A stretch of DNA of 46,373 nt from Deltaproteobacteria bacterium. Lineage in GTDB: Bacteria > Desulfobacterota > Binatia > HRBIN30 > JACQVA1. Below are positions 1-46,373 of this stretch, one piece after another; position 1 is the first letter of the stretch, and every line of letters starts with the position of its first letter. Position numbers and translations under genes: made by a program. The DNA is taken from contig JACQVA010000249.1 of NCBI GenBank assembly GCA_016210005.1, positions 1-46,373 on the forward strand, given 5' to 3'. The notes beneath the pieces are model-generated. The model did no database searches. It worked only from the letters and a program-made list of their open reading frames with translations, and was not told the origin of the DNA.

Positions 1-377
1 CAGGGGCGGTGGGGCTCCGGATGGATTCCCGCCTTCGCGGGAATGACGGAGGGAAATCTGCGCGCGACGCCAAGACTTTCGGCCATAGTAGTTCAGGACC
101 GGCGTGCCCCTCTAGAGCGCAGCCCGGTGTCAACGTGGAGGGCGCCGGTCTCCCATCTCACGTCAAACTCAACCACCCCCTTGATGCAGATCAGGGCCTT
201 GCCGCGGGCGCCCGCCTTCGTTGCCGAGCATGTCCCGCAACCGCAGCGGCGCGACTTTCGTCTGCGCGAAGCAGGCACGATCGCAGCCACCGGGCCTGCG
301 CAGGACAACACCACACCCCGACCCGGTTGGCGGCCGGCGCGGCGGCACGCTAAAGAGGGAGGCCGGGTGGTGCCGAG
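1..377. other. Non-coding left edge, no supported gene
   Basis: Apart from one small hairpin repeat at 25-44, I see no supported gene here. Frames open on both strands are short, arginine/alanine rich and look like GC-driven accidental frames. The stretch presumably holds the corA promoter, but no convincing -35/-10 pair stands out. Confidence 0.5.
25..44. repeat. Small dRS3-like hairpin repeat
   Basis: A perfect 8-bp inverted repeat (ATTCCCGC and GCGGGAAT) surrounds a CTTC loop. It fits the pattern ATTCCC-N8-GGGAAT known from the dRS3 repeats of Neisseria, and similar 'cttcgcgggaatgac' units are scattered between genes in many GC-rich proteobacteria. No T-run follows, so it is not a convincing intrinsic terminator. 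Only one copy was noticed in this window. Confidence 0.55.
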
Positions 378-1349
378 ATGAGCATGGTGGTCAACTGTGC
401 GGCTTACGCCGACGGCCGCAAGATCGGGCCGGTCGATATCGAGGACATCGGCGAGATTCTCAAATTTCCCGGGCAGTTCATTTGGATCGGACTGCATGAA
501 CCGGACGAGCCGCTGCTGCGCCAGATCCAGCAGCAGTTTTCGCTGCACGACCTCGCGGTCGAGGACGCGCTGCGGGCCCACCAGCGGCCCAAGCTCGAAG
601 AGTACGCCGACTCATTGTTCGTGGTGCTGCGCACCGCCCGCTGGCGCGACCAGCAGATCGACTTCGGCGAGACCCACATCTTCGTCGGCCCGCGTTACGT
701 GGTCTCGGTGCGCCACGGTGCTTCGCTCTCTTACGCCGACGTACGCACCCGCTGCGAGAGCACCCCGCGGCTGCTGCGCAAGGGGCCGGGGTTCGTGCTT
801 TACGCCCTGATGGACTTCGTCGTCGACCACTACTTCCCGATCGTCGATGCGCTGCAAGAGCGGCTGGAGAGCTTCGAGGAGAAGATCTTCCGCGGCGGTT
901 TCGACCGCCACACAACCGAAGAGATCTACGCCCTCAAGCGCGACCTGGTTGCCCTCAAGCGGGCGGTGTCGCCGCTGGTCGAGGTCTGCAATCGCCTGGT
1001 GCGATTCGACGTCGAGCTGGTACCCGAAGACGTGCGGGTCTACTTCCGCGACGTCTACGACCACGTGATCCGGATCAACGAATCGGTCGATGGTCTGCGC
1101 GAGTTGCTGACCACGGCGCTCGAAGCCAATCTCTCGCTGATCTCCGTCGGTCAAAACGAGGTCACCAAGAAGCTGGCCGCCTGGGCCGCCATTTTGGCGG
1201 TGCCGACGATGATCGCGGGCGTGTACGGCATGAACTTCGACTTCATGCCCGAACTGCACTGGCGTTATGGCTACGCCGCGATCATGGGCGCCATGGTCGG
1301 CATCTGCGGCTTGCTCTACGCGCAATTCAAGCGCACCGGCTGGCTGTGA
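378..1349 (+). CDS. corA: CorA-family magnesium/cobalt channel
   Basis: This 323-residue inner-membrane protein is a CorA/MIT-type divalent cation channel, expected to act as a pentamer for Mg2+ (Co2+/Ni2+) uptake. The long N-terminal part is the soluble funnel domain with charged helices. The C-terminus has two membrane segments, the first ending in the family signature YGMN (G284-N286) followed by the acidic loop 'FDFMPELHW'. The protein ends with the usual short positive tail (FKRTGW). Length is normal for the family. A second ATG lies two codons downstream. The stop codon overlaps the GTG start of the next gene (GTGA), so it may be translationally coupled to the efflux genes, though a functional link is not established. 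Confidence 0.9.
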   Translation: MSMVVNCAAYADGRKIGPVDIEDIGEILKFPGQFIWIGLHEPDEPLLRQIQQQFSLHDLAVEDALRAHQRPKLEEYADSLFVVLRTARWRDQQIDFGETHIFVGPRYVVSVRHGASLSYADVRTRCESTPRLLRKGPGFVLYALMDFVVDHYFPIVDALQERLESFEEKIFRGGFDRHTTEEIYALKRDLVALKRAVSPLVEVCNRLVRFDVELVPEDVRVYFRDVYDHVIRINESVDGLRELLTTALEANLSLISVGQNEVTKKLAAWAAILAVPTMIAGVYGMNFDFMPELHWRYGYAAIMGAMVGICGLLYAQFKRTGWL

Positions 1350-2728
1350 AGGCGACCATGGCCACGGCTCGCACGGATGGAACAGCGCTGCCACGCTCGC
1401 GGTTCGCCGCTCCCACGCGCGGTGGCATGGGCGCGGTCATCTGCTTGGTGGTGGCCGTGGCCGTGCCGGCGGTGGAGCTGCGGGCGCAAGAATCGCCGCC
1501 GGCTAAGACGCTTGCCGATTGCATAGCGCTCGCGCTCGACAACCATCCGCGCCTAAAAGCGGCGGCGGCCACGGCTGCCGCCGGCGCCGCGCGGGCGCGC
1601 CAGGCGCTCGCCAACTACCTGCCACAAGTCAGCGCCACTTACAGCGCCAACCGGCGCAATACCAGCGCCGCGGCGGGTACGGGCACCAACCTCGGCACCC
1701 AGGCCGATACCTTCAATTTCTACAGCACCGGCGTCAGCTTCTCGCAGCTGCTGTTCGACTTCGGCCAGGCGTTGCACGGCATCCGCGCCGCCCGGGCGAA
1801 CCAGCAAGCGCTCGCCGCTGATGCCACCAGCGAGCGCGAAATCGTCATCGTCACCGTCAAGCGCGCCTATTTCGACCTGCTAGCCGCGCGCCGCCTGCTG
1901 GCCGTCGCCGAGCAGACCGTGCGCCAGAGCCAGCAGCAGCTGGAGTTGGCGCACGGGCGCTTCGACGTGGGTCTGGCCCCCAAGTTCGACGTCACCCGCG
2001 CGCAGGTGCAACTCGCCAGCGCGGAACTGAACCAGCTGACCGCGCGCAACAACGTCGCGCTGGCGCGCGAGACCCTCGCCAACGCCCTCGGCCTCACCGG
2101 CGCGCTCGACTTCGAGATCCTCGATACCCTCGATGCCCACGAACTCCACGTCAGCGAAAGCGAGGCGCTGGCGGCCGCCTACGATCACCGGCCGGAGCTG
2201 CACTCGCTGCGCGCGCAGCAACTGGCCGCCACCGAGCAAGTCGCCGCGCTGCAAACGAGATACCTGCCGTACGTCACCGGCGGTGGCAACTACACCTGGA
2301 CCGGCAGCGACTATCCGCTACAATCGAGCTGGAATCTGGGTGCCAGCGTGAACCTCTCGATTTTCAACGGCGGGCTGACAGCGGCGCAGATCGGCGAGGC
2401 CAAAGCCAACCTCTCGCAGGTGCAGTTCACCGCCGAGGTCACCCGGCAGACTATCGCGCTCGAAGTGCGCCAAGCCGCGCTCAATCTCGAACAAGCGGCC
2501 GAGAGCATCCGCGTCTCCGAGAAAGGCGAGCAGCAGGCACGCGAGAATCTCGAACTCGCCACCGGCCGCTACCATGCTGGGGTCGGCAGCATCATCGAGC
2601 TGACCGACGCCCAGGCCGCGTTCACCAGCGCCGAAGCCAGCCACGTGCAGTCGCTGTACAGCTATCAGACGGCGGTGGCGGCGCTGGAGAAGGCCACGGC
2701 CGTGCCTTATACCGCTGCGGTTCGTTAG
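1346..2728 (+). CDS. TolC-family outer-membrane efflux channel
   Basis: A TolC/OEP-family protein of about 460 residues, expected to form the trimeric outer-membrane beta-barrel and periplasmic alpha-helical tunnel of a tripartite exporter. A hydrophobic signal-like stretch near residues 30-45 (ICLVVAVAVPAVELRAQ) precedes the mature part. Two internally similar halves of long Ala/Gln/Leu-rich helices follow, as usual for the family, with 'LEQAAESIRVSEKGEQQAREN' style coiled coil and the conserved C-terminal 'AGVGSIIELTDAQAAFTSAE' type motif. The frame begins at GTG 1346 overlapping the corA stop; an in-frame ATG at 1358 is an equally good start. The adaptor, ATPase and permease genes follow directly, which fits a MacAB-TolC-like system. 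Confidence 0.88.
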   Translation: MKATMATARTDGTALPRSRFAAPTRGGMGAVICLVVAVAVPAVELRAQESPPAKTLADCIALALDNHPRLKAAAATAAAGAARARQALANYLPQVSATYSANRRNTSAAAGTGTNLGTQADTFNFYSTGVSFSQLLFDFGQALHGIRAARANQQALAADATSEREIVIVTVKRAYFDLLAARRLLAVAEQTVRQSQQQLELAHGRFDVGLAPKFDVTRAQVQLASAELNQLTARNNVALARETLANALGLTGALDFEILDTLDAHELHVSESEALAAAYDHRPELHSLRAQQLAATEQVAALQTRYLPYVTGGGNYTWTGSDYPLQSSWNLGASVNLSIFNGGLTAAQIGEAKANLSQVQFTAEVTRQTIALEVRQAALNLEQAAESIRVSEKGEQQARENLELATGRYHAGVGSIIELTDAQAAFTSAEASHVQSLYSYQTAVAALEKATAVPYTAAVR

Positions 2729-2735
2729 CCCGCCC

Positions 2736-3950
2736 ATGCCGCGCCGAATTCGCGCTGTCAGCCTTGCGCTCAAGGGCTCGACTGTCCTGGCCGCCGGGTT
2801 GTTGTCACTCGTGGTGGCGTGTAGCAATGACGACACCGGCGGCGGCTATCTCACCGAAGCCGTGGACCGCGGCACCATTGCCGCCACCGTTACCGCCACC
2901 GGCACGGTCAACCCGGTCACCACCGTCCAAGTGGGCACCTACGTGTCCGGCCCGATTCGTGCCCTCGACGTCGACTACAACTCCCCGGTGAAGAAAGGCC
3001 AGCGAGTGGCGAAGATCGACCCGGCCCCGTTCCAGGTCAAGGTGCAGAAGGCCGAAGCCAGCCTGGCCACGGCGCGGGCGCGCGTGCGCAAGTCGCGCAC
3101 CGACTTGGCGCTCAAGCAGCTGACGCTCGAGCGGATGCAGGAGTTGCGTGCCAAGAACCTGATCCCGCCCAACGACCTCGATACCGCCAAGAGCACCCAC
3201 GAACAGGCGCTGGCGCAGGTGGAATTGGATGAAGCCGGCGTCATGCAGGCGCAAGCGGAGCTGGAAGAGGCGCAAATCAATCTCGCCTACACCGATATCA
3301 CCTCACCGGTCGATGGCGTCGTGGTCTCGCGCAACGTCAGCGTCGGCCAAACCGTCGCCGCCAGCTTTCAGACCCCGACGCTGTTCTTGATCGCCGAGGA
3401 CCTCACCAAGATGCAGGTGGATGCCAACGTGAGCGAGTCGGACATCGGCGCGCTGGGCGAGGGCCAGCAGGCCGTGTTCACGGTCGATGCTTTTCCGGGC
3501 AAGGAATTCCGCGGCGCGGTGGCGCAGGTGCGCAACGCGCCGATCACGGTGCAGAACGTGGTCACCTACGACGTGGTCCTGGCGGTCGACAACGCTTCGC
3601 TGGAACTCAAGCCGGGCATGACGGCGACGGTGGCGATCACCACCGCCAGACGCGATGACGTGCTGCGGCTGCCGGCCCGGGCGCTGCGCTTCAATCCCGA
3701 GCGCCGGAGCAGCGGCGCGACCCCGGCGCGCGATCACACCGCCGCCGCTCGCGACACGCCGGCGGTGTGGCTGCTGCAGCCCGACAACACGCTGCGCCGG
3801 GTGGAGGTGTCCGTCGGCTTGCGCGACGAGCAGCACGTCGAGCTGCTCTCCGGCAACCTGCAGCCCGGCGACCCGGTGGTGACGGCGCTGCGCCAGACGC
3901 CGGCGCGCGAAGCCGGCCGCCCGCCCGGCTTCGCCCCGCGCTTCCGCTAG
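2736..3950 (+). CDS. MacA-like periplasmic adaptor lipoprotein
   Basis: A 404-residue membrane-fusion (HlyD/MacA) protein that would bridge an inner-membrane ABC transporter to the TolC-type channel. The N-terminus is a lipoprotein signal with a lipobox ending at Cys29 (SLVVAC). Next come the barrel-sandwich strands ('GTVNPVTTVQVGTYVSGPI'), an alpha-helical hairpin of coiled coil (about residues 95-175), the second lipoyl half-motif 'YTDITSPVDGVVVSRNVSVG', then beta-barrel and membrane-proximal domains. It starts 7 nt after the channel gene and is followed by the ABC genes. A lipid anchor in place of the transmembrane helix of E. coli MacA is common among Gram-positive and many Gram-negative homologues. 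Substrate is unknown; macrolides, peptides or lipids are possible. Confidence 0.88.
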   Translation: MPRRIRAVSLALKGSTVLAAGLLSLVVACSNDDTGGGYLTEAVDRGTIAATVTATGTVNPVTTVQVGTYVSGPIRALDVDYNSPVKKGQRVAKIDPAPFQVKVQKAEASLATARARVRKSRTDLALKQLTLERMQELRAKNLIPPNDLDTAKSTHEQALAQVELDEAGVMQAQAELEEAQINLAYTDITSPVDGVVVSRNVSVGQTVAASFQTPTLFLIAEDLTKMQVDANVSESDIGALGEGQQAVFTVDAFPGKEFRGAVAQVRNAPITVQNVVTYDVVLAVDNASLELKPGMTATVAITTARRDDVLRLPARALRFNPERRSSGATPARDHTAAARDTPAVWLLQPDNTLRRVEVSVGLRDEQHVELLSGNLQPGDPVVTALRQTPAREAGRPPGFAPRFR

Positions 3951-4034
3951 GAGCCCGCCGGAGCAATGGGTGTCCGCGGCCTTCACCATTGCGCCATCAC
4001 CCGGCGCGGCCGGCGCTGAGCGCGGGTCGAGGTC

Positions 4035-4757
4035 ATGGCGGCACTGATCGAAACCCGCGAGCTGTGGAAGATCTACCAACTCGGTGACATCGAGGTGCGC
4101 GCGCTGAGCGGCGTGGCGGTCGACATCGCCGCCGGCGAGTTCGTGGCGATCATGGGAGCGTCGGGCTCGGGCAAGTCGACGTTCATGAACATCCTCGGCT
4201 GCCTCGACCGGCCGACGCGCGGCAGCTATCGGCTCGGCGGCACCGACATCGCAACGCTGTCGGCCGATGAGCGCGCCACCATCCGCAATCGCCAACTCGG
4301 CTTCGTCTTCCAGAACTTCAATCTGATCGCGCGCACTAGTGCGATCGAGAACGTGGAGCTGCCGCTGTATTACGGCGACACCCCGTTGGGCGAGCAGCGC
4401 CAGCGGGCACGCGCCGCCCTCGCCGCCGTCGGCTTGAGCGGCCGCGAGGCGCATCTGCCCAATCAACTCTCCGGCGGGCAGCAACAGCGAGTCGCGATCG
4501 CCCGGGCGCTGGTCAACCGCCCGACCGTGCTCCTGGCCGACGAGCCGACCGGCAACCTCGACACCCAGACCAGCGCGGAGATTCTCGAGCTCTTCCGGCG
4601 CCTCAATCAGGAGCAGGGGATCACGGTGGTCTTGGTCACCCACGAACTCGAGATCGCCGCTTACGCCGGGCGCGTGATCACTTTTCGTGATGGAGAGATC
4701 GTTAGTGATTTGCGCCAAGCGGCGCGCCCCAGCGGCGCCGGGGCCCAGGCGGTGTGA
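4035..4757 (+). CDS. MacB/LolD-type ABC transporter ATPase
   Basis: A 240-residue ABC ATPase of the MacB/LolD/FtsE group that powers the adjacent permease. Visible motifs are Walker A (GASGSGKST, 41-49), the Q-loop region 'FVFQNFNLI', the signature LSGGQQQR, Walker B followed by '[11 protein letters not shown]' and the H-loop 'VTHE'. The 'PTGNLD' D-loop is typical of this exporter group. Unlike E. coli MacB, where ATPase and permease are one chain, here they are separate genes. The ATG at 4035 has a GAGGT ribosome site about 5 nt upstream, and the stop overlaps the possible GTG of the permease frame. Confidence 0.92.
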
Positions 4758-4759
4758 TC

Positions 4760-5992
4760 ATGAAGCTGTTGCGTATGACTCTGCGCACCGCGCTGCGGGC
4801 ACTGCGGCGCAACAAGCTGCGCTCGGCGCTGACGATGCTGGGCGTGACCATCGGGGTGGCCGCGGTAATCGCCAACGTCAGCATCGGCGAAGGCGCCGAC
4901 GCGACCATGCAGGAACAAATCCGCAGCCTCGGCACCAACCTGCTGATGGTCATCCCGGGCGCGACCACCGCTTCCGGTGTGCGCTCGGGTTGGGGCGGGG
5001 TCTCCACCCTCACCACCGCCGATGCCGTGGCAATCGAGAAGGAGTGCGCCGCCGTGGCCGCGGTCAGCTACTTTCGCCGCCAGGTGGTCCAGATCGTCTC
5101 GGGCGATCAGAACTGGTCCACCGTCGCGCAGGGAGCGACGCCCTCGTACACCAAAGTGCGCGAATGGCCGGTGGTGGCGGGCAGCTTCTACACCCAGCGT
5201 GATGAAGACAGCGCCAACCGGGTGTTGGTGCTGGGTCAGACGGTGGCTAATCAGCTGTTCGGCCCCGGCGTCAACCCGCTCGATGCCATCGTGCGCGTCA
5301 AGGACGTTCCCTTCCGCGTCATCGGCGTGCTCGAAGCGAAGGGGCAGACGACTTGGGGCCAGGACCAGGACGACGTCGTGCTGATGCCGTTCTCGACCGC
5401 CGAACGCCGGGTACTCGGCACGCAGTTCGTCGGCACCGTCGACATGATCTTCGCCGCCGCCGGCTCGACCGCCGCGATCGCTGAAGCCACCGAGGAAGTC
5501 ACCCAGCTGCTGCGCCAGCGCCACCACATTCAAGCGGGAGAGGAAGACGATTTCACCGTACGTAACCTCAACGACATGGCCAAGGCCTCCGAAAGCGCCA
5601 GCAAGGTGATGACCACTTTGCTGCTGAGCGTGGCCTCGATCTCGCTCCTGGTGGGCGGCATCGGCATTATGAACATCCTGTTAGTCTCGGTCACCGAGCG
5701 CACCCGCGAGATCGGCGTCCGCATGGCGGTGGGCGCCAAGAGCCGGCACATCCTGTTGCAGTTTCTGGTCGAGTCGATCACGCTCAGCATGGTCGGCGGG
5801 GTAGCCGGCACCGTCTTGGGCATCGTCTCCGCGCGCCTGATATCCCAGCTCGCCGGTTGGCCCACCCTGTTGTCGGTCCCGGCCGTGCTCGGGTCGTTCC
5901 TCTTCTCCGGTGCGATCGGCATGATCTTTGGCCTCTATCCCGCCTACAAAGCGGCCCGCCTCGATCCGATCAGCGCGCTCCGCTACGAGTGA
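4760..5992 (+). CDS. MacB-type ABC transporter permease
   Basis: A roughly 410-residue permease with the MacB/FtsX topology. One transmembrane helix at the N-terminus (about residues 18-40, 'RSALTMLGVTIGVAAVIA') is followed by a large periplasmic domain (MacB_PCD, about 45-240) and three C-terminal membrane helices within 'FtsX'-type sequence ('LLVGGIGIMNILLVSVTERTREIG'). The conserved 'RTREIGVRMAVGAK' coupling motif is present. The frame also permits a GTG start at 4754 overlapping the ATPase stop (GTGA); ATG 4760 is the more likely start. With the preceding three genes it forms a mechanotransmission-type exporter. No regulator gene is adjacent. Confidence 0.9.
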   Translation: MKLLRMTLRTALRALRRNKLRSALTMLGVTIGVAAVIANVSIGEGADATMQEQIRSLGTNLLMVIPGATTASGVRSGWGGVSTLTTADAVAIEKECAAVAAVSYFRRQVVQIVSGDQNWSTVAQGATPSYTKVREWPVVAGSFYTQRDEDSANRVLVLGQTVANQLFGPGVNPLDAIVRVKDVPFRVIGVLEAKGQTTWGQDQDDVVLMPFSTAERRVLGTQFVGTVDMIFAAAGSTAAIAEATEEVTQLLRQRHHIQAGEEDDFTVRNLNDMAKASESASKVMTTLLLSVASISLLVGGIGIMNILLVSVTERTREIGVRMAVGAKSRHILLQFLVESITLSMVGGVAGTVLGIVSARLISQLAGWPTLLSVPAVLGSFLFSGAIGMIFGLYPAYKAARLDPISALRYE

Positions 5993-6101
5993 GGCGTTGC
6001 AACTGGCTCCGCGAACGCGCTCGCGAGTAGCATCGTCTTCAGAAACGTGCTGAATCCCGCGCTAGCCTAGGTCGGTCAGTAAAGTCCGTGCGGAGACCCA
6101 G

Positions 6102-6296
6102 GTGATCACCGCGCTTCGTATCGGCAACTTCAAGGCGTTCGCCGAACCGCAGACCGTTCCGATCACACCCCCCACGCTCATCTTCGGCGCCGACAGCGCC
6201 GGCAAGTCGCTTGATCTCGTCGGGTGGTGGGCTCGCGGCCACGCTCTCTTCATCATCCCGGTTCCGCCTGCAATTGACCCCGCGCTTGCGCTATAG
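6102..6296 (+). pseudogene. Truncated AAA/OLD-type ATPase remnant
   Basis: The first ~38 codons read like the start of a RecF/OLD-type AAA ATPase: 'ITALRIGNFKAFAEPQTVPI' followed by 'PPTLIFGADSAGKS', a Walker A-like loop. After that the similarity ends abruptly, the frame runs into unrelated sequence and stops after 64 codons. Full-length proteins of this kind have several hundred residues with Walker B and often a Toprim domain, none of which is here. I read it as the 5' stub of a gene that lost its body by deletion. It fills most of the 360-nt gap between the permease and acyl-CoA dehydrogenase genes; the rest of the gap shows nothing. Confidence 0.6.
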
Positions 6297-6352
6297 CGGC
6301 CACACGCGGGATAACGGGGTTGGGATTCAATACCGACCGCAAGGAGGCGAAG

Positions 6353-7624
6353 ATGAACGAATTCATGTTGGACGAGCAAGGGCGGGCGATGCAGGCGAAG
6401 GTGCGCGAGTTCGTCAAGAGCGAGGTCGATCCCGAGTATCTGCGCCGGATGGATCGCGACGAGATCCGCTACCCGCGCGAACTCTACCAAACCTACGCCA
6501 AGCACGGGTTGCTCGGGCTGCGCTTTCCCAAGCAGTACGGCGGCCAGGGGCTGGACTGGGTCACCGAGTGCGCCGCCATGGGCGAGATCGGTTGCTTGGG
6601 GATGGCCGCGGGCTGCTCCTACGTCATGCCCTCCATCGTCGGTGAGGCCCTCAATACATTCGGCACCGAGGAACAGAAGGAAAAATATCTCAAGCCGATG
6701 CTGGCCGGGCGGCTGGTGTCGGCTGAGGCGCTCACTGAGCCCCGGGGCGGCTCGGACTTCTTCGGCGCCTCGAGCCGCGCGGAGGACAAGGGCGACTATT
6801 TCGTGGTCCGCGGCATGAAGCGATTCATCGTTGGAGCTGAAGGCGCCGACTTCTTCCTCGCCTACGTCCGCACCAACCTCGATTCGGACGCGCCCGCACA
6901 CGCGCGCATCAGCGCCCTGATCATCGACCGCGGCCCGGGCGTCGAGGTCAAGTACCTTTACGGCCTCATGGGTTCGCGTGGCGGCGGTACCGGACGGGTC
7001 GTTTTCCGCGACGTCAAGGTGCCCAAGGCCAATCTCATCGGTCCGCTGCACGGCGGCGCGCTGGTGTTCAACACCATGATGATTCCCGAACGCCTCACCA
7101 GCGCCGCGCCCTGCACCGGCGGCATGCAGGCGAGCCTGGACGTCGCCATGAACTACGCCGACCGGCGCAAAGCCTTCGGCCAGCCGATCCGCAAGTTCCA
7201 GGCCGTCAGCTTCATGATCGCCAAGGCGCAGGTGCTGCTCGACGCCAGCCGTGCCATGATCTATCAGGCCGCCCGCGCCGCCGACACCGAGACCCCCAGC
7301 GTCCGCCGCATCGTCTCCGAGACCAAGAAGTTCGTCACCGAAGCCGCCTGGGACGTGGCCAATCTCGCCATGCAAGTCACCGGCGGCATCGGTTACACCG
7401 ACGTCTATCCGATCGAGCGGGCGGTGCGCGACACCCGCTTGGCGCAGATTTGGACCGGCACCAACGAGATCATGAGCGCCATGATCCAGCACGACCTCTA
7501 CCAGGAGTTCCGTGCCACCCGCGGCCGTTACCGCGACTACGAACGCGACGCCATGCACGCGGACGAGTCGGAGAAGATCTTCGACGACGACGACATGTGG
7601 CAGGTGTACGACCAACAGAAGTAG
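6353..7624 (+). CDS. Acyl-CoA dehydrogenase, FAD-dependent
   Basis: A 423-residue acyl-CoA dehydrogenase, expected to introduce an alpha-beta double bond into an acyl-CoA and pass electrons to ETF. The N-terminal helical domain, the middle beta domain with 'SAEALTEPRGGSD', and the C-terminal helical domain with 'RRKAFGQPIRKFQA' and 'QVTGGIGYTDVYPIERAVRD' are all recognisable. The usual catalytic Glu of the 'YEGT' motif is replaced by Thr (IWTGT, 367-370), while Glu246 in 'IPERL' sits where isovaleryl-CoA and long-chain enzymes place their base. The ATG at 6353 follows a strong AAGGAGG; an in-frame upstream start lacks one. It stands alone before the molybdoenzyme cluster; substrate unknown. 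Confidence 0.9.
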   Translation: MNEFMLDEQGRAMQAKVREFVKSEVDPEYLRRMDRDEIRYPRELYQTYAKHGLLGLRFPKQYGGQGLDWVTECAAMGEIGCLGMAAGCSYVMPSIVGEALNTFGTEEQKEKYLKPMLAGRLVSAEALTEPRGGSDFFGASSRAEDKGDYFVVRGMKRFIVGAEGADFFLAYVRTNLDSDAPAHARISALIIDRGPGVEVKYLYGLMGSRGGGTGRVVFRDVKVPKANLIGPLHGGALVFNTMMIPERLTSAAPCTGGMQASLDVAMNYADRRKAFGQPIRKFQAVSFMIAKAQVLLDASRAMIYQAARAADTETPSVRRIVSETKKFVTEAAWDVANLAMQVTGGIGYTDVYPIERAVRDTRLAQIWTGTNEIMSAMIQHDLYQEFRATRGRYRDYERDAMHADESEKIFDDDDMWQVYDQQK

Positions 7625-7966
7625 GGTGCTCATCAGGATTGCCCCACCGCCCGCGCCGCACCCTGTAGGCCTGGTGAGCTGTGCGCCGCGCATCAGGGAA
7701 AACCCGCGGCGCCCAGCCCCTTGGGTTGTCTGACCAGCGGTTCTGCCGCCTGGGCACATCCCGGGGGTAGCTACGGCCCGCCCCACCCTCGCCCCGTCCA
7801 ACCAGTAGGTAGGCAATTGCTTCGCAGCTTGCTGACCCTGGTCATATTAGCCTGGGCAGAAGTAGCTATGAGAAGTTGCTATCCCCAATGCCGGGGAAAG
7901 CGGGTGTTATCAGCGGGGGCCCCAGCTCGGGAGTGGCAAACTAGAACCGCAAGAAGGAGGGCCAAA
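7625..7966 (+). other. 342-nt leader before molybdoenzyme cluster
   Basis: No gene is supported. The last 246 nt happen to be open in the frame of the downstream gene (from 7721), but the encoded peptide has no Tat motif and no resemblance to the second copy of the enzyme, and a strong AAGGAGG ribosome site lies just before GTG 7967. The stretch probably carries the promoter and regulatory sites of the cluster; I could not assign a convincing -35/-10 or a sigma-54 site. Confidence 0.5.
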
Positions 7967-10738
7967 GTGTCGAAGATTCAAGGCAAATGGGCTGACACCT
8001 ATCGCCAGAAATGGACCTGGGACAAGGTCACCTGGGGTAGCCACTCGGTGGACTGCTACCCGGGCGGTTGCCCTTGGCGCGTCTACACCAAGGACGGCAA
8101 GATCCTGCGCGAAGAACAAGCCGCCTCACTGCCGCCGATCGAGGCCGGCATCCCGGATATGAACCCGATGGGCTGCCAAAAGGGGGCGAGTTGGAGCCAC
8201 TGCCACTACTCGCCCGACCGCGTCACCCAGCCGCTCAAGCGCGTCGGCAAGCGCGGCGAAGGCAAATTCAAGCCGGTCTCCTGGGACGAAGCCCTCACCG
8301 ACGTCGCCGACGCCATGATCGATGCGATTCAAGACCAAGGGGCGGAGTCGGTTCTCACGCTGCTCACACCCGAACCGGGTGCGGCGGGAGCGCGCTTGTT
8401 CTCGCAAATCCTCGGCACCCCAATGACCGACGGCAACGCCGAGTTCCAGGACTTCAGCCCCGGCTTTCACGTTACTTGGGGGTTGTTCAATCCGGTGTCC
8501 AGCATGGACGACTGGTTCCTGGCGGAGCTGACGCTGATCTGGCACGCCAACCCGGTCTACACCAACATCCACTGGTACCACTACATCGCCGAGTCTCGCT
8601 ACAACGGCGGCGAGGTGGTGACCATCGCCCCCGACTACAGTCCGTCGGCGATCCACGCCGACCATCACCTGCCCGTGCGCATCGGCACCGATGCGGCGCT
8701 GGCGCTGTCGATGTGCAAAGTCATCATCGATGCCGGCCTGTACCAGAAGCAGTTCGTCCAGGAGCAGACCGACATGCCGTTGCTGGTGCGCAAGGACACC
8801 GGGCGTTTCCTGCGCGGCAACGAGATCAACGAAATGGACCGGGACGACCAGTTCTTCTGGTGGGACACGTTGACCAACGGCCTGGCCCCGGCGCCGCGCC
8901 ACACGCTCGCCACCACCGGTGTCGATCCGGCACTCGAAGGCAGTTTCACCGTCACGCTCGCCGATGGCAAGGAGGTCGAGGTCGAACCGGCGTTCGAGCG
9001 GCTCAAGCGGCACCTGGAGAACTACACGCCCGAGAAGGCCGGGGCCATCTGCGAGGTGCATCCCGACAACATCCGCAAGCTGGCGGGTAAGGTTGCGACC
9101 CGTAAGACCAAGATGTTCGTCGGCTGGAACTCCGGCAAGTATTACCACGGCGACCTGATGGAGCGCTCGATGGCGTTGCTCCTCGGCCTCACCGGCAACT
9201 GGGGCAAGAAAGGTACTGGAACACGCTCCTGGGCAATCATGGGGATGGACGGCTTCGCCTTCATGCAGCGCAAGGAAGGCGCCGGCCAGGAAGCCGCGCA
9301 GAAGCTGATCACCAACATCCTCGGCATGCGGCGCATGATGGCGCAGGCCGATCCGACGATGACCGCGGAGATGATGCAGAATCGCGGCGCGCAGATGGCC
9401 GCGGAGATCGGCGGTTTAGGAAACATGATTCCGCCCGCCTTCCTCTGGTACTACCAGTACGGCTACAAGGAACGCTGGAACAATCCCGACAACCACGACG
9501 CCTCGATGAAGCGCACCTTCGATGAGTACATCACCGAGGCGGTCGACAAGGGTTGGTGGGACGCCAGCTACTCGCAATCCTACCGCGACGGGGTGCAGCC
9601 GCGGGTGATCATCGAGGCCGGCGGCAACCTGCTGCGCCGCCAGCGCGGCGGACAGAAGATGCTGCTCGAGCACGTGTGGCCGAAGCTCAAGTTGTTCGTG
9701 TCGATCGACTACCGCATCACCACCACCGGGCTGTACTCCGATTACATCCTGCCGGCGGCGCAACACTACGAGAAGCTCGGCAACTCCATGCCCTCGATCC
9801 ACCACCTCAACTACGTGCTCTGCGATCGCGCCGCCAAGCCGGTGGGCGACGCGCTGCCCGACGCCGAGATCGGAATGCGGATCCTCGAAAAGCTCGAAGA
9901 GCGCGCCAAGGCGCGCGGCTTCACCGACTACGTCGACCGCAAGGGCAACCCCCGCACGCTTGTCGGCCTCGCCGCCCGCGCCAGCCTCGGCGGGGCGGCG
10001 CGACAGGAAGAGGCGCGCTTCGATGAGTCCGTTCGCGACCTCGCGGTCTACGGCGTGCTCCCCAAGGGGACTACGCTGCAAACGCTGCGAGAGAAGGGCT
10101 CGGTCCGCTTCGTCGGCTGGGGCATGGTCGGCCACGGGATTTCGCAGGCCTCGACTATCAAGCCCGACGAGGTCCACAACCCGTTCCGCTGGCACACCGA
10201 GGACAAGGTGCCGTACGACACCTTGGTCCGTCGCGCCCAGTTCTACATCGACCACGAGTGGTTCCTCGAAGCCGGCGAAGAGCTGCCGACGCACAAAGAG
10301 CCGCCGCCGCAGGGCGGGCGCGGCCGGCGCTTTCAGATGACCAGCGGGCACAACCGCTGGAGCATCCACTCGATGAACATGACCAACAACATCATCCTCA
10401 ACACCCATCGCGGCGAGCCGTTCGTCTTCATCAACGACAAGGACGCTGCCAGCCTCGGCATCACCAACGGTGAGAAGGTGAAGATGATCAATGACGTCGG
10501 CGAGATGCTCATCGCCGCCAAGATCACACCGTCGTGCCGGCCGGGCCAGGTGATCGTCTACAACGGCTTCGAGCCGTACATGCATGAAAACTGGTACAGC
10601 CAAGCCGACATCGAGCCGGGGCACGTAAAACACCTCGGCTTGGTCGGCAATTACGGTCACCTCAAGTATCGGATGTTCTCCTGGCAGCCGATTCCGGCCG
10701 ACCGGGCGGTGCGCGTCGACGTGCAGAAAATCAAGTGA
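7967..10738 (+). CDS. Type II DMSO-reductase-family Mo enzyme, alpha1
   Basis: A 923-residue molybdopterin oxidoreductase of the type II DMSO reductase family, the group holding ethylbenzene dehydrogenase, steroid C25 dehydrogenase, and selenate, perchlorate and nitrate reductase alpha subunits. An N-terminal [4Fe-4S] (FS0) site reads His26-x3-Cys30-x4-Cys35 with Cys70 in GCQKG; a His first ligand is a type II trait. Asp162 in FQDFSPG keeps the same spacing to the TWG motif as the Mo-ligating Asp of NarG. The C-terminal pterin domain has TSGHNRWSIHSMN. GTG 7967 is chosen because of AAGGAGG upstream and because the paralogue starts at the same residue. There is no twin-arginine signal, so a cytoplasmic location is inferred. 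Anaerobic hydroxylation of a hydrocarbon or sterol side chain is my best guess for function; reductase activity is the alternative. Confidence 0.88.
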   Translation: MSKIQGKWADTYRQKWTWDKVTWGSHSVDCYPGGCPWRVYTKDGKILREEQAASLPPIEAGIPDMNPMGCQKGASWSHCHYSPDRVTQPLKRVGKRGEGKFKPVSWDEALTDVADAMIDAIQDQGAESVLTLLTPEPGAAGARLFSQILGTPMTDGNAEFQDFSPGFHVTWGLFNPVSSMDDWFLAELTLIWHANPVYTNIHWYHYIAESRYNGGEVVTIAPDYSPSAIHADHHLPVRIGTDAALALSMCKVIIDAGLYQKQFVQEQTDMPLLVRKDTGRFLRGNEINEMDRDDQFFWWDTLTNGLAPAPRHTLATTGVDPALEGSFTVTLADGKEVEVEPAFERLKRHLENYTPEKAGAICEVHPDNIRKLAGKVATRKTKMFVGWNSGKYYHGDLMERSMALLLGLTGNWGKKGTGTRSWAIMGMDGFAFMQRKEGAGQEAAQKLITNILGMRRMMAQADPTMTAEMMQNRGAQMAAEIGGLGNMIPPAFLWYYQYGYKERWNNPDNHDASMKRTFDEYITEAVDKGWWDASYSQSYRDGVQPRVIIEAGGNLLRRQRGGQKMLLEHVWPKLKLFVSIDYRITTTGLYSDYILPAAQHYEKLGNSMPSIHHLNYVLCDRAAKPVGDALPDAEIGMRILEKLEERAKARGFTDYVDRKGNPRTLVGLAARASLGGAARQEEARFDESVRDLAVYGVLPKGTTLQTLREKGSVRFVGWGMVGHGISQASTIKPDEVHNPFRWHTEDKVPYDTLVRRAQFYIDHEWFLEAGEELPTHKEPPPQGGRGRRFQMTSGHNRWSIHSMNMTNNIILNTHRGEPFVFINDKDAASLGITNGEKVKMINDVGEMLIAAKITPSCRPGQVIVYNGFEPYMHENWYSQADIEPGHVKHLGLVGNYGHLKYRMFSWQPIPADRAVRVDVQKIK

Positions 10739-10756
10739 CGGGGAAAGGGCGATATC

Positions 10757-11794
10757 ATGGGAACGATCACACAATCGAAGCGTCAGTTGGCCTGGGTCTT
10801 CGACCTCAACAAGTGCATCGGCTGTCAAACCTGCTCGGTGGCCTGCAAGGTGCTCTGGCCGCAGGAAGAACCCGGCACCGAGCAGATGTGGTGGATGACC
10901 GTCAACACCCAGCCCGGCAAGGGCACGCCGCGTGATTGGGAGAGCATGGGCGGCGGCTACGACGCCAACGGCAAGCTCAACCTCGGCCGCATTCCCACCG
11001 ACGAAGAGGTCGGTGGGGGTTGGAACTTCAACTACGACGAGGTGCTGCGCGGCGGCAAGGGCCGTGAGGTGCACCTGCAGAAGATCTCCGGCAGTAAGAG
11101 TTGGGGCATGAACTGGGACGAAGACGAGGGCGGCGGTGAGTTCCCCAACGCCTACTTCTTCTACCTCCCGCGCTTGTGCAACCACTGCACCGAGCCGGCC
11201 TGTGTCGAGGCGTGCCCGAACGATGCCATGTTCAAGCACGAGGATACCGGCCTGGTCCTGCGCGACGAAAGCAAGTGCAAAGGCGCGCAAGTCTGCCGCC
11301 GCGCCTGCCCGTACAAGAAGATCTATTTCAACAAGATGCGCAACATCAGCCAACACTGCATCGGCTGCTTCCCGCGCCTGGAACAGGGGGTCGCCCCCGC
11401 GTGCGTGCGCCAATGCCCGGGCCGCGCCGCCTTCGTCGGCTTTCTCGACGACGAAGGCAGCGCCGTGCACAAACTGGTGCAGAAGTGGCAGGTCGCCCTG
11501 CCCTTACACCCGGAGTTCGGCACCCACCCCAACGTCTACTACGTGCCGCCGCTGTCACCAGCGCCGCTGCGCCCGGATGGCAGCTTCGATGAGAGCGCAC
11601 AGCGCATCCCGCCGTCTTACCTGGAGTCGATGTTCGGGCCCAAGGTGCACGGGGCGCTCGACGCGCTGCGCGCCGAACTCGACAAGAAGCGTCGCGGCCA
11701 GGGCTCCGAGGTGATGGACGCCCTCATCCTCTACCGCTGGAAGGACGCGCTCGGCCACCTCACCCGCGATCCGGCCGAGATCGTATGGGATTAG
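10757..11794 (+). CDS. Iron-sulfur beta subunit of Mo enzyme
   Basis: A 345-residue four-cluster ferredoxin-type electron-transfer subunit of the NarH/EbdB group. Fifteen cysteines are arranged as C20/23/26/30, C141/144/149/153, C174/180/184 and C201/204/216/220. The third group reads CKGAQVC: Ala177 stands where NarH has Trp in place of the fourth Cys, so three [4Fe-4S] and one [3Fe-4S] cluster are expected. It lies 18 nt after alpha1 and has no signal peptide, as expected since beta subunits travel with their alpha. It is the only beta gene in the cluster, so it may serve both alpha1 and alpha2. Electrons would leave through a partner not encoded here. Confidence 0.9.
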   Translation: MGTITQSKRQLAWVFDLNKCIGCQTCSVACKVLWPQEEPGTEQMWWMTVNTQPGKGTPRDWESMGGGYDANGKLNLGRIPTDEEVGGGWNFNYDEVLRGGKGREVHLQKISGSKSWGMNWDEDEGGGEFPNAYFFYLPRLCNHCTEPACVEACPNDAMFKHEDTGLVLRDESKCKGAQVCRRACPYKKIYFNKMRNISQHCIGCFPRLEQGVAPACVRQCPGRAAFVGFLDDEGSAVHKLVQKWQVALPLHPEFGTHPNVYYVPPLSPAPLRPDGSFDESAQRIPPSYLESMFGPKVHGALDALRAELDKKRRGQGSEVMDALILYRWKDALGHLTRDPAEIVWD

Positions 11795-11823
11795 CTGCCG
11801 GTTGAGACACGTGACGTACCGTT

Positions 11824-12813
11824 ATGAGTGAAGCGGCTCACCTCTGCCTGCGCGCGCAGCAAGCCACCGGCACGCGGCGCTGGTTGCACATAGCCAGCGC
11901 CGCGCTGAACTGGCTGGCGCAGCGGGTCGTATTGTTTCGTTACGGCGACTGGGTGTTCGTAACCTTCGGCCTCTTCGCCGGCCTCGGGGCGCTGGTATCA
12001 CTCACCGCGATGGGCGCCCTGCTGATCGGGCAAGGCGTCGGCGGCAAGTTCTTCTTGACCCTCGCCGTGGCCGGCAGCGCCACGGTGGTGGTGGGCTCTT
12101 GGCTTGCCGGCCAGCTGCTGGACTACCGCCTGCTGTTGGAACATCCCTGGCGAGCCCTGCGCCGGCCGGTGTTTGTATCATGGGGAGGCATTATCGCGCT
12201 GCCGTTGGTGTTGGCGATCATGGCGGCGTTGGCCGACGTCAGCCTGCTCGTACTGCTCGATGCCGCCGCTCGCACCACACCGTTGGGTCACGCACTCGGG
12301 CGGCTTGGTTGCCTGACGTACGGCTGCTGCTTCGGGCGGCCAACCGACGCAGCGCTGGCGATCACCTATCGCAACCCGCTGGCAAAGGCCGTGCGGGTGG
12401 CCGGCCTTCACAACGTGCCGCTGCATCCCGCGCCGTTCTATGAGGTCGTACTCCAGATCGGCCTAGCACTGGTAGTGAATCTGGCGGCCGTGCTCGGGGC
12501 CCCCCTGGGCCTCCCGACGGCATTGGCGTTTGTGCTCTATGGGATGGGACGCTTCGCCGTCGAGTTCACCCGTGACAACTCCGGGCGGATGATCGTGGCG
12601 CCGCTGGCGGTCAACCACCTCGTGGCGCTGTCGTTCGTGATCGGCGGCGCGCTGGCGATACCGGCACTGCTGCTCGGTTGGCAGGTGCCGCCGGCGATTT
12701 CTTGGAGCGCCGCCCTCGCCGGGGTGCCCGAGTTGGCACCCGCAATCACACCGGGTGTCGTGCTCATATTCTTTGGCTTCTCACTCCACCGCGGCCGTAT
12801 CGGCGAGTGGTAG
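11824..12813 (+). CDS. Lgt-like multi-pass membrane protein
   Basis: A 329-residue membrane protein with about seven to eight hydrophobic segments, similar to prolipoprotein diacylglyceryl transferase (Lgt). The conserved 'GRLGCLTYGCCFGRPT', 'HPAPFYEVVLQI' and 'GMGRFAVEFTRDNSGR' blocks follow Lgt order. However the catalytic-histidine block (FHGG in E. coli) reads SWGG, and the Asn of GRxGN is Cys, so classical transferase activity is doubtful. It belongs to the GCCYG-type Lgt paralogues. It sits between beta and alpha2 with gaps of 29 and 20 nt, in the place where a membrane/heme gamma subunit or a chaperone would be expected. A role in anchoring, maturation or electron transfer is speculation. 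Confidence 0.75.
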   Translation: MSEAAHLCLRAQQATGTRRWLHIASAALNWLAQRVVLFRYGDWVFVTFGLFAGLGALVSLTAMGALLIGQGVGGKFFLTLAVAGSATVVVGSWLAGQLLDYRLLLEHPWRALRRPVFVSWGGIIALPLVLAIMAALADVSLLVLLDAAARTTPLGHALGRLGCLTYGCCFGRPTDAALAITYRNPLAKAVRVAGLHNVPLHPAPFYEVVLQIGLALVVNLAAVLGAPLGLPTALAFVLYGMGRFAVEFTRDNSGRMIVAPLAVNHLVALSFVIGGALAIPALLLGWQVPPAISWSAALAGVPELAPAITPGVVLIFFGFSLHRGRIGEW

Positions 12814-12833
12814 GACTGTTCAGGAGGTTCATC

Positions 12834-15605
12834 GTGAAACCAATTGGCGGGTCGTGGGCCGAGGCGTATCGCAAGCAATGGCAATGGGACAAAGTCACCT
12901 GGGGCAGCCACTCGGTGGACTGCTACCCCGGCGGTTGCCCGTGGCGCGTCTACAGCAAGGATGGCAAGGTCGTACGTGAGGAGCAGGCGGGCGTCTTCTC
13001 GCCGATCGAGGCCGGCATCCCCGACATGAATCCGATGGGCTGTCAGAAAGGCGCGTGCTGGAGCGATTTGCTCGCCGCCCCGGACCGCATCACTCAGCCG
13101 CTGAAACGGGTGGGCAAACGCGGCGAGGGCAAGTTCAAACCCGTCTCCTGGGACGAAGCGCTCGACGACATCGCCGACTCGATGCTCGACGCGATCAATG
13201 ATCAAGGCCCGGAGTCGGTCATCACGCTCATGACGCCCGAGTTCGCCGCCAGCGCCGCGCGCATGTTCAGCGACGCTCTGGGCACCCCGACCACCGACGG
13301 CAACGCCGAGTTCCAGGACTTCAGCCCTGGCTACCACCTCACCTTCGGGCTGTTCAATCCCGTCTCGACGATGGACGACTGGTTCCTGGCGGAGCTGACG
13401 CTCATCTGGCACGCCAACCCGGTCTACACCAACATTCACTGGTACCACTACGTCGCCGAGTCGCGGTACAACGGCGGCGAGGTCGTCACCATCGCGCCCG
13501 ATTACAGCCCCTCGGCGATCCACGCCGACTATCACCTGCCGGTGCGCATCGGTACCGACGCCGCGCTGGCGCTGGCGATGTGCAAGGTGATCATCGACGG
13601 CGGCCTGTACAACAAGCAATTCGTGCAGGAGCAAACCGATCTACCGCTGCTCGTGCGTAAAGATACCGGTCGCTTCCTGCGCGGCACGGACCTCGCCGAC
13701 GACGATCGCGAGGACCAGTTCTTCTGGGCCGACGGCCACTCACACGCTGTGACCCCGGCTCCGCGCCACACCTTGGCCTCGGCCGGCGTCGACCCTGCCC
13801 TCGAAGGCACCTACACCATCATGCTCAAGGACGGCAGTGTGGTCGAGCTCGAGCCGGTGTTTCAGCGGCTGCGCCGGCACCTCGACGCGAACTACAGCCC
13901 GGAGCAGGCCGGCAAGATTTGTGAGATCCATCCCGACAACATCCGCGCACTGGCGCGCAAAGTCGCCACCCGCAAGACCAAGATCTTCATCGGCTGGAAT
14001 TCCGGCAAGTACTACCACGGCGATCTGATGGAGCGGTCGATGGCGTTGCTGCTCGCTCTCACCGGCAACTGGGGCAAAAAGGGTACGGGCACGCGCTCGT
14101 GGGCCGCCGGGGGCTGGGACGGCATGGCGTTCATGTCGGAGAAGGGCGTGCCGGGACAAGAGGCCGCCCGCATGGCGCATCAGACGCGCACGCTCATGCG
14201 GCGCATGCTGACCATGGACGATCCGACGCGCACGTTGGAGATGATCGCCAACCACGCCTCGGCGATGAACCCCGAGCTGGGCGGCTTCGGCGCGATGATC
14301 CCGCCCGCGTTCCTCTGGTACTACCAGTACGGCTACAAGGAGCGCTGGAACAACCGCGACAACAACGACCCGTCGATGAAGCGCAGCTTCGACGAGTATG
14401 TGAACGAGGCGATCGAGAAGGGCTGGTTCGGGCCGCACTGCTCTACCGCGTACAAGGAAGTCGAGCCGCGCGTCCTGTTCGAATCCGGCGGCAACATGCT
14501 GCGCCGCCAGCGCGGCGGCCAGAAGCTGCTGCTCGACAAGCTTTGGCCGAAACTCAAGATGATCGTGTCGGTGGACTTCCGCCTCAACACCACCGGCATG
14601 TACTCCGACTACATCCTGCCCGCGGCCCAGCACTACGAAAAGCTCGGCCAGAGCATGCCGTCGGTACATCACCTCAACTGGGTGCTCACCGATCGTTCAG
14701 TCCCGCCGCCGGGCGAGGCCCGCTCCGAGCACGACATCGGCATCATGATCATCGAGGCCATCGAGCGCCGCGCCGCTGCCCGCGGCATGACCGGGTTCAC
14801 CGATCGCAAGGGCACCTACCGCTCGCTCGAGGGGATGGTGGCGCGCTACACGCTCAACGGCGAGATGCGCGACGAGGAGCGTTTTTACGACGAGGCCGTG
14901 CGCGACAACGCGGTCTACGGCATCCTACCCGAAGGCACCACGCTCGAAACCCTGCGCGAGAAAGGCTACGTGCGCTGGACCGGCTGGGGCATCGCCGGCC
15001 ACGGCGAGTCGCAGGCATCGACCATCAAGGCCGATGAAGTCCACAACCCGTTACGCTGGCACACCGAAGACAAGATCCCGTACGCCACCCTGGTGCGGCG
15101 GGCGCAGTTCTACATCGACCACGAATGGTTCCTCGAAGCCGGCGAGGAGCTACCGACCCACAAGGACTCGCCCGGCCACGGCGGCCCCAAGCGGCGCTTC
15201 CAGATGACCAGCGGGCACAACCGCTGGAGCATCCACTCGATGAACATGCTCAACCGCAAGCTGCTCAATACCCATCGGGGCGAGCCCTTCGCGTTCATCA
15301 ACGACAAGGACGGCGCCAGCCTCGGCATCACCAACGGTGAGCAGGTGAAGTTGGTGAGCGACGTCGGCGAGACCATCATCCAGGCCAAGCTCACGCCCTC
15401 GTGCCGGCCGGGCCAGGTGATCGTTTACAACGGCTTCGAGCCGCTCATGCACAAGCGGTGGTACGGCCAGGCCGACGTCGAGCCCGGCCACGTGAAGCAC
15501 CTCGGCTTCGCCGCCGGCTACGGCCACCTGACGTACCGCCCCACGTCATGGCAGCCGATCCCGGCCGACCGCGCAGTGCGGGTGGATGTGGTGAAGGCGG
15601 GCTGA
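12834..15605 (+). CDS. Type II DMSO-reductase-family Mo enzyme, alpha2
   Basis: A second 923-residue catalytic subunit, the same length as alpha1 and collinear with it throughout. It keeps the FS0 ligands His26, Cys30, Cys35 and Cys70, Asp162 in FQDFSPG, and the pterin-domain TSGHNRWSIHSMN. Differences cluster in the region after residue 70 (GACWSDLLAAP versus GASWSHCHYSP), around 285-300, 430-480 and near 680-720, which may change the substrate pocket. GTG 12834 follows CAGGAGG; the longer in-frame start at 12678 lies inside the Lgt-like gene and is rejected. No Tat signal. Tandem paralogous alphas are known from sterol degraders with several S25dA copies. Whether alpha2 pairs with the single beta here is inferred. 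Confidence 0.87.
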   Translation: MKPIGGSWAEAYRKQWQWDKVTWGSHSVDCYPGGCPWRVYSKDGKVVREEQAGVFSPIEAGIPDMNPMGCQKGACWSDLLAAPDRITQPLKRVGKRGEGKFKPVSWDEALDDIADSMLDAINDQGPESVITLMTPEFAASAARMFSDALGTPTTDGNAEFQDFSPGYHLTFGLFNPVSTMDDWFLAELTLIWHANPVYTNIHWYHYVAESRYNGGEVVTIAPDYSPSAIHADYHLPVRIGTDAALALAMCKVIIDGGLYNKQFVQEQTDLPLLVRKDTGRFLRGTDLADDDREDQFFWADGHSHAVTPAPRHTLASAGVDPALEGTYTIMLKDGSVVELEPVFQRLRRHLDANYSPEQAGKICEIHPDNIRALARKVATRKTKIFIGWNSGKYYHGDLMERSMALLLALTGNWGKKGTGTRSWAAGGWDGMAFMSEKGVPGQEAARMAHQTRTLMRRMLTMDDPTRTLEMIANHASAMNPELGGFGAMIPPAFLWYYQYGYKERWNNRDNNDPSMKRSFDEYVNEAIEKGWFGPHCSTAYKEVEPRVLFESGGNMLRRQRGGQKLLLDKLWPKLKMIVSVDFRLNTTGMYSDYILPAAQHYEKLGQSMPSVHHLNWVLTDRSVPPPGEARSEHDIGIMIIEAIERRAAARGMTGFTDRKGTYRSLEGMVARYTLNGEMRDEERFYDEAVRDNAVYGILPEGTTLETLREKGYVRWTGWGIAGHGESQASTIKADEVHNPLRWHTEDKIPYATLVRRAQFYIDHEWFLEAGEELPTHKDSPGHGGPKRRFQMTSGHNRWSIHSMNMLNRKLLNTHRGEPFAFINDKDGASLGITNGEQVKLVSDVGETIIQAKLTPSCRPGQVIVYNGFEPLMHKRWYGQADVEPGHVKHLGFAAGYGHLTYRPTSWQPIPADRAVRVDVVKAG

Positions 15606-15878
15606 GGAAGCTGACGAAGCAGACAGCGCGCCGTGCGCACGCGTTCCGACGCGCAGACCTCGTTCGGATCGCAAAGGCACTGAACGCGTTCGGCGCGCGC
15701 TACGCGGTGATTGGCGGCTTTGCCATGCTCCACCATGGCCTTGCCCGTGCGACTATGGACATCGATCTCCTTGTCGACGCGGCTCAAGACCAAGCAGAGC
15801 ATCCGCCCGAAGGATGCCACCGACCGTGCTTTCCTCGAAAGCCTGCTCAACGACGAAATCCCAGGCCGAAGATCGTGA
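15602..15878 (+). pseudogene. Nucleotidyltransferase remnant, internal deletion
   Basis: The frame after alpha2 contains 'FGARYAVIGGFAMLHHGLAR' followed by 'ATMDIDLLVD', the N-terminal core of a minimal nucleotidyltransferase (G-G-hydrophobic and D-x-D). At about 15778-15782 the similarity jumps to another frame, which reads 'RLKTKQSIRPKDATDRAFL' and ends in TGA at 15876; this is the usual C-terminal end of the same family (KTKQxxRPxDxxDxxFLE). The middle, roughly half of a normal ~150-200-residue protein, is missing and the two ends are out of frame. I see no intact start codon. Such proteins often belong to nucleotidyltransferase-type toxin or antitoxin systems. 15879-16076 holds nothing I can identify. 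Confidence 0.7.
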
Positions 15879-16076
15879 AGGGTCGAGCGGTGCCCAGGCG
15901 CACCGAATGGGCGGCCGGGCGCATCGCGGGCCCAGCTCGGTTTACGATTCGACTTGTACCTTGATCCGGCTGAGCCACGTACTCCGGCCGCGTCACCGAC
16001 ATCTGTACTGGTTCCAGGTGCTGGTTCCTTGACCAGCGCGCCGCAGCTCGCTAATGGACCCGCCATTCACAGTTGT

Positions 16077-17612
16077 ATGATGCCGAACCGTGGTGCCGTC
16101 AGCATTGGGGCCGCTCGCTTAACCATCGCCGAGGTCGACGCGGTCGCGCGTGCAGTGGTCGCGGTGCAGCTGGAGGGCGAGGCCCGGAGCCGCCTGCTGC
16201 GCTCGTACGAGTTCGTCCAGCGGCTGGCGGAAACCAGCACGCCGGTGTACGGCTTGACCACCGGCTGCGGCCCACTGGCCACGCAGCCGATTGCGCCCGA
16301 ACGGCGCGAGGAATTTCAACGCAACCTGGTGCGCAGTCACGCCTGCACGCTCGGCGCCCCACACCCGGTCAGCTTCGTGCGCGCCGCGCTGGCGGTGCGG
16401 GCACAGGTGCTCGCCCAAGGCTACTCCGGCGTCGCCCCGGCTACGGTCGAGTTGCTCCTGGCGCTCCTAAATGACGGCATCCATCCCATCGTCCGTGAGG
16501 TCGGCGGCGTTGGCGCCAGCGGCGATCTGGTCGAGCTGGCCCAGGTCGCTCTCGCGGTCATCGGCGAAGGGCAGGTTGAATTCCACGGCAAGAGCATGCG
16601 CGCCGATGCCGCCATGGCGGAAGCCGGTCTGAGCCCGCTGACGCCGCGCTATCGCGAGGGCCTGGCGTTGATGAACGGGACCTCCTTTCACACCGGCGCC
16701 GCCGCCGTGCTCATGTCCCGCGCGCGCCGGATCATGGCCGCGGCCGAGGTAGCGGCGGCGATGGTGTTCGAGGCCTTGCGCGGCAATCTCGAAGCGCTCG
16801 CTCCCGAGTTCCAACTCACGCGGCCGCACCGCGGGCAGCGGGCGGTGGCCGAGCGCGTCGCCGCCATCGTGCGCCACAGCGCTCTGACCGGCAGCACCGA
16901 GTCCGCCGCCGGACGCCAGGACGGATACAGCTTGCGTTGCATCGCGCAGGTGTTGGGCGCGGTGGTCGACGCGCTGGAGTCCGCGGCCGCCGTCATCGAG
17001 ACCGAGTTGAACTCGGTGAGCGACAATCCGCTCTTCCTCGTCGATGACGGCCGGGTGGTACACGGGGGCAATTTTCACGGCCAGCCGGTGGCGATGGCGC
17101 TCGATCAGATGAAGCTGGCGATGGTGGAGCTGGGGGTGATGTCGGAGCGCCGCCTCGCCCGCTTGCTCGACGCCACGCTCAACGCCGGCCTGCCCCCGTT
17201 CTTGATCCGCGATGGCGCCGGGCTGCGCAGCGGCTTCATGGGGGTGCAATACTGCGCCAGCTCGATGGCGGCAGACAACGCCGTCCTCGCAGCGCCCGCC
17301 AGTGTGCGCTCGGTGCCCACCAACGCCAACAACCAGGACGTCGTCAGCATGGCCATGGTCGCCGCCCGGCAGTGCGCGCGGGTCATCGACAACGTCGAGC
17401 GCATGGTCGCAATCGAGCTGTTAGGCGCTGCCCAAGCGCTCGATCTGCGCGGCGCTGAGGGCGCCGGTACCGGCACGCGCGCGGCCCACGCCTTGATCCG
17501 CGCCCAGGCACCGCCGCTGATCGAGGACCGGCCGCTGGACGCGGATGTCGAAGCCGTATGTCGTGTGATCGACAGCGGGTCATTGGCTGGCGCCATCGAG
17601 CCGGGTTGGTGA
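16077..17612 (+). CDS. MIO-type aromatic amino acid lyase
   Basis: A 511-residue member of the histidine/phenylalanine/tyrosine ammonia-lyase family, which eliminates ammonia non-oxidatively using a self-made MIO cofactor. The MIO triad Ala147-Ser148-Gly149 lies in GGVGASGDL; the catalytic Tyr58 is in VYGLTTGCG; the Asn/Gln block NANNQDVVSM follows later. The selectivity pair (positions 87-88) is Ser-His, as in histidine ammonia-lyases, whereas NQDVVSM is more like bacterial tyrosine/phenylalanine lyases or aminomutases. No hut genes are nearby. The start ATG 16077 is immediately followed by another ATG; no clear ribosome site is seen. Substrate therefore uncertain between histidine and another aromatic amino acid. 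Confidence 0.85.
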   Translation: MMPNRGAVSIGAARLTIAEVDAVARAVVAVQLEGEARSRLLRSYEFVQRLAETSTPVYGLTTGCGPLATQPIAPERREEFQRNLVRSHACTLGAPHPVSFVRAALAVRAQVLAQGYSGVAPATVELLLALLNDGIHPIVREVGGVGASGDLVELAQVALAVIGEGQVEFHGKSMRADAAMAEAGLSPLTPRYREGLALMNGTSFHTGAAAVLMSRARRIMAAAEVAAAMVFEALRGNLEALAPEFQLTRPHRGQRAVAERVAAIVRHSALTGSTESAAGRQDGYSLRCIAQVLGAVVDALESAAAVIETELNSVSDNPLFLVDDGRVVHGGNFHGQPVAMALDQMKLAMVELGVMSERRLARLLDATLNAGLPPFLIRDGAGLRSGFMGVQYCASSMAADNAVLAAPASVRSVPTNANNQDVVSMAMVAARQCARVIDNVERMVAIELLGAAQALDLRGAEGAGTGTRAAHALIRAQAPPLIEDRPLDADVEAVCRVIDSGSLAGAIEPGW

Positions 17613-17642
17613 AAAGCCCCGCCGAGGCTTGTTGCGATGCTA

Positions 17643-18530
17643 TCAAGCGAGGATATCGGCGACGCGGTTAACCTCGTCGGGGTCCGCCGTCGTCGGCACC
17701 AGAATGAGTTCGTCGGTACCCAAGTCGGCGAGCCTACGGGCGGCGTCACGCAGTGCAGCGGGCGAGGCGGTTTGCACGGTGGGGGCGAGCGCCCGCGCCG
17801 CTTCGTCGCCGAGAAAGCCGAGATAGCGGGCCAGGTAGTCGTCAAGCTGCGCGCGCGCCCGCGGGCCAAGCGCGAACCAGAAGCTCATCACCAGGCGCGG
17901 CGGCGTGCGCCCCGCCTGCTGCCAGGCACGGCGAGCGGTGTCGTAAGCGAAGCTGACCTCGTCCGCCGATGGCCCGAAGCTGAAGCCGCAAATGCCGTCC
18001 GCCCAACGGGCGGCGCGGCGGATGGATTGCGGGGCCAAGGCGCCGGCGAGCACCTCCGGCCCGCCCGGCTGCACCGGCAGCGGCTCGACCGGCCGGGCTC
18101 CCTCGACCATCACTTCGCCGGCCCACACGCGGCGCATCAACGCAATCTGCTCTTCCATGCGCTTGAGCCGTTGAGCCTCGAACGGCGCCCCGACGGCTTG
18201 GTAGTCATCCACCCGAGCGCCGACACCGAGGCCGAGGGTGACACGGCCGGCGGAGATCACATCCAGTGTGGCCACCTGCTTGGCGATCAGCACCGGGCTG
18301 TGCATCGGCAGCACGATCACGGTGAACGCCAGGCGCACGCGCTCGGTAACCGCCGCGGCCGCCGCCATCGTCACCATCACCTCGGGGTTCGGGAAGTTGA
18401 TGCGCTCACCGGCCGCCAGGCTGGCATATGGCCCGGCATCGATGCGCCGCGCCCACTCCAGAATCGTGCGCCGATCCAGCCCCGGCACCATTACCGGCAA
18501 GTTCATCCCGATCCGCATTTCAGTGCTCAT
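17643..18530 (-). CDS. LLM-class F420/flavin-dependent oxidoreductase
   Basis: A 295-residue luciferase-like (LLM) TIM-barrel oxidoreductase, usually dependent on F420 or FMN. Typical blocks are 'ASLAAGERINFPNPEVMVTM' near the N-terminus, 'LAFTVIVLPMHSPVLIAKQV' and 'LDVISAGRVTLGLGVGARVD', then 'RRAARWADGICGFSFGPS'. The start is taken at ATG 18530; the reading frame continues 123 nt upstream but that part has no family resemblance. It is transcribed divergently from the FAD oxidoreductase gene (134-nt gap) and converges on the lyase gene (30-nt gap). Substrate cannot be read from the sequence; relatives act on dicarbonyl, sugar-phosphate or hydrocarbon-derived substrates. Confidence 0.85.
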   Translation of the reverse strand: MSTEMRIGMNLPVMVPGLDRRTILEWARRIDAGPYASLAAGERINFPNPEVMVTMAAAAAVTERVRLAFTVIVLPMHSPVLIAKQVATLDVISAGRVTLGLGVGARVDDYQAVGAPFEAQRLKRMEEQIALMRRVWAGEVMVEGARPVEPLPVQPGGPEVLAGALAPQSIRRAARWADGICGFSFGPSADEVSFAYDTARRAWQQAGRTPPRLVMSFWFALGPRARAQLDDYLARYLGFLGDEAARALAPTVQTASPAALRDAARRLADLGTDELILVPTTADPDEVNRVADILA

Positions 18531-18664
18531 GTGGGTATCCCTACGGTCCTTGCCGCTGGCATGCAACCCCTGGGCGCCTGGGCCGCATTGAAATGCATGG
18601 GGAGAATGTGATTGAGAGGCCGGGGGCGCGATGGTGAAACAACCGCAACGCAAGGAGAGTTGAC

Positions 18665-20140
18665 ATGGCGGATACAGCGTATGACGTGATCGTGGTCGGT
18701 GCCGGTTTTGGTGGCAGCGCCTGCGCGGGTTTGCTGGCGAAGCGCGGGCTCAAGGTGTTGCTGGTGGAGAAGAACGCCCGCGCCGGCGGCAAGGCCATGA
18801 GCCTGGCCAAGAACGGGTTCACCTACACTGCCTGGGTGGTCATCGGCGCACCGGTGATCGGCAACCTTTACGAAGCGGTGGCGAACGAACTGGATGTCGC
18901 CGACCTCATGAAGCTAGTCGCGCCGGGACGCCAGGGCAGCATCTACAAGAACGCCGCGGGCAAGTATGCCAGGCTGCCCGATATGCCGGTCGGACAGACC
19001 GACCCCAACGTCGTCTTCGACTGGCTGGAGATCAAGCCTGAGGATCGCGATCGGGCGCTGGCGTTCTTTGCTCACCTGACGATGATGCCCGCGGAAGAAA
19101 TCAACCAGCTCCACGGCATCAGCTTTCACGACTGGATCACGCGCCAGAACGTTCCCCGATCGCTGTACGCCTTCCTCGTCAGCCTCTGCTGCGACGGCAT
19201 GTTCATGGTGCCGGCGGATCTGCTGGAGGCGGCGGAGGCAATCACCAGCTTGCAGCACATGTTCCTGCGCCACGGCGGGATGTTCTGTCAGGGCGGTTAC
19301 GGTCGCGTGGCCGAGGCGTACTGTGAGGCGGTGCGGCGCCACGGCGGCACCGTGCTGATGAAGGCCAAGACCGAGCAGATCATCGCCGCCGACGGCCGCG
19401 TCAGCGGCGTCGTTACCGGCCAGGGCACCTTCACCGCCCCGATCGTCATCAGTAACGCCGGCCTGCAACCGACTGTTATGAAGCTGGTGGGGGAACAGCA
19501 CTTCGATCAGAAGTACGTCCAGTACGTGAAGAGCCTGCTGCCCTCATGGGCGCTGCTGGGATATCGCTATTTCTTGCGCCAGCCGGTGCTCGACGTCACC
19601 TACGGGGTGATCTTTTCGGACAACAGCCCGTGGAGCCTCGATCGGCTCAATCAGGCCCACGCGGGTCGGGCTTCGCGCGAAGGCGTGGTCTACTTCGAGG
19701 TGCCGTCGAACTACGATCCGGCAGCGGCGCCGCCGGGCAAGCAAATCGTCATGACCGGCTCGTTCTGCCCGCCCAGCCCACAGATGACTGCGGAAGAAAT
19801 CGCCGCCTGGGCCAACGCCGGCGAGGCCATCTTCTTCAAGGCCTTCCCCGCGCTGGCAGACGCAATCGAAGACAAGGAACTGTACACGCCCAAGGACGTG
19901 TCCAATCTGACCCGTGACTCCGCCATCCACGGCCACGGCGGCGAGACCATCGGCCTGGGACAGGTCGTGGGCCAATGCGGTCCGGGCAAGCCCACAGTGG
20001 AGGCACCGCTGCGCGGCCTGTTCTACGTCGGCTGCGACGCCGGCGGCAGCGGTGTCGGCACCCAGCAAGCGATCGAGTCGGGAATGAAGGTCGCCGACGC
20101 GGTGCTGCGCTATCACCAGGCAAGCAAAGCCGCGGCATAG
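18665..20140 (+). CDS. FAD-dependent phytoene-desaturase-like oxidoreductase
   Basis: A 491-residue NAD(P)/FAD oxidoreductase of the phytoene desaturase / all-trans-retinol saturase-like superfamily. The N-terminal Rossmann dinucleotide motif GAGFGG (12-17) is followed by 'LLVEKNARAGGKA', the second FAD contact. The C-terminal FAD motif is 'GLFYVGCDAGGSGVGTQQAI'. It has no signal peptide. The ATG follows CAAGGAGAG at good distance. It is alone on its transcript, ended by a strong hairpin terminator at 20203. Substrate could be a carotenoid, isoprenoid or other hydrophobic polyene; no carotenoid synthesis genes are close by, so that is open. Confidence 0.82.
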   Translation: MADTAYDVIVVGAGFGGSACAGLLAKRGLKVLLVEKNARAGGKAMSLAKNGFTYTAWVVIGAPVIGNLYEAVANELDVADLMKLVAPGRQGSIYKNAAGKYARLPDMPVGQTDPNVVFDWLEIKPEDRDRALAFFAHLTMMPAEEINQLHGISFHDWITRQNVPRSLYAFLVSLCCDGMFMVPADLLEAAEAITSLQHMFLRHGGMFCQGGYGRVAEAYCEAVRRHGGTVLMKAKTEQIIAADGRVSGVVTGQGTFTAPIVISNAGLQPTVMKLVGEQHFDQKYVQYVKSLLPSWALLGYRYFLRQPVLDVTYGVIFSDNSPWSLDRLNQAHAGRASREGVVYFEVPSNYDPAAAPPGKQIVMTGSFCPPSPQMTAEEIAAWANAGEAIFFKAFPALADAIEDKELYTPKDVSNLTRDSAIHGHGGETIGLGQVVGQCGPGKPTVEAPLRGLFYVGCDAGGSGVGTQQAIESGMKVADAVLRYHQASKAAA

Positions 20141-20202
20141 CAGGGCTGGAGCGCTGCCCCAGCGGTCGCGAATCAGAGCAGCGCACGACGCCAAGGTCTC
20201 TT

Positions 20203-20244
20203 GAGGGCGGGAGCGGTGTTCCCGCCCTCGGGTTTTGTAATTTT
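20203..20244 (+). terminator. Rho-independent terminator
   Basis: A 9-bp perfect GC-rich stem (GAGGGCGGG / CCCGCCCTC) with a 9-nt loop is followed by GGGTTTTGTAATTTT. It lies 62 nt after the FAD oxidoreductase stop and before the next promoter, so it should separate the two transcripts. Confidence 0.8.
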
Positions 20245-20247
20245 GCA

Positions 20248-20277
20248 TTGACGACCCCCCGAAACCGGGTTTACCAT
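20248..20277 (+). promoter_or_regulatory. Candidate sigma-70 promoter for export cluster
   Basis: TTGACG (20248-20253) and TACCAT (20272-20277) are separated by 18 nt, directly after the terminator and about 25 nt ahead of the GTG at 20301 with its AGGAGG. This is the best -35/-10 match in the gap; it is a pattern match only. Confidence 0.45.
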
Positions 20278-20300
20278 CGGTCGCAGTTTCAGGAGGGATC

Positions 20301-21302
20301 GTGACTGAGATCGCACGGGCCACAAGGCGCCGTTTAGGCAGCGCCCTGGCAGTAATGACCGCCTTGGCTTTGATTGCCGCACCGGCGGTCGCCCTCTACG
20401 GCGGCGGCGGCGTTCCCAGCAGTGATTGCTTGGCCGTCCTCAACGCCGCCGTAAACTTCCCGGCGGCCCGGCCCTCGATGATCCGCTGCACAGATGGCGA
20501 CCCGGTATGCGACGCCGACCTCACCATCAACGGCCAATGCGCCTTCTCGGTCGGCGTGTGCGTCAACAGCACGTTCGATCCTACTCGCTGCACGCTCCAA
20601 GGGGTCGATGAGGTCCTCGTCGACCATGCGGAAGATAACGGCCTTGACCCCAAGTTCGACACCGGGTTCCAATCACTGCAAGACAAGATCGAGTCAGACC
20701 TCACCTTTCCGAACGCGGCCGCCGATTCCTGCGCTACCGCAGCCACCATCTACGTGCCGATCAGGGGGCCGTTCGGCACACCCGGGCGCCATTACTGCGT
20801 GCAGAACTACAAACTGCTGAAGCTCGCCACCGTCTCGACCTTCATCGGCGGTAAGGTTTACAGCGACACCGATATGCTGCGCATGATCTGCCTACCGGCG
20901 GCCAAGGAAAGCGGCGGCTGTGATCCGCGGACACTGTTCAGCGGTACTTACGATCGCATCCAGAAGCAGGTCTTCACGCAGAGCTGTGCCACCGGCACCT
21001 GTCACGATTCCCAGAGTCAGCGGGCCGACTTGCTACTCGAGCCCGGCGCCTTCCCCGGCAACCTCGTCAACGCCGCTCCCACCAACGCTAGCGCGGCGGC
21101 GGCGGGCTGGACGCGCCTGACGCCGGGTGATCCGACCACCAGCTATGTCTATCGCAAGATCCAGGGCGGCCTGCCGGACCTATCGTACGGCGAGCGCATG
21201 CCCTGGCACCGCCCGCAGCTCGAAAAGAACTTGCGCGAGGCAATTCGGCTCTGGATTCTCGATGGCGCTAGCCCCGGCGGCTGGGTTACAGGCACCGACT
21301 GA
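20301..21302 (+). CDS. Exported c-type-cytochrome-like protein
   Basis: A 333-residue protein with a Sec signal peptide (positive RRR then 'ALAVMTALALIAAPAVALYG'). The N-terminal two thirds is cysteine-rich and not recognised. The C-terminal third resembles a cytochrome c fold: a CATGTCH motif (Cys-x4-Cys-His rather than the usual x2), then 'GDPTTSYVYRKIQGG', and finally 'GERMPWHRPQLEKN...AIRLWI', where the Met of RMP sits at the place of a distal heme ligand. Whether heme is bound with a four-residue spacer is uncertain. The GTG start is set by AGGAGGGATC. It leads a likely operon with DUF1800 and DUF1501 genes (gaps of 28 and 19 nt). Confidence 0.72.
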   Translation: MTEIARATRRRLGSALAVMTALALIAAPAVALYGGGGVPSSDCLAVLNAAVNFPAARPSMIRCTDGDPVCDADLTINGQCAFSVGVCVNSTFDPTRCTLQGVDEVLVDHAEDNGLDPKFDTGFQSLQDKIESDLTFPNAAADSCATAATIYVPIRGPFGTPGRHYCVQNYKLLKLATVSTFIGGKVYSDTDMLRMICLPAAKESGGCDPRTLFSGTYDRIQKQVFTQSCATGTCHDSQSQRADLLLEPGAFPGNLVNAAPTNASAAAAGWTRLTPGDPTTSYVYRKIQGGLPDLSYGERMPWHRPQLEKNLREAIRLWILDGASPGGWVTGTD

Positions 21303-21330
21303 GCCCGCGGCCTGAGGTTGAGGAGGATGT

Positions 21331-22842
21331 ATGGGAGATCAATACAGCGTCTTGAGCACCGCCGACGCCCGGCAGCTCTTGCGGCGCGCCGGCTTCTCGG
21401 GCACGCCGACCAAGATCAAGTACTTGGTCGGCAAGACCCGCGGCGCCGCCGCTGACTCGTTGCTGCGCTTCCGCTCGATCAAGATCAAACCCTACGGGCG
21501 CGACATCGAGGGGGTACGCCGCGCGTGGCTACGTACTATGCTGACAGCGCCTTTTCCGTTGCAGGAGAAGCTGATCCTGTTTTGGCACGACCACTTCGCC
21601 ACCGGCGCCGACAAAGTCAGTGACCCGAAAATCATGTCCGACCAGATCGGCCTGCTTCGCCTCTACGCCAAGGGCAACTTCAAGGCGATGGTGAAGGCGA
21701 TCAACAAGAACCCGGCGATGATGTGGTTCCTCGACACCATCCTCAATCGCAAGAGCCAGCCGAACGAGAACTATGCCCGTGAGCTGCAAGAGCTGTTCAC
21801 TCTCGGCGTCAAGGATCTGCTCGGCGTCGACAACTACACGCAAGCGGATGTCGTGCAGATTGCCCGCGCCTTCACGGGCTGGCGTTTCGACTACACCACA
21901 CTGGTGCCGTCGATGTCGACGTCACGCCACGACTTCCAGTACCCGCCGAGCTATTCCGGTCCCGACCGCGGCGACAAGGTGATCTACAAGAACCGCGCGC
22001 CCTTCGGCAGCAACGGTGCCGCCTACGCGGCCAACGCCGGCGAAGAGGGCGAGGCGGAGATCGACAAGATCATCGATATCATCTTTCAGCACCAGGATAG
22101 CCAGGGCCACAACACCGTCGCGCGCCACATCGCCCACAAGCTCTTTACCTATTTCTGCCACGCCACGCCGCCGCTGACCACCATCGATGAGCTGATCACG
22201 GCTTCGAGCTTCGACACCCAGTTCGAGATCGCGCCGCTGGTGCGGGCCATGCTCTGCCACGATGAGTTCTATGCCACGGCCGCGCCGGCGCCGTTCGACG
22301 CCACCACCAAGAAATCGGTGAAGTGGCCGATCGATTACGTCGTCAGCACCATGCGCCTATTCAGCATGCGCCCCGATTCGCGCTACTGGACCGTTGGCTA
22401 TGCTGAAAGCGAGGTCACTGACCACCTCAGCAACATGGGGCAAAACCTGCTCGAACCGCCGAGCGTATTCGGCTGGGATTGGGAAGCGGGGTGGCTCAAC
22501 AGTGCCACCATGCTGGCGCGTTACAACTTCGCACGCGACGTGATCGCGGCGCGGCGGTTCAGCATCTTCGGCTTCCATCCTGAGAACATCCGCGTTAGCT
22601 CGACGCTGAAGCTGATCGACCTCACCGCCCCCGCGGACATCGTCAACGCCGCCACCGACTATCTCGGCATCACCGACCAATTGACGCTGGCTGATCGCAC
22701 CGCGCTGATCGCGTATCTACAGGACGATGGTAACGGCGGCACCTACACCACGCTCGACCTGCACGACTACGACATCCGCCACACCAAGCTGCACGGCCTC
22801 TTCGGAGTCCTGCTGCAATCCGCCGCCTACCAGTTGCATTGA
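21331..22842 (+). CDS. DUF1800 family protein
   Basis: A 503-residue DUF1800 protein. Family landmarks include 'LILFWHDHFATGADKVSD', 'NENYARELQELFTLGV' and 'DVVQIARAFTGWRFD', with 'LLEPPSVFGWDWEAGWLNS' further on. No signal peptide is evident at this start, although the function of the family is thought to lie at the cell envelope and it is normally found beside a DUF1501 gene, as here. Its biochemical role is not established. ATG 21331 follows AGGAGGATGT. It is flanked by the cytochrome-like gene upstream and the DUF1501 gene 19 nt downstream, so all three are probably one transcript. Confidence 0.9.
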   Translation: MGDQYSVLSTADARQLLRRAGFSGTPTKIKYLVGKTRGAAADSLLRFRSIKIKPYGRDIEGVRRAWLRTMLTAPFPLQEKLILFWHDHFATGADKVSDPKIMSDQIGLLRLYAKGNFKAMVKAINKNPAMMWFLDTILNRKSQPNENYARELQELFTLGVKDLLGVDNYTQADVVQIARAFTGWRFDYTTLVPSMSTSRHDFQYPPSYSGPDRGDKVIYKNRAPFGSNGAAYAANAGEEGEAEIDKIIDIIFQHQDSQGHNTVARHIAHKLFTYFCHATPPLTTIDELITASSFDTQFEIAPLVRAMLCHDEFYATAAPAPFDATTKKSVKWPIDYVVSTMRLFSMRPDSRYWTVGYAESEVTDHLSNMGQNLLEPPSVFGWDWEAGWLNSATMLARYNFARDVIAARRFSIFGFHPENIRVSSTLKLIDLTAPADIVNAATDYLGITDQLTLADRTALIAYLQDDGNGGTYTTLDLHDYDIRHTKLHGLFGVLLQSAAYQLH

Positions 22843-22861
22843 ACCTGAAGGGAGGGGAGGC

Positions 22862-24331
22862 ATGGCTCTGACACGGAGGCAGTTCCTGCAGCGCACCGGC
22901 GCCTTGACTGCCGGCAGCATTCTCGCCCCGGGGTTCTTCCGCACCCCTTTGCTCCGGCACGCCCTGGCTGCGATCGACGATCGGTTCTTTGTGGTGGTCT
23001 TCCTCGACGGTGGCAACGACGGGCTCAATACCGTGGTGCCGCTCGGCGACGCCGGCCCGGCGGCGCTGCGAACCGCCTATGAAGCCGCGCGCGCAACCGG
23101 CACTGGCGGCCTGCGCCTGTCGACGACGGCGCTGACCCCCTTACAAATCGCCAACGACCTCAACACCGGCACCCCACTCGCGCTCCACCCCGGCCTGGTG
23201 GGACTAAAGAACCTCTACGACCTCGGCAAGGTCGCGGTGGTGCAGGGCGTCGGCTATCCCGACTACAGCGGCTCGCACGCTGAAGCCCGCACCGCCTGGC
23301 GCACGGCGAATCCGCTCGGTCTGCCCTCGGTGCGCAATGGTTGGCTGGGACGCTACCTGGCCGACAACTACGGCAGCTCAAACATCCCCGGCGTCAACAT
23401 CGAGTTCACCGTCGCGGGCGAGTTCGAGCAACAAGCGACGACCGTCCTTACCCTCGAGCGCTTGCAGTACTTCCTCTTCCCGTTCGACCAGTACAACCTG
23501 GCCAACGACTACGACCCAAAGAAAGATGCGCACCTGGCTCTCGCCAGTAACGCGGCCGCATCGCTGCTGCCGGTGTACAGCTACCTCGGCACCACCGGCA
23601 GCAATACGCTGCTGGCCACCGAGAGCTATCAGTCGCTCCATGGGCTGTACACCAACGAGCGGCCCTCGTGGAACAGCGCGTACTCCGCACTCGACGGCAA
23701 CGGTGTCGGCTACAACGGCTTCGCCCGCGACCTGCGCGAGGTCGCCAAGGTCATCTACGGCGTGAAGCAAGGTGTCAGCGGCGTCACCTCGCGCTTCTTC
23801 GAGGTCAGCAACTCGGGTTACGATACTCATTCGGACCAAGGCACAGACGCGAACAGTGACCAGCATTTCCGCTTACACCGCCGCGTCGGCGACGCCATCG
23901 AGGTCTTTTACCAAGATCTCGAGGACATGGGCTTGGCCGATAAGGTCTGCATCCTGGTGTGGAGCGAATTCGGCCGGCGCATACTACAGAACGACAACGG
24001 CACCGATCACGGCTCGCAGGGCCCGGCGTTTGTCATCGGCGGGGCGGTCAACGGGGGCGTATACGGCAATCATCCGAACATAAACGGCGTCGATTCCGGC
24101 GCGCCGCAGGCCCTCGATGACGGGGGCAACACGCCGTACTCGCAGGCTGCCAACAACCTCGCCGACCTCACCTTGCCGTTCCGATCAACCGACCTGCGCG
24201 ATGTCTACGGTACGATCATCAAGCATTGGCTGAACCTCGACGACTCACAAGCTCAGGGATTGCTACCGCTCGATACCGGCTCGGCCGACGAGTACTGGAC
24301 GGTTCCGAACTTCGATCTGGGGTTCCTCTAG
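22862..24331 (+). CDS. DUF1501 family protein with Tat signal
   Basis: A 489-residue DUF1501 protein with an N-terminal twin-arginine signal: 'TRRQFLQRTGALTAGSILAP', then the mature start near residue 35. It has the sulfatase/alkaline-phosphatase-like landmarks of the family, namely 'FVVVFLDGGNDGLNTVVPL', 'EVSNSGYDTHSDQ' and 'ILVWSEFGRRILQNDNGTDHG'. Export in folded form suggests a bound metal or cofactor. The family's activity has not been firmly assigned. ATG 22862 has GGAGGGGAGG just upstream; the longer open frame reaching back to 22727 lies in the DUF1800 gene and is not used. Confidence 0.9.
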   Translation: MALTRRQFLQRTGALTAGSILAPGFFRTPLLRHALAAIDDRFFVVVFLDGGNDGLNTVVPLGDAGPAALRTAYEAARATGTGGLRLSTTALTPLQIANDLNTGTPLALHPGLVGLKNLYDLGKVAVVQGVGYPDYSGSHAEARTAWRTANPLGLPSVRNGWLGRYLADNYGSSNIPGVNIEFTVAGEFEQQATTVLTLERLQYFLFPFDQYNLANDYDPKKDAHLALASNAAASLLPVYSYLGTTGSNTLLATESYQSLHGLYTNERPSWNSAYSALDGNGVGYNGFARDLREVAKVIYGVKQGVSGVTSRFFEVSNSGYDTHSDQGTDANSDQHFRLHRRVGDAIEVFYQDLEDMGLADKVCILVWSEFGRRILQNDNGTDHGSQGPAFVIGGAVNGGVYGNHPNINGVDSGAPQALDDGGNTPYSQAANNLADLTLPFRSTDLRDVYGTIIKHWLNLDDSQAQGLLPLDTGSADEYWTVPNFDLGFL

Positions 24332-24423
24332 GCCAACTTCTACAACTGCCAGCCGCTTGCGCCTATCACTCCGTGCGCGTGTCACATTGGCCGAATGATG
24401 ATGACGTGTGAGGAGGGAAGCGC

Positions 24424-25428
24424 GTGAGTTCGTTTGCACCAACCCGGGGTGTCGCCCTGAGCGGGGGCACGGCGGTTTCGCCGGAGGCCCCGATCCGCAT
24501 CGGCATTTCTTCGTGTTTGCTGGGTGAACGAGTGCGTTTCGACGGCGGGCACAAGCGCGACGCTTTCTTGGTCGAGACCTTCGGCCGATACGTCGACTGG
24601 GTGCCCGTGTGTCCTGAGGTCGAGGTCGGGCTCGGGGTACCGCGCGAATCGCTGCAGCTGCGCCGCATTGCGGGTCAGGTGCGCATGGTGACCACCGAGA
24701 CGGGCATCGATCACACCGAGGCCATGCGCCGGTACTCGCAGCGGCGAGTTGCGGCGCTGGCGGGAGCCGATCTGTGCGGCTACGTGCTCAAGAAGAACTC
24801 GCCGAGCTGCGGCGTGGAACGGGTGAAGATCTACGGCCACGCTCGCCCTATTGCCAGCGGGCGCGGCCTATTTGCCGAGGCCTTGCGACAGGCCTTCCCG
24901 CACCTGCCGGTGGAGGAAGAGGGTCGCTTGAATAACCCGCAGCTGCGCGAGAACTTCATCGAGCGGGTGTTCGCCTACCGCCGTCTACGCGCGCTGTTTG
25001 GCGCGCGCTGGACGATCGGCGGCCTGGCGGCTTTCCACAGCGCCCACAAACTGCAGCTCACGGCGCACTCGCCGCGGCTCTACACCGAGCTGGGCCAGTT
25101 GGTGACCGGGGCGAAAGCGCTGCCACGTCCGGCACTGCGCGCGTCCTACGAGGCGCAGTTCATGCGCACGCTGGCGCGGACGGCCACGACCAGACGGCAG
25201 GTGAGCGTCTTGCAGGGCACGATGAAATATTTCACCAGTCGGCTCGAACCGGCAGCGCTCCGACAGCTGCGCGGTCTGGTCGCAGAGTACGGAAGCGGGC
25301 GGCTACCGCCGGTGGTCCCGCTCGCCCTGGTGCGGCACTACGCGCAGCAGTTCTCAGTTCCCCAGCTGCAAGGACAGACGTACCTCGAACCGGACCCGCA
25401 AGAGTTGATGTTACGGAACCACGTGTGA
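24424..25428 (+). CDS. DUF523-DUF1722 fusion (YbgA-like)
   Basis: A 334-residue protein with an N-terminal DUF523 domain (about 20-170: 'RIGISSCLLGERVRFDGGHK', 'VPVCPEVEVGLGVPRESLQL', 'KKNSPSCGVERVKIYG') and a C-terminal DUF1722 domain (about 180-320: 'NNPQLRENFIERVFAYRR', 'FHSAHKLQLTAHSPRLYTEL'). The fusion is common in proteobacteria, where single DUF1722 proteins are called YbgA. The conserved cysteines Cys in SSCLLG, PVCPE and PSCG suggest metal or sulfur chemistry; homologues are often near photolyase or nitroreductase-type genes, which is not the case here. The GTG start has GAGGAGGGA eight nt upstream. Confidence 0.88.
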   Translation: MSSFAPTRGVALSGGTAVSPEAPIRIGISSCLLGERVRFDGGHKRDAFLVETFGRYVDWVPVCPEVEVGLGVPRESLQLRRIAGQVRMVTTETGIDHTEAMRRYSQRRVAALAGADLCGYVLKKNSPSCGVERVKIYGHARPIASGRGLFAEALRQAFPHLPVEEEGRLNNPQLRENFIERVFAYRRLRALFGARWTIGGLAAFHSAHKLQLTAHSPRLYTELGQLVTGAKALPRPALRASYEAQFMRTLARTATTRRQVSVLQGTMKYFTSRLEPAALRQLRGLVAEYGSGRLPPVVPLALVRHYAQQFSVPQLQGQTYLEPDPQELMLRNHV

Positions 25429-25628
25429 CTCCTGGGATTGGAGCCGGTCCGCCGCCGGGTTTCGGCAAGCGCCTTGGCGCCAGGAAGTGGTGGTGCGCAA
25501 TCCGTCCACTCCCCTTGATCCGTTCTAACCCCAGCCGAAGTCCGCGCGTGCCGGCGCAGGAGGTTCGGGATCGCCTGCAGCTTGCTGGATTCCGCCGTTG
25601 CCGCCGCCAAGCTCGCCGCCACCCCACC

Positions 25629-27992
25629 CTAGAACCAGCGGCGAAGTCTCGTCGGAGTTCGTGTCGGTGTCCTGGTTGGGGTTCGTGTTGCTGTCCTGGT
25701 TGGGGTCCGCGTCCGTGTTGGCCTCCGGGTCGCCGTCAGCGTCGGTAACGGCGTACGCGTTGGAGTCCTGGTGCTGGTCTGCGTCAATGTTGCCGTCCGC
25801 GTCGCTGTCGTAGTGCTGGAAAGCATCGCCGTCGCCGTCCGTGTCGCCGTCGGAGTGCGTGTCGGTGTGTTCGTTGTCGCAGGTGGTGCACCTGATGGCG
25901 GTACGACGACCAGAGTAATCGACGAACCCGGGAAGGTGGCAGTGAACCCGCTGGGGCCCACCGCTTGATCGGCCTCCCGGACAATGCTGCCGAGGTTGCT
26001 AGCGCTGTAGCGGTATACCTGTGCGCTGGGGCCGGCGCTGAAGTGGGCGAACGTGACAGCGCTGGTCAGGGCCTGAGCCGTCTTGTTGACGATGACAATG
26101 GTGAGCGTGCCGCTGGTGCTGCGCTGAGCGCCATAGACTGCGAGCTGCGCCTGCTCGGTACTCGTGGCGGCGACGCTGACATCACCGAAGCGGCTATGGG
26201 CGCCGTCGTAGTTCAAGAACACGCGGAACGCGAACGCCACCGGCTGGCTCGCCGTGGGTGGGCTCCAAAGCGCCGCGAGGTCGAGTCCTTCGCGACCGAA
26301 GATGCCAAGCACGTCGGCCTGCGCCAGCGCCCCGTTGAGATGATCCGACGCCCCCCAGTTGTACTCCGTAATGGCGAGCTTGGTCCCAGGATAGTTCGCG
26401 TTCACCCAGTCACGCATGCGGGGAATTAGGCGCACCGCTTCGCCGATCCAGCTCTCGTCAACGTAGGTCGGATCCCATAACGCCCGCGTCGACCGCAGGC
26501 GCAGCGCTTGCGTCGCCGTGCCGCCAACCGGCGACAACGTCACCCCGGACGCCTGCGGGTAGTAGTGCAGGTCGAGGTAGTTCAGGATGCGGACTCCGTG
26601 CTCCTGTTCGTAGGCACGCATCTGTTGCAGGTACCATTCGATGAACGGGACGTTGCCGTGTGCCAGCCGATCCTGCGGGTTGTTCCACCAGGCCCCACCC
26701 GGGGCCCAGTCAAGTGCCGACCAGAAATAGGCCGTCCAGCCCCAGGACGCCGGCCCGAGCGTTTCGGCGGCCGGATCGGTGGCTTTGATGGCGGCCGCAT
26801 AAGCATAGGTGCGATCGCGCATCTCGTCGTAGCTGGTTGGAGCGGGATGCACATCACGGTGGGTGTCGTCCCACAGCTCCGGTTCGTTGTCGAGGTTGTA
26901 GAGGCGTAGGCCGCCACTGGCGGCGTCACCGTACTTGCCCATAAGATGTTGCATCCATTCCTGCACGAACGCCGGCGTGATGGCGATGCTCGTGTCCTGC
27001 GGGTCGTTGCCACTGATGAGCGAACCATCTGGGCGAATGCCGTTGCCGCAATCCGGCATCCACGAATCGGTGGACTGTTGTGCGCCGTACTTGCTGACGC
27101 TGAAACCACACCCGCGGCGCCGATCCTTCGGCGTCCAACCAATCAGCGGAACGGTCAGCAGAGTGGCGGTGTCAGTGCGCCGATCTTGCTCGACGAACTG
27201 ATCACTCGCAGATCCGTCCGGCAGCGCCGCCGGGTTGTCGTTGGGGTTCGGGAGGTTTTCGAAGTACCAGTCGGACGCGTGGTTGTTGCTATCGACCTGC
27301 CAATTGTAGCGCGTCGTGGCGTTTCCTCCCCAACGCCTAACCGGTAGGCCCAGTGCGGCGGCCAGACCCTCGTCGGCGAAGTTCATCCCATAGATAGCTG
27401 AGCTGATCGGATGGCGATCGGCCGCAACATCGATACTGAGCCTTGGTCCCGCCGGCGTCACTGCTGGTGTCGGTGTCGGCAGCGTGGTGGAAATAAACAC
27501 CACGTCGTCGACATAGAACGTCGCTTGCGCTCCGGCCGTGGCATTGAACCAATAGAGGTAGCTGACCGAGCGCGGCGTACCGAGACCTGCTAGTGGCACA
27601 TCGACGGTCTTCCAAGCCCCGGCTGCAGGCGTGAGCGCACGCCGGACCGATGTGCCAGCGGTGCTGTCGCCGACCTCCACCTCGATGACCTGACCACCAC
27701 TGGTGCCACCGTGTACGTAGAAGCGCACAGCGTCGTACGCGCTCGCATCGAACCCTTGCCAGTCGCCGATTTGTAAACCGCTCCATCCCGCGGTGAACGT
27801 CACCGCGATCGACGCGTTCCCCGCATGGACCGGAGCGGTCTTGTTGAAGTCACGGGTCACCCCACCCCACGACCAATCCGCCCAATTGCTCGCGAGCGCG
27901 TCGTCATACACCGTGGCAGTACCGGCAAGCGTTGGGCTCACAGCGAGAACGACAAAGCAGGTGAGCAGCAGAGAGAATCGTGTGCGAGTCAT
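25629..27992 (-). CDS. Secreted GH44 glycoside hydrolase
   Basis: A 787-residue exported glycosidase, expected to cleave beta-1,4-glucans such as cellulose or xyloglucan by a retaining mechanism. A Sec signal (1-23, 'FSLLLTCFVVLAVSPTLAG') precedes a beta-sandwich, carbohydrate-binding-like module (about 27-170), a short Thr-Pro linker, and the GH44 TIM barrel plus beta domain (about 185-700). The acid/base Glu370 is in 'LDNEPELWDDTHRDVHP' and the nucleophile Glu543 in 'ITEYNWG'. The last 85 residues are a low-complexity Thr/Pro/Arg tail ending LRRWF. It stands alone on the minus strand, with 200 nt to the convergent DUF523 gene. I see no regulatory site. A free-living polymer degrader is suggested. 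Confidence 0.88.
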   Translation of the reverse strand: MTRTRFSLLLTCFVVLAVSPTLAGTATVYDDALASNWADWSWGGVTRDFNKTAPVHAGNASIAVTFTAGWSGLQIGDWQGFDASAYDAVRFYVHGGTSGGQVIEVEVGDSTAGTSVRRALTPAAGAWKTVDVPLAGLGTPRSVSYLYWFNATAGAQATFYVDDVVFISTTLPTPTPAVTPAGPRLSIDVAADRHPISSAIYGMNFADEGLAAALGLPVRRWGGNATTRYNWQVDSNNHASDWYFENLPNPNDNPAALPDGSASDQFVEQDRRTDTATLLTVPLIGWTPKDRRRGCGFSVSKYGAQQSTDSWMPDCGNGIRPDGSLISGNDPQDTSIAITPAFVQEWMQHLMGKYGDAASGGLRLYNLDNEPELWDDTHRDVHPAPTSYDEMRDRTYAYAAAIKATDPAAETLGPASWGWTAYFWSALDWAPGGAWWNNPQDRLAHGNVPFIEWYLQQMRAYEQEHGVRILNYLDLHYYPQASGVTLSPVGGTATQALRLRSTRALWDPTYVDESWIGEAVRLIPRMRDWVNANYPGTKLAITEYNWGASDHLNGALAQADVLGIFGREGLDLAALWSPPTASQPVAFAFRVFLNYDGAHSRFGDVSVAATSTEQAQLAVYGAQRSTSGTLTIVIVNKTAQALTSAVTFAHFSAGPSAQVYRYSASNLGSIVREADQAVGPSGFTATFPGSSITLVVVPPSGAPPATTNTPTRTPTATRTATAMLSSTTTATRTATLTQTSTRTPTRTPLPTLTATRRPTRTRTPTRTATRTPTRTPTRTPTRLRRWF
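25632..25886 (-). repeat. Thr-Pro-Arg tail-coding repeat
   Basis: Degenerate repeats of codons for T-P-T-R/T-A-T-R make up residues 703-787 of the GH44 protein. Near the 3' end of the gene the units become most regular (TPTRTPTRTPTR). Such tails are probably surface-attachment or spacer segments and are prone to length change. Confidence 0.75.
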
Positions 27993-28223
27993 GGCTCAGC
28001 GGCGTAGCGCGCGGCGTGCCACACACCGGGCGAACGGCATCATGCAGGGCGAGGCCCGCAGGACTTGCCGCGAAAGTGCAATGCCCTGCAAACTTTTGAC
28101 ACTCGATCCATGCTGGTTGCCGTCGGCATGAAGCGGTGCCGACCATCACTGGAACTCAACCGAAGCCTTCGTAATCCGTCCAAGCCGTTGTCAGCCTAGC
28201 AGCCGAGGTGGTGTGCATACGCT

Positions 28224-29246
28224 TCACTTCGGCTTGGTGGCGAAGAAGGCGTGGAAGCTGTCGCCCGGCACCAGGCTGCGGCTGCGCGCCTCGACGAAGC
28301 CGGCCTCGCGCATCTGGGCGACCAGTTCCTGGGGCGCGGGCAGACGCCCGCAGCGCTCGGTGCCGGCGCTCCAGATGTCGAGACCGACGGCGGCCGGTCC
28401 GCCGCCGCTGCACGTGGTGGTGAGCAGCAGCTTGCCGCCGGGTTTCAGGAACGCGCGCGCGTGGCGCAGCAACGCCACCCGCTCGCCGACCGGGAAGTAG
28501 TAGATGTTGTTGTGGAAGGTGACGAGGTCGAAGATCGCCTCGGGGGCTCGCTCGCGTACGTCTCCCTTGTCGACGCGAGCTCGGTCGGCGAGCTGCCATT
28601 GGCGCAGATTGGCGTTGGCGAAGTCCGCGACCTCCGGCTGAAGCTCTAGACCGATGGCCGTGAGGTCGGGGTTGCGCTCGGCGGCGTAACGAATGTAGGT
28701 GCCGGAGCCGGCTCCCACTTCGAGGACCTTGAGGGCGCCGCGGTGTGGCACCACTTCATCGATCGCCTCGTGTACGAAAGGCCGAACCAGCGGCGAGGAA
28801 CGAGCGATCAGAATGCCGTCCTGGTCCGCCAATGCGAAGCGCTGGCCGCGCGCCAGCCGCCGCGGGGTCTCGATGACCAGGGTGTGATGGAGCGTGGCCA
28901 CCTCCTCGAGGATGGCGACGATCGCATCGTTCTTAGGCTGCGCCAGGCTGCGCGCCATGAAGCCTGCGAGAGCGTAGCGATCGTTGTCGCTGCGGAGCTC
29001 GCCGAGCCGTACGCCCAGTTCGAGCCACTTGCGCAGCCAGTCGTGGTCGCCGGCATCGTGGACCATCTCGCCGGCCAGCTGGTCGAAAGGCACGGCGCCG
29101 GCGCCGCCCAAGCGCGCCAGCAAGCCGGCGCGAAACGCAGCCACCAGCCACACCAAACGGTAGAAAGGCGTCATCAAGCGCATGGCGCGCAACAAGACGA
29201 GCAGTTGACCTCGACGCAGGACTGCGATTGCGGTTCGCGCTTTCAT
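28224..29246 (-). CDS. SAM-dependent methyltransferase
   Basis: A 340-residue class I methyltransferase. The first ~150 residues are a helical, partly hydrophobic dimerisation/winged-helix-like region as in O-methyltransferases; the SAM motif I is 'ALKVLEVGAGSGTYIRYAAE', motif II region 'LTAIGLELQPEVADFAN', and 'EAIFDLVTFHNNIYYFPV' then 'RAFLKPGGKLLLTTTC' are the later motifs. ATG 29246 is preceded by GAGGAGAGGAGAG; an in-frame start 90 nt upstream overlaps the next gene. It follows the TetR gene (13-nt gap, same strand), so it is likely in that regulator's transcription unit. Substrate unknown. Confidence 0.82.
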   Translation of the reverse strand: MKARTAIAVLRRGQLLVLLRAMRLMTPFYRLVWLVAAFRAGLLARLGGAGAVPFDQLAGEMVHDAGDHDWLRKWLELGVRLGELRSDNDRYALAGFMARSLAQPKNDAIVAILEEVATLHHTLVIETPRRLARGQRFALADQDGILIARSSPLVRPFVHEAIDEVVPHRGALKVLEVGAGSGTYIRYAAERNPDLTAIGLELQPEVADFANANLRQWQLADRARVDKGDVRERAPEAIFDLVTFHNNIYYFPVGERVALLRHARAFLKPGGKLLLTTTCSGGGPAAVGLDIWSAGTERCGRLPAPQELVAQMREAGFVEARSRSLVPGDSFHAFFATKPK

Positions 29247-29259
29247 TGCTCTCCTCTCC

Positions 29260-29964
29260 TCACCGGCCGCGACGGCCGAGTTGATGCGTGCGTTGGCGTG
29301 AGCCGCTGCCCACAGCTGGTGGCGCCAGCCCTTCAATCTGCAGTTCCAGCGCGCGGCGCAGGGAGCGATCGACCTGTTGGCGATCGACCACGGCGTCCGC
29401 CAGCCAGGCCTGCGCGTGGAAGGCGTAGTGCGCGAAGAAAGCGTTCACCTGATCGGGCACCGCCACGTCCGTGCGCAATTCGCCGCCGGCGCGCCCGCGC
29501 TCAACCAGCGCGGCGATCGCGGCGAGGTAGTCCTCGGTGAGCGCGTTCATCGCTGCCGGCTGCTGGGTGCGATAGAAGAACTCGCCGGCGATCACCCGCG
29601 AGAGTTCAGGGCTGCGCGCGTAGAAGTCGAGAAAGCCTCGGAACAGATGCATCAGGGCGTCGGCCAAGGGCAGGGTGGTGCAAGTGCGCGCCGTCCGCTG
29701 GCGCAGGATTTCATGCACCTCGTCGCGGAAGACGAGGAACAGCAGCTCGCGCTTGTCGCGGGCGTAGAGGAAGAGCGTGCCGGTGGCGATACCCGCCCGC
29801 CGGCAGATCGCGCGCGCCGTCGCGCCCTCGAAGCCCTTCTTGGCGAAAAGCTCGCGCGCCGCGCGCTTGATGCGGGCGAGCTTGTCCTGCTTGTTGCGCT
29901 CACGCAGCCCCACGGGCGCGGCTCGGGTCGGGCTCTCCCCGGTCTCCACAATGAACATGTTCAT
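29260..29964 (-). CDS. TetR-family regulator (self-operator at start)
   Basis: A 234-residue TetR/AcrR repressor. The N-terminal HTH domain reads 'RIKRAARELFAKKGFEGATA', then 'RAICRRAGIATGTLFLYARDKRELLF', the standard recognition helix. The C-terminal helical ligand domain is not recognised; the last ~25 residues are low-complexity. The start ATG 29964 and a second ATG two codons later both lie within a 16-bp perfect palindrome, so the protein very likely represses its own gene and the methyltransferase that follows. It is divergent from another TetR gene at 30243. Confidence 0.87.
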   Translation of the reverse strand: MNMFIVETGESPTRAAPVGLRERNKQDKLARIKRAARELFAKKGFEGATARAICRRAGIATGTLFLYARDKRELLFLVFRDEVHEILRQRTARTCTTLPLADALMHLFRGFLDFYARSPELSRVIAGEFFYRTQQPAAMNALTEDYLAAIAALVERGRAGGELRTDVAVPDQVNAFFAHYAFHAQAWLADAVVDRQQVDRSLRRALELQIEGLAPPAVGSGSRQRTHQLGRRGR

Positions 29965-29981
29965 TTATAAGCATGTTCATT
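29950..29981. promoter_or_regulatory. Probable TetR operator
   Basis: AATGAACATGTTCATT (29950-29965) is a perfect 16-bp palindrome, and the 10-mer CATGTTCATT recurs at 29972-29981. TGAACATG and CATGTTCA also form an inverted pair across 12 nt. The palindrome covers the first codons of the TetR gene at 29964, typical for autoregulation. Binding is inferred. Confidence 0.65.
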
Positions 29982-30061
29982 TTTCTCGCGCAAGCCCCCC
30001 TCGGGACCGAATCGCCGGCCTGGGCAGCCGAGGGCGCCAACGGCAAGCTCACCGACGCAGT

Positions 30062-30139
30062 CAGCCGATTCAACCGATGCGAAGGACAAGAGGCACCCGC
30101 GCGCGCAGTCGCAATCCGTTGAATCCGCCTAATCGGCTG
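30062..30139. repeat. Hairpin intergenic repeat, copy A
   Basis: A 78-nt imperfect inverted repeat. The ends CAGCCGATT and AATCGGCTG pair perfectly, and the inner ATTCAACCGATGCGA pairs with TCGCAATCCGTTGAAT with small bulges. The 15-mer AATCCGTTGAATCCG (30113-30127) differs by one base from a 15-mer in copy B at 33579-33593, and the inner GACAAGAGGCAC is also shared (10 of 12). It may be a REP-like mobile or processed element. Confidence 0.55.
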
Positions 30140-30189
30140 CACCCCAAAGGAACCGCTGCCGGGCGACCGTCGCTGCCCGTGCGCCCCGC

Positions 30190-30238
30190 TTGACACTCCC
30201 CTTGGGCCGCGGCAATAGTGAATGCGGCTTCACTATTG
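30190..30238 (+). promoter_or_regulatory. Promoter and palindromic operator of TetR gene
   Basis: A consensus TTGACA (30190-30195) is followed 17-18 nt later by CAATAGT as a -10 region. The -10 is part of a perfect inverted repeat CAATAGTGAA-N6-TTCACTATTG (30213-30238). An operator over the -10 box, just before the TetR ATG at 30243, implies autorepression. The sequence differs from the operator at 29950, so the two TetR proteins should not cross-bind strongly. Confidence 0.68.
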
Positions 30239-30242
30239 CTGC

Positions 30243-30920
30243 ATGGTCACGCGTGCCCCCAAACGAGCCGCCCACGAACGCAAGCGCTTGATCCTCGAAG
30301 GCGCCCGCGCGGTGTTCGCCGGCTCCAGCTACACCAACGCCAACACCGCCAAGGTGGCCCGCGCCGCCGGAGTGTCCGCCCCCGCCCTCTACCGCTACTT
30401 TCCCAGCAAGAAGCAGCTGTACCTGTCCACGCTCAAGGACGCGGGCCCGCGCCTGTTGCACATCTGGCAGCGGCTGGCCCAAGAAGCGGCCGATCCGCTC
30501 GACCTCATCTGGACCCTCGGCCTGGCTTACTACGACCGCGTGCTCGAGCGCTCGCCCGTCATGCGGCTGTGGTTCCAGGCCCTCGGCGAGGTCGGCGACC
30601 GCCAGGTCCGCGCCGCGCTCGCCGGCAACTTCACCGCGGCGGTCGATTTCCTGGAGCGCAATCTCGAGGCCGGCAAGGCCCAGGGCTTGGTGCGCCGCGA
30701 TCTCGACGCGCGTGTCGCCGCCTGGCACTTCATGGCCATCGGCCTGACCTTCGATCTCATCCACCTGCTCGGCCGCGACCACGAACTCGACCGCAGCAAG
30801 GTCGAGAACTGGGGCCGCCTCTACCTGGAGTCAGTACAGGCAGCGCCCCGTGGCTCCAGCGCGCCGCACCGCCGCCGCGCCGCCTCGAGCAGCCACTCTG
30901 GCCGTCGCCAGCGCCACTGA
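30243..30920 (+). CDS. TetR-family regulator
   Basis: A 225-residue TetR repressor with HTH 'RLILEGARAVFAGSSYTNAN', then 'TAKVARAAGVSAPALYRYFPSKKQLYL', and a TetR_C-like helical effector domain. The upstream ATG at 30222 lies inside the operator palindrome, so ATG 30243, outside it, is chosen. The C-terminal ~20 residues are Ser/Arg-rich and probably disordered. The next gene follows after 35 nt on the same strand and a crotonase after that, suggesting that these are its targets, perhaps with acyl-CoA compounds as inducers (inference). Confidence 0.87.
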   Translation: MVTRAPKRAAHERKRLILEGARAVFAGSSYTNANTAKVARAAGVSAPALYRYFPSKKQLYLSTLKDAGPRLLHIWQRLAQEAADPLDLIWTLGLAYYDRVLERSPVMRLWFQALGEVGDRQVRAALAGNFTAAVDFLERNLEAGKAQGLVRRDLDARVAAWHFMAIGLTFDLIHLLGRDHELDRSKVENWGRLYLESVQAAPRGSSAPHRRRAASSSHSGRRQRH

Positions 30921-30955
30921 CCGACTGCCACGCAACAGCAACCCAGGAGACGCCA

Positions 30956-31486
30956 ATGAGCCAACGCCAAGATCCACCACTCAGAGTGAGCGCCCAGGCG
31001 GAGCGGGAATCGCTGCTCTTGCGCTGCTGGATGACGCACGACGCCATGTGGTTTTTCCACTGCGCCCAGGCATGCGGCATGGAGACGACTAACAAGATCA
31101 ACAAGGCGGCGGTGCGCTCGATGGCACAGATCGAGATCAAACGAATCAAGAAGGCGGTCGGCATCGAAAGGGTCGAAACCTTCCCGCAGCTCGTTGATCT
31201 GATGCACGCGGCCTTCGACTTGATGAAAGCCGACTTCATGGGGTTCAGCTGGCGCGTCTCGGCCGAGAACACCCTCCACTGGGACATGCCGCGCTGCTTC
31301 GCTTACGACGGCGTCCAGAAGCTCGGCGTCGCCGATCAATATCAGTGCGGCATCTTCGAGCGCATGGAGGGCTGGGCCGAAGGGCTCGGGCTCAACTACA
31401 CCGTTACGCCGCAGGTGTCCGGCTGCATGATGCACAGCGAGGGCCGCTGCTTTCGTGATTTCAAGTTCCAGTTTTCCCTGCCGTAG
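30956..31486 (+). CDS. DUF6125-like protein
   Basis: A 176-residue protein similar in pattern to the DUF6125 family of proteobacterial genes near TetR regulators. It carries 'LLLRCWMTHDAMWFFHCAQA' at the N-terminus, 'MSAQIEIKRIKKAVG'-type helix in the middle (residue region 50-70), 'GFSWRVSAENTLHWDMPRC' and ends 'GCMMHSEGRCFRDFKFQFSL'. Six to seven cysteines are present (RCW, HCA, ACG, PRC, QCG, GCM, RCF), so metal or cofactor binding is possible. No signal or membrane segment. The ATG has CAGGAGA at good distance. Function unknown; family assignment is by memory of the pattern only. Confidence 0.6.
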   Translation: MSQRQDPPLRVSAQAERESLLLRCWMTHDAMWFFHCAQACGMETTNKINKAAVRSMAQIEIKRIKKAVGIERVETFPQLVDLMHAAFDLMKADFMGFSWRVSAENTLHWDMPRCFAYDGVQKLGVADQYQCGIFERMEGWAEGLGLNYTVTPQVSGCMMHSEGRCFRDFKFQFSLP

Positions 31487-31516
31487 CCCGACCCTTACCG
31501 TTCAGGAGCCGGAAAG

Positions 31517-32203
31517 ATGGATCGACCCAAGTACGAGTTCATTCGCCTCGCGGAAGCCGATGGCGGCGTCGTCACGCTTACCCTCAATCGTCCCGACAAG
31601 AAGAACGCGCTCTCGATCGCATTGCGCGACGAGGTGAGCGATGCCTTGGCCGGTCTCGCCGGCATGGACTCCGTCAAGGTGGTCGTCGTCACCGGCAGCG
31701 GCACCGTCTTTTCCGCCGGTTTCGATCTCAAGGAATTCGCCCGCGTCACCGAGCCCGAGTTCGCCAAGCAACTGTGGGACTCCAGCGACCGCTTCCACCG
31801 GGCGCTGCTCGAGTTTCCGCTGCCGACCATCGCCGCCGTCAACGGGCCTGCGCTCGCTGGTGGGTTCGACCTCGCGGTGCTCTGCGATCTGCGAATCGCA
31901 GCCGAGACCGCCACCTTCGCCCATCCCGAGATCACCTTCGGCGACGTCGTCTACTCGCCGCTGCACGACCTGGTCGGCGGCGCGCTGGCGCGGGAGCTGT
32001 GCCTGACCGGCCGGAGCGTCGGCGCCGCCGAAGCGCTCGCGCTCCGCCTGGTGTCGGCAGTGGTGCCGGCCGAGGAATTAGAGGCTCAGACCCGGCGCTG
32101 GGCGGCACAGATTGTCCGCACCCCGCGAGATATCCTCAAACGAACGAAGGCGAAGATCATCCGCCGCGCCGCCATCGGCTTTCGCACCACGCTCGATCTC
32201 TGA
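31517..32203 (+). CDS. Crotonase (enoyl-CoA hydratase/isomerase)
   Basis: A 228-residue crotonase-fold protein, somewhat shorter than the usual ~260. The first oxyanion block is 'GTVFSAGFDLKEFARV' and the second 'AAVNGPALAGGFDLAVLCDL'. The hydratase Glu after the GGG motif is Asp here (GGFDLA), and the normal 'PGxGGTQRL' second catalytic block is replaced by 'YSPLHDLVGGALARELCLTG'. So hydration of enoyl-CoA by the two-Glu mechanism is doubtful; isomerase, hydrolase or another crotonase reaction is possible. It lies 30 nt after the DUF6125-like gene and probably shares its transcript. Confidence 0.83.
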   Translation: MDRPKYEFIRLAEADGGVVTLTLNRPDKKNALSIALRDEVSDALAGLAGMDSVKVVVVTGSGTVFSAGFDLKEFARVTEPEFAKQLWDSSDRFHRALLEFPLPTIAAVNGPALAGGFDLAVLCDLRIAAETATFAHPEITFGDVVYSPLHDLVGGALARELCLTGRSVGAAEALALRLVSAVVPAEELEAQTRRWAAQIVRTPRDILKRTKAKIIRRAAIGFRTTLDL

Positions 32204-32302
32204 CCCCTTCCCGGCAGTCTTGGCGGCTAGCCGCGTCGCCGCGTCTTCGCGCCGCCACCGCCCGTGTCCCGCGAGCCGAGAGCCGGGAGGGCACGTCCGT
32301 TA

Positions 32303-32331
32303 TTGACTGAGCATTCTAGAACGTGTATTCG
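32303..32331 (+). promoter_or_regulatory. Candidate promoter of third TetR gene
   Basis: TTGACT (32303-32308) and TATTCG (32326-32331) are 17 nt apart, ending 8 nt before the ATG at 32339. The spacer contains TTCTAGAA, an 8-bp palindrome, and TAGAACGTGTATTC, which loosely fits TetR-type AAC-N2-GT operators. A near-leaderless mRNA would result. Pattern match only. Confidence 0.4.
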
Positions 32332-32338
32332 CATATTC

Positions 32339-32965
32339 ATGGGACGGCCCTCACGCCACGTCGAGGCCAGCATCCTGGAGAGCGCCAAGCAGCTGTCGGC
32401 CGAGGTCGGCCCGCACAAGCTCACCATCGCCGCCGTTGCCGCCCGCACCGGCGCTCCGGTGGGCTCGATCTATCACCGCTACGCCTCGCGCGACGAAATT
32501 CTCGCCACCGTGTGGCTCGAGCTGGTGGAAGCCTTCCAGGAGCAGTTCCTGGCGGCGCTCGCCGGCGATGATCCGGTGGCGGCGGGACTCGCGGCTGTCC
32601 GTTTCACCTGCGACTGGGTTCGGCGCCATCCGCGCGAGGCGCGGCTCATGCTCGTGCACCGCCGGGAGGACTTTGCCGCCGAGCGCTGGTCAAAGAGCCA
32701 CCGGCGTCGGGCGCAAGTACTTACCGCGCAAGCGCACGAGAGTCTGCGCCGTTACGCTTCCCGCTTGCGCGGACGGAGCGGGCCGGCTCAGCTGCGCAGC
32801 GTCCGCTTTGCCTTGGTGGACTTGCCCACGGCCGCGCTGAAGCCCGACCTCGAAAGCGGTATTCCGCTGCCCAAGCAGACCGAAGCACTCTTGCTCGACA
32901 CCTGCGCCTACGCGCTCCGCCAGATCACCGGAGGGCGCCGGCGCGTGAAATCGGGACGAGTCTAA
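32339..32965 (+). CDS. TetR-family regulator
   Basis: A 208-residue TetR regulator: 'RHVEASILESAKQLSAEVGP', then 'KLTIAAVAARTGAPVGSIYHRYASRDEILA' is a canonical HTH with GSIYHRY recognition helix. The ligand domain includes 'VRFTCDWVRRHPREARLMLVHRRED'. The ATG at 32339 begins MGRPSRH, a typical TetR start; the frame continues upstream without homology. The SRPBCC gene starts 22 nt after the stop and is a probable co-transcribed partner. Confidence 0.86.
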   Translation: MGRPSRHVEASILESAKQLSAEVGPHKLTIAAVAARTGAPVGSIYHRYASRDEILATVWLELVEAFQEQFLAALAGDDPVAAGLAAVRFTCDWVRRHPREARLMLVHRREDFAAERWSKSHRRRAQVLTAQAHESLRRYASRLRGRSGPAQLRSVRFALVDLPTAALKPDLESGIPLPKQTEALLLDTCAYALRQITGGRRRVKSGRV

Positions 32966-32987
32966 CAGCAAGCAACGGAGGTGAATC

Positions 32988-33461
32988 ATGTCACAGGCAT
33001 TGCATCACGAAGCCGTCTTCCAACGGCCGCTTGTCGAGGTCTTCGAGTTGATCACGACCACCGGTTGTTGGCCGCAGTGGCACCCGGCCACGCACGCGGT
33101 CAGCGGGCAGACGCTGCGACCGGCACAGCTGGGCGATGAGTGCACCGAGGCCATGCGCACGGCGGGTTTCTTTGAAGGGCACATTTCATGGCGCGTTGTC
33201 GCCTGCGAGACCCCGGTACGCTGGGCTATCGCCAGCACCGAGATTGCGGTGCCCTTGCTCTCTCGGGCAAAGGTGCGGGTGGAGTATGCCCTCGAGGCGG
33301 AAAGAGGTGGCACGCGCCTGTTCCGCTGCTTCGACTATGAATTGCCGCGGCACCTCTGGTTACTCGATCGGCTGTACTTCCACGCCAAGATGGAAAGCGA
33401 ATCGGTCGAGGCCTTGCGGCGGCTGGTGCCGCTGGTCGATCGGACACGCGTGGCGGCGTGA
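32988..33461 (+). CDS. SRPBCC-fold (START/cyclase-like) protein
   Basis: A 157-residue small protein with the SRPBCC pattern: 'HHEAVFQRPLVEVFELITTT' followed by 'CWPQWHPATHAVSG' at the start and a long C-terminal helix 'YFHAKMESESVEALRRLVPL'. These proteins bind hydrophobic ligands in a deep cavity and can act as polyketide cyclases, lipid carriers or hydrolases. GGAGGTGAATC precedes the ATG. The family match is by overall pattern; ligand unknown. TetR control is likely from position. Confidence 0.75.
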   Translation: MSQALHHEAVFQRPLVEVFELITTTGCWPQWHPATHAVSGQTLRPAQLGDECTEAMRTAGFFEGHISWRVVACETPVRWAIASTEIAVPLLSRAKVRVEYALEAERGGTRLFRCFDYELPRHLWLLDRLYFHAKMESESVEALRRLVPLVDRTRVAA

Positions 33462-33475
33462 GTCGCCGGGGTGAG

Positions 33476-33593
33476 CGGATTGAACGGATTAGGGACTTGG
33501 GTGATGGAACCGGCTTGAAAGACGAGCGGCACAAGAGAAAGCGCGGGCATGCCCTCGGATCGGGTCTGGAATCTGTTCAATCCGTTCAATCCG
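33476..33593. repeat. Hairpin intergenic repeat, copy B
   Basis: CGGATTGAACGGATT (33476-33490) is the exact reverse complement of AATCCGTTCAATCCG (33579-33593), a 15-bp perfect stem around an 88-nt interior. The right arm continues as a tandem TTCAATCCG. It shares that 15-mer (one mismatch) and an inner GACGAGCGGCAC with copy A at 30062-30139, so both belong to one dispersed repeat family. Confidence 0.6.
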
Positions 33594-33620
33594 TTGTAAG
33601 AAGCTCCTCCGGAGGCCGCA

Positions 33621-33884
33621 ATGAGCATCACGGTTGAAGTCACGTACGACATGAGCAAGGCACTGGGCACGAGCCGGTTCGAGGTCGAGGGTGCGCGCAC
33701 GGCGCGGGACGTGGTCCGGATGACGCGCGAGAAGTTTGGCGAGCGCGGCGCGGAGTTCGAGAAGCTCACGCGCGTTGCGGCCGTGTCGATCAACGGCGTG
33801 CTGATCAACCACCGCAACGGCATGAGCACGCCGCTCGCCGACGGCGACACGGTAGCATTCCTCAAGGCCGCTGCCGGCGGGTGA
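33621..33884 (+). CDS. MoaD/ThiS-like sulfur carrier protein
   Basis: An 87-residue ubiquitin-fold protein ending in the Gly-Gly (AAAGG) needed for adenylation and thiocarboxylation in MoaD/ThiS-type carriers. The beta-grasp core is visible as 'SITVEVTYDMSKALGTSRFEV' (first part), 'AAVSINGVLINHRNG' and 'LADGDTVAFLKAAAGG'. The ATG follows CTCCGGAGGCCGCA. No moaE, moeB or thiG partner is adjacent, so its pathway (molybdopterin, cysteine, thiamin or other) is not decided. A molybdopterin role would fit the molybdoenzyme cluster upstream in this window, but that is speculative. Confidence 0.8.
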   Translation: MSITVEVTYDMSKALGTSRFEVEGARTARDVVRMTREKFGERGAEFEKLTRVAAVSINGVLINHRNGMSTPLADGDTVAFLKAAAGG

Positions 33885-33930
33885 ACCCTAAGTTCGCCCG
33901 CCGCTCATGGGACCGGCCCCTCGCGCGGTT

Positions 33931-35586
33931 TCAGCCTGCTCCCGGCAGCCGTTGGCGCAATACGTGTAACAGCCGCCGCGCGTCCGCGCCGCCCAGAACC
34001 ACGGCGGCGAGGCCGTAGGCAGCCATCCCAGCGGCCACCGCAGCGAGCAGCAGTGCCAGCTGCGGCGCCAGCTGCCCCGGCGCGCCCCAGTCGCCGCCGC
34101 CGGCCATCCAATTCACCGGCCACACTATGGCGGCTGACGCCACCAGGTCGCGGCCAAGCGACAACGCCAACGGGCCGGCGCGCAAACTGGGCAACCGCCA
34201 GCGCAGCGCGCCCAACAGCAGCACCATGTTCACCGTCGCCGCCGCGGAAGTCGCCAGCGCCAGCCCCGCGTGGCGCAGGTCGGCGATCGCCAGCCAGCGG
34301 CTGGCCGCCGCGATCACGTCGGCGGCCACGGACTCGCCGGTCGGCGCTACCGCACCCATCAGCATCAGGCTGCAGCAGCCGTTGACTGCGAACGTGATCA
34401 GCGCGACGACCACCGGCGTACGGGTGTCGTTGAGGGCATAGAACGCGGGCACGAGCACGCGCACTAGTGAGACCGGCCACAAGCCGACGGCGAACGCCGC
34501 CAGCGCCTGGGCCGTCAGCTCGACCTCGCGCCCCCCGAACGCCCCCCTTTGAAACAGCACCGCCGTGATCGGCTGTGCCAGACAAATCAGCCCGACCGAG
34601 GCTGGTAGGGCAATGAAATTGGTTAGTCGAATAGCGAAGCTCACGCTGTCCGACAACTCGCCGTAAGCGCCGCGCGCCGCTTGCGTGGAAAAGCTCGGTA
34701 ACGCCGCGGTTCCCAGCGCCACCGCGAACAGGCCGAGCGGAAACTCGAACACGCGGTCGGCGTACCACAGGTACGAAACACTGCCGCCGGGCAGTAGCGA
34801 GGCCAAGATGGTGCTAGCCAGCACGTTGAGCTGGTACGCCGCCGAGCCGATCAGGGTCGGCGCCATCAGCCACAGCACCCGCCGCACCGCTGGGTGCTCC
34901 GGCTCCCAGCGCGGCCACAGTCGCACGCCGCGCCGCACCAGCGGCGGCAACTGCGCCAGCATCTGCAGCGCGCCGCCGGCCAAGGCCCCGAAGGCGAGAC
35001 CATATGCCGGTTGCGACAGGCGCGGGCACAGCAGCAGCGCCGCGACAATCATCACCAGGTTGAGCAAGATCGGCGACAGCGCCGGCGCAGTGAAGTGCCG
35101 GTAGGCGTTGAGCAGCCCGCCGAACAGCGCCATCAGTCCGATGAAAAACAAGTAGGGAAAGACCCAGCGCGTCAGCGACACCGTCAGCTCGAACTTGCCC
35201 GCCACCGCAGCGAACCCCGGCGCAAACAGCCCCGTGAGCGCCGGCGCGAGCACCATGCCCGCCAGCGTCAGCGCTGCCAGCACCAGCGCCATCACGGTGG
35301 CCAGCGCGCGCGCCGCTTTGACCGCCTCGCGCTCGCCGAGCCTGGTCAGGTAGTCGCTCAAGACCGGAATGAAGGCGACGCCCATCGCCCCTTCCGCAAC
35401 GAAACGGCGCAGCAAGTTGGGCAGGCGAAACGCGACGAAGAAGGCATCCGCGGCCAAACCGGTGCCGAGATAGTAGCCGACCACCGCATCTCGAATCAGG
35501 CCGCCGATGCGGCTGACCAGGGTCAAGCCACTCACCACCCCCGCGGCGCGAGCAATGCGGCGATTCTCACTAATCAGCGAGCCCAT
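33931..35586 (-). CDS. murJ: Lipid II flippase MurJ
   Basis: A 551-residue polytopic MOP-superfamily protein with about 14 membrane segments that flips lipid II across the inner membrane for peptidoglycan synthesis. The N-terminus 'AAGVVSGLTLVSRIGGLIRD' and 'VVGYYLGTGLAADAFFVAFR' followed by 'LPNLLRRFVAEGAMGVAFIP' is the MurJ signature, including the conserved arginines of the central cavity. ATG 35586 (MGSLISENRRI) is chosen; the frame stays open another 360 nt upstream without homology and overlaps the divergent rpsT. The C-terminus ends 24 nt from... the 33.9-kb MoaD-like gene, with which it converges. Single-copy and essential in most Gram-negative bacteria. Confidence 0.93.
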   Translation of the reverse strand: MGSLISENRRIARAAGVVSGLTLVSRIGGLIRDAVVGYYLGTGLAADAFFVAFRLPNLLRRFVAEGAMGVAFIPVLSDYLTRLGEREAVKAARALATVMALVLAALTLAGMVLAPALTGLFAPGFAAVAGKFELTVSLTRWVFPYLFFIGLMALFGGLLNAYRHFTAPALSPILLNLVMIVAALLLCPRLSQPAYGLAFGALAGGALQMLAQLPPLVRRGVRLWPRWEPEHPAVRRVLWLMAPTLIGSAAYQLNVLASTILASLLPGGSVSYLWYADRVFEFPLGLFAVALGTAALPSFSTQAARGAYGELSDSVSFAIRLTNFIALPASVGLICLAQPITAVLFQRGAFGGREVELTAQALAAFAVGLWPVSLVRVLVPAFYALNDTRTPVVVALITFAVNGCCSLMLMGAVAPTGESVAADVIAAASRWLAIADLRHAGLALATSAAATVNMVLLLGALRWRLPSLRAGPLALSLGRDLVASAAIVWPVNWMAGGGDWGAPGQLAPQLALLLAAVAAGMAAYGLAAVVLGGADARRLLHVLRQRLPGAG

Positions 35587-35739
35587 CGGCAACTTCGGCA
35601 AGATCAGCCCTCGGCGCGCAGCCGCCGACGCATTGGCATAGTGGCTCCCTGACACAGCGGCGGCGCAAATGCCACCGGCTTGCCCCTCCCCGGACCCTGT
35701 GGTACACGATTCGCCGCTAATGCGAGAGGAGTTACCGAT

Positions 35740-36012
35740 TTGGCCACACGTCACAAGTCCGCCGTCAAGCGTCACCGCCAGAACCTGAAGCGCCAGACCC
35801 GCAACGTTGCCATCCGCACCCGCGTGCGTCACATCCTGCGTACCACCCGCGAGGCGATTGCAAACAAGAGCGTGGAGAACGCCGAGGCCCAGTTGCGCGA
35901 CGCCGTCAAGACCCTGACCAAAGCCGTCTCGAAGGGCGTGTTGCACCGCAACAGCGCTTCGCGCCGCATTTCACACCTGAGCAAGCAGGTCGCCGCCCTC
36001 AAAGCCAGCTGA
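35740..36012 (+). CDS. rpsT: 30S ribosomal protein S20
   Basis: A 90-residue basic protein matching bS20: 'ATRHKSAVKRHRQNLKRQTR' at the N-terminus, then long helices ending 'LHRNSASRRISHLSKQVAAL'. It binds 16S rRNA in the body of the 30S subunit. The start is UUG at 35740 after GAGAGGAGTTACCGAT; an upstream start in frame (35680) would add 20 unrelated residues. E. coli rpsT also uses UUG, which is tied to feedback control of S20 synthesis. It is divergent from murJ with a 153-nt gap and converges on lptE; the 83 nt after it hold only small GC-rich stems without a T-run. Confidence 0.93.
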   Translation: MATRHKSAVKRHRQNLKRQTRNVAIRTRVRHILRTTREAIANKSVENAEAQLRDAVKTLTKAVSKGVLHRNSASRRISHLSKQVAALKAS

Positions 36013-36095
36013 GCCTGGGCGACCACCGTTCGCCCTTCGAGGTCCGCCTTTCGCCGCGCTCGCGCGCGAGCGTCAGAGCGGCGCGCTCTCGCGCG

Positions 36096-36758
36096 CTAGA
36101 AACCCTCGACAATTTGATCGTAAGCGTCACGCACGGCGGCCTGGAGCAGGCGCTCGATGGCGAGGCGCTTCTCGGTCTCGGCGAGCTGAATGTTGCTGAG
36201 CTGGTCGAGGTTCGCGGCATCGAGCTGGCCGCGCTGAAACTGGCTGGAGCTGGTGATCACCACCAAGGCCGAAGCGCTGAACTCTTCGACCGCCCGCAAG
36301 CCGCGCACTTCCCAGAGCACCTGGCCATCGCGATGCCGGCGCAGACTGAGATCGAGCACCAAGGTGGCTTGATACTGCAACGCCTCGTCGTTGGCATCGA
36401 ACGATATCGGCATGGTCTCGAAATGCCGAATCGTTCCCGTCAGAATCGCATCACCACCAGCCGGATCAGTGACCACACGCACCTGTCCGCGGCGCAAGAA
36501 CTCCTGCTCGAAGGCGAACGCCAGCCGCTGGTCGAGGCCGAACTCGCGCGAGCGATTCTCCAGCTTGCCGACGCTGACCGCTTGCACGTCGGCCGGCAGC
36601 GAGGTGCTGGTGCCGGCTAGGTGATAACCGCAGCCGGCAAGCAGCAGGACGAGAAGCAGCCAGGCGGCAAGTCCGGCGGTGGCGCCCGGCCGACGCCCAG
36701 TCACCGACAGCGCCGCGGGCGATTTCCCCTCGCTCATTTCCGCCCCCTGCTCCGCCAT
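36096..36758 (-). CDS. lptE: LPS-assembly lipoprotein LptE
   Basis: A ~220-residue outer-membrane lipoprotein that plugs the LptD barrel and helps place LPS in the outer leaflet. A long signal region precedes the lipobox LLLAGC, then 'GYHLAGTSTSLPADVQAVSV' and 'GKLENRSREFGLDQRLAFAF', the LptE/RlpB core. The middle has 'TGTIRHFETMPISFDANDEA' and the C-terminus 'RLAIERLLQAAVRDAYDQIV'. ATG 36758 lies 12 nt after the leuS stop; ATG 36737 with GGGGGCGGAA before it is an alternative, and the frame also allows TTG 36767. It is the last gene of the nrdR-to-leuS run, a position often seen for lptE after leuS. Confidence 0.88.
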   Translation of the reverse strand: MAEQGAEMSEGKSPAALSVTGRRPGATAGLAAWLLLVLLLAGCGYHLAGTSTSLPADVQAVSVGKLENRSREFGLDQRLAFAFEQEFLRRGQVRVVTDPAGGDAILTGTIRHFETMPISFDANDEALQYQATLVLDLSLRRHRDGQVLWEVRGLRAVEEFSASALVVITSSSQFQRGQLDAANLDQLSNIQLAETEKRLAIERLLQAAVRDAYDQIVEGF

Positions 36759-36770
36759 TTGCGCCAACCG

Positions 36771-39185
36771 TTACACGACCACACTCACCAGGCGTCCCGG
36801 CACCACCACGCGGCGTTTGATCGGCTTCTCGCCGACGGCGGCCCGTACGCCGGCGTCGGCCAGCGCGGCCGCCAGCACGTCATCGTCGGCCGCATCGGCC
36901 GCCACCGTCACGCGCCCGCGCACTTTGCCGTTCACCTGCACCGCCAGCTCGATCAATTCATCGCGCGTGAGCGCCTCGTCCCACTGCGGCCAGCGGGAGT
37001 TGAAGATGCTGTCCGCGTGGCCCAAGCCTTCCCACAGCTCCTCGGCGAGGTGCGGGGCGAACGGTGCGACCATCAACACCATCGCCTCGCAGACAAAACC
37101 GTCGGCCGGGCCGTGGCGGCGGACTTCGTTGAGCAGGCTCATGAGGGCCGCGATCGCGGTGTTGTAGCGCAGCGCCTCGATATCCTCACTGACCTTGCGG
37201 ATGGTCTTGTGGCAGGCGCGCAGCAAGGCCTCCGGCATCTGCCGCTCGGGCTCGTGCTCGCGCACCATGCGCCAGACGCCCTCGAGGAAGCGGCGCACCC
37301 CCGCGATACCTTCGTCGCGAAAATCGCCGCCTTCCTGATACGGCCCGAGGAACATCATGTAGAGCCGGAACACGTCGGCGCCGTGCTGTTCGAGGTAGAG
37401 ATCAGGATTGACCACGTTGCCGCGCGACTTCGACATCTTCGCGCCGTCTTTGATGATCAGGCCATGGGCGCGAAACTTCTTGAACGGCTCCTCGAACGGC
37501 AGCAGTCCGAGCGAGTGCAGCGCCATGGTCAGAAAGCGCGCGTACAACAGATGCAGCACCGCGTGCTCGTTGCCGCCGATGTACATGTCGACCGGCAGCC
37601 ACTTCTTGGTCAGCTCGGGATCGAAGGCGACGTCGTCGCGGTCCGCCGACGGGTAGCGCAGGAAGTACCAGGCCGAGTCGAGGAAGGTGTCGGAGACATC
37701 GGTCTCTCGGCGCGCCGGCCGGCCGCACTGCGGGCAGGGCACGCGATAGAACGACTCCACCCGCGCCAGTGGCGCCACCCCGCTAGCATCGGGCTGGAAA
37801 TCCTCGACCGCGGGCAAGCGCACCGGCAAGTCCTGCTCCGGCACCGGCACGATGCCGCAGGCATCGCAGTAAATGATTGGGATCGGCGGCCCCCAGTAGC
37901 GCTGGCGCGATACGCACCAGTCGTGCAGGCGATACTCAACGCGGGCCGCACCTTGGCCGCGCTGGGCCAGCCATTGAGTAATCGCCGACTTCGCCGCCAG
38001 CGAAAACACGCCGTTGAATTCGCCGCTGTTTACCAGTTGGCCTTCGCCGGTGTAGGCCTGGGCCAGCGGTGTGTCCGGAGCCTCACCAGGCGCGGCGATC
38101 ACGCGTACGATCGGCAAGCCCAGCACCTGCGCGAACTCGAAGTCGCGCTGGTCGTGCGCCGGCACCGCCATGATCGCGCCGGTGCCGTACTCGGCCAGGA
38201 CGTAGTCCGCGATCCAAATCGGGATGCGCGCACCGGTGGCGGGGTTGATGGCGTAGGCGCCGGTGGCGACACCGGTCTTCTCTTTCACCGCGCGGCGCGA
38301 CACTACATCCATCTTGGCCACCCGCTCGCAGTAGTCCTCGACTGCGGCCCGTCGCGCGGCTACCGTCAGTTCGCTCACCCACGGATGCTCCGGCGCCACC
38401 ACCATGTAGGTTGCGCCGAACACCGTATCCGGTCTGGTAGTGAATACACGCAGAGCCCGCGAGCGATCATCGGCCAGCGGGAAATCTATCTCGGCGCCGT
38501 CGGAGCGGCCGATCCAGTTGCGCTGTGCGGTCTTGGTAGTCTCCGACCAGTCGATCCGGTCGAGGTTGTCGAGCAGCCGCTGCGCGAACTTGGTGATGGT
38601 GAAGAACCACTGCTCCAGGTAGCGCTGCTCGACCTTGGTATCGCCGTGGCGTTCGCAGTTGCCGTCGATGACCTGCTCGTTGGCGAGCACGGTCTGGCAC
38701 GCTGGGCACCAGTTCACCGGCGCTTGCTTGCGCACCGCCAAGCCGTGCTTGTAGAGCTGGAGGAAGATCCACTGGGTCCAGCGATAGTATTGTGGCGAAG
38801 TGGTATCGACGGCGTGCTCCCAGTCGAGCATCAAGCCCAAGCGGCGCAGCTGGCGGCCGAAGTTGCCGATGGTGCGTGGAATCAGCTGCGCCGGGTTGGC
38901 GCCCACTTTCAGCGCGTAGTTCTCCGAGTGAATGCCGAAGGCGTCGAAGCCCATGGGCTCGAAGACGTCGTAGCCCTGCAAGCGGCGAAAGCGCCCGAAG
39001 ATGTCGACACCGGGAAAGGCGAAGGCATGGCCGACGTGCAGGCCCTCGGCCGAGGGGTAGGGAAACATCATCAAGGTGTAATAGGGCCGGGCGGCCGCGC
39101 ACAGATCGACCCGGTGAGTACCGCGACTCTCCCACCGCTGCTGCCACTTGGCCTCGATCAGCCCCGGGTCGTAACGCTCGTCCAT
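36771..39185 (-). CDS. leuS: Leucyl-tRNA synthetase
   Basis: An 804-residue class Ia aminoacyl-tRNA synthetase that charges tRNA-Leu. The HIGH-type motif is HVGH (in SAEGLHVGHAFAF) and the KMSKS loop is intact (GAKMSKSRGN). The CP1 editing domain (about 220-410) includes 'TTRPDTVFGATYMVVAPEHP', and 'GYDVFEPMGFDAFGIHSENY' near the N-terminus is typical LeuRS. The C-terminal anticodon-side domain is present ('LAVQVNGKVRGRVTVAADA'). ATG 39185 has GAGAGGGGCG just upstream. It is separated by 19 nt from nusB and by 12 nt from lptE, so it should be part of one operon. Confidence 0.95.
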   Translation of the reverse strand: MDERYDPGLIEAKWQQRWESRGTHRVDLCAAARPYYTLMMFPYPSAEGLHVGHAFAFPGVDIFGRFRRLQGYDVFEPMGFDAFGIHSENYALKVGANPAQLIPRTIGNFGRQLRRLGLMLDWEHAVDTTSPQYYRWTQWIFLQLYKHGLAVRKQAPVNWCPACQTVLANEQVIDGNCERHGDTKVEQRYLEQWFFTITKFAQRLLDNLDRIDWSETTKTAQRNWIGRSDGAEIDFPLADDRSRALRVFTTRPDTVFGATYMVVAPEHPWVSELTVAARRAAVEDYCERVAKMDVVSRRAVKEKTGVATGAYAINPATGARIPIWIADYVLAEYGTGAIMAVPAHDQRDFEFAQVLGLPIVRVIAAPGEAPDTPLAQAYTGEGQLVNSGEFNGVFSLAAKSAITQWLAQRGQGAARVEYRLHDWCVSRQRYWGPPIPIIYCDACGIVPVPEQDLPVRLPAVEDFQPDASGVAPLARVESFYRVPCPQCGRPARRETDVSDTFLDSAWYFLRYPSADRDDVAFDPELTKKWLPVDMYIGGNEHAVLHLLYARFLTMALHSLGLLPFEEPFKKFRAHGLIIKDGAKMSKSRGNVVNPDLYLEQHGADVFRLYMMFLGPYQEGGDFRDEGIAGVRRFLEGVWRMVREHEPERQMPEALLRACHKTIRKVSEDIEALRYNTAIAALMSLLNEVRRHGPADGFVCEAMVLMVAPFAPHLAEELWEGLGHADSIFNSRWPQWDEALTRDELIELAVQVNGKVRGRVTVAADAADDDVLAAALADAGVRAAVGEKPIKRRVVVPGRLVSVVV

Positions 39186-39204
39186 CGCCCCTCTCGCTCG
39201 CCAC

Positions 39205-39651
39205 TTACTGATCGGTCGCCGGCCCGCAGTCCTTAGCCGCCGGCTTCACTCCCAGTTCCGCTGCAATCCGATCAAGGACGCCGTTGACGAAGGCGGTAGA
39301 TTCGCCCGCGCCGTATCGGCGCACGATCTCGATCGCTTCGTTGATGACCACGTTGACCGGCGTCTCGGGCATGCCCAACAGTTCGTAAGTAGCGAGCCGC
39401 AGCGCGCTCAGGTCCACTTTCGAGAGCCGATCCATCCGCCAGTTCTCGCACGCCTTGGCGATCAAGGCGTCGATGTCGGCGCGGCGGTCGGCGACGCCAG
39501 CCACCAAAGCGCGGGCGAATTCCTTGACCCCTTCGCCGGCCTCGAAATTGTCCCAGAAGGTTTGCAGCGCGCCGTCAGAGCGCTCGGCGGTAACTTCCAG
39601 CTGGTACAGTGCCTGGAGCGCCAGCTCCCGTCCCTTACGCCGCAATCCCAT
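39205..39651 (-). CDS. nusB: Transcription antitermination factor NusB
   Basis: A 148-residue NusB: 'LRRKGRELALQALYQLEVTA' at the N-terminus, then 'DRLSKVDLSALRLATYELLG', 'PVNVVINEAIEIVRRYGAGE' and 'STAFVNGVLDRIAAEL'. With NusE (S10) it binds boxA RNA for rRNA antitermination. It follows ribH with a 21-nt gap, the common ribH-nusB pairing in bacteria. The last ~12 residues beyond LGVKP are a short unstructured tail. Confidence 0.94.
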   Translation of the reverse strand: MGLRRKGRELALQALYQLEVTAERSDGALQTFWDNFEAGEGVKEFARALVAGVADRRADIDALIAKACENWRMDRLSKVDLSALRLATYELLGMPETPVNVVINEAIEIVRRYGAGESTAFVNGVLDRIAAELGVKPAAKDCGPATDQ

Positions 39652-39672
39652 GCCGCAACCGTGACTGCCCGC

Positions 39673-40140
39673 TCACACGCGTGCCCGTTTGAGGTTGGCC
39701 AGTTCGAGCGCGCTCAACGCCGCCTCGGCGCCTTTGTTGGCGCCCCGGCCGCCGGCGCGGGCCAACGCTTGCTCGAGCGTGTCGGTGGTCAGCACCCCGA
39801 AGGCCACCGGCAGTTCGTGGCGCACCGCCAACTCGCTCAGCGTCGTCCCGACGGCGTAGGCCAGCACCTCGTTGTGCATGGTTTCTCCCTTGATGATGGC
39901 GCCCAGGCAGATGATGCCGTCGACCCGCCCGCCGGCAGCCAGCAGCTGCGCTGCCAGCGGCAACTCGAATGCTCCCGGCACGTGCACGACCTCGATGTCG
40001 TCGTCGGCGGCACCGTGTTCGAGCAGAGTCTTGACCGCACCCTCGAGCAGGCGATCGGTGACCGCATGATTGAACCGCGACACCGCGATGCCGAAGCGCA
40101 AGCCGCGCCCGGCGAGTTTTCCTTCGAAGATCTGTGGCAT
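39673..40140 (-). CDS. ribH: 6,7-dimethyl-8-ribityllumazine synthase
   Basis: A 155-residue lumazine synthase that condenses DHBP with the ribitylaminouracil intermediate to form the direct riboflavin precursor. Landmarks are 'FGIAVSRFNHAVTDRLLEGA', 'IEVVHVPGAFELPLAAQLLA', 'CLGAIIKGETMHNEVLAYAV' and 'LPVAFGVLTTDTLEQALARAG'. The catalytic His is in the MHNE block in place of the usual HFEY/HFDY, which is a minor variation. It overlaps nothing and starts 7 nt after ribBA. The enzyme would form an icosahedral or pentameric particle. Confidence 0.94.
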   Translation of the reverse strand: MPQIFEGKLAGRGLRFGIAVSRFNHAVTDRLLEGAVKTLLEHGAADDDIEVVHVPGAFELPLAAQLLAAGGRVDGIICLGAIIKGETMHNEVLAYAVGTTLSELAVRHELPVAFGVLTTDTLEQALARAGGRGANKGAEAALSALELANLKRARV

Positions 40141-40147
40141 GACTCAC

Positions 40148-41359
40148 CTAGGTTAGCACGTGGAAATCGCTCAATAGGTGGCCGAGCTTCTCCTGCTTGG
40201 TGCGCAGGTAGCGAACGTTGCCCGGATGCGGCGGGATCTCGATCGGCATCCGCTCCACCACATCGATGCCGTAGGCGCGCAGGCCGTGCAGCTTCTTGGG
40301 GTTGTTGGTGATCAGGCCGACGCGGTGCACGCCGAGGTCACGCAGGATTTGTGCGGCGATGCCGTAATCGCGGCTGTCGTCCTTGAAGCCCAACTCCAGA
40401 TTCGCCTCGACCGTGTCGCGCCCCTGGTCTTGCAGGGCATAGGCGCGGATCTTGTTGGCCAGGCCGATGCCGCGGCCCTCCTGATCCATGTAAACCAGCA
40501 CGCCCTTGCCGGCCGCGGCGATCATTTCCATCGCCTTCTTGAGCTGATCGCCGCAGTCGCAGCGCTCGGAGCCGAAGACGTCGCCCGTCAGACACTGCGA
40601 GTGAATCCGCACCGACACTTGATCGGTGGCGCGCAGCGTTCCCTTCACCAGCGCGATGTGCTCGTCGCGGTCGACGTCGCTGCGATAGGCGACGGCACGA
40701 AAGCTCCCGCCGACGGCGGCCTCGATGCGGGCCTCGGCGACGCGATGCACCAGCGATTCGGTGCGCAGCCGGTGGGCCACCAGATCCACGATGTGAACGA
40801 TCTTGAGCTCGAACAGCTGCGCCAGCGCGGCGAGGTCTTCCGCCTGGGCCAAGGTGCCGTCGTCGCACAAGACGGCGCACAGCGCGGCCGCCGGCTGGAG
40901 ACCGGCCAGGCGCGCCAAGTCCGCCGCTGCTTCCGGCAGCGCCGCCCGCACCAGCACCCCGCCGGTGCGCACCTGGATGGGGAAGATGTGCCCGGGCATG
41001 ACGAGGTCGTCGGGCCCCGCATCCACGCGCGCGGTGACCCTGATGGTGGCTGCACGATCACTGGCGGAGATGCCGGTGGTGACGCCTTGGCGCGCTTCGA
41101 TCGAGACACCGAACGGGCGCGCCTTGCCGGCCGGCGCATCCGGCACCATCAGCGGGATGCCCAGTTGGCGCATGCGCTCGGCGGTCAGGCCAACGCACAC
41201 CAAGCCGCGCCCGTGCGTGGCCATGAAGTTCACGCTCTCGGGCGTGATCAACTCGGCCGCCACGCACAGGTCAGCCTCGTCGCCCTCGCCGGCGACCACG
41301 ATCACCGGCTGGCCGCGCCGGACGTCTTCCAGCGCCGCCGAAATGGAACTGAACGTCAT
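40148..41359 (-). CDS. ribBA: RibBA with degenerate DHBP-synthase half
   Basis: A 403-residue RibBA-architecture protein. The C-terminal GTP cyclohydrolase II half is intact: zinc cysteines in 'SQCLTGDVFGSERCDCGDQL', 'YMDQEGRGIGLANKIRAYAL' and 'GLITNNPKKLHGL'. The N-terminal DHBP-synthase half keeps the fold ('RQGVTTGISASDRAATI', 'MPGHIFPI') but has lost key residues: the acidic DDEDRENEGD loop reads AGEGDEAD (two residues shorter), GHTEA reads ALPEA (metal His to Leu), and LCE reads LCA. So ribulose-5-phosphate to DHBP conversion is unlikely. ATG 41359 has GAGGTG nine nt upstream; a GTG at 41389 is in frame. It lies between ribD and ribH, without ribE. Confidence 0.9.
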   Translation of the reverse strand: MTFSSISAALEDVRRGQPVIVVAGEGDEADLCVAAELITPESVNFMATHGRGLVCVGLTAERMRQLGIPLMVPDAPAGKARPFGVSIEARQGVTTGISASDRAATIRVTARVDAGPDDLVMPGHIFPIQVRTGGVLVRAALPEAAADLARLAGLQPAAALCAVLCDDGTLAQAEDLAALAQLFELKIVHIVDLVAHRLRTESLVHRVAEARIEAAVGGSFRAVAYRSDVDRDEHIALVKGTLRATDQVSVRIHSQCLTGDVFGSERCDCGDQLKKAMEMIAAAGKGVLVYMDQEGRGIGLANKIRAYALQDQGRDTVEANLELGFKDDSRDYGIAAQILRDLGVHRVGLITNNPKKLHGLRAYGIDVVERMPIEIPPHPGNVRYLRTKQEKLGHLLSDFHVLT

Positions 41360-41468
41360 CGCTCGCTGCACCTCAGCGACAGAACTCACCGCACAAGCGC
41401 GGGCCGCAGCCCATGAGCACTCCGGCGTTGGCTGTCGCTTCTCGTCTCAGGTTCACCAAACACCTCAG

Positions 41469-42593
41469 TCACCGCCAGCTTCTGCTCTGGCGCTTGCCAT
41501 CCCGCGGCAGTGGGCAGGCGGTGACCATGAAATCGGCGCCAACCCGCCGCACGCGCACCGCCCCCAGCTCCCACGCTTCGCGCATGGCACGCACGCCCAG
41601 CGCATCGAGCATCGGCCGGCCGTCGCCGCCGATCAGCTTAGGAGCGTAAAACAACACCATACGATCCACCAATCTGGCCTTGAGCGCGCTGGCCGCCACC
41701 GCCGCGCCTCCTTCGATTAGAACCGCGCTCACCCCGGCCCGCCCCAACCACGCCAACACCTGCCTGAGCGAGACGCCACCTCGCACCGCCGGCACTCGCA
41801 CCAGTTGCACCCCCCGCACCTGTAGCCGGCGCCATTTCGCCCCGCCGGCCAGCGCGGTGGCCACCACAGTAGCTGCTGGGCCTGTGTTTGTCAGCACCCG
41901 GGCGGTTTCGGAAATCCGCAGCCGGCGGTCGAGCACGACGCGCAGCGGATCGCGCCCGCCCGGCAACCGGCAGGTCAGCGCCGGATCATCGCGAATGACC
42001 GTCTCTACTCCCACCAGCACGGCGTCGTGCTGATCGCGCAGGCGGTGGGCGATGGCGCGGGCGGCCTCGCCGGTGATCCACTTCGAGTCACCCGTGCAGG
42101 TCGCGATCCGACCATCGAGCGAGGCGGCGAGTTTGAGCGTCACCAGGGGCAGACCGGTGGTGACGTGTTTACGGAAGGCCGAGATCAAGTCGTCGCAGTC
42201 CGCCTGTGCCACCCCGGCCACCACCGCGATGCCGGCGCGCCGCAGCCTACCGGCGCCGTCACCCTCGACTTGCGGGTTGGGGTCGCGCGCGCCAAACACG
42301 ACCCGCGCGATGCCCGCGGCCGTGATCGCCTCGGTGCACGGCGGCGTGCGGCCGAGGTGGGCGCAGGGCTCCAGCGTCACGTACAGTGTGGCCCCGCGTG
42401 CGCGCCCGGCCGCTTGCCGGAGCGCGACCACTTCCGCGTGCGCTTGGCCCGCGCGCGCGTGAAAGCCGCGGCCGACGACGCTGCCGCCGCGCACCACCAG
42501 CGCGCCCACCGGAGGGTTGGGACTGGTGCGCCCGAGCCCGCGGCGCGCCAGCCGCAGTGCCTGGCGCATGAAATAGGCATCGTCGTGCGCCAC
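41469..42593 (-). CDS. ribD: Bifunctional riboflavin deaminase/reductase RibD
   Basis: A 374-residue enzyme that deaminates and then reduces the pyrimidine product of GTP cyclohydrolase II. The N-terminal deaminase has the zinc motif HAEVVAL and PCAHLGRTPPC; the C-terminal reductase has 'LPLVTLKLAASLDGRIATCT', 'SKWITGEAARAIAHRLRDQH', 'GVETVIRDDPALTCRLPGGR' and 'GVSAVLIEGGAAVAASAL'. The GTG at 42593 begins the protein VAHDDAYF; an ATG eight codons later would cut into the first helix. It is 11 nt after nrdR and 109 nt before ribBA, a gap in which many genomes have ribE. Confidence 0.93.
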   Translation of the reverse strand: MAHDDAYFMRQALRLARRGLGRTSPNPPVGALVVRGGSVVGRGFHARAGQAHAEVVALRQAAGRARGATLYVTLEPCAHLGRTPPCTEAITAAGIARVVFGARDPNPQVEGDGAGRLRRAGIAVVAGVAQADCDDLISAFRKHVTTGLPLVTLKLAASLDGRIATCTGDSKWITGEAARAIAHRLRDQHDAVLVGVETVIRDDPALTCRLPGGRDPLRVVLDRRLRISETARVLTNTGPAATVVATALAGGAKWRRLQVRGVQLVRVPAVRGGVSLRQVLAWLGRAGVSAVLIEGGAAVAASALKARLVDRMVLFYAPKLIGGDGRPMLDALGVRAMREAWELGAVRVRRVGADFMVTACPLPRDGKRQSRSWR

Positions 42594-42604
42594 GGTCGCT
42601 CGCC

Positions 42605-43099
42605 TTACGTTGCCCGCGAACGGCGCTTGCGCGGCGGGCCGCCGGCGCGCTCCTTGATCAAATCTTGTAGCTCGCGCATGAACTCGCCGGCGTCCTTGAA
42701 CGAGCGGTACACCGAGGCAAAGCGCACGTAGGCCACTTGATCGAGTTTGTGCAGCTCGCGCATCACCGCCTCGCCGATGACGGTGCTCGGCACTTCCTTC
42801 TCACCGCGCTCCGAGAGACTGCGCTCGATGCGATCGGCGATCTGCTCGATTACCGTGATGCCGACCGGGCGCTTCTCGCACGCGCGCTTGAGGCCGTTGA
42901 CGATCTTGCTGCGATCGAACTCCTCACGGCTGCCGTCGCGTTTGACCACCAGCGGCAGCATTTCTTCCACCCGCTCGTAGGTGGTGAAGCGACGCTGGCA
43001 CTTGTCGCACTCGCGGCGGCGGCGGATCACCGCGCCGTCCTTGCTCAGGCGCGAATCGATGACCCGGTTCTCCAGGTCGGCGCAGAACGGGCATTTCAT
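42605..43099 (-). CDS. nrdR: Transcriptional repressor NrdR
   Basis: A 164-residue NrdR. The N-terminal zinc ribbon is MKCPFC...ECDKC (residues 3-34), followed by the ATP-cone domain ('[20 protein letters not shown]'). It represses ribonucleotide reductase genes in response to dATP/ATP binding. The C-terminal tail '[13 protein letters not shown]' is basic and specific to this lineage. It is the first gene of the minus-strand run nrdR-ribD-ribBA-ribH-nusB-leuS-lptE; nrdR-rib-nusB linkage is widespread. No NrdR box was seen upstream. Confidence 0.94.
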
Positions 43100-43309
43100 G
43101 GGCGCTCTAAAGGCCGGTCGTGCTTAGCGAAAAGGCGCGATGAAGGGAAGGGAGAATGCGCCGCGGCCTGGGCCTGGAGGAAAGCTCGGAAACGGCTGGC
43201 GCAGCGGCCAGGTCCTTCCTGTCCGCCGCGGCCGTCAACACCACCGCTTGCTGCCACGCTTGACCGGCTGGGGTGCATTCGGTACGAATGCCCCCTCGCC
43301 AGCCGGTGC

Positions 43310-43382
43310 GGGCAGGTAGCTCAGTCGGTAGAGCAAAGGACTGAAAATCCTTGTGTCGAGTGTTCGATTCACTCCCTGCCCA
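43310..43382 (+). tRNA. tRNA-Phe (GAA)
   Basis: A full cloverleaf can be drawn: acceptor GGGCAGG/CCTGCCC, D-arm GCTC/GAGC, anticodon stem AAGGA/TCCTT with loop CTGAAAA (anticodon GAA), a 5-nt variable loop and T-arm GAGTG/CACTC with loop TTCGATT. The 3' CCA is not encoded. The gene is directly followed by an integrase gene, and its 3' half is the probable attachment site of the element to the right. Confidence 0.95.
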
Positions 43383-43428
43383 CTTCTTTTCGCATACTTG
43401 GCTAGACGGATAGCCATCCAGGTCGAAA

Positions 43429-43449
43429 TTGTCCGAGATTTGTCCGAGA
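43429..43449. repeat. Paired direct repeats near attachment site
   Basis: TTGTCCGAGA occurs twice (43429-43438 and 43440-43449), 11 bp from start to start, i.e. one helical turn, in the 85-nt gap between tRNA and integrase. Such repeats are often integrase arm-type binding sites. Pattern only. Confidence 0.45.
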
Positions 43450-43467
43450 AATTTCGGGAACAGGCCA

Positions 43468-44598
43468 TCAGCGCGCCGGTGTCGCGGCCCCAAGAGGCAC
43501 CACGCGCGCCGGTGGTTGCTGCGAGAGATGCGTGTGCAGCTTGTCGGCGGCGGCCGTGAGGTCCGCTTCGCTCACGATGTTGTAGCGGTCGAAGATCGCG
43601 CGCGTCTTGTGTCCGGACAGCGCCATGCAGACACGTTCCGGGATGCCGGCCCGCACCATGTTGCGGACGGCAGAGCGTCGCAGGTCATGCGGCGTGAGTC
43701 CCTTGTGTATCAGCTCGGGTTCGCCAGCCGGCGTGAATTTGCCGGATGGCACCATTGCGCCGAGCCCGGCGGCCACGCAGGCACGAGCCCACGACTTGCG
43801 GAAAGCGCCGATCGGCTTGCCGTCGACGTGGAAGACGTGCACGCAATCCAGCCGGCGAACCGTGGCGGCCCGCTCGATCACTTCGAGCAGGTCACCGCTC
43901 AACGGCAGTACCCGGCCCGTCTTGTTTTTCGAGCGTTCCGGTCGCAAGCGGACCACGCGGCCGGTAAGGTCGATGTCGCGCCATTCGAGCGACCGCATCT
44001 CGCTCATCCGCCAGCCGGAGAAGTACAGGAACGCGACCGGGTCCTTGAGTCGGTCCGGCAGCGCGCCGTGCAAGGCGAGGAAGCTGCCGTGATCGACGAA
44101 GCCTTGTCGGGCATTGTGCTCTTCCAGCATCGGGATATGCGGCCGGGTCGACAGGCGGCCGGCTTCGATGGCCAGCGAGAACATCCGCTTCAATGCAGCC
44201 AGCTCTCGGTTGATGGTGGCATTTGCCGCGCCGTCCTGTTGGCGTGCCGTCACGTGTGCCCGGATACGGTCCGTGGTCAGGTCAACCGCGCGCATCAACG
44301 CGAAGCTGGTTCGGAGATGCTTCAGCTTTTGGGTCAGGGTGTGCGCTGAACGCTTGCCGTTGATGGCGTAGTCGCGCTCGAGGTCCGCCGCCAACTCCTC
44401 GAACGTGACCTTCTCTTCTTGCGGTCCGGTCAGCCGGCCACGGCCGATTTCGCCGAGCCGCTTCTTGAGCAGCTTGCTGGCGAGTTTCTCGCCCTGCTTG
44501 TCCGTGGCGTGCGTGCTCTCCCGGTATTCCTTGCCGCGGTGCGAGTAGGCTATCCACCACACGGCGCCGCGTTGAAACATCCGTCCCATGCCGTTCAT
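43468..44598 (-). CDS. Tyrosine recombinase/integrase
   Basis: A 376-residue phage-type integrase. The N-terminus 'MGRMFQRGAVWWIAYSHRGK' is the arm-binding domain (DUF3596/SAM-like type), the core-binding domain follows, and the catalytic domain has the Arg of 'FSGWRMSEMRSLEW', the HxxR of 'LTPHDLRRSAVRNM', the SGHK motif and the final Tyr in 'IFDRYNIV'. ATG 44598 has GGGAGGA at proper distance and overlaps the stop of the upstream RHH gene (ATGA). Pointing at the tRNA is the usual orientation for a tRNA-integrated element. Confidence 0.92.
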   Translation of the reverse strand: MNGMGRMFQRGAVWWIAYSHRGKEYRESTHATDKQGEKLASKLLKKRLGEIGRGRLTGPQEEKVTFEELAADLERDYAINGKRSAHTLTQKLKHLRTSFALMRAVDLTTDRIRAHVTARQQDGAANATINRELAALKRMFSLAIEAGRLSTRPHIPMLEEHNARQGFVDHGSFLALHGALPDRLKDPVAFLYFSGWRMSEMRSLEWRDIDLTGRVVRLRPERSKNKTGRVLPLSGDLLEVIERAATVRRLDCVHVFHVDGKPIGAFRKSWARACVAAGLGAMVPSGKFTPAGEPELIHKGLTPHDLRRSAVRNMVRAGIPERVCMALSGHKTRAIFDRYNIVSEADLTAAADKLHTHLSQQPPARVVPLGAATPAR

Positions 44599-44768
44599 GG
44601 TTTGGTTCCTCCCTTCTGCGGACGCTTCAAGTACAGTTCGAGCGCTTCCGCAACCAGGTCTTGAAAGTCGCGGCGTTCGTCGAGTGCCCGGTGGCGAGCC
44701 GCGCGCCAGAGGTCGGCGGGTAACTTCACCGTGCATTTCACCGTTTCGGCAGGCTCCTTGGTCTTCAT
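44595..44768 (-). CDS. Small ribbon-helix-helix-like protein
   Basis: A 57-residue protein, too short for most gene finders, which I read directly. It starts MKTKEPAETVKCTVKLP, a ribbon strand, followed by 'ADLWRAARHRALDERRDFQD' and 'LVAEALELYLKR', two helices of a CopG/Arc-like domain. Its TGA overlaps the ATG of the integrase (ATGA). It may act as a regulator or excision factor for the integrase; translational coupling is likely. The first gene of the pair, with only 48 nt to the next gene upstream. Confidence 0.7.
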   Translation of the reverse strand: MKTKEPAETVKCTVKLPADLWRAARHRALDERRDFQDLVAEALELYLKRPQKGGTKP

Positions 44769-44816
44769 GCGGACATCCTACGCTCGCCCCGGACGGCTGT
44801 CAAGACATATGAACGG

Positions 44817-45167
44817 CTACACGGATAGGCGGCCCTGTCGGGTTTGGATGTATCGGGCGATGCCGTGGCTGCTGAAGCGCAGCAGGCGACCTTGTGGTAC
44901 GCGGAAGGGCAGTTGCTTGGCGTGACGGTAGAGCCAGTCCTTCGATGCGCCGAGCCGTGCCGCCGCGGCCGTCACGTCAAGCAGCGTGTCCGGCTCCGCC
45001 GGCCGGTGTCCGTTGCGTGCCGATACGGTGATCAGTGCTCCGAGCAGTCCGCTCTGCAAACTGACACACCGGGACAGTAGCCCTTGCAGCACCTCCACGG
45101 GGAGCTCGGCCGCGCGCTCGGGATGCGCCGCTAAATCGTCGAGGGTTGGAACGGCGGTGAGGCTCAC
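44817..45167 (-). CDS. AlpA/excisionase-like HTH protein
   Basis: A 116-residue protein. The C-terminal half is a winged-helix excisionase/MerR-type domain: 'LLDVTAAAARLGASKDWLYR' then 'HAKQLPFRVPQGRLLRFSSH', ending in 'GIARYIQTRQGRLSV'. The N-terminal half is an unassigned helical region. GTG 45167 overlaps the TGA of the nuclease gene (GTGA) and is used; an in-frame start 21 nt upstream lies in the nuclease gene. It probably regulates the element's excision or transcription. Confidence 0.72.
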   Translation of the reverse strand: MSLTAVPTLDDLAAHPERAAELPVEVLQGLLSRCVSLQSGLLGALITVSARNGHRPAEPDTLLDVTAAAARLGASKDWLYRHAKQLPFRVPQGRLLRFSSHGIARYIQTRQGRLSV

Positions 45168-45442
45168 AGTTCCCGCACCTCGGGCCACCGCTGGCGATCA
45201 CGCCAGACGTGCACCAGCCGCTTGCAGTTCGAGGGGCAGGCGAAGCCGGCCAAGGTCTCGCGCTCTGCCGGTGACGGCGCCCGGTTGCTCTTGCACTGCA
45301 CAAGCACGAAGTCGGTGGCGCTCACGCCGATCAAGTCCCATGCGCCGAGACTGCCAGCGGCACGGGTCACGCAGTAGCCGGCGGTTTCGAGCAGCCGGCG
45401 GCTGCGATGCTCGTTCCTGGTGCCCTTGCGCTTGGCGTTCAT
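45164..45442 (-). CDS. Small PD-(D/E)XK nuclease-like protein
   Basis: A 92-residue protein with a Holliday-junction-resolvase-like pattern. It reads 'KGTRNEHRSRRLLETAGYCV', then 'GSLGAWDLIGVSATDFVLVQ' and CKSNR: Glu11, the Asp of AWD and the Gln-x-Lys of QCK match the E...D...(E/Q)xK core. Such proteins are found in prophages and mobile elements. The stop overlaps the GTG of the HTH gene, so the two are translationally coupled. Confidence 0.65.
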   Translation of the reverse strand: MNAKRKGTRNEHRSRRLLETAGYCVTRAAGSLGAWDLIGVSATDFVLVQCKSNRAPSPAERETLAGFACPSNCKRLVHVWRDRQRWPEVREL

Positions 45443-45482
45443 GACGCTTGCCTCTTCGGCGTGGGTTTCCTATTCTGCGCAC

Positions 45483-45716
45483 ATGGCCAGCACATCTGCC
45501 GTTCGGCGCCCAGTGGTACCCTCGCCGCGCAGCCAGGGCATCCCGCTCGACGATGAGCCGATAACGGCGGCCGAGATTCGCGGCGTCGCTGAAGCGCGCG
45601 CGGCCTTCGCTCGCGGCGAGTATTACACTCTCGAAGAAGCGAAAGCGCATGTGGCGCGTCTACGTTCCAAAGCCCGTACTCAAAAGCCTCGGACGCTTCC
45701 CGGCAAGGGACGCTGA
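45483..45716 (+). CDS. RelB/antitoxin-like protein
   Basis: A 77-residue protein with the C-terminal pattern of antitoxins beside RelE: 'ITAAEIRGVAEARAAFARGE' then 'YYTLEEAKAHVARLRSKART'. The ATG at 45483 is used; the frame is open further upstream but that part overlaps the nuclease gene on the other strand. Its last 68 nt overlap the toxin gene in another frame, as in coupled antitoxin-toxin pairs. Divergent from the nuclease gene with a 40-nt gap, which should hold the promoter. Confidence 0.68.
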   Translation: MASTSAVRRPVVPSPRSQGIPLDDEPITAAEIRGVAEARAAFARGEYYTLEEAKAHVARLRSKARTQKPRTLPGKGR

Positions 45717-45897
45717 CCGAATCTGGGCCGCGCTCGATGCCATGAAGCGCGCGCCCTTCGGCGGGGACATCCGGGACTTGGGCGACGGGACGTATCGCCG
45801 CCGAGTCGGCGCCTATCGCATCCGCTTTGACGTCGCCTGGAACACCCGCACCGTGAGCGTGCTGTGGGTCCGGCGCCGCACCAGCATTACGTACTGA
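45649..45897 (+). CDS. RelE/ParE-family toxin
   Basis: An 82-residue RelE/ParE-fold toxin: 'WRVYVPKPVLKSLGRFPARD' (N-terminal strand and helix), 'DLGDGTYRRRVGAYRIRFDV' and the C-terminal strand 'TVSVLWVRRRTSITY'. Arginines of 'YRRRVGAYRIRF' fit the mRNA-interferase surface, but no catalytic assignment can be made. The start overlaps the antitoxin by 68 nt without an obvious ribosome site, so coupled translation is expected. Confidence 0.78.
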   Translation: MWRVYVPKPVLKSLGRFPARDADRIWAALDAMKRAPFGGDIRDLGDGTYRRRVGAYRIRFDVAWNTRTVSVLWVRRRTSITY

Positions 45898-45911
45898 AGA
45901 CGTAGCCCTAT

Positions 45912-46103
45912 TCATGGCGCCCGCAACGCCCGCACCCGGCACCAGAGGATGAACGCCCAGGCGCACACGACGAGCAGCTCTTGCTCGATCTCGCCGGTCA
46001 GCTCGCCGGGCGGTTGCTGAAAGCTACGGTCGCCGTAGGTGACGGCGCCCACCTCGAGGCGCTTGGCGACGGCCGCGGCGAAGGTCGGGAAGGCCTCGGT
46101 CAT
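45912..46103 (-). CDS. Unknown small protein of mobile element
   Basis: A 63-residue protein beginning 'TEAFPTFAAAVAKRLEVGAV' then 'TYGDRSFQQPPGELTGEIEQ' and ending in a hydrophobic 'ELLVVCAWAFILWCRVRALR'. Not recognised; the pattern resembles small element-borne or phage proteins. Its ATG overlaps the stop of the gene upstream (ATGA), so it is probably translated with it. Confidence 0.5.
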   Translation of the reverse strand: MTEAFPTFAAAVAKRLEVGAVTYGDRSFQQPPGELTGEIEQELLVVCAWAFILWCRVRALRAP

Positions 46104-46373
46104 TGCAACACCCGAGACGTGGGGAAGGTCGCCTTGACCATCCCGATAGCTTGCAGCTCGGCCACGGTTTTGCCCCGGAGCCGCTCGACTTCGTCGAAGA
46201 AGATCACCGGGAGCCCGGCCCGCAGAATCTCAGGATGGTCGGCAAGGGTGTCGTCGTCGGCTACCACCCACACGTCACCGATGGCCGTTCCAACCAACTT
46301 GAAGGCCACCAGCTCGCCGGTGTCGGGGTCGAACGTAGTGGAAAAATGTTCGCGGTTACGTTCCGGAATCGAC
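46100..46373 (-). CDS. Unknown protein, 5'-truncated by window edge
   Basis: The frame is open from the window's right edge to TGA at 46100 and the encoded protein looks coherent throughout: 'FDPDTGELVAFKLVGTAIGD', then 'VWVVADDDTLADHPEILRAG' and 'LPVIFFDEVERLRGKTVAEL'. An internal GTG at 46309 is possible, but the coding pattern before it suggests the real start is outside. Not recognised. It overlaps the next small gene by 4 nt. Confidence 0.55.
   Translation of the reverse strand, partial: SIPERNREHFSTTFDPDTGELVAFKLVGTAIGDVWVVADDDTLADHPEILRAGLPVIFFDEVERLRGKTVAELQAIGMVKATFPTSRVLQ

Follow-up and report, generated by a model that had tools for sequence, protein, structure and literature searches.

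The window, i.e., the whole stretch of DNA that was analyzed, is 46,373 nt long and corresponds to contig JACQVA010000249.1 of the assembly GCA_016210005.1, which is labelled Deltaproteobacteria bacterium (Binatia; HRBIN30; JACQVA1). The genome, designated G000 in the following, has a size of 5.9 Mb, is 97.6% complete, and is distributed over 268 contigs. The window contains a run of four genes, all on the plus strand. The first gene (7967..10738) encodes a protein of 923 amino acids, called alpha1, which is the predicted Mo-bisMGD catalytic subunit of an enzyme of the EbdA branch, based on Pfam and NCBIfam models, the match to the structure 2ivf, and conserved ligands. It is followed by the gene for an EbdB-like iron-sulfur subunit of 345 amino acids (beta, 10757..11794), which was assigned via NCBIfam, the 2ivf match, and 15 cysteines. 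For beta, the start at position 10850 chosen by the gene caller was rejected, because it would cut off the first cluster motif, which is kept with a start at 10757. The third gene (11824..12813) encodes a polytopic membrane protein of 329 amino acids that is diverged from prolipoprotein diacylglyceryl transferase (Lgt), as indicated by PF01790, the structure 5azb, and an alignment with four relatives. The last gene (12834..15605) encodes a second putative Mo catalytic subunit, alpha2, which was assigned by Pfam, NCBIfam, and the tree. It also has 923 amino acids, and orthologues exist in other families. Both alphas lack a twin-arginine leader.

The ORF coordinates verified the tight packing that had been predicted, with gaps of 18, 29, and 20 nt. 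The order alpha-beta-Lgt-alpha had been described as different from that of ethylbenzene dehydrogenase, and indeed there is neither a gamma nor a delta gene beside the run in G000. The gene directly upstream (6353..7624, plus strand) encodes an acyl-CoA dehydrogenase according to Pfam, and it may be functionally linked to the run. The original prediction had listed crotonase and TetR genes as further neighbors, but the crotonase gene and two TetR genes are about 15 kb away. A comparison with related genomes had been proposed as a check, and the block was found again, with one additional alpha, in G008, a genome from another family of the same order. The gene order there is alpha1-beta-alpha3-Lgt-alpha2, and the identities to the window proteins are 87% for alpha1, 89% for beta, 60% for the Lgt-like protein, and 90% for alpha2. 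None of the other called genes of the G008 locus had a match of more than 35% identity to a window protein. The recurrence of the block in a second genome of the order rules out that it is an assembly artefact.

Both alphas contain the Pfam domains PF00384 and PF01568, while the beta subunit matches Fer4 families. Alpha1 and alpha2 are 73–74% identical to one another. The predicted membership in the type II DMSO reductase family was confirmed, in that the best NCBIfam models are those for the type II alpha and beta subunits (TIGR03479 and TIGR03478) and 2ivf is the closest solved structure. However, the TIGR03479 scores of 854 bits (alpha1) and 850 bits (alpha2) are below the curated cut-off of 984.75. 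The same was true for all five leaderless alphas of G000 that were tested, while one of four tested leader-bearing alphas passed (993 bits) and ClrA reached 1346 bits. The NCBIfam model for EbdA itself yielded 731 and 749 bits, compared to a cut-off of 2000, and the NCBIfam model for NarG yielded 207 bits, compared to a cut-off of 1084. In a search against solved structures, alpha1 matched EbdA (2ivf) with 695 bits, perchlorate reductase with 443 bits, and NarG with 176 bits. The alignment of EbdA with the window alphas spans nearly the whole length, and the identities are 39% and 40% (37–43% across the leaderless branch described below).

The residues around the predicted active site were compared next. 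Alpha1 has kept the FS0 ligands H26, C30, C35, and C70, the equivalent of the Mo ligand, D162, and K391. In the leaderless branch the Mo-ligand Asp and the equivalent of EbdA K450, the active-site Lys by which this Asp is held, are present in 56 of 56 alphas, and the FS0 ligands (H/C/C/C) in 54–56 of 56, the remainder being gaps. At the position of EbdA His192, 47 of the 56 leaderless alphas have a Glu, and the leader-bearing alphas mostly have an Asn (23/30). A stretch of the GNWGKxGTG type is common to the leaderless branch and EbdA and absent from ClrA. On the basis of sequence, both alphas are thus assigned to the EbdA branch of the type II DMSO reductases.

For the window beta, the TIGR03478 score of 471 bits is slightly below the cut-off of 481, yet it is the best model. 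The closest solved structure is EbdB of 2ivf, the alignment runs nearly from end to end, and all 15 cysteines of the aligned region of EbdB are kept. In a tree of the betas, from which those shorter than 300 amino acids and the duplicate loci L072, L077, L094, L095, and L097 were omitted, 34 betas of the leaderless branch formed one clade (support 100/100), apart from four called betas that adjoin a gamma gene.

In G000, the heme-b gamma family PF09459 matched only two loci, and the alphas at these loci are leader-bearing and larger (1151 and 1153 amino acids). Matches to the delta model TIGR03482 in G000 were confined to contigs C128, C232, and C262, were below the cut-off, and did not include any leaderless cluster. 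For 2 of 56 leaderless alphas, a gamma gene was found on the same strand at a distance of up to 2.6 kb, and in 6 of 32 genomes a gamma gene was no more than five genes away from a leaderless alpha (the five duplicate loci named above were left out of all 32-genome neighbor counts). In the relatives, gamma adjoins a second type of beta and leader-bearing alphas. Wherever a beta adjoins a gamma near leaderless alphas, it is of this second type, and tblastn showed that this includes G012 and L064. An apparent case of a leaderless-branch beta next to gamma in G012 (locus L111) was discarded, because tblastn revealed a second-type beta between the gamma and a leader-bearing alpha. At two loci (L064, L067) a small protein, in L067 identified as a cytochrome b561, is encoded upstream of the leaderless alpha in place of the Lgt-like protein, and it is a candidate electron acceptor at these loci.

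To place the alphas, the three closest alphas of G000 were aligned and used as a query against public genomes, and further loci came from relatives. The public-genome search yielded 41 loci, which belong to one gammaproteobacterium and to MAGs that are unclassified or labelled Deltaproteobacteria, Myxococcales/Myxococcaceae/Myxococcota, or Chloroflexi/Chloroflexota/Dehalococcoidia. The alpha tree had 91 rows, i.e., 88 alphas, EbdA, ClrA, and one haloarchaeal homologue; two run-on ORFs (L068, and L110 at 16432–19998) and copies with identical residues 101–600 had been removed before. A clade of 56 alphas, including alpha1 and alpha2, was recovered with an SH-aLRT support of 100; most of its members are from uncultured bacteria with the labels Deltaproteobacteria/Myxococcota or Chloroflexota. 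Together with EbdA and two alphas that bear a twin-arginine leader (L088, L116) it formed a clade of 59 rows, again with a support of 100. ClrA and the haloarchaeal homologue fell apart from this group, in which EbdA is on a long branch. The phylogeny that had been proposed as a check was therefore realized in part: the grouping with EbdA was obtained against these three references, while S25dA, CmdA, AhyA, DdhA, SerA, PcrA, and NarG were outside the tree. The option of a new branch of the family was supported, as the alphas formed a clade of their own, apart from the references sampled in the three-reference tree.

The export signal distinguishes this clade. A twin-arginine leader with a motif of the [ST]RRxFL type was detected in none of the 56 called N-termini. 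The upstream in-frame extension of each alpha was also examined as a control for starts that were called too late. A looser RR motif was found in 6 of 56 extensions, but by eye none of them was followed by a hydrophobic stretch, and alpha1 has no leader motif either in the called N-terminus or in the extension. Among the remaining 32 alphas, a leader is present in 27 as called and in four more after extension, and the last one starts at the edge of its locus; thus, a leader is present in 31 of 31 testable alphas outside of the clade. Because leaders are present in both sister alphas (L088, L116), a single loss would explain the pattern. The lack of a twin-arginine leader in a whole sampled branch is an unusual feature, and a description of such a branch was not found in the titles and abstract openings of a PMC literature search.

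The genome G000 encodes 23 EbdA-like alphas, seven leaderless and 16 leader-bearing, and five complete EbdB-like betas plus a stub of 39 residues at a contig end. A tblastn analysis revealed an adjacent beta for 40 of the 56 leaderless alphas and, including the stub, for four of the other 32 alphas; these numbers are from fragmented MAGs with genes predicted by a purpose-made caller, and betas or gammas may be located in gaps. The 40 cases indicate that the sharing of a beta is not the rule for all leaderless alphas. A third paralogue of the same set, alpha3, is encoded on contig C116 of G000, and in its lineage six of seven members have no adjacent beta. The three paralogues are 73–91% identical within a lineage and 67–75% between lineages, and in the tree each lineage occurs in more than one family. 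A recent tandem duplication of alpha was therefore rejected, as alpha1 and alpha2 are old, separate lineages. The paralogues differ at positions that we take to be pocket positions near the Mo site (EbdA 137, 193, 222, 389, and 446). Alpha1 and alpha2 differ at 137, 193, and 389, and alpha3 differs also at 222 and 446. At position 193, alpha1 has Pro or Val, alpha2 Phe, and alpha3 Met or Leu, while Gln, Gln, and His, respectively, are found at 222 and Trp, Trp, and Cys at 446.

The third gene of the run was recognized by the Pfam family LGT (PF01790, 88.9 bits, cut-off 24.9), while its score for the NCBIfam model lgt was below the cut-off (48.5 versus 118.9 bits). It matches the GRLG, HP..YE, and F..EF.R stretches of E. 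coli Lgt (5azb). In contrast, the His before GG is replaced by Trp, the Asn after GRLG by Cys, and the Glu of NGE by Cys. The His and the Asn are presumably active-site residues of E. coli Lgt. In an alignment of five Lgt-like proteins the His was kept in one, and a GCC stretch was common to all five. That the gene encodes the lipoprotein transferase of the cell itself was dismissed because of the NCBIfam lgt scores below the cut-offs. An AlphaFold prediction from two sequences was discarded, as its mean pLDDT was 35.9.

Among the 148 genomes of the class, strong relatives of the Lgt-like gene (E <= 1e-20) were present in five, and close alphas of the leaderless branch (E <= 1e-240) in ten. 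All five Lgt-like genomes are among the ten alpha genomes, which has a chance probability of about 5e-7 if relatedness is ignored; three of the Lgt-like genomes are from a single family. In three of the five genomes (window, G008, G107) the gene touches leaderless alphas, and in the other two it adjoins a gene similar to the TetR gene that flanks Lgt-alpha in G107. A similar TetR-like gene was also seen beside an alpha in L065 and L069, and a TetR assignment was confirmed by Pfam for L109 only. A link between an Lgt-like gene and molybdoenzymes was not found in the titles and abstract openings of the PMC literature search.

The neighbors of the leaderless alphas were also counted in the 32 genomes. 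Acyl-CoA dehydrogenases are encoded within five genes in 12 genomes, a thiolase-like family (named by sequence inspection) in five, an APH-type kinase family in three, and a sulfotransferase family in two. In G013, an acyl-CoA dehydrogenase with 86.5% identity to that of the window is encoded two genes upstream of beta-alpha2, and alpha1 and the Lgt-like gene are absent from this locus. These neighbors fit a putative activation of an alcohol followed by beta-oxidation, and the cluster may be used for the degradation of hydrocarbons or sterols, as had been suggested.

Taken together, sequence and ligands place the cluster in the EbdA branch, yet three features that the described members of this branch have were looked for and are lacking, i.e., the leader, a gamma in the cluster, and a delta in the cluster. 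It is therefore regarded as a variant, and the most likely reading, to which we assign a probability of about 60%, is a cytoplasmic alpha-beta, water-using Mo hydroxylase with interchangeable alphas on one beta. The alpha-beta enzyme would fold and work in the cytoplasm, and alpha1 or alpha2, and probably also alpha3, encoded elsewhere in the genome, would bind physically to the same beta. Each alpha would act on a hydrophobic C-H substrate of its own: its Mo site would remove a hydride, and oxygen derived from water would be inserted, i.e., the reaction would be a hydroxylation rather than a reduction. The electrons would pass via the Fe-S clusters in both subunits to an acceptor other than the usual periplasmic heme-b gamma. 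The resulting alcohol would be activated and fed into an oxidation of the acyl-CoA dehydrogenase type.

An anaerobic hydroxylase with two alphas sharing one beta, on the one hand, and a new branch of the family, on the other hand, had been offered as two options, but they are not exclusive, and both fit. Of the first option, the excess of alphas over betas and the EbdA-branch type were borne out, but the sharing of a beta has a precedent. In Sterolibacterium denitrificans the alphas outnumber the beta-gamma genes, and sharing among several alphas has been proposed and used there, as described in PMC6016249. What is new is the leaderless, gamma-less branch. A more far-reaching version of the preferred reading can be put forward only tentatively. 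It holds that the branch is widespread and moved to the cytoplasm by losing the leader, the heme subunit, and the private chaperone, that several long-diverged alphas (alpha1, alpha2, alpha3, and others) dock on one beta, and that the Lgt-fold protein replaced gamma as a partner for membrane or substrate. In addition, there may be genomes in which one beta is used by a cytoplasmic as well as an exported alpha. This last point is suggested by three loci (L070, L074, L112), at which a leader-bearing alpha without an adjacent beta of its own directly follows a leaderless alpha-beta pair.

The same three loci, at which a leader-bearing alpha is in line with a leaderless-branch beta, are also consistent with an ordinary periplasmic enzyme of the EbdA/S25DH type, in which the alphas are exported by an unseen route or on a leader-bearing partner and the gamma is encoded elsewhere. 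In addition, EbdA, S25dA, and CmdA are listed as periplasmic alkyl hydroxylases in PMC10100899, and the same location is given for S25DH/S26DH in PMC7411048. However, this explanation is unlikely in view of the distribution of the leader (0/56 versus 31/31). Moreover, some of the leaderless alphas (L109, the window alpha2, and the L106 alpha2) are separated from the preceding gene by gaps of 4 to 39 nt, which leaves no room for a leader unless the genes overlap, and PF09459 was found in G000 only at the two loci with the larger alphas. It is also rather improbable that only one of the two alphas is active with the beta and that their pairing is due to chance of gene order. Alpha2 orthologues in G012 and G013 do adjoin a beta of their own, and preparations of S25DH1 from S. 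denitrificans are reported in PMC6016249 to have contained other alphas, so that activities were hard to assign; but alpha1, alpha2, and alpha3 are separate lineages that were kept in several families, and they have different residues at the pocket positions given above. The least probable explanation is a reductase for an oxyanion or an N- or S-oxide. In its favor, reductases of nitrate, chlorate, perchlorate, and selenate are among the type II DMSO reductases, and neither alpha comes close to the cut-off of the NCBIfam EbdA model. Among solved structures, however, EbdA matches best, well before perchlorate reductase; in the tree the branch groups with EbdA, and ClrA and the haloarchaeal homologue fall elsewhere; the GNWGKxGTG-type stretch is shared with EbdA and not with ClrA; and acyl-CoA dehydrogenases are encoded near such alphas in 12 of 32 genomes.

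The putative cytoplasmic hydroxylase can be compared with several known systems. It has the Mo-ligand Asp, Lys450, the FS0 ligands, and the 15 beta cysteines in common with ethylbenzene dehydrogenase EbdABC (2ivf). In contrast to EbdABC, the window cluster has no leader, no adjacent heme gamma or delta, a Glu instead of His192, and two alphas plus an Lgt-like gene. NarGHI is an example of a type II enzyme with alpha and beta in the cytoplasm, but alpha1 had only 176 bits to NarG, and in Pfam none of the four genes matches the NarI family. The steroid C25/C26 dehydrogenases of S. denitrificans are similar in having several alphas for fewer beta-gamma genes (PMC6016249), with eight alphas compared to 23, seven of them leaderless, in G000. 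Like the leaderless alphas, they have no active-site His according to the description of S25DH in PMC6153880. Unlike the window enzyme, S25DH and S26DH are described in PMC7411048 as alpha-beta-gamma enzymes with a twin-arginine leader, and this comparison is by description only. AhyABC of Desulfococcus oleovorans is an EbdA-like anaerobic hydroxylase that has been proposed for alkanes (PMC7803848), but it has three subunits. AhyA was compared by description and primer only, and its SLGKKGC stretch, translated from the published primer, was absent from the forms examined for the leaderless branch, which represent 53 of the 56 alphas and have NWG throughout.

If true, the cytoplasmic location would bring C-H activation without oxygen close to steps that depend on ATP and CoA. 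Intermediates would not have to be shuttled across the membrane, a matter that PMC7411048 discusses for S. denitrificans. Expression would also be simpler, as only two genes would be needed for an alpha-beta form. With 23 alphas and few betas, the determinants of the substrate range could be tested by swapping alphas on one beta.

A stretch of DNA upstream of the cluster was conserved in G008, a genome from another family of the same order. The 58 bases at window positions 7793-7850, upstream of alpha1, matched 86% of the bases at positions 3019-3076 of L106, which lie upstream of the G008 alpha1. The genes farther out differ between the two genomes despite this match, and the conserved stretch is perhaps a promoter or an operator.

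Downstream, an aromatic amino acid lyase is encoded at 16077-17612, and its longer open reading frame passed one of the two histidine ammonia-lyase cut-offs and narrowly missed the other. The genes that follow (18665-24331) encode a CrtI-like FAD oxidoreductase, an unknown protein, a DUF1800 protein, and a DUF1501 protein whose N-terminal start is twin-arginine-like. Near the end of the window, a tRNA gene (43310-43382) lies beside a phage-type integrase gene (43468-44598), an arrangement that resembles the edge of an integrated element.

In relatives, a small membrane protein is encoded directly upstream of the leaderless alpha at L064 (7337-7867) and at L067 (6524-7066). The latter is a cytochrome b561 (PF01292), a possible stand-in for gamma. 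At L062 (6338-7809) and L063 (6333-7798; APH family in Pfam), a kinase-like gene overlaps a small unknown gene. Both are oriented divergently from the leaderless alpha, and the kinase-like protein might phosphorylate the alcohol product.

The genome of the window also carries three leader-bearing alphas in tandem on contig C52 (11240-19833), spaced by an 8-nt overlap and a 16-nt gap. The adjoining second-type beta, truncated by the contig end, is the sole trace of this beta type in the genome. At three loci in relatives, L074 (2185-9038), L070 (1239-5832), and L112 (5142-11829), a leaderless alpha and a beta are followed directly by a leader-bearing alpha, and, therefore, a single beta may serve two compartments.
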